NCBI RefSeq assembly: GCF_035582795.1
Contig: NC_134368.1
Location: 34,718,501 to 34,782,500 of the forward strand
Direction of reading: 5' to 3'
Source of the DNA: Mycteria americana
Lineage: Eukaryota; Chordata; Aves; Ciconiiformes; Ciconiidae
DNA: 64,000 nt
Below are positions 1 through 64,000 of the stretch, piece by piece (the stretch's first letter is position 1; every line of letters starts with the position of its first letter). The position numbers and the translations under genes were made by a program. A model generated the notes under the pieces. It saw nothing but the letters and a program-made list of their open reading frames with translations. It did not search any database and was not told the DNA's origin.

Positions 1-960
1 GCCGGGGGGGACCCTGTCACCGTCCTCAACCGCCCGGTGAGGAGCTGCGGAGGAGACGGAGCTCAGAGCCCTGAGCCGCAGCGGAAGGAGTTCAGGCTGG
101 ACACAAGTAGCCGACGCCTTCCCCGTGTGCGCGGGGAAGCGCCGCAGCAGGTGCCCTGTCCGGCAGGGGCGACCCGCCGCGGACCCCGCCCCGCCGGGCC
201 CGCCCACGACGTTCCCCCTCAGCGGAGAAGCGCGCGTGGCGGCGGGAGCGGCCCCTGAGGCACCACGGCCACGACGCGCCTTCCCCCGGCGGGCAGCCCC
301 GGGCAGGGAGCCCCGGCGCCGGCCGGCTCCTCCCCGTGCCGCGGCCCGCCGAGGCGCCGCGGGGCCGCCCCCCGCCGCCGTCGCCGCGTCCGCCGCGCCT
401 CAGTCCAGCGTCCCGGCCGCTCCCGCCATGCGGCTCTGGGTGCTCCTCAGCCTGCTGCTGCTGCAGGAAACGCTGCCGCACGGTGAGCCGCGACCCCCGC
501 CGCGCTCAGCTCCGCCGCCCCGCCGGGTTCCCCCACTTTGCGAGCCGCCCCGGGCTTTCCTTACCGCTGGGCCGCCTCCCCCGCCCTCAGCGCGGCCGCC
601 CCTGCCCCGCGAAGCCGGCGGCGGGTGCCCGCGGCCGCCCCCCACTGCCCCCCGCCGTGACAGCCCCCGGGGCAGGGCCGGGAGCCATCCCGGGGGCGGC
701 GGCGGGGCTCCCGTCTCTGCTGGGCAGAGGCGGAGGGAAGGCGGTTTGCTCTCTTGGTCTGCGGCCAGCGAGCCGCCGAGGCTTTCCGCCGGAGACCGAC
801 AACGTGGTTTCATCCCATCCTGGGGTTTCGGGGAGAGGCGTTTGCGGCAATGCCGGCTGTCGAGCGGGGTCGACGTTTAAGTCCGCGCTTAAATCCCCGT
901 GCCGCGGCCGGAGGAGGGTCAGTGCTGGACGTGGGGCTCGGGTTAAAAAAAAAAAAAAAT
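1..960 (+). promoter_or_regulatory. PDGFRL: CpG-island promoter and 5' UTR of PDGFRL
   Basis: The first ~950 bases are extremely GC- and CpG-rich, in sharp contrast with the AT-rich DNA that follows, and they surround the first coding exon. A GC-box (Sp1-type) core CCCCGCCCC lies at 184-192. I see no TATA box at a convincing place, as expected for a CpG-island promoter. The transcription start cannot be fixed from sequence alone. No ATG occurs between position 1 and the chosen start at 428. The long open frames here are a by-product of GC richness. Confidence 0.75.
428..482 (+). CDS. PDGFRL: PDGFRL coding exon 1 (signal peptide)
   Basis: Eighteen codons encode a leucine-rich signal peptide (MRLWVLLSLLLLQETLPH) plus the first base of a split Val codon. 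The donor GTGAGC follows at 483. The exon lies inside the CpG island. Confidence 0.93.
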
Positions 961-3900
961 CCTTCACCCTGAATGCTGTTAAGCACTGAAAGAAGTTGTC
1001 AGGGGAGGCTGTAGAGTCTTCAGCCTTTGGGATAGTCGGAGCTCAACTGGACAAGGCTCTGAGCAGCTGAACGGGGTGGGAAGGGACTTTCAGAAGTCCT
1101 TTCCAGCCCAATTTTTCTTATGACTACGTGCAAAGGAATTGCACTCTGGACCAGTGTGGTGCAGGAGAGGATTTCTGCTGAAAGATCTGGTCTGCGGGTG
1201 TGCACTACCACATCAAGAAAAGTGTTTTCTATTTGAGAAATAGGCAATAAAAACACAGAAGGAGAAACGAGTTGTATCTTGGGCAAAAGATTTCCCAGGC
1301 CTATGTTTTTCTTAGTTTGTCTAGTTTATACTGAGGTTTGACTGGGTGCTTCACGCTATGTCATCCAGAAGTTTAGCTGTGCAAGAAGGTAACTTGGCAT
1401 ATTTAATAACAGTTCCTTGTCTAAAGCTAGAGGTATAAATCCTAATGTAGACACTGTGATTTCAAAATAGCCTTCCTAATTTAGCTTATATTAGTTTATC
1501 AACAGTGAAATATGTCCCTCCAGATTGTCCGTATGAGTGTTGATGTGTCACCCTGTATTGTCCGTAGGAGTGTTTGGATGATTAACTTTCATTTGAAGTA
1601 CCACAAGTAGAGATGTGTCCACCCTGTTTTGTTACATTAGTTGTGACCACAAAGACTCTTCTCTCTCATCTTAATCCTGGTGGTTAAGAATTACACTTTA
1701 TGGTAACCTCACATGATTTTTTTTTTTTCAAGGAAGAGTTCATCAGTATTAATGAGAGTTGAAAGGTCTCTGATGCTGCCAAGATGTGCATGTGGCTATA
1801 GGAGAAGTCAAAACTGGATGCTTTTTAGCATTATGTGACTAACAGCCATTTGGGGATTGTTGTGTGTGCAACATCTGTGAGAACAAGGAGCAGACAAACA
1901 TTAAAGTGTAGGGTGAGACAAATACTATGAACCAGGAGCAAAAGTGCTGCGTGATGTGTTTCTGTGATGTATCGAGGCATAGTCTCCTGATGCGGCATGA
2001 GGAGTTAGTAGGGACCCTGAATGTACTGTTGCAGAGGAAATGAGTACAGTGCATCTTAGAACTGATATTAGGAGCTGATCAGAGGTAGAAAGGAGGAGTT
2101 TTCTCAATGAATATTTTTCTAAATCTTAATTTTTTTTTTAATAAGAAGTGCTTTTGCTGGATTAAAACAATGAGGGCTCTCATAAATCTAGTGAGATGGT
2201 AAAGTATCCCAAACATGGCATATTCATGTATTTGCATAAATGGGCTAGTTGAGTTTGTTCCCTTCCCTGGGAAAGTCTTGCGGGTTGGGTAAGAAAATGG
2301 GGGAATTTGTGTGGTGGGTTCTGTGTTCCTGGAGGGATTTGATTGTGTGTCCTCTTTATCTTAGGCGATAGACTACTGTACCAGTTAATTTAGTTATTTG
2401 GCATACAGATACTTGGTTCAGCGATGAGAGAAGGCCGGTTTGTGGGGTGCAGAAGTGGTGGCGTCAGTAGATACCTGGACAGACTTATAGGGAATGTTGG
2501 GGAGGAGCATGGTCATGGCTTGCTTGGAAACTCACCTCTTGGGGAGGTGCAGCAGAGAGGTAAAACTAGGTTTTCTGTGTAGGTAGATAAAAGCTCCTCT
2601 AATGGTGCTTCCTGAAATGCCCCTGCTGTCACCTGCAGGGAGATACAAGGTCAGACAGACAAGAGTCTCACTGTGTAGCTGGGAGTGTGGTATAGGAGGA
2701 AAATGTTCAGGCTCACTGGGAACTACAGAAACGTGGAACAGAGGGAGCTTGTACAGAGAGGAAAAACTTCATCTAGAGAAAATCAAAACCAGGCTTCTGG
2801 CACTTAAAACTGAAAAGCTTTCATAGGGGAGTCTTTAACAGTTTCTTAAAGGCAGAGTGTCAGGTGTGGAAGAGCATACAGTTTGGGATGATGCATTTCC
2901 TTGGGGTGAGGTTTTAAGAACCATGTGCCTTCGAACAAGTGTCGGGATTGAGGTTGCCAGAAGGTAGTGGAAATGGCAAAGAGTATTTTGAACAAATAGT
3001 CCTATTTCAGTAGGGTCTGGGGAGGTGGGGAAGAAAAGGGTGGCTGGACCAAAGCTTGTGTGCTTCTACAGTCAAATCCGGAAAGTACAACAAAGAACTG
3101 GAACAGCTGGTTTGAAATGGGAATACTTATCCAAAAGACTTGTCAGGCCTGTCAGTGGGACCTTCTAACACTAGGGCACAAGTTACACAGGAAAGATGGA
3201 ATAGCTCAGTCCAAGGGAGAAGTGGCAGTATGTGTTGAAGAAAGCTTTGGTGTCAAATCTGGTTGCTGGTGGGGTTTGTCAGTAAAAGTCGAAGTCACCT
3301 GGACTGAAATACCAGCCCTGTAGAGAACAACCAACCTGGTTACAGACCACCCAACGTGACGGAGGGAGCGACTGCATTGTTAAGGAAAATCAGAGGGGCA
3401 GCAAGGAGTGGATAGAAAAGCAGAAGGCAGAATTACTTACCCCCGCGTAGGCTGGATCACACACATTGGGGTGTGATGCAGGGTGCAATTGTTTAGATGC
3501 CACAAATGATGACTTCTTAGTGCTGCTACTCAGAGAACCCCCAAGAAAAGCAGTAGTTCTTGACCTGATCTGGAGCAGTGCTCAGGTAATTGGATTCAGA
3601 TGTTGCTTTAGAACAGCCAGACTGTAGTTTTAATATTCTTGCAGGAATAATAAAAGCCAAAGAAACAACTGATGTGTTTAATTTCAGAAGGGGGAATTAC
3701 ATAAGATGAGGAGGCTCATTAGCTCACATATGGGTTAAGTATAAAAACCAGAATAAGGCAGACAAAAAGAGTTTGAGAAACAGCTTGCAAAAGGGATAAA
3801 ACCAGCCATAAATCCTCTTCTTCTGATGTGCTGGGGTGTGGCAGGGACAGATGGCCACAAACTTTGTAAGGCTGGTAGGAATGGGGGATAAGAAAGAATA

Positions 3901-6900
3901 CCTACAGAAAGTAAAACTTAAATTAAAAACTTGATTATTTGTGTGCTCCCATGTTCACTATGGAGGTGCTTAGGGAGGTTTTAATGGAAAATGGTGACAT
4001 GATAAGCATATCAGAAACTTTGAGTGCAGTATCCTACTGAGCACTGTAATAGCAGGCTCCAAGACAGAATCTTACGCTATGGGGAGAAGCATTAGAGGAC
4101 GTGTCTCACTAATATGCCAAAAGAATTGTTGTAAGAGAAAATCAACAATGATGTGAACAGTGTTTAAGTGCCATGATTTGATGAAACACATCTGAGACTT
4201 AAAAGAAATTTGAATCTGAAATCGCTGAAGTCTTAAGTCGATTGCATAACCTATCACATAACTACTTCTTTTGAGGGAAATAGAAATATGCCAATATTTT
4301 AAGATTTCTGAGGGAGGTACAGGCAGAAAGCCAGATCTCTGTATTCTGTAAATTGAACTCGTGAATAAATAGGCATGAATTACAGAAGAGTCAAGAAGAG
4401 TCAGTATGGCTTTGTATGGCTGCCTTTTTTTTTTTCTTTTTTTTTCCTTCAGAAGTGTGTTTTGTTTTGCAGATCTGCTGAAGTTCTCTGAAGGACTTTA
4501 TAACGTGTCTGTGGATGAGTTAGTTGGTTTGATGTACTTGGATTCCCAAAGGCTTTTGATAAGTCTGTTGTTAAAGGGTCCATGGGAACCAAGGTGTTGT
4601 GAGACAAAGGAAGACCTCTCATGGAGTAATAACTAACAGAAAACAAAGAGTAGGAATTAATCTTCAGTTTTTGCAATATGGGCATAGAATTGTTTTTATC
4701 CAGTTGAATTTCACAGCAGTCTTGTAAGGCACATGCTTTTCAGCATATTTATGAATCTGCTAAAACAAAAGAAAAGAAAACTGACAGTAAAGAGTTGCAG
4801 AAGAATCTCTCAGTTTTGAAAGACTCAGCAGTGAAAGTAGGACTTGAAATTCTGTGTTGGTAGATGCAAAGTAACACAAATGATTCTAACTTAATATACA
4901 CATTGATGGCTTTCCACTTAGGAATTTCTAACCAATAATTCCTACTTAGGAAAGTGATCTTGGAATTACACTTTATTATTCTAGAGAAAGTTAGCTCCTA
5001 ATATTGCTTTCTTGAAAAACAATGAGCTATTTAGACAGGAAAGAAGACACCACTAATAGGTACAACTGTGATTTGACCATATCTTGAACCTGGTGTACAG
5101 TCTGCTTTTGTCTTCTTTCCATTAACCAAATGTGATGTAACTGACCTGTTGTAAGATACCTATCCTTTACAAGGAACAATTAAATAGAGTAGGACTCATC
5201 AGTCCAGAGGATATGTTTGAAGGACACTTAAGTTCTGTAAAAGTACAAGAGCCGCAGAGAAAGTTGTTGGAGAAACAATGGATATTTATTCACTTAATAC
5301 AAAAACTAGAAGGCATCTAATATTTATGTATAGTTTGTGTAGTTTTGAAAATTGACCAGACAAATTAAGGAAAAATCCACCAAGGGCAATAAAACAATGT
5401 CAACTATTGTTCACGGATCCCTTGAGCTAAAGGTTCTTGGAAGCTAGGAGACTAGTATCAAAGGAGCAGAGATGGTTGCCCTGTTCCCTGGTTGACATCT
5501 GACACTGGGTGGTGTCAGTGCGAAGACGTTGGCTAGGTAGACCTTTAGCCTGACCCACTGTAGCCTTTCTAATGTAGTGCAGGGGAAAAGTGCTCCTGCA
5601 CCAACTGTTTGCCCCTTTAATATATGCACTGTGTCACTCGCTTGGTTAATGTGCTCCAAGTAACTAGAAAAACCCTACTTCATGGTCTTCCATGGGAGGC
5701 AGCAACAGCTTCTCTGAAATTCTCCTTTGTTATCATCATTCCCTCAAGTTTGTCAATTTTGCATGGCCAGTGGCATCGCAGGTGTGAAGAAAAATTGCAA
5801 GAAGCATAAATATTTGTTTCAGTCTCCCCTCCAGAAACTATAAAATGTTACTCTTTACTTTAAAATGTCATGATCTTTGGAAGGCATTTCTATTTGATCT
5901 CTTCAGTTTGTGGCTCACTTTAAGGTGATGAGGCATCTTTGCAATCAACTTCACCAATGCTCATAATGTAGAACTGGGAAAAATGTTTGTGTGGCGGGGG
6001 AGGGATGTACCTCAGTAACGATGTATGCCTCTCAAAAAAAATTATTCTTATTGCATAAGAGTCCAAAAGAGTTCAAGATGCATTGGGCAAACTAAGACAA
6101 CTGCAGCATTGCTGTCTTCCGGTTTATTTTCCAGTTGGTATGAGACCAGAAGGCAAATGCTCCTACACAGGCAACCTTACTCTGCATGCTGAGATCACCG
6201 AGTCACAGAATGGCTGAGGTTGGAAGAGACTTCTTGGGATCATCTGATCCAACCCCATGCTCAAGCAGGGCCACCTAGAGCAGGTTGCCTAGGACCGTCT
6301 CCAGTCTGGTTTTGAATATCTCCATGGATGGATACTCCACAACCTCTCTAGGCAACCTGTGCCAGTGCTTGACCACCCTTGCAGTAAAAAGCGTTTTCTT
6401 ATGTTTAGATTGACTTTATTGTTTTTTAAATTTGTGCTCACAAGGCCCTGTGCTATTTAAAAGAGACATGGTGTACATCAGCCTGGACTTAGAGAAGTGG
6501 AAGGCTGAGGCAGTGCAGGGTGTCCAGCTGGGGTATGAGGAACATCATGGGAGCCATCAGTGGCAGGAGTCTGGAAGTGCTGCTGTTCATACTGCAGCCA
6601 GTACCAGTTTTAATTCATGCTAACTCAGTGTACAGCAGGGCTGTTTTTAATTCCAGAGGGAGCTTGTTGATCGATTCGTACAATAAAACACCCGGGCATT
6701 TTCATGTGGAAAAGCTGTGTTCAATGTGAATTAGCTGTCAGGCACAGTTAGTGGATTTTTTGGTGTTTGGGGACAGCAGTTTTAGGCTCATCTCACAAAA
6801 GATCTGTGCTTCCTCTTGTCAGTAAAAGTGAGAATATCTTGATTTGTTTGTTTGTTTGTTTGAGACACCTCACTTTTCCTTTTCCTTTCCATTTTCTTTG

Positions 6901-9900
6901 CTTTGTTTTTAAAGGCAGCTGGGCATCCCTGTTGTCTCTAGCAGATAATGAAATCTCTTACTATTTGCCTCTAAATAGGGTTCTGTTTTCATCTGGACTG
7001 TCAAAATACATGGCTGTTACAGAGAAGTGATGAATTAAATACTACCTTCAAGTGACTTAAGTGCCATTTGTATTTTCACAGTACTTACTGTAAAAAAAGA
7101 AAACTGCATCACTATCAGTATTTTATAAATCGTCATGAAGTTCCACACTTGCCAGTTTTTCTTCATGTGTCTCTTATGGTAACATGGTGTGTGAAAAGGT
7201 TATGCAGAATTGATGGGTGTGTGACATCCTTACGAAGACTGAGAACTTGTGTAGCATTGCGTACTAAATGGCAATGACATGAGGTAGAAATGACAAAAAT
7301 AACTGGAGGTAGAACTGCTGTATTTCTTTCCCTTCCCATTTGTAAAGTTCTCATACCTTACATATTTGTCTGTTTATGTGACCTGTAAGTATAGATTTTC
7401 CACATGTTGTTGAAAGCTCTCTTTTTCCCCCCTTTTCCCCAGGAAAATGGGTCATGCCAGAGGCTTCGAAAACTTACGGAAATTAACTCTGACTCATTTT
7501 TACTCCTTTATAGGAAGAACAAAACTTCAGTTATTTTCTGTGATAATAAGGAAGATTTTTTTTGCAAAAAGACTATATAACCTTTTTCTAATCAGTAACA
7601 TTGCCTTCTTTCCTTTATTTTACTAGTTATTGGACAGCCTGCAAAAAGTAAGCGTCCAAAAGAGCCTGGGGAAAACAAAATTAAGCCTGTCAACAAAAAA
7701 GTAAAACCCAAAACCCCCAAAATGAAGGAGAGAGAATCTGCTGACTCCTCTTTGAAGTCCCAGTCCATACTGACACAGGTGATGGATAAAGGTCGTTTCC
7801 AGAAACTAGCTGCCACTTTAAGCCTGTCTGCAGGACAAAGCATAGAACTGCGATGTAAGGGGAGTAATGTTATTTGGAACTATCCTTCATACTTAGACAC
7901 CTTTAAAGACTCCAGACTCAGGTAAGCTATTTTTCATTTTTTTGGGAAAAAAAAAATCTAGAACTTTTTTTTACTACCATTTTCAATACCATTGGGGTTT
8001 TTTTGTTTGTTTGTTTACATTTTTACAATCAAGATGTTCCTCCTAGTGGTTTCTAATGTCAACAAAAAAGGATGAGCATCTTTCAGTCGTCACCAATTAC
8101 TGCCCTGTGATTTGCACTGTGGTATAGTCTTGTAGCATGTGAACTGGATTTCCTTCAGATGAATGTAAAATTGAAGATGTGGTCCAGCAGGACATCCATG
8201 TGCTCCAGCCACTAAGAGGGAAGCACATTAGAGCTAATCCAAAGTAAAACTCTCAAAATGTGTGAGTGTGATTGTCAGGTACTCACTACCAACTCTCTTG
8301 CTCTACAGAGACCTGCTCGTGGTGGGCTATACTGGTTATTAATGTAGGTACCACCTGAGACACTAAGATTAATTTCCTGAAGAGGCTCAAACCCACATCT
8401 CTCAACTGGCAAAAAAATACACCAATGGCCATGCTAAGGAGCAAGTGAGAGTAGTCTTTACTTTTTCAGTCAAAGTTACCTTTGTGTGCAAAAGGGAATT
8501 CCAAGGTTTGTGGTGTGACAGAGTTTAATGCTGAGGAAAGTCACCTTGGGTTTAGGAAGGCTTTTTCTTTCATCTAGTGGTATCTTAATGGAAACTACAT
8601 AAATAGTTGTTAGAGCAGGAAGAGGAACTGAGGACCCTCTACCTTTCTCTGCCCCACCAGATGAGTGTCCTGTTGGTCTAAATGTCTTCTCCAAAACCCT
8701 ATACATTGTTTGCCTTCCCAGTTTTTGAGCATAGCACACATAGCTAAATGTAGAGTAAATGTAGTAATTTAGTTCTGTATTTGAAAGAGGAGGGGCATAT
8801 AAGGAGCTTAAGGATGTCTTCCACTGGCATTTTTTTGCCGTGAGTAGTGTTTGTTTTCACTGGCTGTTTTATGGACACTTACGTGTCTATGAAAGATAAG
8901 TAGTGAGGAGACTGTGAAGCACTGTGAACAATGCCCTAAGAAAGAACTGTAAGCAGCTTTTCTTGGATTATTAGGTGAGAGAGGCACAGAGGTAGGAGCA
9001 AAGGTATCAACTCCTATTGTCCTTTTGTTCCTAAATTAAGTACAAGTGTGTATGCTCTCTGTAAATAACTGAGGTTATCTGAATCTCTGTGTTCCATTTC
9101 ACTTATTTACAGGTATGATGCTACCTTAAAATCACTCCCAGTTAATTAGTATTTCACATATATTCTTCTCCTTTCCATTTCTCTTTTCAAAGAGTAGTGT
9201 TGAAGATTGGCAGTTATACACTGTGATCTCTAGCATATCCTTCTGAAATTTGTGAGCCCGTTCTTCTCTGAGTGTATATTTTCTTGTCCCGACAGCTGAG
9301 GAGTTCAAGAACTACATTGGCTGAATAAACCTCTGTAGGTAGCGCAAGGCTTCTGTCATAGTAAGTCACAGCAGCAAGCCTATTTCTGCGGAGGGCTTAT
9401 CCCAGCAATATCTCTCAAAGGATCTTGTGGCCGATTTAAATAATTACTGCTTTTTCTTTTGCAAGAAATAATGTTTTATCTGGATTTATTCCAGTAGGTG
9501 GCGTTTATCAGCTGTAATACAGACCTGGCCTTCCAGCAAGCCAAAGCTGAATGTGCAAAGTAATATCAACAGGGAGTGCATGTGTGTGTGGTGGTGCTCG
9601 TCGTTTTCAAGTGTATCTTATGTTTTGTGCATTTGCAAATAGGTTGCTGGCATGATTTGGTCCTGTAGGCCTCCAGGTCATGTTATCTGAGTATTAGCAT
9701 CTGACATTGAAGAAGGCAAGGCAAGTATTCATAGTTTTTGGAGAGGAATCCGAATGCTTCTTCATTATTCGTTTGACTGTCTATTCCTCTCTCGCAAAAT
9801 TAACTACTTTTCTAGTGATGCACATGGGACAAAATACAAGAATTTAAAGTAGTTTGGGGAAAAAAAGATATGCATTTCCTAATTGTGTAGTTTGAAGTAG

Positions 9901-12900
9901 TTTGGCATTCTGTTGCCTCAGCAATTTACCTTTCTGTTCTCACTCAAGTTCACAGTATTTGTAATATTTTAACCATATAATAAAAATTAATAATGTCACA
10001 CAAAATAAATGCTATAAAACATTTTGGCTGCGTGGGTATAACTTGCCTAAGTATTTATTTTCTTTTAGAAGCATGTTAGGCTTATATTTAAGGGTCTATA
10101 TTGAAATATGATGATCTTTGCTTTAGAAAAATTATTTTGAAATAAATTATTGAAGCAGCAAGGCTGAGTTAGACTGAATCAACAATTTTAAATGTAAGCA
10201 GAAGGTCCTATAATTAACTAGAGAAATTGAAAACATAGATTAGTAGCACACTTCAGAGTCACAGAATAGTAATAATTTATGGAGACATTGACCACAGAAT
10301 CTTGTGCAGTTATATCTTCACCACATTTTTAGCATGACTTTGGTAATTATCTCAAGATCTTTGCTGTAGTGCTAATAGATCCATATGAAGCAAAGGCTGC
10401 TTTATAGAATGTGAAATATGAAATTTATATTCTGTGTTTTTAGAACACTTTGAATTTAAATGGAAATATCATAAAGATGGTATGTTATTTAGTTAGTTCA
10501 GAAAAGGTTATTAACAATGTTATCATCTTTCAAGAGAAGCTTAGCTCTTCCTCGCTGTGTACAAAAGACTGTGCACTAAGCACCAACTACAATAGGCAAA
10601 CTTTAAAATTTTACAAATATATTACACTCATTATTTTAAAACAAAATGCTGAATATAGGGCAAAGCGGGGAAAATCAGAAAAATTATTAGCAAGTAACCT
10701 GCAGCAAAAATTGTTTAATCGTCTCGATAGATATATGTTCAGTATCTTCTAACATTTTTTGAGTGCTTAAAGACCAAGTATAAGGTAATCCCTTCATTAG
10801 CAATTAGTGAGGTGTGGAGTGAAACTCGAGCTAATTAACTGGGCTGGGCTTTTTTACCTTGGATTTCCGTGCTGGTCTTGCTGGAGTTGGGGCACTGTTG
10901 CAAACCAGAGTTGGTGGCAGCAGCAGGGGGGAAGTGATTGGGGTCTGAGGAGGTAATGTAAAGTGAAGAAGGAGCAGGTTGCCAGGCCCAGAGGATAAGT
11001 GAGGAGGAGGGGCAATGGCAATGAGGTCCATGCAATTTCTGGGGACCAATGACTACCATTCTTTTGTTCATTTGTATGTCCCTACAGCAACAGATGCTCA
11101 GGCATCCAATTCCAGTTTTTTCTTTAAATAATAGGAGGGACGTACAAATTCAACTGGTCTGGTGGGAATTTTAACAATAAGCAAGGTGTTGTACATCTCC
11201 TGGGAAGTGCTAACATCCTCTAACTCTAGCTGCTACAAGAGGAAGCTTTAAGGACTGTGGCATCTAACAGAATTGCAATTATGGGAGGCAGAAGAGACCT
11301 TAAGGTTCAGAGCGGTGAGGGCATTTGTAGCTCAGCTGGTCAGAGGGTTTGTTAACAGCAGAGGTCCAGGGCAGGAGCTGGCGCTGAAGATGAATGCTCA
11401 CTGCATTCTGTTTCCTGTCTGCAGCTCTGGGAGAAGAGGGTGTTTTGGTTTGCAACTAGTTAAATTTAGCATCCACATAATGTATTTCCTATGGGTGCCT
11501 GCAAAAAGAAGTAGGGATAAAAGCCAGATGTTTTGTCTCCATGCCATGCTTATCATATTTTTAACTCACCCATATGGTAAGGAGAATACAGTAGCCTGGA
11601 GGACAATATTACTTTTCTAAGAAGGAAGAGATTGTGATTAGAAAAGCCATTTCCATAGTATTAGTGGCTATGCTTTCTTTGAGTTTGTCTTTGTAGGTAT
11701 ACTTTACGAGCTGGTAAATAAAATATTTTTGCTTGCTGTACTAGAGAGTCTCAGTTTTTAATAGGTCTGTAACTGTTAACACATGCTAAAATTATCATAT
11801 GGGGGGAGGGAAAGATGCTGAGTGAAAGGAGGAGGACGAGTCTTTGGCTGTTTCTTGTTGAGCCAGAGGAGAAATCCTCTCTTTCCACTATCCTAACTGG
11901 AGTAAATAACAGTATCCACTGAAATTATTTACTTAGCTTTAGAGAGTGTAGCATGCAATGCAACTCTGGGGAGAAAGCTAGAATCATGCAAACTTGGCTC
12001 CTGAGTTAAGGACGCACACCAGCTTCCTTCAGGACTAGCTTATTATCTATAATGCTCTCTTGCCTTGTGCAGCATAAATACACCCTGCAGATAACTTTTT
12101 GTCTGAAAATTTTGTGTACTGGCTGAACTGGCCAAAAATCTTGGCGGCGTTAACGGTCAAAGGTAGCTCATGCACCTCCAGAACAGAAGGGCTGGAATGC
12201 TGTTCTGTAAGACTGTGCATAACAACTTAATGACTGTAGGCTCACCCAGAAACTGGATCTACAACATATGAGAAGGATCAAAAAATGAGAGGGATGAAAG
12301 AAAAATAAGAGCAAGCACATTTTCCCTTTCTTATGCTTTGTAGCAAAAACTGCTCTAGATGAAGGCAGTCTAACTTCACTGAAGTCATTCTCTGCCTGAC
12401 TTGGAGCATGCGTCTCTCACTTGCCGAAGACCAGCTGTATTTATCACAGAACTTCATCTGATAAATAAACTCACATGAAATGGAACTGCTCCAGTGGAAG
12501 AAGCTGGGGCAAAGAGCTGGACATGCATCACACGCACATTTTTGTGTGCGGGGGGTGTATGGACAGGAGCACTCTCACAAGTATTGAGGAGCCTGTATGT
12601 TGTAGAGGGCAAAATTAGACTGCTTTCAGTGAATGCAGGCTCCTGCTGGCTTAGTGGGATGTCGGTTGTGCTCATGTGTATAACTGAATTTCATTTTGTT
12701 CCATGTGCTCTGAAGTCTGAAAGCTAGGGAATTTTTTCTTGTGTTAAACAGTAAGATGTTATGTTCCTCTCCTAGTGAGCTTGTATTTGAGATAAGCTCT
12801 CTTTTGTCAGTATGAATGCAGCTGCTTGAGAGGAGTTTGCTAGATGCTCTTTGAGTGATGCTATGTACACTGTCTTTTTATATCTTTTTTTTTTTTTTAG

Positions 12901-15900
12901 CTTCTAAACTTGGCATAGTTTTTCTGGCAAAGATCTTTTGAACTTCAAATAACTAAAGCTTAATGAGGTGAATGTATGGAATAAGATTTTGGAGTAGTTT
13001 TCTAGTTTCTTTAAACAGCCTTGAAATGTTTGTATATACAACATTTTTTCTTTGTGATATGTAGAGCACAGCAAAGTTTTGGCTTTTAAGTCAGATTTCC
13101 CAGCATCTAAAATACTAATGAAATAAAAGTTATCCTGGAAATATTGGTCAGCTGCTGGATTCACCATTTATAATTTACTTTATATGGCCTGTTTTGTCTG
13201 CTTAATATGGTCATGTCACAAGTTTCAACACTTCCCCTCTCAGTTGCCAGGTTTTGTTAGCGCATGTATGTGGATGACTACCTCGCTAGGCTATTTCCAT
13301 TGATTGCTAGATAGCTTGTTCTCAGTTAAGTAGAACACACTGTACAATAATTAACAATAATTAACTCTGACCTTATTTTTCTGTCTGTTGGGATTTTGAG
13401 CTATAGTTCAGTGTCTGCAGTAACAGTTGGAGGCAAAAACGTTCTGGCATAATGGTTTCTCTGTAACGTTGACATTTAGTACTGGATACTTGCAGAACAT
13501 TTTATGCTGATGTAGTCATGTAGCCTATGAAATGTGAACTGTGAAACTAAATAATAATAATATAATAATAATACAGACTAGGACATTATTTCGGACTTCT
13601 CTTTCTTCCTGTTGGGTATGATACACAACAGGATCTCTTGCACAAATAGGAATCTCTCAAAGCTTATCCAGAAACTGAAGATAATTTATAATGTGAGATA
13701 GTGTATATATTAAAAATGAAAATGCTACTACTCCATAATTACATGATTCCAAAAAGTGGAATCAGACTAGGTCTTGTAGGACAAGCGCATTAGCAGGTAG
13801 GAAACATGATTTGCCTGTTTCCTTAGGCAGGCCCCAAAACTTCCCTGTGGTGGATGAGTGTACTAATGGTGTCTGAGGGCTTCAATGGAAAAGATAATTC
13901 TCAGTTGGCCCTGTTTGGGTTGTGTATTTGGTGTGGTTTTAATTTCTAAGCTACTGGCCTTGGGTGGAGGCCGAATGTTGGGTTACATGACCCGTTGCTT
14001 ATGATTGCCGGTAGTAGTGCAAACAGCTAGCAGAACACCTAGGGAGTCAGAAATTTTGGGAAGTGCCTGTAGCTGGAAGTAGTGGCCTCTCTGTTTAAGC
14101 AGTTGTTCTGCATGGAGACATGAGCAAAACAGAGCATTTAGAGCATACGGTACAGTCAGGCATGTCTATAGTACTGCTGTTACACAGTGACAAGGTGTTT
14201 TAGAGGATAAGAATTTCCTCAAAGTGTGCTAATCCCAGAAGTAAATGATTCAGTCAGGCATCTGCCTTACAAAATAGCTGCCACATTAATACGAAGAAAT
14301 AGGAGGATAATAAACATTCAGAGAACCCACAGTTCTCTGAATAAGAGTATGGGAGCTGTTCAGGCTTCATGCAAGCCTGCGTATTTGTCCAGACCCCGTT
14401 GGAAACACTGAAAAGAAGTTCACTAACGAATGCCTAAAACTGGAAAAATTTCTCCTGACTTGATTAGAACAGAAATGACCTTGTAATGCAATGTATTGCA
14501 AAGGAAAGTGGGAAACCTTCGTGTTCTGGATGTGCTACCATGTAAAGGCAGGTGGTTGAAAACGTTTTTAAGGGTCAGAGCAGCAGTGGAGAGCATCAGT
14601 ACTTCCACACGCCTGTCCTGACAGGGTTCCCTGAGAACTGGTACTGTTGGACCATTGCTTTTGCAATCCATCAAAAGGCAACACAGCAGACTGCCAACTA
14701 TAACACCATCTGTCTGCAAGAAAGAGCCAGGAAAGCAAACTTAAAATAAAAAAAGAACAAGATGAGATTGTAGCCGCTGAATTTTATAGATAGGACCTTT
14801 GACCCTTAGGAACATTGTCAGTATCTACATATATATCTACATATTTATAAATATTTGCACATTTACAAATGTCAATCCACTGAGAGATGTATCTGGGAAA
14901 TTCAGGAGAAGGAGAAAAAAGCAAATCAAGTCTGAAATAATCACACAGACTGAATTTTATGTAGTTACGTGATGACACTGCCAGTTCACCTACAGCAGTT
15001 CTCAGGGTCATGCTCTGAAAATAGCTGAGGGGCGATGAGGAAACTCCAGTGAGAGGATGCCGGTGAGGTGGCTTAGGGCAGAGGAGTAGGCAATGCAAAA
15101 TGACTTGCAGAACAAATCCAAGCTGAGACAGAAGCTCTTTATGATGGTGTTTGCAAGTGGAAACTTGGACCAGTATGTTAAAGATGGGAAAGTGTTCACA
15201 GTGAAAGCAGGCATAAATCAGCAAACAAACTCTTATTAAAGTACCTGCTACTTACTACTCCTGAATTATCTTTGTTGTTTACTATTGAAGCAGTGCTACA
15301 GTTAATGGTATCAAAAAAGGACTGAGATGCATGCAGGTTGACTTGGAGCATGAAAATATGGGATATACATGGACAAACTGAGTCAAAACATAGATGAACA
15401 TATTGTCTACAGCAGTCACAGCCCAGTTGCAGAATGGGGACTGAAAGGAATCCAAGAATGAACTGTACAAGACAAAAGCTTGCAAGCACTTGCGTGTAGT
15501 TGAAATCAATAGAAATACTCATGTAAGCAGGTCTTTGCTGGAGCAAAAGGGCACAACATAGCTCTGAAAGCAAAAGGTAGGTCAGTTGCAGAGTAGGAAT
15601 AAAAAAAAAAGTAGAAGTGAACTGACAGAAATGTACGAGGAAATACATCTGTACTTGTCTGTGCCTTTTGTTTTTCTTCTCCCCAGTATAAAGCAGCTTG
15701 ACAAGTACGGTCAGCTGATCCTTGCAAACTCCACTGCAGCAGACACAGGTGAATATAGCTGCTGGCTTCAGCTGTGCAATGGTAACAAATGCACCAAGGA
15801 TGAGACTAAAACAGGTTCAACATACATCTTTTTCACAGGTAATTAACTCACTGGGGGATTATTAATGGCAATTTATTTGCTAGTAAGACAGGAATAAAGC

Positions 15901-18900
15901 TACATCAGCAATTTCACTGTCAAGATTTTTCTTCCACAATTTTAATCTTTTTTAGTGGATGTTAAGTAAGACAGTGCTGGTGAGCAGAAAATTACTTGTT
16001 TAGTGTGATTTATGAGTCCATTTTCCCTATGGATTATGCTAAATGTTTACCCAAAATAACGCATAATGCAATGGAAAGCAAATACCTTTGAAATTACTAA
16101 CACGCATTCTGAGGATCTTCTACAAAATGAATAAAAAATGTTTAATTTTTGAAAATGTGTCTGGATAAAGAAAATAAATCTGTGCAGAAGATTCATTTTG
16201 TCATGGCATTCAGATGACTGTGTGGACTCTTCCCCCCACCCCCTTTCAGTTAGCTGCACTGCCTTGACAGTCTTGACCTCATTGATCTTGGTAAGGCCAC
16301 AATTTCTCCCAAGAGTCTATATAGCATGTTGAGAGGCAAAACACTCTTAAGTACGTGTGTTGTCCCACAGAGCTCGAGTTTGACTGTAGTCCTAACACTG
16401 CATGGAGAGGGTCATAGTAGGTAACTGTGCACAGTTTACTGCTACTTGGTACAACAGAGCTGAAATCAAATGGTTAATTTGTTCTTCTCATGGAAAACAT
16501 TCTGAATGGTAAAACAACCTTTGCTGCCTGATTAGAGCTAAAGCATTCTTGGCTAGCAAATATTTCAGTACAAAATGCTAAGATAGGATTGTTTGTGATA
16601 CATTTTGGAGGTAGATTAGACCATGAGGCTGTGCAGAAGCCATTTATCAGAAGTGCTTAATGTTCTGAGGATACATTCCTTTAGAAAGGCTGGAATAAAC
16701 TTTTCAGTCATTATGTAAATGCTTGTGCTAGAAAGAGGAATTTCAGTTTATATTTCTAAGCAGCATGCCAAATACGGAAATAGTCTTTAACTGTCATTCT
16801 AAAAGCACTAAATATTTCAGCTACTTAGAGCAGTAAATCAAACATTTTGCCTAAAATCATATGTATAAAAAGGCTGTAGCTCCAAAGAATATCTCTTTCT
16901 AGTCAGTGGGTGGGTGGGTTTTTTACGTGTGTTACCTGTTAAAAGTGGGTGAGTGAACAGAATTAGATCCAGATGAGTATTTGGAAACTTATTAAAAAGG
17001 AATTCCAGAGATTTTCTTAAGATTAAAAAAATCTGATTACAGGGAAGAATACTTTGTTTTTCTTTTTGATTTAATGTTTTTAATGCAAGCTATGTAAATA
17101 TATATTCACAGGTTAGAAAAGTTTTTTTTCTTTTGTGTGTGCGTATTTAAAGCAAAAAGCTTTGAGTTAATTTTTAATGTTGCTCATAGCTATTTTCTCT
17201 TGTCATATGTACTTTTCTTTCTGTTAAACTAAGATGTAAATATTATTCTAACTATATCAACTCTTCTGCACAGATAAAGAGGAACTTTTTGTACCTACTC
17301 CCAGTTATTTTGAGATTGTCTACCTGAACCCAGATAAACCTGCAGTCATACCATGCCGTGTTACTACTCCTTCAGCAAAAGTAACTCTACACAGGGAATT
17401 TCCAGCAGAAGAAATTGAAACAGATGGAACTGATATTATTTATGATGTGAAGAAGGGTTTTGTCTACCAGCACCCTACTTCTGATCATAAAGGTATTGTC
17501 TACTGCAAAGCAGAGTCACAGGGAGCACCTCAGATTTCCATCAAGTATCACCTACTGTATGTGGAAGGTAAGGTGCAGTTTTCTGTATGCTTACACCTTT
17601 GTTTCTTCTGCTGACACCATTTAGAAAACAATTAAAAAAAACCAAAAGTAAAATAAGTAATGTAATCACAGAGTTTTAAAATCTTGATCAAACGTATATG
17701 TGATAAAACTTCGTAGGTTAAATTCTGGCAGTTTCCCAGTGTAGAGGGGAAAGGTGCAGATGCACATCACTTACCTGTTGCGTTAAGCAAACTGAGGCAA
17801 AAATTGACTCTTAAGTTTTATCGGTGTATTTAACTTTAGAAACTAATTTTCTGTTTCCAAACACTGTCTTTCTATCAGTTCCCAAGGGCCCACCCTCAAC
17901 CACAATTGCGGCATCATCCAATAGAGCAGAACTCAGTGACAGCATTCATGTAATCTGCACAGTCCTTGGGGAGCCAGATGTAGATGTGAACTTCAGGTGG
18001 CAGTACCCAGGACAAGAGGTAAGAGATGTATGCCCTGGCTGAAATGGATTGTTCTTCATAAAGGCAATGCTTTGAAAGCCAGTGTCTAGATTTGGAGTAA
18101 AGATTCTTTCAGACTGTGGTGTCTGCCTCTTGCTAGCTCAGGCATGCTGGCAGGAGGAGGCAGCATATCCCTTTTGAACTTCAGCCCATCTTTCCCTGAG
18201 AGCCTAGAAGTAGCACAGGAATGAAGCTGGAGAGCTCTACCCGTGTTAGCAAAACTCAAGCTCAGCAAAGCTCACTCCTCCCTCAGGTTTCCATTCCAGA
18301 GACACTTGGCCTCTGGCAGCATTTACAAAGAAAAGCCTCAGAATAGCCAGCGTCAGGAGGCTATTCTAGGGCAAGCCACAAAGCCTCACTGATGCCTCTG
18401 CATTTGATATCCCTTCCATCTCCATGGCTCGGGCACATGAATCATCCCAGCACAGAATCTTTAAGCTTAATTGTTGCCCACAGAAATCTGCTTCTGCCCA
18501 GCCTCATCTGAAAGAATCCACCAGAAACATCCAGTGAATCTTAGAACTTTGTTGGTCCTTTGTCTTGCACAAAATAAGGTGTATCTGACTAGCATCACTG
18601 ATGGTCCCCTCTCTTCTCCCTGTACGCACCCTGACCAGTTACAGTAGGGACTTGTTTCTTGACCAGCCTCATCTCTACTGCTGTTTATCCTAAGCAGGCT
18701 AGGAGCAAAGGAAGGACTTCTGGAAGATGGAACCCTTCACCAGAGGAAAGGGATCCTCTAGGACCTGAGGGTTTGCATTGTAGCCCTCCTGGTGCTGGGT
18801 TGTCAAAGGACAATGCAGAACTTGCTAATAGGATACTTGTATCAGCATACAATTAAGTAATTTAACAGCAGAGGTAATTGCTTAAGTGAATGGTTGGAGT

Positions 18901-21900
18901 TCAGTGCTTACTAGGCTTGAGAAAATTCAAATCTAAAGCCCCAGAAGTTTGCTGTAGCCATCAAGATAGAGACTGTAACACTCCGCTGTCATGGGAAGGT
19001 GCGTGCCTTTTCAGAGGAAAAAATAGTGAGAGAGCAAGTGAGCCCAAAAGGGATTTGAACTGCTGGCGAGGGCACTGGGCATGTAGAACCAGGTTTCTAG
19101 TCCTTGCTTAGACGTTAGTTTGTTCTTTCGCTTCCCCTGCTCCCCTCCACCTCTTTTTTTTTTTTTTTGCTGCTGCTTGTCATAAATTTTCCTGCTGAGA
19201 CTATTGAAGTCTGAGAGTTCGTGAGCAATTACCAACTTCCCTACCCTGTCCTGGCTGTTAAACGAGGGCAGCCTCAACTGCATTTGGTGATGGGCTTGGT
19301 ACTGATAGCATGAATTAGGTCATCTGAAGAGTGACTACTGGATGGAGCACAGGAAGAGTTTGGCAGAATTCCTGTTTCTGTTGTCCATTTGAAGTTAGGA
19401 AGGAAAGGGGCAGATGAAATGAGCACAGAAACTTGCAGCTCTCAGTGGAGTAAAAAGTAAAATGCTAGGGAAAACTGAAGTGCCTCCAAGTTCGGGGAGC
19501 TGCAGAGCAATAATGTTTTTTGAGTTAAATGCCCGATGTCTTCCTCTGCATTTAGCTCTTAGCATTACTTTTTGTGAGATGCATCAACAAATAGCAGTGT
19601 CTCTGTCCTTCAAGGTGGGGCTTTAACTCTGACAGCCTTGTAACGATTCACTGTCTTGGGTGGGGAAGAGCAGAAATGCCCCTGCTGATCACATTAGCTT
19701 TGTTGATTGATATGGTTTTCCCTTTTTTTGTGCGTGAGGGTTTTTTTTTTTTAGCTTCCCTTGATATCTGTTTTATTGGACTGTAGTAACTGGCTATACA
19801 AACCCCAATTTTATGTCTTTTGTAACTAACTGTAATTACTAAGAACAAACAACTGAAGGAACTCAATTCTAGACTCAGCCTGGCCTTCCAAAACTCTGTA
19901 TCTTACTAGTGTCCACCCCTTGCTACTTTTACATCTTTCACAGCTGAATGGCTGCCCAAACCTGGTTGCTGGCTGTTCTTGGCCCAGGTGCTTCCAGTGG
20001 TCTTACAGCACCTGATGCAGCGCTGGCATGTGCACTACAGTTACGCCTCTCTAGCACTGATTGAATATAAACAGCTAAACACATGCAAATTATCTCCCTT
20101 GTTTGCTGCGGATTCTGCGGCTGCAATGCGGGGCACATGCACTGTCAGCAGAGGACTACACCCTCTCACTGCACCCACGTACGGGGGCTGAGCGAGAGAC
20201 TTTGGCCGGTGGCCTGCATCTGCCCTGGAAAGGCCTGATGTGCTTATCCACTGGAGTAAACAGTCTCAGCTCCAGCTGTGCCTGGGGATAGGGAGGGAAG
20301 AGCTGTGTTTGGGCTTCTGCCCCAACAAAATGATTGAGTAAATGTCAGAGTAGCAGCACTGTGTGCTTGTTGGAGACTTAACATTTAGTAAGGAAGTATT
20401 CACATACTGCAAAGGAAAAAGGGAGGGGTGGAGGGAGAAGAGAGAGGACCAGCAGTGATGCTGGTCAGATACACCTGCTTTTGTGCAAGAAGGACTAGCA
20501 AAGTTCTAGGATTCACTGGATGTTTCCATTCATTGCTGCTGCTTTCAGTGCATGGAGATCAGTGATAGTTTTTGTTCTCCACCACCACTCCAGCCAGCAC
20601 CTGGGCTGTCACCTACCACTTGATCCCTGAGCAGAAGCAGTACTTTAATCCCTGCTTGCTCCTAGGTACATTGCATTGGAGAGTCCCTCATCTCATCTCT
20701 GTAGTCACTAACCTCTCCCCCTTACCTTTTTTCACTCGGTTGGTTTTTTGTGTTTTTTTTTTCTCCCTTGCCACTCCCTGACAATTGCATTTGCTCATTC
20801 ACCTGCTGTGAATGCATACTGATCCACCCCTTAATATGATTCCCTGAAACTAGCTTCAAAGCAGGAGGCAATTAGTTTGAGAAAAACTGTGCTAGGAGGA
20901 GCCTGACCAGGCAAATAGCATCTGCCTTACATGGCCCTTTACCTTCACTTTCAGTAGGGTCAGGGAAGTTCCACTTGCTATATTTTATAACTAACTTAGG
21001 CTTGAATTATGTGTGTGGTAGTACTTGGTTGTAGGTAGCACTTGATTTTCAGGCTGGGAACAGGAGGTAGTGCTCTGTTAGGTAGAGCTCTGCTACGTGG
21101 CTTGATTCCTTCTAAAGGGTTAAGAATTTCTAGATGAGATTACCAGTTTTTCAAAGAAGTTCTTGCTAGCTGTAAATGCCTGCCACTTCCTAGGCATTCC
21201 CTGACTGCACTGGGACGCATCCCTAAGCTTCAAGAAGACTGGCAGCTTCTTCTGTACTGGTCATTTTGCAAGAGTGGGATTGTAGCTTTGGCTCTAGATA
21301 AGTGTCTAACATCCTTTTGCTACTATTAGCTTAAGCCTTGTAGCATTCATATTGATAAATGGCTAATCCATCTATTTCATGAAGCAAGAGGAGGTGGTTT
21401 CCAAGCAGAAACCTCTCTCTCTCTTACCAGTTTTATCCAGATTATTGGTGTAGCACAAGCCAACATGATTAAAGCTGTTGACTAGTGTGATGGATTTTGG
21501 AAAGAAAGAGACTGCCTTTATCTTTGGGCTAGTTTCTCTCATCCAGTCCTTTGCAAACTTCTGAGGTGCCAGGGAGTGTGACCTGATAAACCATCCATCA
21601 GAGAATTCTCTTACAGAAGAGAAAAAAAAAAAGCCTGTTATAAAGATAACAACAAAAAAAACTAAAAGCATCTTTTGAAGCATCCTTATTTGTGTTTTTG
21701 GCTTTGAAGTTACACGCACATTTTGGAAAGCATAATGTGAGGATTCATTTAGAAGCATTTGTGAATTGTTACTGTTTGCTCGTGTGTTATCTAATACAGT
21801 GTTTCTGAAACTAGAGGAGGAGGAATTAGTTTGCAACACATGATTTAAAGCTATTCTCCATGCTAAAAGAGAACTAGGTAAAGCTTGGTCAACTAACTCA

Positions 21901-22550
21901 TGCCACTGCTGCCTTCCTTTTTGAGACGTGCTGGAAGTCTGAAGAGAAGCTCGCACATCTGTCCTGACATCTTGCCCAAGATCTCTCACCTATTTCATCG
22001 AGTATCCAAATGCGATCTTAGTAAGTGGCCCACAACTGCAACTGAGTTCATTCATATACTCCAGGCAGAGCTTTGGCAGCCCATCACGAATCTAAAGCTA
22101 CACAGTAGCTGCACGTAGAGTGGAAGAGCCATTGTATTATCCTTACTTGGCATAACTTACTGGTACGTCAGTACTTAATGCAGGAATGTTGCTGCAGCTG
22201 CCAGACACCTTCAGTTTCCTCACTTCAGACTGACTTTGGAGACAGGCTCCTACTATCTGACCTCGTGCTTCAGGGTTTGAGAGGGGAGTGTCACTAAATA
22301 CGCTTTGCGGAATCATGTATTTTCTTGTGTGGGTGAGGGTTTTTTTTTTTCTTTTAAACAGTCCGAGAAGCCTGCGATTATCCAAAGCTTCTGGAGATTG
22401 ATAAACAGAGGAACCGGACATACCACAAGAATCTCAAAAAGCATTCTTCTTGTTGAGGATTTTCAAGCCAGAGATGCTGGAAACTACATTTGTATAGCTC
22501 AGAACCTACAAGGAGAAACAACAGTAGCTACTAAAGTTGAACTAAATTGA
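428..22550 (+). CDS. PDGFRL: Platelet-derived growth factor receptor-like protein, complete, six coding exons
   Basis: Coding exons are 428-482, 7627-7921, 15687-15838, 17274-17567, 17879-18018 and 22362-22550; all five introns are GT-AG and phases join exactly, giving 1125 nt and 374 residues (human 375). Residues 1 to about 19 form a hydrophobic signal peptide. Residues 25-53 are a Lys/Pro-rich linker. Three Ig-like domains follow, with cysteine pairs C95-C142, C195-C245 and C292-C356; domain 1 carries the DTGEYSC motif and domain 3 carries DAGNYIC. N131-S-T is a candidate N-glycosylation site. There is no transmembrane helix or kinase domain, so the product should be secreted. In the family it resembles the extracellular part of PDGF receptors and is a proposed tumour suppressor (PRLTS); a ligand is not established. 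The ATG is the first in the transcript region, with G at -3. Identification rests on recognisable similarity along the whole length, such as DKGRFQK, LDTFKDSRL, AKVTLHREFPA and AQNLQG. Confidence 0.96.
1000..1120 (+). mobile_element. Degenerate CR1 LINE 3' fragment
   Basis: The stretch around CAACTGGACAAGGCTCTGAG followed by GAAGGGACTTTCAGAAGTCC and TTTCCAGCCCAA follows the order of CR1 3'-end consensus blocks. It is strongly diverged and lacks the terminal 8-bp repeats, so it is an old truncated copy in PDGFRL intron 1. Boundaries are approximate. Confidence 0.6.
6201..6455 (-). mobile_element. CR1 LINE 3' fragment, inverted
   Basis: Read on the + strand it begins AGTCACAGAATGGCTGAGGT and continues with GATCCAACCCCATGCTCAAG, CTCCACAACCTCTCTAGGCA and GTGCCAGTGCTTGACCACCC. 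These are hallmark blocks of the 3' end of an avian CR1 in reverse orientation. The copy is 5'-truncated and moderately diverged. The element is in the opposite orientation to PDGFRL. Confidence 0.88.
7627..7921 (+). CDS. PDGFRL: PDGFRL coding exon 2 (basic linker and start of Ig domain 1)
   Basis: The acceptor is TTTTACTAG and the donor GTAAGC. It encodes residues 19-116: the mature N-terminus, a Lys-rich stretch (KSKRPKEPGENK...), the conserved DKGRFQK segment, and the first Ig strands with C95 (ELRCKG) and W102. Confidence 0.95.
11321..11373 (+). pseudogene. tRNA-like fragment with an intact A box
   Basis: TAGCTCAGCTGGTCAGAG matches the D-arm/A-box consensus of a eukaryotic tRNA gene, and TTAACAGCAGAGGTCCAGGG loosely resembles the anticodon-to-variable region of a tRNA-Ile. 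The B box (GGTTCGA) is missing and the acceptor stem does not pair. It is at best a decayed tRNA or tRNA-derived SINE fragment; chance resemblance is possible. Confidence 0.25.
13548..13573. repeat. (AAT)n microsatellite
   Basis: About eight AAT units run through this stretch with one interruption (TATAAT). It lies inside PDGFRL intron 2. Confidence 0.8.
15687..15838 (+). CDS. PDGFRL: PDGFRL coding exon 3 (end of Ig domain 1)
   Basis: The acceptor CTTCTCCCCAG is preceded by a strong pyrimidine tract; the donor is GTAATT. It encodes residues 117-167 with the DTGEYSC signature (C142), the N131-S-T glycosylation site and further cysteines C147 and C152. Confidence 0.95.
15839..17273 (+). other. 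PDGFRL: PDGFRL intron 3 (1.4 kb)
   Basis: AT-rich intron with no recognisable feature beyond its splice sites. Confidence 0.85.
17274..17567 (+). CDS. PDGFRL: PDGFRL coding exon 4 (Ig domain 2)
   Basis: The acceptor is CTTCTGCACAG and the donor GTAAGG. It encodes residues 168-265, a complete Ig-like domain with C195 (AVIPCRVT) and C245 (GIVYCKAE). It contains the family segment AKVTLHREFPAEE. Confidence 0.95.
17879..18018 (+). CDS. PDGFRL: PDGFRL coding exon 5 (start of Ig domain 3)
   Basis: The acceptor is CTTTCTATCAG and the donor GTAAGA. It encodes residues 266-312, including VPKGPPSTTI, C292 (VICTVLGEPDV) and W306. Only 311 bp of intron separate it from exon 4. Confidence 0.95.
18019..22361 (+). 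other. PDGFRL: PDGFRL intron 5 (4.3 kb)
   Basis: The intron contains poly-T tracts near 19147 and 19740. An unusually long antisense frame (21372-21989, 205 codons) has no recognisable domain apart from one hydrophobic stretch. No repeat family is recognised. Confidence 0.8.
22362..22550 (+). CDS. PDGFRL: PDGFRL coding exon 6 (end of Ig domain 3, stop)
   Basis: The acceptor is a T-run followed by CTTTTAAACAG. It encodes residues 313-374 with DAGNYIC (C356) and AQNLQGETTVAT, ending in TGA at 22548-22550. The frame continues from exon 5 in phase 0. Confidence 0.95.
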   Translation, partial: SEKPAIIQSFWRLINRGTGHTTRISKSILLVEDFQARDAGNYICIAQNLQGETTVATKVELN

Positions 22551-22738
22551 TAGGAAAGGCTTCTGGACATAGAATGAACTGTTTGTTATTTGACATTATA
22601 GCCATTTACTTTCTTTATTAATGTTTAAATGAAGTTTTCTCTATCACTGTCTCTTCATACATCAATGCATTCCATATTCACTAGCTTGACAGACCAAAAG
22701 AAGAGTTCCCTATGCCCAGCAGTAGTCAGTTGTGAGTT

Positions 22739-22744
22739 AATAAA
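22739..22744 (+). promoter_or_regulatory. PDGFRL: Candidate polyadenylation signal AATAAA for PDGFRL
   Basis: A canonical AATAAA lies 189 bp after the PDGFRL stop. Two more occur downstream at 23006-23011 and 23173-23178. Which is used cannot be decided from sequence. Confidence 0.5.
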
Positions 22745-24947
22745 ACTACTATGAAGCATTAAAATTTAAGCCTGAACATGCATAGGGCTTATTATATTTA
22801 GGAATAGGTGCTCTTGGGCTTTCCTTTGCATATGGTCTTCTTCCTCAAACTCTTTCATAAGGTTAACCTGCTGTACGGTTTGTGCCTGTTTTGTGTATGT
22901 GAGAACTGAGAGGGTATTAAATATCCTCAAAAATCCACCAAGCAGGTGTATCTCTTCTGGGGCTCTGCAATTTTAAAGTTTAGAGTACTGTACATGTTTA
23001 AAACAAATAAAGAAAAAAAAAACAAAAAAACCCCCATTGTTACAGAATTAGCCAATAGCAAATGTTTATTTTGCAAGAATAATTAAATTTCTGAACATTA
23101 TGAAAATATAAATGAGTTGCATATATGTATGTGTGTGTGTTCATTTCATATATGTATAAAGACAAACACACAAATAAAATTCTCACTCCTGGGGAACATT
23201 AATACTAAATATATATTAAGGTGCTAGAGGGTATCTCCACGGACTTGTAAGTGGTTGAATATGTTGGATTTTCCTTATGTTGTTGCATTCTTACAACCTT
23301 ATAATATATAGCTTGCTTAAAGTTCACTCCTCAATAGATGTGTGGTATTATGTTTACTAAATTATGTAGCAAAATAAGGTAAAACTTGCATTTATTTACA
23401 GAGCATCATTTACAGAAGAAAAAAACCCCAAATGTAACTAACATCAGAATAATGTTTGATTACACAGCAGAATCTCTTCTCAGGTTAATAACAAGTTCAA
23501 CTCAATTGTATTAATTTACTTAGGAGAAAAGGACAGATGTTTCATTTACACAGAACTATAGCTGGATAAATAAGCAACTGCTTCGCTCACCCTGGGTTTA
23601 GTTACCAATACAAGGAAAGAGACTTTCCAGAGAAAAGGTAAGAACTTGATAACAACATTGTTGGACACTTTGGCAATGTTTTTTCTTCCTAGCCTCAAGC
23701 ACAGACTCGATGTAAGCTAGAACTTCCACTACAAATCTACTCAGTAGTGTAACTGTGTGACAAAAAAAAGTCTTAATGCAAGCCATTTTATTTACAAGGC
23801 GTGTGAAAAACAGCTTATTCTGAGCATACGAGGAACCAAACCAGGAACCGGTCCCTTGCTTGCACACTTCAGTGTCTCAGCCTGCATTTGACTGGAATTC
23901 CTCAAGCTTTCTTCTGGTGAAGGCTTGAAGTAAGCCCTTTGCTCCAGACAGTTCAAACCTGTGAGCAGCTGTGTACAGTACTGTTTTGAGTAGTGGTATC
24001 TAGTAAGTACTAATGGAAAAACGGCAGCTTCTCAAGCATGTCATTAACCTGATTGTTAGTGTAGCTAATGAAAACATTAAACAACCTTGCTGAAAGTTTT
24101 TTCATCAGCATGCAGGAACCTAAAACAATGTAACTGATATGATAACTATCTATGTAAAGTCTGAAATGGCTATGCCTGTCTCATGAAATAGGCTTCATGC
24201 AGAGCACTCCCCAGATGCCTGTAATACTGTTGGCCTCTCGAAACAAGGTAGCTACAAAAAAAAAAAAAACCACCACCAAACCAAACTAAATATAGCAAGC
24301 AATAGGACCGACTTTGAAGGGGTAAGAGGCAGTCCCTTGTTCCCTTGTTAATCTTCTTTCTCCTTGCTATTAAAAGGTATCAAGAATGTGACACTGTTAC
24401 CCAAATGACTAAATTGGCAGTACACAATTTCACAGTAATACCTAGAAGAGGTCTTTGTACTTTTTTTTTTTTTTAAGACTTCAATCTGACCAAAGTAACT
24501 TGAACAATCCCCGAGCTTCTGGATGAGGCTGTGCAATTTTTTTAATTCCTTTTTAGCATTTTCATTTATCAGAACACCACATTTCCCTTTGAACTACAGA
24601 AGCTGTGCCAACTTCTTAAATTTCAAAGTGCTTTTGAGCCTTTAATTCGACAATTGATTTCCTTTCACATATCTAGCAAGTGGGAGATAGTGTCACTGGT
24701 TTAGACTTGTTCCACAGCCCAGTGGTTCATGTGGTAGCATCACTTCCTTGTGACAGTTTGGCAGGAGAGGAAAGACGATGTAAATCCATTGCTGCATCAT
24801 TGCTCAAGTAGTCCCCCTCAGGTCTAATGGTTATGTGTACCCATCGCATGCAGTTCTCAAGACTGATTATAACTACAGAAGCAGTGCCTTTAAGGAAGAA
24901 TTTTTGGTGGTTGGGTTGGTGTGTGTCTCCCCCACCCCGCAACCCTG

Positions 24948-24986
24948 AAAATAATTCTCATCATTGTAAACGATGAGAATTATTTT
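24948..24986. repeat. Perfect inverted repeat, 15-bp stem and 9-nt loop
   Basis: The left arm AAAATAATTCTCATC (24948-24962) and right arm GATGAGAATTATTTT (24972-24986) are exact reverse complements around the loop ATTGTAAAC. It lies in the convergent 3' flank, so it could fold in either a long MTUS1 3' UTR or read-through RNA. A function is not known. Confidence 0.9.
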
Positions 24987-26699
24987 ACTATATATTTTAC
25001 ATAGTTCTTATTTTACTAAAAGCCTCCTGGGCAGGCCTGATTCTTTTTACATTGATACACTTACACATTTCCACATAAATGAACAGTGACACAGGGGAAG
25101 AGAATGAAGCCTGGGAAATGAAATTGAAGTGACTTGTCAAGGTCACATGCTTAAACCTGCCGGTATTGTTATTTCTCTTTCCATACCTCAGTCACCGCTC
25201 TGCTAAGGCAAGGCAGCAGCAATGGACAGAAGGTATTTGTTTCTTAAGGGTTCAACGATTATACCAACTTTCTGATAACCTGAATGGTTTCCTGGCTCTC
25301 AGGCAACTACGGTTTTAAAGATCAGCGGTTACATGCTGTCTAGAAGGAATTTCCTGCATGAATTGCATGATACCAGTTTACATGCAAGTGTCTTTGGTGT
25401 TTGTCATGAGAAACTTCAAGTCTTCAGTTACTATAAGGAAATGATTCACCTCAAATTTGACAGCAAATATAGCGCAACTCATACAAAGACCTTTAGAGAA
25501 AAGTATTGAAGGGAGGTGAACCATGTTATGAATAGTTTGAATGGCAACAAACTATTTGGTACAGATATACATGTCACTACCTTCCTTTGAAACTTATCGT
25601 TAGAGTTAGAACTACTAGTTAAGGTTGAGTATCTGAAGAAAATCACTTGTCTAATTGCTTGACTAGCACTATACACCTGTGGTGTATATTTATGGTGAGC
25701 AGGTTTCTAGCTTTTCCTGAAGGAAACTTCATGCTAAAGAAATTACCAAAAAATATGTGTAAGTTACTGGATCGAACAAAGCCTTTGCTAACACATGGTA
25801 TTTAAGTTAAAGCTTGAAATATTAATACTCAAACAGAGAAAAATATTGAAACTGCTTACAGATGAACAGAATTATTTAATTCTTTCAGACCAACAGGACA
25901 AACACTAAACAGGTGTTTCTGTAGTCTGATTTCTCTATACAAAGATTCTTCATTTCTTCCTAAGAGCATTAAACATTCTACTTGCAAGAAGTTTAAAGGT
26001 GAGCAGTGTCCTGTATTGTGGAGGGAAACTATCTGCAAATGAACAGTCTTTGTATTATTTACTACACCATACTTACTCTTCTGTACTGGTAGCCTGGAAA
26101 AGCTTTCCCCTTCCCTGTTACGTGAAGAGGTACACTGTATTTGATCTTCAAACATTTGTATGCACTCTTTTTGCATGTTTTATTTGAGGCACTAACATTG
26201 TAACTAAGATAACAAAGCTACCAGTGGCTAGACGACTGTTCTTGTGACATGACCTCTTAGATTGCTAAACTCTATGTGGCTTTTCTCACACAAAAAATTT
26301 CCTGAATAAGGTGAGCATTTTAGTAAGATGAGTCCCATAGGATGCCTTTACCAGGCACATTGGGTCCCTATATTAAGCCAACTGTGCTCAAGTATTTTAT
26401 TATTGCTTAATTCTGTAATGTTAGCTACATTCTCCTTTCTATTTTTTAACAGCCATCAAAGTGAATCACTAATAAGCACTGTGTAACTTCCATCTACATG
26501 AGAGTAGCAAGAGTAGAGTTAAAATTTTCTAAGGGTTAGCTGAACATTAATAGTTTGTGCAGTGAAGCTTCACTACTGGCGTTCTGCTGTGCTGAACAGG
26601 TACTAAGAGTTTTTAGTATTTGGAGGAATGTTCCTCCTTAGATTAAAGATCATTTGACTAATACAAGCAGGAGGAAAACCCTTCAATCAGTACAAAAAA

Positions 26700-26705
26700 T
26701 TTATT
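26700..26705 (-). promoter_or_regulatory. MTUS1: Candidate distal polyadenylation signal of MTUS1
   Basis: AATAAA on the - strand about 2.06 kb after the stop codon. It would give a 3' UTR of about 2 kb; mammalian MTUS1 mRNAs are known to have long 3' UTRs. Sequence alone cannot choose between this and the proximal site. Confidence 0.35.
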
Positions 26706-28314
26706 TTTTAAGCATTCAGCTCAAATACATGTGATCAAATCTCTTTGACCATAGAAAATAAGAATGTTCCAAGATATACTTTAAGCCCACAGCGGATTTC
26801 CATAGTTAAATTTGAAAGCCCTAGAAAACATTTTAAGTACTGACACCACTAACAGTGGTATGTACAGTGCCCTAAAGAGGATTAAAAGAGAGCATAGCGT
26901 TCCACAGAAATGGCACCTTCAACTTGTACGTTATGGAAAATTAAGTAAATTTAATGATTAAATAGTCAATCACAAGTTTATTACAAGTTTACTTACTGTA
27001 TGAGCACTGTTAACAGTCTTGTTTGTATGTCTGCGTTCCTCACTATGAGCCAAGATTTTGCAAATCTTGGGTAAAATGGTTTGAAGTGGTTCTCCAGCTG
27101 AGTTCCCTAAACACTTTCCATCCCCTTGATTCCTGTCCCCAAGCTACTGAAAAACACTGGGAAACTCCGCAGATACCATTTAGCATAACAGTTACCTGTA
27201 CAGCTTGCTAACAGCATTGGCTAAACAGTAGTATAACAACGGTCCTGGAAGCAGTGCTGTAAAACCCAAGCTATTGTAAGCATACATAGTGTTTTGAAAT
27301 ACTAATTTGAAGTTGAACCTGTGTTTAGTAGGTACAATGTAGACACCTTAATCAGCTCTGACCAAGGGTGTAGCAAGGCTACGCAATTACCTTGTTGAAG
27401 CTGAAGCTCAGCATGTGACATTTCCAGAAACGCTGACACGCTCAGCCTCCAGTTCCAGCAGCCAGGACAATTTTTTTTTTCCCCTACTCTACAGAATCTC
27501 TTGTACAGGGTATTTTGCCAAATGAACTGGCAAAACACTGATATCCTGCAGTCTAAGAGGGAAGGTATGGCAGAATTAGCAAGATAAATACACAGCTACC
27601 ACCTTCCCCCTCTTCCTCAGGTGAATTTAGCCAGCCCTGAAGAACGTTAATACAAATGCTAATGCTTAAGAAGGCAAAGTGTGTCACCAGATACACTGGA
27701 ATTGACAAATTGCTTAAGATTCTTCTTGAGGACTGAGTTAAGAATGCACCTAATGATAGTTATTGCATTTTTCTCTTTGGCTTTCAAATCTACATCTACT
27801 TCATTCTCAGCAGGCAGCCTCAGCAATGGACATGCTGTTTTGGGGAAGTAAGTGATTCCTTTTCAGCGGGCAAGATGACAGGTCTAGGTTTCTAAACCTG
27901 CAACTCAACTAATAACTTCTGACCTTGAGAGCTACCGTGGTTCTGACTACGACCCTGTTGACTTGAAAGCCAAAATCTACCATATCCTGCAAAAAAGGTC
28001 TCCTCATAAACGGCAGAGTTGTGCACGGATATTATACCCAGAATCCATGCAAAATATGGCTGCAATTCAGTTTTGTTTTTAAAATTAATTCAAACTTGCA
28101 TACTCAGGTCGGCCAAGACACTAATGAGTCAGCTGACAAAGCGCTTCATGCCATTTTTTTACTGAACTGAAGCCAGAAAGATGAAGGAAACTAGCCCGTA
28201 GTACTAGCGGCAGTTTCTCCTCATTCCCGGGTGAGGGTACTCTTGCTAAAAGCATGCATACTGACAACACTATTAAGGAAGTACGTGTCAATGTATAGTC
28301 TTCAGCTTTTATCC

Positions 28315-28320
28315 TTTATT
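28315..28320 (-). promoter_or_regulatory. MTUS1: Candidate proximal polyadenylation signal of MTUS1
   Basis: TTTATT on + reads AATAAA on the - strand, about 445 bp after the MTUS1 stop. Use is unproven; distal alternatives lie at 26700-26705 and 26179-26184. Confidence 0.4.
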
Positions 28321-28383
28321 ACGTACACAGCAAAGAAGGCAGCATTAGACACACGCACAGTGTGTTACATCCATTCCATCCAC

Positions 28384-28404
28384 AGCACACGCACGCACAC
28401 ACAC
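28384..28404. repeat. CA-rich microsatellite
   Basis: Mixed CACG/CACA units within the likely MTUS1 3' UTR or just downstream of its proximal poly(A) site. Confidence 0.65.
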
Positions 28405-28762
28405 AGCCTTAAAAAAGTGTCTGTGATAAGGAACATATTATAAAGGTTGTGATCTTTGTCTCTAAGCCCCTGAGCTTTTTCTTATAGTTAGATGAAAAGG
28501 CAACGAACAAGTCTTTCCTTGCTCTGTAAGTGCTTTGTGCAACAATGTCCGTAGAGGTCATAAACCAGTCTTTTTGGGAGGAGCAACGCAAGTGTCTTAC
28601 TCCCATGTTCTCAGTCTCTTATCTCTATTTTTGCACCAAATAGTTTCCAGTTATGTTCAGTCGTCATAGTCGGCTAATATAGCTCTTGCTCCTGTGATTA
28701 AAGTTAGGATCGGTTCTGCAGATCACAAATGGAATGCAATCCCCTCTTTCTCTCAAGAGATG

Positions 28763-28979
28763 TCATCTCGGTGATACTGTAGGACTAGAGAAGTTACCAG
28801 AATTTCGTGGGGACTGAAGAGGCACGGATGGAGAACTGGGAGACAGTTTTCTTGGGCTGCATAGGTCGCCATTGTGCAACTTCCACAGAAGTTCTTCATT
28901 TTCCATTGACAGGCGTTTGTTTACTTTTGATTCTTTCTCTAGCGACTCCTGTAAAACGGCTTGCTCCGTAGAAAGTTGC
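28763..28979 (-). CDS. MTUS1: MTUS1 last coding exon and stop
   Basis: The acceptor is ACGTTTGCAG. It encodes [37 protein letters not shown] and the tail [15 protein letters not shown] ... [16 protein letters not shown], then TGA. The Ser-Pro dipeptides are candidate proline-directed phosphorylation sites. Confidence 0.97.
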
Positions 28980-31900
28980 CTGCAAACGTAAGACATACAT
29001 CAGAACACATAACCCAAGTTGGAGACTACAGCATTGAACTTAATTGTTAAAGAAAGGTTCGAAAGTGCATAAACCTTGCTTGGCTTACAACTAAGTTAAT
29101 TCCTTAAAATGAGGATTTAGCGTGTTCTCATCATTGCTGAATTTAAACTGGTAGCTTGCAGAAAGCAGGAGAAAGTACCAGTAAGAAACATTCCTAAAGG
29201 CCAGAAAAAGCATCTGAAAAGTGAGACTTGTCCTACTTACAATGACAGATGCTTTTAAATGGCCGTGCTGGAGCCTTTGGGTCTTGTTGTGGGCTCAGCT
29301 GTACACAGAAGCTGCATTTCTTTAGTTTCCTTCGAACTGGAAGTTTGCCCATCCGTTTAAGCAATAGTTGAAGTTAGGAGAACCTCAGACCCATTTTATT
29401 CATGCTAATTATTCTACTACTGCTAAATAAAACACACTGGTCTTTTCACTGATCTAAATTGGGGACAAACCACTCAACTGAAGTGGTTAAAAGTAAAGCC
29501 AGGTTTAGCTCACAAGCCAGTAATACTTAAAGAGCCAATCTATAACAAGGTGATATTTCCGAGTTGCTTTTTCTTCCCTGAAATACTGTTTTGGAGCACT
29601 GAAGAACATACTGAGCCTTTACCCCCTTACAGTCTGTTCCTGCTTGTTCTTCTACATAGGAACGCACATTTGTAGAGATACAAGTGGGGAAGAAAGGGGC
29701 GTGTTCTTTTACAGAGTACTACAAAATCCCAGTCACTAATATTTACACAGAATTTTCTTGTCACAGGAACACCTTCCCCTGGTTCATAAGAACATCTAAA
29801 AGTCCACAGATATTTTTCACCTTGAAAGCTCCACGTGTTTGTCCATCCGAGCTTTTAATTCTTCGTTTTCTTGCTGAACCTTCTTTAATTTTTCCATTAA
29901 GATCGTGTTGTTCTCCAGCTTAAAAAAAAAAAGGTCACAGTTCAAAATAAAACCCATACATGCACCCATCAAGATACTGACTGAGCTATCACAGACGTTC
30001 ATAATCTAGAGTTTGCAGACCTTGTTATGGGAAGTGCAAAAACCTAGAGTAATGTGAGACTGACCTGCTGTCATGGCTTCATATTCTGTAATGGTCAAAT
30101 AGATCCTACTTACCTTATCCTTGCATAACACTGGCATTTTGCCACTTGCGCTGATTAGATGCCAACAAAGGAGGATGGGATAAGGGATCTGCTAGTTAAC
30201 CAGTACGTTCTAGTAACTTCTATCAGTGACAGGCAGCAGTTTTAGAAGCTGCTGCAGACAGAAGACTATCTAGAAATAACATGCTAACGCGACAAATTCA
30301 AGAGCTTCCCTGGGTAAACAGCTCTCCCTGTTGCTCTCCTGATTCCACTTCATTCCTGCAGAATGTTATCAAAAGCTAAGGAAAAACTGATTAAATGGCT
30401 GGATGGTCCAAGGGCTTCCGTACTGTGGCCAACGTCTGTCAGAGAAGATGAAGGTTTACTCGTAATTTACTAGTAATTGTAGACCAGGGCAACATATGGT
30501 GCTGTACAATACTGAACAACTGACATGAATGTATTCGTTTGTATCCAGACCTCTTTCTATACTTCCTCATTACAATCTTGCTTAAGTGAGTATTACAACA
30601 GCGTTCAAAGGCCCCACCCAGGATAAGGGCCCTGTCCTGCCACGAAAAGAGCGTGCTAAGTAATTACAAGTTCTGCCCCCAAAATTGCCTTTTCCTGTGC
30701 AATTATGCACAGATCAGGAGCAAATCCACACAGCTGAACAAGCAGCTTAAAGATAATAGCTAAAATGTTTGATCTAAGCTAATCAACTCAAGATGAAAAC
30801 ATTTATTCCATTTCATATTTGATCCCTTCTTGTTTAATTAGGATCATTTCCGTGTTCATGTTCTCCTGACAGTGCAGTCTGTCTTCCGTAACACTCCAGC
30901 AAACATAGCAGGTAAGGATGTTTTCTTTGGGGGATGGGGGAGAAGAGAGGGAAGAGGAAAGGAAACGTGGAAGCGGCTCCCAGATAACCCCGTACTAAGG
31001 CAGCAATAGTTGATGCAAACTGGTAGTTGTCTTAAGAGGTTAAAAGGTCATTTACAGCATCTGGCGATTCCTTCCTCCTCTTTACATTACAGCCCAATGC
31101 AGGTATAATTGTACCAGCAAGGTAAGAACATCCCTTTATCATTTCATGTTTCATTTTAAACAAAAAAAACCCAATTAATCCTTGCACATAAGTCTGAGCA
31201 GCCCGAGTTCATTATCAGAACATAACTCAGAGACACAGTCCAAACCATGCCAGACCCCCAGGAACACTCACCAGTTTTTCCATCTTCATTAACTTTATGT
31301 CCTGCTGATGGAGTTTCTCATTCTTGATCTCCAGCACTGCTTTCAAACTTTCCAGCTCCTGTTCCAGATACATAATCTGCGGGTTTTTCTGAAAGATTTC
31401 CACAGAGTTTGCTTAGTACCCTGAATTTCAGGAACAATTTAAGTGTTTCTCTGCTATTTAGAAAGAGCAAGAAAATAAATATGGTAACAGCAGTTACTTG
31501 TTCTAAGTGAGATCAAGTCAAATAGTTTAGAATAAAAAAAAAAAAAAGAAAAAGATCTGCTACCACTTTCTCCTCTGATTTTCTGATTTTGTCTGTCCTT
31601 TGGTGTAGGTGGACAGTTGCAGTTTTCCTTCGAAGCTATTCAGAAAACACTTCATGCAGAAATGTGAAAAACCCTTGTGAGTCAAAGGAAGGCACTAAAG
31701 CTGTCACAGCAAAACTTGTTTTGCAGGAGTGCCCAAAGGCTCCCTTTAAGGCTAGGAGTTCCAAAATTTATTTCATGTTACTCATTAATTACCTCTTGGG
31801 ATGGGTTGAATAAACATTTGAAGAGATCTGAGGTGCTGGAGTAGTTCAAAAAGCACAAGAAATTTAAAGCTATGAACTTGACTGTAGCTGACTTTCCCTG

Positions 31901-34900
31901 TTTTGAGTCTGAAGGTAGCTGGTTCATAAGCAGAAATCAGATTTTTTTTTTTTTTTTTTTTTACATTCTCATAGCGTGGCAATGCAATTGCACGTAAATA
32001 TCTTGCACTGCTGTACATCCATGACTTATCTACAATACAGCAAGCTAGGACTTCCTTTTTTATTTTTCCTTTTTTTGTTGTTTTCCAGGATACAGAGGGG
32101 AGAGCAGGAGGGGGACAGGGCAGGGCCAGATCTGGTTTCCTCAAGGACCTCTTTTCCAGAGTAAGGAACAATTCAAACACTGCAGAGTAAAACATATTCT
32201 CTACGTTTCAAAGACAAAGTCACAGGCAAAAATAAGGAGAAATAAAGCAAGCCTCAGTCCATTTCCAGGTAGTCCGAGTGGAACACAAACAGAAACGAAT
32301 CAATGATTAAGTGTGTTGCGTAACTAAGTTTATCTTTAAAAACAAACAAAACTTGTTTTAGCATACGTGGGTAAGAATAGTGGTGTACCGCATTGAGTAA
32401 CAGCTTCACTGCCGCATCAGAAACGTAAGACTTGGCGGGCAATGCCTGCGGTTTTGTGGGGCGCAGTCCCACAAGGACAGAGCCAGGACATTTCACAGGT
32501 AACAAGGGCCTCATCACCTACGCATTTCATTCTCCTGCCTGTTTTTAAGGGCTGTGGCATTAGTGATTCCTGTTTAATTCCTACTTTTGAACAGAAGCCT
32601 GTGTGAGGGTGGGGTGTGCTGTGCTGCCTCAGAGGAGGCGGCAGACAATTTGAACTTCATTCCTCCCCTTTGTGGCTTTACATGGAATCTAGGAGCTAGC
32701 AAGAAAAGTCATCCTGAAAAGTTTAAATGCAGCTTACAGTATGTTCAAAATTTAATATTTTTTTCTTTCCCCCCCTCTGCCCCAACGGTCTTAAAGTGTC
32801 TTTAAAGTTAAATCTGAGCTGCCACATTGGCTACTCATAGTAGAACACAGAGCCAGATAAAAAGACTGAAAGGCCTAGATAAAATTTTAGCAAAAAAGAT
32901 GGGAATATCCAGTGACACTAAATAATACTGGAGAGTTGGAAATACACCTCTGTCTTCAAAGGGCTAATGGGAATTCTGATAGTGCATTATTTGTGTTTAG
33001 TAGAGAAGAATATACTGGGTCAAATCAGTATTTTTCCATAGAGAAGCCTCAAGCTTATGATATGCCGTATGCTGTCAGAATGCAAAGTGCATTTGCAACT
33101 ATGAAAAGGCACTTGACTATTGCTCCTTTAAATTAAACGGCATCTGAGCATGCCTATGTAATACAGTTCAAACTCTCAAGTGCAGTGTACAACACGTTCT
33201 CTTTGATATCATCTCTCCCAACCACAGCAACATATCGTGGTTGCAGATTCTTCTTGCGGCAGCTCTGCCCTGCCACTAGAATAAGCAGTAAGACAGAAAA
33301 AACATAAATTAAATGCCAGTGAAAACTAGGGCAACTTCTAGTAGAAGCATCCTAAGTGAGTTTTTAAGCATGGAATTTCTCTTCATGGGATAAGCAATAC
33401 TGGTGGTATTCCAGTTATTTCCAGGTAACCGGAAAGATAAGCATGTTTGTGTCTAACCCTCCCAGTGCATGGAAAACCTCTCTCAGAGCACATCTCTAAC
33501 CCAGGAGCATCAGAGATAACAGCAGCCTTGGGAAGAAAGGCAGGACAAAATAAAAGTTTACCTGAAGGATAAATCAGCAACAAGTATGAATCAGTGTTTG
33601 AATAAATGCATTAAAGACTCAAGTGCAAGAAGTGAGTTTTGTGGTAGTGATGTAAGCCCACGCTGATCATAGTGCCGTTAGAACATTTATCGACTGTCTA
33701 GAAGAAAGCTATGGTATGAATTTTGCATACATGTAGGTCTTCAATTTAACTTAGGCTATAACTTAGACCACTGACTTAGCTATTCAACAGCTTTACAGAT
33801 TTATATTGGTAAGGTTAATACACAACACTGTAGTGCTTGAGAAAAACTTCTGGCAGGCGCACCGTTTACATAAAATATTAGTAAGTATGGGAGCCCTATC
33901 AGGCTTGATTGCACACCTTTCATATTATGCATTAAAATAAACCCAGGCTTACAAGACCTGCTCATCTGCATTACTTTTGAAGATCAAGACTTACAAGATT
34001 GGCTTTTTCTTTGGCTATTTGTTTTTGCTCTTCTAATTTCAACTTCTCAGTCAGAGAGTCGTTTTCACATTTTAATTCATTGATTTTCTTCTGAAATGAA
34101 AAGATATGGTATAGTTAGGCCAATAATTCAGTGCACGTCTCCAAACTGCCTTTTAAGTTTTAGACTGCTGCAATGACCCCAATGCTTAACAAACCTCTAG
34201 CAATTCTTGCTTCTCTTTAAAGGAATCTTCAAGCGACTTCCTTTCAGATTCGTGGGCACTCTTGAGCTCTGCAACAAATCATTTTTGCAGATTTTTAATA
34301 CTGCGTAAGACATGAAAATTCTTTTTGAAAAGCAGCAGCACAAAAAGCCAGCCAATACACATCTGCACAGATGCAGAGTCAATGACAACACAGAAAAACA
34401 TTTATCATCAACTGATCCAAAGCATGTACAAAGTATCAGATTTATTACTGCTTCAGATTTGTTGATTGTCTCCTCGCATATCCATTTCATTAGTTGACAG
34501 CGTGTCAATTTCGAAAGCGTTCATCTACATGCAACAAACGGATGAATTGAGCACAAGAGCCACATCTGACAAAAGCTGAGTTTCTGATGGGAAACACGGC
34601 AAAAATTGAGATTTTGTCTTCCAAAACCTTCTAGAAAACCATTTCCTTTCCTACTTTGGAGATGCCACAAAGAGGAGTTTGCTCTTTGATTGCAGTGGAA
34701 GCGTCACCGGTTTTAATGACACAAAAGTATCACTGGAAACTTGGCTATCAAGTGGAGTTGGAGGGAGGATGGAAATCATCCTCACTTAAATCAATTAGAT
34801 GCAATGCCATTTAAAACTGAGCACACTCAGCACCCCCTCCCTGAAAAACCACCTTTGCCCCAGTATACTCTAAACAGCGTGTAATATTTCTCAATATTCC

Positions 34901-37900
34901 CATGTCAGTCTGGAAAGCACATGACCCTACTTATCCTCAATTTCAATTCTGAGGTGCTCCTCATAGAAATAAGGGGGTGAGAGCAATTACTCATTAACTT
35001 GAGATTTTGAGGGCAGACCAATTCAGACATCTTTTACTGAAAGAAAAAGTCATCTCCACTCTTGAACAGTTTTAAAAGTTTAATTCAACTACAATAGGAT
35101 CATGGTTATTTCTGTACTTAAAATGAGACTTGTTAAGTTCCAAAAGAAGGAATTCAGCCAATATTTTTAAAAATAGCTGACTGCCAAGAACAATGAAATG
35201 GACGTATTGATGAAAAAGTTCAAGTATTTTTGTTTGTGACTAGCAGTACTATAGCGTATGTACTTGAATACAAAATACTTGCCTGAAAAAGAGGATTCAT
35301 ACTCCTTTTTCAGCTCCTCTACTTTTTCCGAGTGGCTGTTTTCAAGTTCCAGCTTAAAGTTTTCATGCGTGATATTTAAGTTGTCCACCTGCAATAAGAC
35401 AACATGATTTTCCACCCCCTCCCTTACACATGTCAACTTAACCCTCATTTAAAGTATTGTCCTAATGGCTTTACGCAGTAGATCGAGCATGTTTTAAGTA
35501 GTCTAGGTAGCACTTCACACATGGTCACAGGAAAAGCTAAGCCACATACAACACTTAACAGATGAGAACGATGCCTTACAGTTTACCGCTACCAGCAGGA
35601 TGACGTATGCATGTCGCACACATGGAGCTGTGGCAAAGCAAGGTCACAGGCCAGGTGTGTCTTTATAAATCTTAAAGCTTAAGCTGGCTCAAATAATCCA
35701 GTGGAGCTCCAGAAGTCATTGAAGCTTGCGGAACACAAGGAATCTCCACCATGTTTAAACACAAGCTTACGATCTGGACAAGCGTAGTAGTATTTTTATA
35801 GTTGCAATGAAGTAGAGTTTCACATTAGATAAAATAACCCCATTATTAATAAAAAAAACGGTATTATCCAAAGGCTTATTTGCAGCAGAAAGCAATTGCT
35901 AGAGAACATTTCTACTTCGAATGTCACAAACCTGCTCCTGGAGTTGCGCTTTGTACTTTTCGGCTTCTTCAATGCAGATACTTTGGAGTTTCTCACATTC
36001 TGCAGTGTAAAACTGTTTAAGCCTCTCCTCCAGCTCAGCTAAATCATTGTGATGTTGCTGGTTTAACTTCTGCAGAAATCCTTCATAAGCAACTTGCAGT
36101 TCATTCCTGTCTCTCTCCAATTTCTCACAAGCTGCAGAAGTAGTTACTGAAGATGTCAAAAGAAAAAAGAAAAAAAGCAATTGCATCAAGTTCAATGCTA
36201 ATTTCATTGTCTTCATCACGAGTATTAAAGATAGTGAACACTCTGCACAGCAACACGGTTATACAAAGACAAATATAATTTATCCATGAAATGAGTGCCA
36301 CCTCCATGGACACATGAAAAGATCTTTGCAAAAATATCGAACTCAGTGTCTCTTATGCTGAGAATTAATTGAATCTAGTTAAACCAGGAACCCGTATAGA
36401 AAGCACAAGCATGACAGTTTGTCATGACATAGAAGAATGAATGTCTCACGAGAGACACTGGAGTGCTCCAATAAAAAAATTAATTGGATTTGCTACTTCA
36501 CCTAATTTGATCCCATTTCAGTAGTGTATTTGTCAGAGTACTTCACTTTTTGATATATAAGCCACTTAGCTAAATTTGAAAGTCTTAATATCCTGAAGAC
36601 CATCATTCAACATGTTACACTCAGATATGCAGCAGAGAAGCAATTCTAGCCTGACATGACTGCCTAATACAGAACTGCCAATCTGAAATGTACTGCTAAT
36701 ATGCATATGCCCAAGATATTTAAATATGTGATACAGAATAGTTTCAGGCAGCAAGTGCAGAGTATTAAGAAAACAGAAAGAAATGCTGTGTAATTCTCTT
36801 TACATTTATATTAACACAGGTCAGCTAAGAAGACTGCCTAGGTTTGTCTCCCCATATTTACAGCTGATCAGAAGGCAAAACAGAAGGTAGGAACTTGTAC
36901 TTTTGAGTTTGAAATTTAGCATTCCCAACTCCAGCCAGACAGGCCCGAATAGGAGGAGTCCTTTTCCTACTGTTAACACGACCGGAGCACGTGCCTTAAT
37001 GCAGTTCAGCTGCACCCAAAGCCTGGAAGCAAGGTGAAACAGGACCTCTCACACAAGCGCGTGGCCACTGACCTTAAGCAAAACTGCTTCTATACAGACT
37101 CTAGTGCTTTGGTTTAAAATAAATTAGTCAGATGAGTGTCTACTTAAGAGAAAAATCAACTAAAATGTTAACTTGATCTTGAACCAAATATGGGAGAAGT
37201 CATGCATACATACACTCGGGCAGCTCGGCACACTGCCCAAGCAGTATAAATATACTCTATGTAAAAGCATGGGAAGATTCAAGGATTTTTGTCCAGGCAG
37301 TGCAGGAAATTCTCACCACAGCTGTGTTGGAGCCTGAAGACATATAAATGACAGTATCTTCAAGGACCGATTCCCAAAGCAGTACTGGGCTCAGCTCTAG
37401 GGAAAGCAGCCTGCCCCAGCAGAGTGCCTCAAGTTACACACGTGTCGGATTCCCTCTTTGCTACGGCTCATCAAGAGCAAGTGAGTAACGTGATGAACGA
37501 TACTTGCACTCTCTGAAGGAAACTGTAAAGACGTCTTAGCCCTGCTGCCATCACTTAGAACCTGTAGTTGAACTAGGAAGTGTAAGAGAATGAGCTGTAC
37601 TGCATGGAAATCAATCTGCATGTGTGTCTACCTGAATTAGTTTTAACAGCAGGCTTAGCTCTGTGCTAGGTCTGTGTGATAGATCTGCTGATCAGGACAG
37701 ATTTAAGCCAAGCTGTTCATCCCGTGACTGGCAGTGATGCAACTAAAGGCTCAACTGAAATGTACCACAACCCAGGGAAGCAGTGGAGTCACCATCCCTG
37801 GAGGTATTTAGGAGACGTAGATGTGCTTAGGGACGTGGTTTAGTGGTGGACTTGGCAGTGCTAGGTTAGTGGTTGGACTTGATGACCTTAAAGGTCTTTT

Positions 37901-40900
37901 CCAAGCTAAATGATTCTATGATCCTGTGCAACCCAAGCAGATTTCACAGTCTTCTATACTTTCTATACCACCACCAAGAAAGATTTTTATTTCCCTACCT
38001 TTATTCCTTCCACAAACTTGTATTATAATTGCTCCCTTTGGAAAAAAATTGAAAAATTAGCATTCACGCTTCTATCACATCGCATTGGTGTAACGTTATT
38101 GAATATATATGCTCGTATTGTCATGCTTTTGGGGAAGAGGAAACGTCCTAGGTAGGGGACATTATTTTATAATGCAAAGAACCAGGCAGCGAGCCAAATG
38201 GAGACATTACACAGCCAACCACATGCAGAAAGGATCTGACCCTCTACAGCAGAGTAAGAGGGGTACAGCTGAGAGGCAGGCAGCTCACATGCCTCATTTG
38301 AGATAACTGTAGCAAAATGCTTCAAATGATCCACTTCCTTTAAAACCAACAGAGGAAGAAACAAGCATCCAATTCTTTATTTGTAAGGCCAGAGCCATTT
38401 GTTTGCCTCCATTTAGCTAAAAGAATGTGCTGCCTATCATTGTCTTATCTTTAAATGTCAGCATGCAGAACTTCAGATGATGCAAAACACTTCAGAACAA
38501 AAGCAAATGGCAAACCACGCCTTTGTCAAAGAAAATAGACACATCAGTTCTCGTTCTGCCAGTCTGCAATTCAGATTTATGAGAAGACTAATGTTACAAA
38601 GGCAAACAAAAACTTCTAAACTTGCATTGGCAGTTAAACGTTGTGTTACCTTGAAGGTTAACATGTGGCTTCTGCAAAGCTGGAGGCTGCAATGCTTCCT
38701 TGCAGATCACAAACCTGACTCAAATCCTTGCCATCCAAACAAGGAGCAGAACCACCACACAACCAGTGAGCTCCCAGTATCATGGTGGTGAAAGAAACTG
38801 TGCATGTGAAGCTTCAGCAAAAGCACCAACTGAAGAATTGTCCATTTCAATTATGAGAAGTCCTGTAAACCAAAATTTGTCCCCATACTCGAGATTCAAG
38901 TGTCTGCAGCAAGTATTTTGCAGTCCTATCCATCTCCAGACTGAATCATGTATTTTATGACTGTACACTGCCTTGTTTTAAGAAAGGGACAAGCCATGAA
39001 AAAGGCAACTAATTCCTTAGTTTGGCCACTCATCCACTGCAAGTGGATGCTGCAAAACTCCTGACTAACCAAACTTGATAGTTACTCAAGAGTTTTCTCA
39101 TTGAACCAGTGCTTAATTTTGAAGAAAAATTTGTAACTGGAACATGTGCTCTTCCAGTAGCACACACAAAATCTCTATTTCGACTTCTCATCCACTTCCG
39201 AGACACTTGAAGGGCATGCTTCAGAGTTTTTGTACATGACTACTGTGCTTCCTTTCCCTTCTTAAAGCGCTTCCCTCTGCAATTCTACATCTTCATTATG
39301 CCACACATCATAACAGACCACAGACCTTGAGCAAGAAAACAACAGGAGACAAATGGTCCAACAGCATTTGAGAGAAAATCAAGCCATACAGATGAAAAGA
39401 GGCACTATCCATTTGTCCATTAAGTTTGCTCAATCTCATCTGTAACGCTAAACAGTTTTAAGCTTTAAGGATAGAGCATATGGAATGGTGTACTTGACAG
39501 CCAGAAGCAATATTTACTTCTTTATTCAAATAGCAAAGCCATTAATATTTTTCCCCCACTTGGTTGTCCCAGCCTCCCCTCCCTATCATACAACACTGTC
39601 TCTCCCTGTATTATTACAACAGGGAGCAAGATTAATCTGTATTTTTAGGCTTCTTAACATCTGTTTATAATAAACGAAGAGCCTGGTTCTTTTGGGCAGA
39701 ACCACAACCTCTGGCAATCACAGGAAGTTTCTGAGATTTGGTAACAGTGTAAGTTCAGATCAGAAATGCTGGTTTTGATATGTAAAATTAACATTCGTCT
39801 GTAGTAGTTAACAATGGCCAAAGCTTTGTATGTGCCAGAACCATAAAACAAATGCCTGCAAAAGAGAAGTGTGGAGAACCAGGCAGATGGCAACTCCCTC
39901 AACAGTGCAAACGGCAGCAGATCCAAACCACAGGAACAGTAGCACCAGCTGAAGGAGAGGACTACAAAAGTTGCCTTAGTATCCCCAAGAAATCCATTTC
40001 ATATTTTCAGTAAAAGTAGCCAAGAGATAAGACCTTACAAGTGTGCAGTATCTCCTTCTTACAAAATCTAGTTTTTTCTTATTCTAATTATAAAACAATT
40101 TATCGTCCAATTCAGTTCTTATGGCTAAACTGCTCACATAAAAACATTTTTCAACTTACATTCCCCTAAAAGTCACCATAACCATAGCTCTAAGAAGATA
40201 AAACATAATGGATCTTTTTTTTTTGAAACCTGAGTTAAGTTGTTTTGAAATAAAAGTTATCTTCATAAAATTGTCTAAGTCACTGGTCTAGTTATGATTT
40301 ATGAAAAGCCATTAGACTGTCTGACATTTTGAAACAGAGGTCACAAGGACAGTAAACTAGCAGCATTTTAATAGATGTGGGGGATGTAAAGAGGGGATAA
40401 TTACCAGAAAACATCAAGTATTTAGCATGGTGTTATGTTATGTCACAGCACATAACACTTTACTGCTCTAACTTCATATTTCACATTGCAAGATATATTG
40501 TATATGTTCTGTTGACCAGTTGACCAGTACACCAGTACAGCTGACCAGTAAGTCTACAGTAGACACAAAGGCTCATTTCCTTCTCCATATAATATTTTTT
40601 TTAAAAATTGTTATCTAATAATTAATTCGTGGTTTTGGCAGATTCTCAATATTGGGAATTCTTCTATGGAAACATGATTTCAAGCTTAGGACCAAGTTTC
40701 TCTTGGTGTTGCTTCTATAACGAGACTAACGGTACAGGACATTAAGCCACATTTCATATTTTTGTTCTTGGGCAAGTTGAAACGAGGCAGGTAGACGAAA
40801 AAAGCATGCTTTAAGCTACATTTAAGTGGGTATGGTTGAATACATATGTGAAGCATTTGGATACCTGCCAGGACGTAAGTTCCTATCCTCTAATGCTGCA

Positions 40901-43900
40901 AACACCACAGCATCAGTGGGCAGACAAGCGTATGACTCGTGGCAAGGTAGGCCCTGCCCCAAATAATTGATAGAAATGTCTACCTACTATTAAGTATTTG
41001 TAAGGATCACCAAAACCTGAAAACCAAATCACATTCACTCCACCTGTCCATAAAACACTATAGTCTTTTTTATCCCAACCTCCAAAACATTTTAAAGGTC
41101 ATTTATTATTAAAAAAATGAAGGCATTTTGAAGAAAATATTGTTTATCAATTGGAATGCAGCAAATGGAGGGGAGAGAGAGGGGTCAGGCATTTGGCTGG
41201 CTGGACAGGATACACGCAAGCCTCTCCAGCCCACTGCAAAAGGCTCACAAACAGCAATTTTCAAAGGGCCAAGGCGGGCACGGGCTGAGTCAGCTCTGCA
41301 CCTGCTGTTTTGTAGCAGGACTGAGCTGGCTCACGTCCAGCACAGTTGCAAAGAGGCTCCGAAACAATTTGGAGTGCAATTAATTTAGAGGAGTAGTTTC
41401 TTACCTCTTAAGAAATATGCAGCTCTTGCAATTTCTACTTACGTAATTAAACAGGTAACTAGAAATAATTTACACACTAGCTTGCATCTTAATAAGAAGG
41501 GAAACGGGTGACAAACAGGACATCTGTACCTGGTCCAAGGTGTTTATGTTCAAACCACAAAGTTTAGTCTTTGTGGCTGCAGATTTTAAGGAAACCCAAG
41601 TTCAGAACCCAACTGTTAATGAATCTGAACTCCTTTGGAAAAGCCCATCCCCAAACACATCATCATCGCTAACCCTCACACGTGTTTCCAGCTACTGAGA
41701 GCAGAAAGCAGCGTCTGGTCACCATCCTTCCCACACTCTGTGCGGCCACGTGGTCGCTGCCAAAGGCAGGTTCTGGGATCGCAATGCATGTTTTAATCAT
41801 TAAACAAAAAGGTATTTTGGTAGAAAGGATCATACAGAATAACCCAGCAAAACTGGCAATTTGACAGCAAGCCAATTTGGTTCTGCAAGGTAAATCAAGG
41901 AGCTTGGAAGCACACACAATTAAACTTCAAAGCAAGAAATTGAGGAGTCCAAACTGTGCAGGGTGCAAGCTGCAGGAGACTTCACATTCCTCTCAAACTT
42001 GGCAACGTGCAGGGCACAGACTACACCGAGCTGGGCACACCTGGTTCCTCGTCCTAGACTGCCCGTTTCCAAACTGCAAACCAACATGCATTGAAAACAC
42101 GGCAGCTGTGACTCCATGAAACACATACAGACGGCCACATGGCCAAAATAAGATTCAAACTGTACTTAACTTTCTGAGCCAATCTGCGCCTAGATCATAC
42201 CATGAATCAAAATTCGCAGTACTGGCGTCAAAATAGCCTATGGAAATCTTAAGTTCAGCTATATCCATTTAACAGTGGCAACAGAAAGCTGATTAGCAGG
42301 TGTGTATTTAAACAGATTATTTTCAGCTAAAGCTACCATTACAAGAATGCTTTTCTCACACCTTGTCAACAAATGGCTGGCTTAATTTATTTAACTTTTT
42401 TTTAGAAAAACAAATCTTTTTAAAAGCTAGATAGAATGGAAGACCTGTGTAGTTTTTCATTTCTGTGATTAAATCCACTGCCTTTACATGCTGAGGAGCG
42501 AAGTACAGACAGGCTTGACATGTGATGTGGTTAAGACAAAGGAGCTGCATGAAGATAAATGCTTCACTGAAACCATGGTCTGGAAACCTTACAAAGGCAA
42601 GCGAGCCCCAGGCTGCCATTCAGATGCTCCTGCAGAGCTGACCCAGTAAGATCAGCTCCGCGAGGGGAACGGCTGACGACCCCGTCCAGCAGCCCGCTGG
42701 CCAGCATCGCTGGCCGACAGCTCTGGGCACTCGGGCATCACACATCCATCAAGCTCAGTTGCATTTGATGATTTTTCTAGTCATCAACCTACTGAATGCC
42801 ATATTCTTGCAACAGGAGTCCCACAAATGAGCTCAGCAGGCAGTTAATCAAAGCAGGAAGGTAATAAGTTTATGGGAAGCTCATTTAAGACTGAGGCACC
42901 CTTAGGAAGAACTAAGTTTTCAAAAAACCAACCAAACAAACAAAAAAACCCCAAAAGTGGTACTGGGCAAAAGTGCTGGCTAGCTTTTTGTCTGCCTGTC
43001 TAAGCTGCATTTTCCCTCTCCTGATAAGTGACAAACATAGTACCTAGGTTGATAAAGGAAAAACAATATTGAAGATGCAAGCACATGGAAGAATAGAGAC
43101 TTTCTTGTTCCGACAGCAATCCTTCTGAAGTCATTTTCATGATAAGGTAAACAAATGGGTTCGCCCAGAAAGTCACACATATATACATTAAAAAAATTAA
43201 TCTAGTTTGTAATGTTCATAACACAACTTTGTAGGAATGCAAGCAGCCCATTTCCACACTAAGACTCTAGTTTAGTTGTTGTCACTTTAGGGTGACGGAA
43301 GTGCTGGCTGCAGCTGATGGGGACACAACCCTGACCCTGCTGCTCCTTCCCCTTGCTCTGCTCCAGCACCGGTGCTCCGTCAGCCACATGCTGAGCCAGG
43401 CCAGGCAGCTGTGGCAAAACAGCACTTCAAGCCACTAGTTTTCAGCTGGCTTAGGTCCCCAGGCAGCTCACCGCACGGCTCAGCGCGTGGCTGGCCGGGC
43501 AGCAGTGCTGGCACAAGGCAGGACAGAGGGACACAAAGGCAGAGGAAGGCCAGGCTCTTTCAAAGCCAGCCCCTACTGAGACCCGCCTGAAACAACTGCA
43601 AAACTGCATTCCAGGTGCTTCATCAGTAGCAAGGTTAAAAGATGCAGCTTGACATACCAGACTGCACCAAGCTCTAGAAAAGCCTCAGCTTTTTAGTACT
43701 GAGCTTCCAAGAAAGAAAATGCTACATGTTTCTGCAGTGTCTTTGGTACTCTCATCTATCTATTTAGGCTGCAAGGCTTCCTCTGCTTGTGATACTCCCC
43801 ATTCACACATTTACAATTTTATGCAGCATCAAATAAAGCTCCCAAAAAGCTGCATTTTAACATAAGCCTCTAAATTGGACAACAGTAATAGTGACAAGTG

Positions 43901-46900
43901 GAGAAGCTGTGCTCTGTTGCTTCAGCTGGGGGGACAGGAAGATGCCTCCCTCCCCATCAAGCTTACAACTCTGAGTAGTTGTCAGGGAATGCCCACCTTA
44001 TTAATCAGCACTAAAAAATAAGTCTGAACATTAAATGCACCACCTGCATGTAACAAGACCTACATTCACACTCAAGTTTGGCTGAGACAATACTCAACTT
44101 CCAAAGCATGTGAAAATAAACATTTCCAACTTTTCAATAATAAGTGACATATCTGAAACTGCTCCACACATATCACCTCTGCTTTCAAAGTTTTTTTTTC
44201 CTTTTTTAAAGGGGCTTCATCATAACAGAAGTGTGATTTTATGAAATGCTAGCTTCACTTTCCAGTGCTGTCATTTTCAATCCAGTGACTTTTTGCACTC
44301 CACAAGATGATTCTGCTTTGAGTTCAAATAAATTACATTAAGTTACCATTAAATGCAGTTAAAATCAAGCTTTAAAGTTGGCAAAACCAGCCTCTGCACA
44401 TTATAGCTCAATTTCATATTATAGCTGTCCACTAGGATGAGTTCAAAGATTTAATCTCATTAGCCTGATAGCATTTCCTTCTGTTAATTTTACACTCATT
44501 CACCTACAAGCCACTACAGCAAAATGCAGATTTTGCGCAGTATATTTCACAGGTTTATGGATTTTTGCCAGCAAATCTCTAGAAGACAGCGTACAAATAA
44601 GTTAGGGATCAAACACAAGTATATATACTGTCAGCCACGCTCCCATTTTTAAGAAAGTGAGTGCTTTGGTCAGACACATGTTTTGCAAGGAGGCCCCGCT
44701 AGGCACAGTCTGATCAGTGCCAGGAATTCGGTGAACCTGGGGTCATGCTGTCAGGGCTCCAGAGAAATGCAGCGATTAAAGCATCTGAGCAGAATTCAGC
44801 CAGGGAATTAAGTGACTGCCATTACAATACCAGGGCATCTGTCTTTCCACAGATCTGTTTTGTTGCATTTCTGTTCTCATGAAGAACACAAAAATAAATT
44901 CTTACCTAGTTCTCCTCGAAGGTTAATTAGTTCTTGAGACAACTCTTTACGCTGTTTCAGTGCTTCCTCCCTCTGCAGAGGCAAAAACCAAAACAAAACA
45001 AAAACAAAAAACCAAACATTTGGTTACTAGTGATCTGAGCAGGGCACTTTCCAATAATTAACTTATGTGTGTTCTGTAGGAAAACAAGAGGCAGGAGCAA
45101 GAAGCCAAGATATGAATCATTTAGGATAACAATTCTACTGTTACAAAATACACAGATGTTCTTCGGTTGTTAAGGAAGTTATACTTTAAAACAAAGAATA
45201 GCTTTTTCCAGGATAACACTGCAATTAAAATCCTCCTTTGCAGCAATTAATTATATATTTTATGACGGGTGTAGCAACATAAGCCTCCAGAACAAATCAG
45301 CTGATAGCTGTCAAGGGCACAAAAGTACGGTATATATGTGAGAGAGGCATGCATTAAATACTTATCTTAAGCTTACTTAAACACAGGAACAAAAACTTTG
45401 CTAAATGCTCAGTCTTCCATGAAGGAAAGGCACAGCCCTGTTCAAAGTTGAATATAACCCACCCCGCTGCAATTCTTAATTTTAAGATAGATGATGTTTC
45501 TTATAAATGAGAGAATCATAACAAATCTGTGCTCAAAGGAAGTAGAAGCACCCATCTCCCCACTTCGCCTAGGAGCTGCGCCTCAGCCAGGGGAAGGCAG
45601 CCGGCCAGGCCCCTCTGCCCCCAGACCCGCACCCTGGGGAGAAGCGCAGCCACGGCCACGGCCACGCCGCCCCACGGCTCGGTAGCGGGGACCTCGCACC
45701 CGCGGCCGCACTGCAGAGGTGACGAGGTGCTGGCTTCCCGCTGCCGGGGCACTTTCACCTTGCTCACAGCCAAGCTCCCGTCCAGCTCCCTGCCGTCGGA
45801 AAAGCGCTGCGAAACAAATACCAATTACCCTTGCTGCAGCACACTGAGAATAGAGGCACAGTTTGCTGCTAGAGCAGCCCATCTTCCAGCTCCGGCAGCC
45901 CCCCGCTCGGCCCCCCGGCACTCATAGGCGACGCGCAGGTGGCACCACCACCAGCCCGGCTGGTGCGGCCCTGGCCGAGCGGCAACGCTGGACCTTGCCT
46001 CCGCAGGTTACCCTACTTCCGCGCCGATCGCTCCCGACAGCGGCAGATACTGCAGCTTCTGCAATTGGCACAAGCAGCCAGCGATTACTTAAAGCCACAG
46101 CCCTTCTTTTATGAAAGGCGAGCCCCAGACATTAGACCGATCGATCTCCGCTTGCTCAAACGGCAGCCGGGATCGCGAAGGGAACGCTGCCCTTCTCTGC
46201 GGATAATGGAGCTTATTTTTAGCCGTTTCAAGCTTGCTATACGCTGCTTTCACACTTAATCTGTTGATGCAAAAATAAGCCACGGGAGGCCTTAGCTGAA
46301 TGGGAGAGCCACAGACACAGCAGCTTTGCTGCTGCCAATGCCCAGGCTTACGTTCATAGCCCCTGCGCACGCAAAGAGCTCGAAACTCACTTTGCATGCT
46401 TTTCCTTCAGCTAGGATACATTAGAGAAAAAACAGTAATAATGGACTGGTGCAAAAATCACTTAGACTTTTTCCATTAGCTACGACACAACGGACCACGG
46501 TGGATGAGTTCACACACTGGCAGGGCCACGCCTGCACCTGGTTTTCCCCAGGGAAAACCTCACCTTTGCAGCAGGTTCCCCATTTGCCCCCAGTCACTCT
46601 CGCCGCAGCCTGACCCCAGGCTAACATCGGCACTTGCTCGCCAGGTCACCTGGTTAAGAGCACCCTGTCCCGGAGGTAAGGAATACTCACTGCATGCCTG
46701 CAGAACAAATACAGCAGTAAAATACACCGCTCTTAAAAAGAAAAAAAAAAAAAAAAAAAAGCAAATGAGCACCCAGAAACCAGTCATGTATTAAGGTCTG
46801 ACACAAGACTAATCAAAATGAGAAATTTTTATGCTATGCACTCTCATCTGCTGCAAGTTATAGGACATTATTTTGCAGCTGAAAAGGCTGGCTAGAAGAA

Positions 46901-49900
46901 AGGGCCAGCCTTTTACTAGACATATTTGTATTTTTGACCTTGTATAGGAAAGATCCCCTTTTAATCACTACAGTTTAAGCAGTCTTAACAGTTATTTGGA
47001 CACTGAGACACACTGGTAGGGGTATTAAGTAGCTGTGTTGCAGTTTTACATTAAGCACTTAGAAGCTTTTTACAGTGACAGTAGGCTAAGATTGAAAACC
47101 ACGCCTCGCCCTCCACGGTAAATTCTCTGGAGAGCAGAGAGCTCAGTTATTGAAAGGACTCGCCCTGCTCTCCCCTGCTCAGGAAGGAGAGATGAGTCAT
47201 CTCGCTCCTGTTCAACACCAGTTCCGCTACAGACACTGCATCCAATGATGCAAACGTGAATGCTGCAGTGAGTTATTTGAGCCGCATCCTAGCACGCTGG
47301 GACACAACCACGTAGTGGATCTGCAAGCAGGTTAACTACCAAAGCACTTTTCATGCTGCGGGCTCCTGATGGGATTTTCCAAAGCTTTTACAGTAACCTG
47401 GTCCATTACTAAATTAGTGCACAAACACATTTAGGGGATTTTTTTTTTTTTTTCTAATGTGCCCCCTCCCCTTGGTTTGCATATTCATTCTTTATTCTAA
47501 TTCTCAAGAAGTCATCCTTGAACCTGATTTCTTCCAGCCCACTCTGTTAGTAAAACATCTCAAATTTTCCCCCCTCAGCCTAGTGGCTGGACCACGCTGC
47601 AGACCCTTAGGAAATGCTAAGGTTTTTGGTTAGCGTTTCCAAAAGGCCTGCTTCATGGTCCACACATTTTGTATTTCACAGAATCACAGAATCACAGAAT
47701 CATATAGGTTGGAAAAGACCTTTAAGATCATCGAGTCCAACCATAAACCTAACACTGCCAAAAACCATCACTACACCATGTCTCTAAGTACCTCATCCAA
47801 ACGTCCTTTAAATACCTCCAGGGATGGCGACTCAACCACTTCCCTGGGCAGTCTGTTCCAATGCTTGATAACCCTCTCGGTGAAGTAAAATTTCCTCATA
47901 TCCAGTCTAAACCTCCCCTGGCGCAACTTGAGGCCATTTCCTCTTGTCCTATCACTTGTTACCTGGGAGAAGAGACCGACCCCCACCTCTCTACAACCTC
48001 CTTTCAGGTAGTTGTAGAGAGCGATGAGGTCTCCCCTCAGCCTCCTTTTCTCCAGGCTAAACAGTCCCAGCTCCCTCAGCCGCTCCTCATAAGACTTCTG
48101 CTCCAGACCCTTCACCAGCTTCGTTGCCCTTCTCTGTACGCGCTCCAGTACCTCAATATCCCTCTTGTAGTGGGGGGCCCAAAACTGAACACAGTATTCG
48201 AGGTGCGGCCTCACCAGTGCCGAGTACAGGGGCACAATCACTTCCCTAGTCCCGCTGGCCACGCTATTTTTGATACAGGCCAGGATGCCATTGGCCTTCT
48301 TGGCCGCCTGGGCACACTGCTGGCTCATATTCAGGCGGCTGTCAACCAACACCCCCAGGTCCTTCTCTGCCAGGCAGCTTTCCAGCCACTCTTCCCCAAG
48401 CCTGTAGCGTTGCATGGGGTTGCTGTGGCCCAAGTGCAGGACCTTGCACTTGGCCTTGTTAAACCTCATACAATTCACCCCAGCCCATCGATCCAGCCTG
48501 TCCAGGTCCCTCTGCAGAGCCTGCCTACCCTCAAGCAGATCAACACTCCCACACAACTTGGTGTCGTCTGCAAACTTACTGAGAGTGCACTCGATCCCTT
48601 CGTCCAGATCATTGATAAAGATGTTAAACAGAACTGGCCCCAACACCGAGCCCTGGGGAACACCGCTTGTGACCGGCTGCCAACCGGAGTAAACTCCATT
48701 CACCACCACTCTCTGGGCCCGGCCGTCCAGCCAGTTCTTTACCCAGCGAAGAGTACACCCGTCCAAGCCATGAGCAGCCAGTTTCTCCAGGAGAATGCCG
48801 TGGGAAACCGTGTCAAAGGCTTTACTGAAGTCTAGATAGACAACATCCACAGACTTCCCCTCATCCACTAGGCGGGTCACCTTATCATAGAAGGAGATCA
48901 GGTTGGTCAAGCAGGACCTGCCTTTCCTGAACCCATGCTGGCTGGGCCTGATCCCCTGGTTATTCTCTACATGCCGTGTGATAGCACTCAGGATGATCTG
49001 CTCCATCAGCTTCCCCGGCACCGAGGTCAGGCTGACAGGCCTGTAGTTCCCCGGGTCCTCCTTCCGGCCCTTCTTGAAGATGGGTGTCACATTCGCTAAT
49101 CTCCAGTCAGCAGGGACTTCCCCAGTTAGCCAGGACTGCTGGTAAATGATGGAAAGGGGCTTGGTGAGCACATCTGCCAGCTCCTTCAACACTCTCGGGT
49201 GGATCTCATCAGGCCCCATAGACTTGTGAGTGTCTAAGTGGTGCAGCAGGTCACTCACCAACTTGATGAAGTTGAGTGATGATTCTCATCACTCACTTGA
49301 TGAGAAAAGGGCATATGAGATCAGAATATACTAAAGACTGACAGAGGCTGAGACTAAAAACCCAAAATAAAATAGAATTAAAAAAAATTAGTACGCCAGT
49401 GTTAAATGTTTCTTGCTTTCTGCTGCTCTCAAGCCCCTTTGCTTTTTACTGGTGCTGTTTAACCTTGCGCCTCAACCCCCAGTTTGTCCATTCATAGTTT
49501 CGCAAATCAAGAAATCCAGACAGACTTGTATCATCACCTTGTGTTAAAGAATATATTCAGAAAAAGCTAGCCATAGAGACTGCCAGCCTAAAATAAGATG
49601 AATAAGTTGCTCATAAGGTTAAGCAGCCACATGAAGTAGTCAGACTGACTAGCAGTTAATTTAGCACACTTTTCTCTAAGTTCCGAGAGAACTGAAGCTC
49701 CAAGTACAGGGATCTCCCCAAGAAAACATGAAAGTTTCCAAGATCCGAAATCGTTAAGTGCAGCGAAATACCAAAGACCACTTGAATAATCCAGTAAGGG
49801 CCATCTTCAGTATTTAATTTAAAGACAGGTATGCATGTGCTTTGGGCTGGAATACTGAGCAACATTCTAGTTTATGCTTTACAAGATTCTAGTTGAAAAA

Positions 49901-52900
49901 TCAGTACCATAAATTGAAAGAGCAGAACCAAGTGGGAGCATACAGAATCAAGCAATTTTGGCATTGTTCATTTGTCCAGATAAATCTGGCAATAGGGGTC
50001 ATCCTCACTTAGTTGTCAGAGACTCAAGGAGGGTCTTCATACCGATTTAAAGCTGTTTCTGGCACATTTCTGGTTTTATATTTATTTATCTTCTGGCACA
50101 ATTTCTGTTTATGAGTTTATGCCAAGATCATGTAGGATGACTGGGTACCTATTTTTCTTATTTCAAAATTGTAGGTGCACAAGCAATCCACTTTAGCCAA
50201 AACACTCCCCCTACCATAAACATGGAAGCTGCAGGAAGGAACGAGAACAGAGTTTGGGGATAAAAGCTTTGCCACAGGCAATATCAGGGTGGTGCACCTC
50301 TGCTATTGGATGCTACAAAAAAATTCTCAGCATGAAGAAGGAGACTTGGACATTTCTTGTTCTCTGAAAGATTAGGCAGTTAAAAATCCTTCACATGTTT
50401 TGAAAATTTGACAAGCGAGTTCAGGGGGATGTGTGCCCCATAGCAAGGACACTTGGGAAGGTGAGGTATGCCCCACTACAACTGGATGGAAAAAAGAAGA
50501 GGTCCAAGGTAGGGGGTTGGAGAACATGACAGTTTCAAGATGACAAAAATGACCAAGTCAGGAATGGAATAAATTATGAAATTTGTCATTCATGTCTGTG
50601 TTACTGGCAGCTATGCAGCCCAGTTACAGGCTTAAAGAGTATTTTTCCTGGCAACCAGCTGTTTTTGCTACAGCTTGAGATTCAAACAGACCAGCCTAGG
50701 GTCATTTTAGGTACAAACGAGGGTGAAGACGCATCAACAGCTGAACAGTTTCCATCGCTCTGCTTTAAAAGCAGGAAGCTCTACAAAAGTCCACATCCCA
50801 GAATGAACAAAAAAAAGGTACTTATACCAAGCATGCAAGCAACCAACCCTCCTGGCTACATACCTATACCAAGTCTTCACATGAGAAAGACACAAGGTAC
50901 CTCCAAGAGCTCAGGTTATGAGCAGTTCTCAAGCTGGAACGGCTGGATATTCCTCAAGCATCCCACAGCTCCTTTGCAGATCCCAAATCCAGGCGCATGC
51001 AGTTTTATGGCAAACTGGCAACTCTGTTTCCTTGAGAGGACGTGCAACTAGCTGGACTAACCGTTTCAGGTTTCCCAGCACAGTTCTGCTGCTGGCCAGG
51101 TGGGGTGGCCCTGGTGTGGGAGGCCCATGCTCTGCCTTCAAGTCAAAGCTTTGAGAGCCACAGATACGCTGTGCCTGGCTGAAAAGCCCTATTCACCTTT
51201 TGCAAGTTCTTCCTCTATGTTAAGAGCTACAAGTCCTTCAAAGAGCAAACCATGGCAGACAAGGGGTTTGAAGTACGCATGTCCAAATAAGCTAACACCA
51301 CCCATCTGGCAGTAGTTATCCACACATCCCAGTTCACATTTTAAACAACTACACTCCTTCTGGAAACAAAACATGTACTCCTTTGGAGCTGTACTAAAGA
51401 AAGCAGAATTCACAAGAACCAACCCTGAAAAGTTCACATTTATATATCAAAATATGGAGGGTTTGTTTGGTTGGTTGTTTTTTTTAATTTCAAGCAGCTA
51501 TGTCACACTAATATCTATGTGATAAGCTACAGTTGCCTAGTCTACCCCATGCAACATATCACCACCTCCAGGAGCTCTGTGGCATTTCAAACTTCTTAGC
51601 AAGCTTCCATGATTTAACAAAACCCTCTCACTCAATTTTTCATCCTCAGATTAATGTTTCCAGGTCTTCCTCAAAGTTGTACTCATGTGGAGCCTTATAT
51701 CTTCTATCCATTAACAGGTTCAGAAGAAGTCTTATGCATTGCCCTAACTGAAAACTGCAAAGCACTAGTACATTGCAAAGGAACAGACACAACCCACTTC
51801 TAGGTCCTGAAATATCCCAGGGCATCAGGTCATGTCGTGGGACGTTTCCCATGACACAAACATATAGCAACCATACCGGAATGTTCCCCTCTTAATGCTG
51901 GGATGCGATGTGGTCCCTGCCCAGAGAAGGTGGAGAAAGGCCCAGACGATGCCGGTACCAAGCACTCCGCGGCACGCGGGCGGGCAGGCAGCTCCGAGTC
52001 TCATGCAACGGGCAGCAACTGGCAGGTGGAAACATCTCTGATCTGGAATGCTGTAGATCAGCCTTCTACTTTTATCAGCAATATACTTTGTAAACAAATC
52101 ATTTCAAGAGTCAAAACTTACAGGAGGAGAACATTAAGTGTTAAATATAAAAACATTGTGATGCTTTTTAAAAAAGCATTTTATTAGATCAGACTAAATA
52201 AAATTTGTTCAGAGCACATAAAACAGAAATTCATCAGCATAGCAAAGAACGGAAGCACTTAAATGTGTTTTATTGTCATATACAGGGCCAAATTAATTTT
52301 ATTCTGGGAAAGGAAAGCCTGATTTTTGAAAGCCATTTGCTGTCAAACCACAGGCACTTACTCCTAAAAATCAAACTTGGAGAGAAATGCTGAGCTTCTT
52401 AAAAAGATAATAATAAATTATGGTTATTTGCAAGCACTTCTGTACCATGTACTTAGACCTTACAGGAGATGAACTCAGTTTGTGTGGAAGAAAGGATCAT
52501 AATTTAAATATTTTTTAACACTGGTGCAGTCTCAGTTGTCAACAGATCTCAATACAGGATGAGCCTTTCTTTCTCATCCAAGGATATACTCCTCTTACAG
52601 ACAAAGCATTAGAAATTGGAGTCTACTCCATCCTTGTGCTGCACCAGTCATGAAAAGATGAGCATCATCACTGGCTGTAATGCAGAAATTGAGTCACATC
52701 TTTGCATAAACTCCAGTCACTCATGTGTCATCAGCTATAGCCTGGAGGTACTTATGAAGGGGTAACAAGAGAGCCATTCATATCCGCTTTGCGGTATGAC
52801 ATTTGCTTTGATTATTTTGGTCCTTATACTACAGTATTTCTACCAGTCCCTGTTCCTTCTTTACTGGCAAAACTCAATCCTCTAAATAAGTCTTCTAATT

Positions 52901-55900
52901 AAAGTCAGCAATTTTAGAAATGAATTTTTTTTAACTCACCTTCCCCCCACCCCACTTAAAAAAAACCCTTGAATTTTTTCTTTCACATCACTCAGATGCA
53001 AAAGCAAGCTAAAGAAATGAGCCAAAGAAGTGGCACAACAAACCGGATTTACACCCTCTGCTCCATGTATATTTTTGAAAGCAGAAGCACACTATTACTG
53101 CAATAAAGTGAAAATGTCATTAACCATCTCAAATCAATAAATATACAGTGAAATAACTACTTCCAAGTCACTCTTGGCCTTGTTAGTGTTATGCATTACA
53201 TTGTTACCAAATGAAATATGCAATCAGTTTTCACCTTGACTTATTACTTCAAACTGAACACAATTACTTATTACTTCAAACAGAATACAATTAAGCCTCA
53301 GAATACAACACTTAACATGATTAGCTGATAGAAACGCACTGTAATTTCTAATATTTTACTTCTCTCCTTTGCTAGATACATTTATGGAGAAACAGATGTT
53401 TATTCCGATGTTTAGTGTGTGAAACACTAAAGCAGAGAACCAGCCAAACAGGATTCCTATGAGTCACTTAATATTTAACACAGATCATATACTTGCGGGC
53501 TCTTTATGCTTTTACAAGCTTTACATGGGATATTATGCTCACATGGGATCTTTGTTTTCCCATTTAGAAGTGATGTCCACCATCATGCAATAGCTTTGCA
53601 AAGTTAGGTCCAGGTGTACTAATATGGGCTATTTAACCTTACTTCTCTGAAACAGCCATTTTCTACTCTACAGGGTTTCTGAACTCCAATACTAGTTTTC
53701 ACTTGTCACATTGAATGATTCCTTCCTTCCCTGTAAAAATTCTGATCTCATAAAACGAAAAGTTTACCCTATTTAAGCAATTATGTATTTCTCCGTATCT
53801 TCTGAAGTTTTCTGTCTCAGTTCATCTCATCTGAGTATGACACAAAGTCTCCATCAGATACCCTGCAGCTTTGACAAGTTATACTGTCACAACTTAAGTT
53901 CTCACGTCTGTAAAATCACAATTACCTTCACAAAGTTCTTTGAAATGTTAGAATATGAGATGCTATGCTTGAGCACAATATTACAGTATTTTCTTTATGT
54001 CATTCCATTTTTAAGGCTGTTTACAATTTCATCTGAAAAGGCAGTACAAAACAAAAGAGGGAAACAAGAAGCAAAGACGTTATTTTCTTTCTTCCACTAA
54101 CTGCTCCCTTTAGTTTTGATTTTGTAATAGATATATGTAGTTTGCTACTGTCCTTAATTCTGCATCTTCCTGAAGAAAAAAAATCAGGAGAAATAAGGTA
54201 GTCATGAGAATCAACTTCTTTACGGAAAGCAACACTGGTTGCCTGAAACGCCAAGTTTGTTTCAGTCAAAGATGTCTTTTCTCAAGATACCTTTTGCTAG
54301 GAGGAGCTGCAGGACAGGACTCCTGATTCTCTCCAGCTGTAACCCATTCTGAATACCCAGATGAACCCAATAAATTGCTTAACCTAGGCATCTTCTAAAA
54401 AGTTATTTCCACCAGAGCCTAGTCTCACAGTAATTAATGGATTAAAATCTTTTTCTGGATGTTAGAGCTCACAAATCTTCAACCTGCTGCCAAAAATATT
54501 CTTGTCCATCAGCAGCCACATGTTACAGTGACCTTGAGAGTAATTTGAAAACTTCCTTGCTTTCCAACAGCAACCTGTCAGATGCAAACTGCTAGAGCCT
54601 AGGTTTGTTTTACAGGGGGAAGCTACTGTGTTATTACTCAAATACTCTCCCTTACTGAACAGAAAATATTTGAATTCCTCAAATTCAAGATACTATCTTT
54701 TGACTTAAGTGACTTTTTTTTTTAAATCTGAAGAAACACCAAAATTATTTAAATTAAATATCCTTATTCTCTCTTGTAAAAAGTTATGTCTGTATTTTGG
54801 GAAGCCAGATTGAAAGAGCAGAAGTACACTTTGGATGAAAATCCTAATGAGAACCAGCCAAGTTTGATGTTAGGTTCTAGAAAATGAAAACTATAAATTT
54901 AACTTAAAGACAGCTGCTCTAAACAATAAGCCTGCCAATATATTTTGGATTTATAGGCCAAAAATATGACTGTTCCAAAACTCTTCCTTTTACAATAAAT
55001 GGTTTTGGGTTTTTGATGCAATGTGTACTTCTGCTCCTTAAGCTAGATATGCATTTCTCATTTGATAAATACAAACATTTGGATGACCAAGGACGTTTGG
55101 ATGAGGTGCTTAGGGACATGGTGTAGTGGTGGTCTTGGCAGTGTTCGGTTTATGGTTGGACTCGATGATCTTAAAGGTCTTTTCCAACCTATACGATTCT
55201 GTGATTCTGTGATTTTCTGCTGAACTTCCACAAAGGCCAGGACAAATTTTTCTGATACATGTGTCCACGTATTCCAAGATGGAAAAAAACCTCTTTCAAG
55301 TGCTAAGAAGTTCCCAACAAAACTAGTATCTCAACTCTTATAGTCATCCACATGTCAGGAAATGCCAGTTATAGTAGCTCATATACTAATGGTTAATTTC
55401 TATTTCCACCTAGAAATACTGAAGCCTGTTTCAGCCACAAATTTCTAGCATATTACTTATGTTGCTTCCTGTGTTACATCCACAATTAGTGGTATCCACG
55501 TCTTATTGTCAAGGCTCTCAAATATATATATAGCCTCTCAAATGGCATTTCCCTCTATGAAGGAAACTTCTTGAAGATGTCACCACAGTCATTCCCAAGT
55601 AAAGTTTGAACTGTAAATACCAGTCTTCCTGTAACTATACCAAGAGAAGCACAACAGTGAAATTTAGTTTCTGTTCATCTCTGTAGCACCCTGTGGCACA
55701 GACACAAATCTGAAACTCATTTCTACAGCAGAATCTGTTGAGAGCTCTTTGAAACACTCAGATTCATTTATTAAACTAGAAGAACAGAAATGGGTGTCTA
55801 TAATAACTAAACATTTTACCACCTGGAGTTTTTTTAAACAGCCTGATTAGTTCTAAATGTGGCAATTTATGCATTAAAATGAGGATGAAAAGGTGAATTG

Positions 55901-58696
55901 ACAAATATTACACTTTGAACAGTCATAAAGGCGTTCAAGTCACTCTAACAATGTCACCTTTTCACTCAAAAGCTAAATATCCCTTAAACAGTCAAAACCA
56001 GATTTAAAACCAAGCTAGTACCGTGCTGCTAAAACAAACACCCTCCACCCCCAAACATGGAAGAGTTTATACATGGCGGTGAGTTAGAGGTTCCAGCACC
56101 CCAGCTGCAGCGCTTGGGCAGCCTCGCAGGGGCAGCCCTGAGGCAGGGGAAGGGGCTGAGCACCCCTCAGGAGGCGAGAGGTAGCAGCTCCCGCCGGAGT
56201 CCCCACGGTCGCAATCTCATCAGCTGGTGATGTACTACTGCAAGACATCACAAAAACAATCCGAGTTTGGGATTTTCTTTCCCAAGGGAGCACCTGGCTC
56301 CTACCCACAGCTGCAGCCCTCTCGGGCACATGTTCCCACCCCACTCCACCCCAGCACTGGTGGTTCTTCACTCCCACTCCTTCCCGCAGCGAACCACTGC
56401 ACAGGGGCATACCCATTACACTTTGGGTATGGACAGACCTATAAAACTAGACCCATAATAATTTTTCTTCTTCCTGACTGGATGCCTGAACTGACTCCTC
56501 AAGGCCAGGTAAGCACCAGCCCGGGCAGACACGAGGGCAAGGGAAGAGAGGGCAGGGCTGCAGGAGTGGTAGCCACGGCCTGACTTACCGCAGACATGCT
56601 ATAAGCCATGTATCTGTGAATGCATCTGTTACTGAAGGGACAAGAAATAAATGCAAAATTAATATGCAAAATGAATACCAGGGGAAGTTAAAGATCAACT
56701 CAAATGCAGTAGTGCTAATTTCAGAGCTTAATGCAGTTAAAGGTTAACAGAAGATGGCTTTCCTTGGCACCTCATGCACTTATTGTAAATGGCTGATTTC
56801 ACCATTTCCTCTGTACTGCCACTTTTCCTTTCTTGTTTGAACTTAAACAGGAAAATAGTTATGAAGTCACAGGAATTATCAAGGGATTGGGGGAGCACAG
56901 CACTCTAGAAAGACTAAGCTTGCTTTTGTGATTAGCCCGCAGTTGGACACATGTTTCTAACACCACTAGTGCACATACAGCTGTCTAACGATGGAAAAAA
57001 CTTGGTACAGCATGGCGTCCTCGCCAGCCACACTGTTCATTGCCATCAAGCATTCTGGATGCCAACAGGGTTTCCATCTGGTATTAACCCAGTGCAACAG
57101 TAGCTCCTGTGAGGTACAAATTGGGTTTTCAGGACTTTTAAATTCAGAAGGGTCTTGGTAAAGGTAGTTAAGCATAGAAACCCCCTGGACAAACCCTGAT
57201 AGCTTGAGTATGAAGGTATTATCAGAGCCAGCTGTTAATATTGACAGCTCCGAGATAACACTTGCAACAAACAGGTTTGAGCTCAGGCAGAGTTTTGACA
57301 GATTCCTGCTCAGCCAGAAACAGCACAGCAGCATTGCTCAATCTCATTTAACCCTTCAACAGCAGCCTCTCAACTTCACTCCAGATGGGCTGACTTTCAA
57401 CAGAAGTCATTGCCAGCAAGTCCTGATTTTGTTTGCAGCTATATCCCATTTCAAATGAGCTCATAAGAAGCAACTTTAAACTTCTGTGCAGAAATGCATT
57501 GGGACCCCTTGGAAAAAAAAAAGGAAAGCAAACCCCAACAAATCCAACAGCTGAATCACCTCCCAGTAACTTCAGCTTTGCAGGGAAGGCGGGAGAGGCT
57601 GGGCAGGTTTTGCCAAGAGGCTCGGGCCAGGCTGCACAGCCTCCAAGTGACCTAACAGCCACTCCTGCTCTTTTCTCCATTTGGCCAGGCAGCCTGTCCT
57701 CGACCCTGTCTCACCCTCGCACTGGCTCTGACCACACATTAGGACTGTCCACGTTGCTAATCTGGCAAAGAAATGCTCTCTCTTTGGCTGGGTTAGCTTT
57801 CTGGTAGCTGCAAGCTGAATCAGCCTTCTGCAGGGACAGACCAGCACCAGAGGAGCGCAGAGCAGGACCTTCCTCTGGTTCCAGCAAGCTGTTCTATCAG
57901 CTTCACTCTTGATCTTGTCACTTCATACTTGCTCTACTGGGAGGAATGGAAGCACAGCTTTATTCTTCATGTAATCAGCTAAGCATGATTTTATTTTTTT
58001 TTTTAAACCAGAAAAGGTGAAGCTACTTTCAGTTGGCTCTGCAGTAGTTAAGCTATGAGCCCCTGCCTTACGAGCTACAACCTAACTCCAAGTTCCTCCC
58101 TGAGTTTACCCAAGAGTTTGAAAACTGTATCAAACAGGTCCCCAAGAGATACTTCAGAAAAACAAACATATGGCCAGTTGAGATTGTTAGCTATACCAGA
58201 CTCCACACCTCACCAGAAAGGAAAAAAACAAAACAAAACCCAAAAAAACAAAAACCCAAACCAACAAACAAAACTGAAACCAACTACAAAACCAAAACAA
58301 CTTTTCACAGTGTTCCCTAAACCACAGAAATCCTACAGGATGTTTCCCTCAGTTAACTGCCAAATTCTGAGTATTCCTTACACCAGCCAGGGCACAGGAG
58401 TCCTTCTCACCCTTATGGTAAGTACACTGTTCACCAAGCATTATCTTATCCTGGGAAAGGAGAGAACAACCTCAATACCAATAACTGGTACGAAAGTATG
58501 TCAATATGTCATATGTAGCCCAGTTTCATGTGCTTAGACTTAAGATTCTAAGATTACTCATTTTATACACTTTAATAGAAATAAAATTTTTTTTCTTTCC
58601 ATCTGCGAAAGAATAATGAGGAGGAAGAAGGAGCAAAATACTAGTTTCCCACACACAGTTCTCGCTTCCCTCCATTTTCAACATTTTTTTTTCTTT

Positions 58697-58731
<35 letters not shown>

Positions 58732-60319
58732 CATTCCCATTATTCTTAAAAAAAAAAAAAATCATGTTTAAACTCAGTGACCTGTAAAATAGCCTGGAAG
58801 AAGCAAAGACGTATGACAGGAGGCTTCTCATTAAATATTACATTGATAAAAGTATTCCTGAATTTTAAAAAGTTGCAATACAACATATTTGAGAGAAGAA
58901 ACTAGCCCAAGACATTTAATTATAAAAGTTACCAAAAATCAAGGTGCTTATTATACAGTAATTAGAAGATTGCACAGAAGTTTAGCAGTGAGAATTTCAC
59001 ATATAAATATCACAATTTCATATTAGATGACAGGCATCCAAAAATCCTGTATCAAATTTCTTTGAAGATCTTAAACTAGTTCCTTAGCAGAGAAAGGTGT
59101 TCCAATCAAGAGTTTAAAAAACCCAACCAAACCAAACCCAGAAAACTGGCTAAGAGCCACTGCTCTTACTGAGTTGAACCAGCCTTGGACTTAAATGCAG
59201 TATTCTTAGATGAAATGCGAGCAATCAGATGATATCCCACAAGAAGAAAATGTTACCTTTCTGGTAGCATACTAAGACAAGTCAGTGCTTTTTTTGTATA
59301 CCAGACTATAAAATCACTGCACATCGAAACAGCTGAAATAAAATTGATACCAATCTTGGAACATTCGTTATAAATGCAAGAGAAACTGCTATTAAAGCCT
59401 GCATCAACTGTTGCAGCATAAATCCATAACTGTTATAATTTCCTTAACTTCAGATTTTTCTTCTCTCAAAAATTTTCAAAGCAGACCAGAAGTTTCTAGT
59501 GTAATATCAAACTGATTAGGCCATTATGTATGTCAAACAGACTAGAACAAATAAACATTAAACCACATCAGATTAATTCCACTCTAAATTACAGGTGCAT
59601 TTTTTTTTTTAATGAAACGTTGATAATTTTAAGACACCACCAATAATGCAGGATTCAATAAATATAACCATTATAACTCATACTTTATTCTGAATAGCTC
59701 AAAACCATATCTACCCCTTATATACTCTTCTACCCAATGTCAGATAACAAAGCGGGGTCATGCCAATTATCTGTTGAAACTAGTCTTTCTTACAAGGGCA
59801 GAACTTGAAGTATATACTTGGAAAGGTACTCAACCCTGAAGGATTCTCTGACTACAAACGTTTAAAAACTTCTCTTCTAAAAAGGATGTGAAGCTGCAAA
59901 GAGGCCATAAAACTCAGTCTCAGGGTTTTTATTTTTTCTATCCAACTGATGCCAGGAGCAGGTTTACTGCTGCCTCCACAGGGAAACAGAAATCACTGGA
60001 ATGAAAACACAGGTGTTATCTATCAGTATATTAATATTTTCAGAAGCCCTTGTTGAGAAGACTTCAAGTTAAAGCCAAAATCGATTAGCTCAAGTTTTTA
60101 CCTCAGACTGCAGGTGCTGGATCACAACTGTTAATGCTTCAAACTTCTGGTTACTGCTTGTCAGGAATTTTTTCAGCTGCAGGATGATTCCACTTTGGGT
60201 CTCACATTTTGTTTTGTACTGCGTCAACTCAGCTGTTTTTGCGCCAGGCGAATGCACATCTGTGGAGGCTTGAGTCTGTATGCACGAGCTCCTGGGACTC
60301 CGCTGCTTGCCCTTGTCAA
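28763..60319 (-). CDS. MTUS1: Microtubule-associated tumour suppressor 1 (ATIP), shared C-terminal coiled coil, 5'-partial
   Basis: Nine coding exons on the - strand (60102-60319, 44906-44972, 35932-36146, 35283-35388, 34195-34268, 33995-34090, 31272-31388, 29821-29918, 28763-28979) join in frame to 1208 nt, about 402 residues ending in TGA at 28765-28763. The product is nearly continuous Glu/Lys/Leu coiled coil from [10 protein letters not shown] through [15 protein letters not shown] and [14 protein letters not shown] to [13 protein letters not shown] Ser-Pro-rich tail follows, with six S-P sites. This matches the C-terminal region shared by all human MTUS1/ATIP isoforms. Known family roles are binding the AT2 angiotensin receptor tail (ATIP1) and microtubules with EB1/MCAK (ATIP3), acting as a growth suppressor. 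The isoform-specific N-termini lie upstream, beyond the window. All introns are GT-AG except one GC-AG. The next gene, PDGFRL, converges on it. Confidence 0.95.
28980..29820 (-). other. MTUS1: MTUS1 last intron (0.84 kb)
   Basis: Plain intron between the last two coding exons; nothing else recognised. Confidence 0.85.
29821..29918 (-). CDS. MTUS1: MTUS1 penultimate coding exon ([14 protein letters not shown])
   Basis: The acceptor is a T-rich tract ending TTAAG; the donor is GTGAAA. It encodes [13 protein letters not shown] then [19 protein letters not shown], and ends with two bases of an Arg codon completed by the last exon. Confidence 0.94.
29919..31271 (-). other. MTUS1: MTUS1 intron (1.35 kb)
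   Basis: Plain intron; nothing else recognised. Confidence 0.85.
31272..31388 (-). CDS. MTUS1: MTUS1 coding exon ([16 protein letters not shown])
   Basis: The acceptor is AATCTTTCAG and the donor GTGAGT. Thirty-nine codons in phase 0 encode [20 protein letters not shown] then [19 protein letters not shown], almost identical to the human protein. Confidence 0.96.
31389..33994 (-). other. MTUS1: MTUS1 intron (2.6 kb)
   Basis: Contains a poly-T run near 31940-31962 and an A-run near 31533. No coding exon or repeat family is recognised. Confidence 0.85.
33995..34090 (-). CDS. MTUS1: MTUS1 coding exon ([13 protein letters not shown])
   Basis: The acceptor is TTCATTTCAG and the donor GTAAGT. Thirty-two codons in phase 0 encode [18 protein letters not shown] then [14 protein letters not shown], collinear with human QINDLKSENDALNEKLK. 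Confidence 0.95.
34195..34268 (-). CDS. MTUS1: MTUS1 coding exon ([14 protein letters not shown])
   Basis: The acceptor is TTTGTTGCAG and the donor GTTTGT. It encodes [15 protein letters not shown] then [10 protein letters not shown], collinear with human EIKKGHEIEKKSLED. The intron to the following exon is only 104 bp. Confidence 0.93.
34269..35282 (-). other. MTUS1: MTUS1 GC-AG intron (1.0 kb)
   Basis: The intron starts GCAAGT at 35282 (- strand) and ends TTGTTGCAG at 34269. Nothing else is recognised inside. Confidence 0.88.
35283..35388 (-). CDS. MTUS1: MTUS1 coding exon with a GC donor
   Basis: The acceptor is CTTATTGCAG. It encodes [17 protein letters not shown], then [18 protein letters not shown] and one base. 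The donor reads CAG|GCAAGT, a GC-AG intron with an otherwise perfect donor consensus. The frame continues correctly (G+AG gives Glu) into the next exon. Confidence 0.93.
35932..36146 (-). CDS. MTUS1: MTUS1 coding exon ([12 protein letters not shown] ... AQLQEQ)
   Basis: The acceptor is ACATCTTCAG and the donor GTTTGT. It encodes 71 full codons of coiled coil, from [10 protein letters not shown] to [15 protein letters not shown], collinear with human STTCEKLE ... EEAEKYKMQLQEQ. Confidence 0.95.
37768..37928 (+). mobile_element. CR1 LINE 3' tail
   Basis: CAGTGGAGTCACCATCCCTG, TTTAGTGGTGGACTTGGCAG, GGTTGGACTTGATGACCTTA and AAGGTCTTTTCCAAGCTAAA follow CR1 3'-end order and finish with ATTCTATGATCCTGTG, a decayed 8-bp terminal repeat. 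It lies antisense to MTUS1. Confidence 0.92.
40512..40550. repeat. Short degenerate tandem of GACCAGT
   Basis: GACCAGT-type units recur about four times (TTGACCAGTTGACCAGTA, CACCAGTA, CTGACCAGTA). It is a minor simple repeat in an MTUS1 intron. Confidence 0.6.
44906..44972 (-). CDS. MTUS1: MTUS1 coding exon (REEALKQ ... NLRGEL)
   Basis: The acceptor CCTCTGCAG is preceded by a long pyrimidine tract; the donor is GTAAGA. It encodes 22 codons, [18 protein letters not shown] then RGEL, and one base. It starts in phase 0, so it can also accept the candidate alternative exon at 45829-45882. Confidence 0.95.
45560..46200 (-). promoter_or_regulatory. MTUS1: Intragenic CpG island, candidate internal MTUS1 promoter
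   Basis: A block of very high GC and CpG content sits in otherwise AT-rich intron. On the - strand it lies across and upstream of the candidate MGCSSSK exon. Open frames on both strands here reflect GC richness. The boundaries are by eye. Confidence 0.6.
45829..45882 (-). CDS. MTUS1: Candidate alternative first exon of MTUS1 with a myristoylation N-terminus
   Basis: On the - strand the ATG at 45882-45880 has a strong Kozak context (A at -3, G at +4), and an in-frame TGA lies 39 bp upstream (45924-45922). It opens [18 protein letters not shown] and then reaches a donor AGG|GTAATT in phase 0. Joining to the next MTUS1 exon (44972, phase 0) gives ...AAAR-REEALKQ in frame, a protein of about 347 residues. 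Gly2 with Ser6 fits the N-myristoylation consensus, and Cys3 fits adjacent palmitoylation. It sits within a CpG island, as expected for an internal promoter. MTUS1 is known to produce short isoforms from internal promoters; I cannot confirm this exact one. The donor is of moderate strength. Confidence 0.6.
46738..46760. repeat. Poly-A run
   Basis: Twenty-odd A residues with one early G, in an MTUS1 intron. Not attached to a recognised retroposon. Confidence 0.8.
47677..49270 (-). mobile_element. Young 5'-truncated CR1 LINE, sense to MTUS1
   Basis: The element runs on the - strand from about 49270 to its 3' end at 47677. It ends in three copies of the CR1 terminal octamer (CACAGAAT on +). It carries a long open reverse-transcriptase frame followed by the usual short 3' UTR (GGTTGGACTCGATGATCTTA, AAGGTCTTTTCCAACCTATA). 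The 5' end is truncated at a palindromic junction. An intact reading frame implies recent insertion. Confidence 0.96.
47771..49261 (-). CDS. CR1 ORF2 reverse-transcriptase fragment, 5'-truncated
   Basis: This 496-codon open frame on the - strand ends in TAG at 47773-47771. It begins at the truncation point: the first codon counted is TTG, not a genuine start, so no complete protein is encoded. Numbering from there, the reverse-transcriptase blocks are visible: NYRPVSLTS (72-80), QHGFRKGRS (108-116), [11 protein letters not shown] (142-152), [11 protein letters not shown] (199-209) and the catalytic FADD (230-233), then the RT thumb and the C-terminal region ending LDEVLRDMV. The N-terminal endonuclease domain is absent. 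There is no stop or frameshift over almost 1.5 kb. It is transcribed in the same direction as the host gene MTUS1. Confidence 0.93.
49260..49304. repeat. Palindromic cluster at the CR1 5' junction
   Basis: AACTT-GATG-AAGTT (49260-49273) abuts a perfect 10-bp inverted repeat, TGAGTGATGA-TTC-TCATCACTCA (49273-49295). ACTTGATGA occurs at 49261 and again at 49295. This is likely filler created at the truncation end of the CR1 insertion. Confidence 0.8.
53239..53292. repeat. 27-bp tandem duplication
   Basis: Two adjacent copies beginning ACTTATTACTTCAAAC and ending CAATT (53239-53265 and 53266-53292), differing at about three positions. It lies in an MTUS1 intron. Confidence 0.85.
55088..55214 (+). 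mobile_element. CR1 LINE 3' tail, same subfamily as the young copy
   Basis: GTTTGGATGAGGTGCTTAGG, GGTTGGACTCGATGATCTTA and AAGGTCTTTTCCAACCTATA are followed by ATTCTGTGATTCTGTG. It is very close to the 3' end of the 47.7-kb element but only about 125 bp long and in the opposite orientation. Confidence 0.94.
58219..58310. repeat. A/C-rich low-complexity tract
   Basis: Irregular (AAAAC)n/(AAAC)n sequence. Similar tracts lie at 44986-45018 and 63301-63348; such runs are common in bird introns. Confidence 0.75.
58699..58761. repeat. Poly-T (26) followed by poly-A (14)
   Basis: T26 at 58699-58724 and A14 at 58748-58761, 23 bp apart, can pair with each other. No retroposon body is visible between or beside them. 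Confidence 0.85.
60102..60319 (-). CDS. MTUS1: MTUS1 coding exon, first shared exon ([10 protein letters not shown])
   Basis: The acceptor TTTTAG begins phase 1 and the donor is GTAAAA. It encodes [16 protein letters not shown], then [11 protein letters not shown] and [15 protein letters not shown], aligning with the human segment EKSRQKNPRSLCIQ ... TVVIQHLLSE. The upstream partner exon must end with one base of a Val-type codon; none is certain within the window. Confidence 0.94.
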
Positions 60320-60323
60320 CTAA

Positions 60324-60343
60324 AACAACAACAACAACAACAA
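60324..60343. repeat. (AAC)n microsatellite
   Basis: About six AAC units, only a few bases upstream (- strand) of the MTUS1 exon at 60319, so they read GTT-rich in the acceptor's pyrimidine tract. Confidence 0.8.
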
Positions 60344-61559
60344 CTTACAATACGCACTTCATGTTGACATCTCACCAAAATTTAAGACAGGTGCCAAAGA
60401 AAGTAGTTATACATTCTCATAAATGCTTCCTGAAATACTATCTAGGAGAAAGGGTTATTTCAGTAGCACTGCAGAGCAGACACTATCATCTGCCAGGTTA
60501 ATTTCTAGCACCCTAACCTCGTTTTGCACTTCATCCTTACCTTCATGTATTCTGCGGCTTACTTTTCAGCATACTCTTCACACTGTGCTTTGAATAAATA
60601 TTTTCATAAAATCCAAGATCTCTGTCATCCTACCTATCCAGTAACTTATTTCTAACATAAGAGTTGACCGCTTCTGTTTGCAACGTGGATTTCGTATTTT
60701 CTGCACTAAAGTATTGCTGAATACAAAACCATTTTCCCTACATTTACTTGGTCTTTTTCTTCCTTTCAAAATTTTCATTGCAAAAACTCCCCCCTCTGCA
60801 GCTCAGGTCTGAGCTTTATTAACTAGAGGTCTTGCAGCATTTCTTCGTGTCAGCAAGTTCAGTCACAAGGATGAGACTTTAAAAAAATGCTCTAAAATGT
60901 AGTATATTTCAAGTTTGCCCTGCCACTATTCATGGTCCAAGAATTACATCGTTGATTAAATAATCCTAGTCATATTGCGACCCCAATGCCATCACAGTAC
61001 GCAATCATCTCATGTCAGAGGAAGCCACATTACATAATCCAGGCTTGACTCGTAAACACTGCGGCGGTTACAGGTTTCTCTGCTGCCTTCAGACTGGAAA
61101 GGGATTACAGTACTGCTGTGCAGATAGGGCCAGTCTTCCCCACTTGATCACACGGGGAGCGAGCAAACACTTTTGCAATAAAAGGCTGATGCAATACCTA
61201 AATATCCCTTGGCAATTTAACAAAGACATCTAAGCATATTACTTTGACAGTTTCAACTTAACAAGATTTCTTCAGGATAAAGTGAAAAAACCCGAGGGGT
61301 GAGATTTGGAGAAAAGAAAAGTAGGAACATGCAGAAAAAACATGGGACAAACTAACCAAATAGAAGTAGTTGCTCATGAATCCTTTCTGAAGGCCAAGCA
61401 CCTGGTTTGAAGGTTGTCAAGTGACTCTGGAATAGTCCTCGCAGTGCAAGGTTCAATCACACAACTAGACAGTATTCATAACAAAAGCTTTGATTCTCAG
61501 TTAACGTTAGTCTGACTGACACATCAACTATTGCATTAATGCAGTCTTGCACAGCCTTC

Positions 61560-61588
61560 ACTTGTTTTCAAAGCATTTGAAAACAAGT
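61560..61588. repeat. Perfect inverted repeat, 13-bp stem and 3-nt loop
   Basis: ACTTGTTTTCAAA (61560-61572) and TTTGAAAACAAGT (61576-61588) are exact reverse complements around GCA. It is intronic in MTUS1 with no known role. Confidence 0.88.
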
Positions 61589-62899
61589 TTCCTGTTCAAA
61601 ATACCAATGTCCTCTGTGCTTCTCTTACTGAGCCAAGTATAAAGTGCCTCCTCAGCCTACTAATTTTCCAAATAAATCCTCTCTAGGCAGGATTTTCTGT
61701 CATCCCTCAGTTAGAGAATTGTCAGCATATTGCTTTGTCATGTTCAGATGCTCTTGTATTCTTGGAGATTTCACTACACTTCTGCTCAGAGATGCTGACT
61801 GTTAAAGGGTAGGTATATTTTCAATTAGAAACATACCATCTTGCAGTTTAATAGTACAGCTGTTAAAAGGTATATCAACATAACCCAAATCAAAATACAA
61901 ATTTGCAGGGCAAAGAAAGATCAAGCCTGGCTGCCAGTTCTAGTTAGCTTATTTTTACCACCTTTTTAACTAATGTGACCACTTCTTTTCTCGCAGTGCA
62001 GACATAACGATGCCCTGAGAGTAGACCTCTTCAAATGAACGACAGTTCACATTTGAGAGCAATCACGTCAGATTTCCAGCAATCTGATGGAGAATACTGT
62101 GTTTAGGAAAATATTGGTTACCTTCTGAAGCTCCTTCAAAAATCACAAGAGACAATAATCAAGGGGAGAGGAAAAAAAATAGCAGAGACTAGAGAATAAA
62201 CATGTACAGCCAGTCCTTCCCTGCCCTACTGGCTCACATACTCCTACTCTCTCATATGTTCCACCGCCCTTCCTGAATGCTCCACTTAAAATAAACAGAG
62301 AACTAGAGCACTCTTCTTGATTTAAGGGTACTGGGTTAATTCACTGATACAGATGTTAATGTCATCATTTAATTAACTATATGAAATGACTCTTACATCC
62401 ATTTGTAGGATGCTGTCAGAGCTGCATTAAACCTGAACAAATGTTTGCAGACAATTTTTATTCGGGGAAAAAACTACATCACATACTGTTACCTAATGAA
62501 GTTATTTCATTTAAATACAGTGATACAGCAGCTAACCACAAATGACACAAGACTCCAGGTATCTACTGTTTCCAGAGTTCAGCCAGCCTTATCAGTTTGC
62601 CAGTTTCACACCATTGCTTTTATCGTGGTGCCCAGACTATCAAGTCTTTTCCTAGAAACTCATTCAAATATCCAACCAAGCCAACCTTGGATACTATACT
62701 AAAAAAAGCTGAACAAAAAAAAGATGCACTAGAGAAATTCAGTGACATTCCTGTCGGCAATTTTATCACAGACGTGTGCTATACCAGCCACTTCAAATGT
62801 TGAAAAGCATTACTCTGCTAGCATGAACCCTCTGTAGCATGAACTGCCTCTACAGATTAACACCAGTGACACTCCAGTGCTTATTTATGGCCTACGTAC

Positions 62900-62930
62900 C
62901 TCTGGGCAGTGACAGATTGTTTCCAGATTT
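62900..62930 (-). CDS. MTUS1: Candidate 31-nt upstream coding exon of MTUS1
   Basis: On the - strand the acceptor CCTTCTATAG and donor GTACGT bracket 31 nt reading KSGNNLSLPR plus one base. That leftover G joins the TT of the exon at 60319 to make Val, exactly the phase needed. The composition (Ser, basic, Pro) would suit the N-terminal part of long MTUS1. The exon is too short to prove by sequence alone; it may be chance. Confidence 0.3.
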
Positions 62931-64000
62931 CTATAGAAGGCATGCTGTGATGTCAAAACAAAAGCCATGCTTTCATTAAAACAAAAGCATCACGAGTCTA
63001 ATTACTGATACAACACATCAGTGATGGACTCTAAGTTAAAGACAGTATTGGCTACCAGCCCAAGCCCTTCTCACTTTGGCCTTTTTACTTGCCACCTTTA
63101 AACAGCCAGACTTCTGAAGCCGAACAATTTCCACCCTTAAGTTAGGTTCTGGACTCTGCTCCAACAGGCTCAAAAACACTGTACCCAATCTAGTTGAAAT
63201 GCTCCATTTCAGAAGACTAGAAATCAGATTCTCAAGTACTGTATGTAGCACAGTAACTGGACAGAATTACCATCTAAGGTCCTATCCTTCTTCTTACCAG
63301 TAAAAAACCCAAAACAAAACAAAACAACAAAAACAAACACACACACCCAAGATAGCAGTGATTTTGCAAAGACTGAGCCTTGTGATCATTGAATCATTCA
63401 CAGAAGATTCATAATTTCGTTGGCAAAAATAATACCCCATGTCCTTGGAAAAGGTCCGGAAATCCTCCCACTCCCTCTGCAGTTGCTACATGGATGGCAC
63501 TGCAGACTCCAGGTCTTTGGGGAGAATATTAGACCCATCCCAAGCTTTTCCACAAAGCAAACTGTTTTCCATACACAGCTTCTGTAGTTAATAGGTGTTC
63601 AGAAGCAAGAAATACACAACTGTCTGTACATTAGGGTGTGTTCCATAAAGTTATGTTTAAGCACTGAGGTACGGCCCAGTACTTGACATTGTACTTGACT
63701 GGCTGGCTATCTCAGAACTTGCCTGGTACTGCTGGCTTCCTGAGCCTCTCCATCTTGTGCACTGTTGCTGGATTACCTGATGAAACATCTATCACCCACT
63801 TTTTGGTTTGCAGAGCCAAATCAAAGCCTTCCTTTGCTCATCATGTACTAGGAAGGTCTGTGTAGTAATGTTTATGTTAGCTAGAAATTCTTTTCTGTAA
63901 GCAAAAGATTAAATGTCTAAAAAAATTACATTTCTTAAAAGCATTGCAAATAGCCCAAACAAAACTACTCGACAAGCACAAGTAGGAACAACCTCACTTC

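Follow-up and report, generated by a model that had tools for sequence, protein, structure and literature searches.

A putative internal first exon with an N-terminal acylation signal in the probable MTUS1 gene of Mycteria americana

The probable MTUS1 locus and its neighbours

The stretch of DNA analysed, hereafter the window, comprises 64,000 nucleotides of the Mycteria americana genome and carries on its minus strand a chain of exons that probably belong to the bird MTUS1 gene, as judged from the protein they would encode. Between position 44972 and the stop codon the joined exons specify a tail of 329 residues, and an alignment of this tail with that of a human ATIP1 sequence gave identity in 247 of 329 columns; the human sequence used has 436 residues and a mass of 50.5 kDa, as against 436 aa and 51 kDa in the literature, with which it agrees. 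The chain begins with E1 (44906..44972), which comes directly after CTCTGCAG, and continues through E2 (35932..36146), E3 (35283..35388), E4 (34195..34268), E5 (33995..34090), E6 (31272..31388) and E7 (29821..29918) to E8 (28763..28979), at the end of which lies the stop codon. All are joined in phase, E3 by means of a GC donor (CAG/GCAAGT) which yields the reading frame expected from the human protein.

Upstream of E1 lies an exon of 72 codons (60102..60319, minus strand) that is common to the known long forms of MTUS1. It terminates in ...CAGTCTGAG before the donor GTAAAA and ends in phase 0, so E1 is entered in phase 0. A region near 63400-63600, inspected by eye only, was unconvincing as a first exon like that of ATIP1, and Rfam returned no matches over 28000-64000.

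Other features of the window were also recorded. The intron between the 60102..60319 exon and E1 contains a stop-free frame of 504 residues (47771-49285, minus strand) that reads as the reverse transcriptase of a LINE, which we take to be of the CR1 type and which points to a bird, and repeat fragments related to the 3' end of this frame occur at 37771-37928 and 55089-55214. At the left end of the window there is a very strong CpG island (1-1150, GC up to 0.84), and an Ig-like frame is found on the plus strand at 22281-22550; both may belong to PDGFRL, presumably the convergent neighbour of MTUS1.

A candidate first exon within a CpG island

The feature of main interest is E0, the coding part of a candidate alternative first exon at 45829..45882 on the minus strand, in the same intron as the reverse transcriptase frame. 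Its ATG, at 45882, has a strong Kozak context (A at -3, G at +4), and from there 18 codons run to 45829 and stop exactly at a donor (AGG/GTAATT) in phase 0. An in-frame TGA (45922..45924) precedes the ATG, which is the fourteenth codon after it, and the stop-to-stop frame holding E0 covers 45921-45583. An earlier note on this DNA, made from the letters alone, had described the ATG, its context, the upstream stop, the peptide, the donor and its phase, all of which match base for base. When E0 is joined in phase to E1-E8 the product has 347 residues, the length which that note had given for a coiled-coil isoform, and everything that E1-E8 encode is retained in it, namely the C-terminal coiled-coil tail by which an MTUS1 isoform would be recognised. 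No Pfam family was found in the product at E 0.001, and a PDB search gave only five weak coiled-coil matches, the best at E 0.019. In viral and prokaryote collections the pattern of the exon had no match in either; the product gave 178 and 27 pattern stretches respectively, none of them confirmed, a result that says little or nothing on conservation.

E0 is surrounded by a CpG island (45450..46400), defined by base composition and proposed here as its promoter. The island had also been claimed previously and is indeed present, with a GC content of 0.62 and a CpG observed/expected ratio of 0.80 over 45500-46250. A scan in 300-base windows found just two long islands in the 64 kb, this one and that at 1-1150, besides two single CpG windows at 48551 and 51801. 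On the minus strand the island includes a TATA-like CATAAAA (46107..46113) and a CCAAT (46068), both of which are word matches only, and 45500-46450 has no repeat copy elsewhere in the window at E 1.

How often such a combination would arise by chance was estimated from the ATG codons of either strand of the window (60-base margins excluded) that are followed by a glycine codon, have a purine at -3 and open a frame of 7 codons or more. There are 41 such starts, 13 of which fit a looser and 5 a stricter myristoylation pattern, and 3 begin MGC with serine or threonine at position 6. Only one, E0 itself, has in addition to the pattern an in-frame stop upstream of the ATG and, within 40 codons, a donor in phase whose score is at least that of the E0 donor. 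In second-order Markov controls the combination occurred 4 times in 4 Mb of island composition and once in 4 Mb of intron composition, a rate per Mb of strand of 0.25 to 1. The numbers predicted from this are about 0.001 for the island, 0.004-0.015 for the intron strand and 0.03-0.13 for the two strands of the window together. These figures should be considered with caution and are too low, because the criteria were chosen after E0 had been seen and the island-composition model was trained on 950 bases only. The argument of the earlier note, that agreement of CpG island, Kozak context, motif and phase makes chance less likely, is nevertheless in line with them. There is the possibility that everything here is coincidental, a CpG-rich stretch of intron devoid of promoter activity, and the 3 of 41 starts with MGC and S/T at 6 speak in its favour; given the scarcity of long islands in 64 kb and the low joint chance, we regard this as very improbable.

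The strength of the E0 donor is moderate. It lacks G at +5 and, with the weights used, scores 2.87; of the gene's other GT donors, seven were scored, three of them lower than this one and four higher. A second donor at 45759 (AAG/GTGAAA) scores slightly higher, 3.06 vs 2.87, and its phase is wrong for E1 and right for E2. It could be supposed that E0 is real and that this second donor is joined to E2 at 36146, giving a leader that is 41 codons and one base long, in frame and free of stops. Such a joint would leave out E1, which is shared, and would fail to give the length of 342 aa listed for a human isoform (see below), and its being in phase is weak evidence because a suitable exon exists for two of the three phases; we consider it a very unlikely arrangement.

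A further ORF of 18 codons with a weak start context (45869..45925, minus strand) overlaps the start of E0 in another frame, and may possibly lower the translation of E0 or provide a means of translational control. This overlap and the moderate donor lend some weight to the most serious alternative, in which the island does act as a promoter or enhancer but the E0 frame is fortuitous, the transcripts being non-coding or translated from the downstream shared exons. Short frames are common, and the motif criteria were, again, post hoc. However, a frame that unites the motif, a strong Kozak context, the stop and an in-phase donor is found at 0.25-1 per Mb in the Markov controls, and here it coincides with an island; the human isoform moreover has the predicted length. 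A fortuitous frame is accordingly judged improbable, albeit less so than either of the two readings above. The claim made previously, of an internal MTUS1 first exon with an N-terminal acylation signal, stands to the extent that no other reading suits the anatomy better and that chance is unlikely to account for it.

Relation to known MTUS1 isoforms

The isoforms of MTUS1 are reportedly the subject of Di Benedetto 2006 (Gene 380). Those with names in the literature are ATIP1, 2, 3a, 3b and 4 (sources including, in part, PMC3994487 and PMC3566609). The literature covered, in passages, comprised PMC3525946, PMC4393571, PMC3994487, PMC11077360, PMC3566609, PMC3584557, PMC12071853, PMC8202925, PMC7999421, PMC5445029, PMC4200515, PMC2749209 and PMC3763398. 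In the passages that name these isoforms a form of the E0 type is not described, nor is one included in the isoform qPCR studies as far as these were covered, and six strings from the E0 peptide do not occur in the PMC texts searched. The E0 form has in common with ATIP1 and ATIP4 the gene, the C-terminal tail and the use of alternative exons and promoters. ATIP4 has likewise been proposed as a membrane form, but by way of a predicted hydrophobic membrane span of 24 residues and not acylation (PMC3566609, in part). According to the same source the three major forms of the ATIPs share 395 C-terminal residues; they retain the upstream shared exon, whereas the E0 form is without it.

The predicted isoform can be compared in length with the human protein. 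The human tail from E1 onwards we take to be 324 residues, to which a leader of 18 residues would add up to 342. This is the length of isoform 4, one of two unnamed MTUS1 isoforms in Table 3 of PMC3994487, where UniProt Q9ULD2 is cited and isoform 4 is given as 342 aa, 3160 bp and 38 kDa. If instead the paper's 395 shared residues are combined with the 72 codons of the exon in the window (71 in the human exon), the leader becomes 19 residues and not 18. The mass fits less well: 18 residues plus the tail should weigh 39.8-39.9 kDa, and the tail alone 37.9 kDa. The printed 38 kDa is not compatible with the former, so that either the figure in the table or the identification of isoform 4 would be wrong. 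By arithmetic on the same table, the mRNA of isoform 4 leaves 3160-1029 = 2131 bases beyond the coding part, compared with 2508 for ATIP1, 2468 for ATIP4, 1419 for isoform 7 and 474 for ATIP2. This remainder is nearer to ATIP1 and ATIP4 than to ATIP2 and is weakly suggestive of a shared 3' end, a point that isoform 7 dilutes.

Judged by its length, the E0 isoform is probably the counterpart of human isoform 4, and hence probably already catalogued, without a described function: the length equals 18 plus the human tail and a shared 3' end is compatible, though the printed mass is about 2 kDa too light. This makes the E0 form less novel, a human protein of the same length as predicted being listed in a table that cites UniProt. 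Another derivation of isoform 4, as ATIP1 minus E1 and E2, was tried and rejected; the exons of the window would give 436-94 = 342, and with the human E2, which is 4 codons shorter, the result is 346.

Published experiments on MTUS1 bear on the question of how such a form could have been overlooked. In the portion covered of PMC12071853, RACE on mouse heart gave one MTUS1 variant only. The two gene-specific primers match the upstream exon at 60102-60319 in 16/20 and 18/19 bases, and this RACE would have been blind to transcripts starting at 45882, because its primers sit in an exon that the E0 form lacks. In the mouse, an MTUS1 gene trap has been placed between exon 9 and exon 10 (PMC3584557, in part). 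The forward primer used to locate it reads LKQHKTLS, which in the human protein falls within E1, although by bases alone it matches best in the window at 43901 (18/25, vs 16/25 in E1). With the primer peptide placed in E1, the trap would probably remove the E0 form as well; if mice possess such a form, knock-out effects and reporter staining credited to ATIP1 could be partly its own. For a western blot of human bladder lines, the part covered of PMC3994487 reports bands near 60, 80 and 140 kDa, with nothing close to 40, although the antibody might not recognise the E0 form.

Predicted N-terminal acylation and its proposed meaning

The leader begins MGCSSSK and fits the N-myristoylation consensus pattern in having Gly2, an allowed residue at position 3, Ser/Thr at 6 and no Pro at 7. 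N-myristoyltransferase prefers substrates of this kind, Ser6 and Lys7 both being favourable. The only basic residues of the leader are Lys7 and Arg18, which makes palmitate more probable than a basic patch as the second anchor. Gly2 and Ser6, often with a palmitoylated Cys3, are likewise found in Src-family kinases and G-alpha subunits; these are unrelated proteins, and their likeness to the E0 product is limited to the N-terminal signal. A PMC search for MTUS1 with myristoyl gave only papers that appeared unrelated, one for MTUS2 with myristoyl gave nothing, and MTUS is absent from the main texts, as far as covered, of two human myristoylation studies.

On these grounds we think it likely that E0 is a genuine alternative first exon, driven by the island and spliced to E1, and that it gives rise to an MTUS1 of 347 residues which would be N-myristoylated and probably palmitoylated. 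Transcription would start inside the MTUS1 intron from the CpG island with its CATAAAA and CCAAT words, and E0 would be spliced in phase to E1 at 44972, as the signals and frames suggest. Removal of the initiator methionine would then allow Gly2 to be myristoylated, and Cys3, perhaps together with Cys9 or Cys14, may be palmitoylated. The acylated leader would hold the shared coiled coil on membranes, the N-terminal part of ATIP3 being absent. A tie of this short form to the AT2 receptor is speculation based on the common C-terminal region.

The reported locations of MTUS1 products conflict, and include the cytosol, mitochondria, Golgi, nucleus, cell membrane and microtubules (sources including, in part, PMC3566609 and PMC12071853). 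If the reading preferred here is true, a short, lipid-anchored product of a separate promoter would offer a simple origin for the signal that C-terminal antibodies give at membranes. We suggest, tentatively and with somewhat more doubt than conviction, that a conserved, short and doubly acylated MTUS1, made from its own CpG-island promoter and lacking what ATIP3 has at its N-terminus, acts as a membrane-tethered coiled-coil partner or competitor of the microtubule-bound and the AT2-linked forms. If so, it may have escaped notice, with RACE primers placed upstream of it and a gene trap that would have removed it together with ATIP1, and it could explain some of the reports of MTUS1 at membranes.
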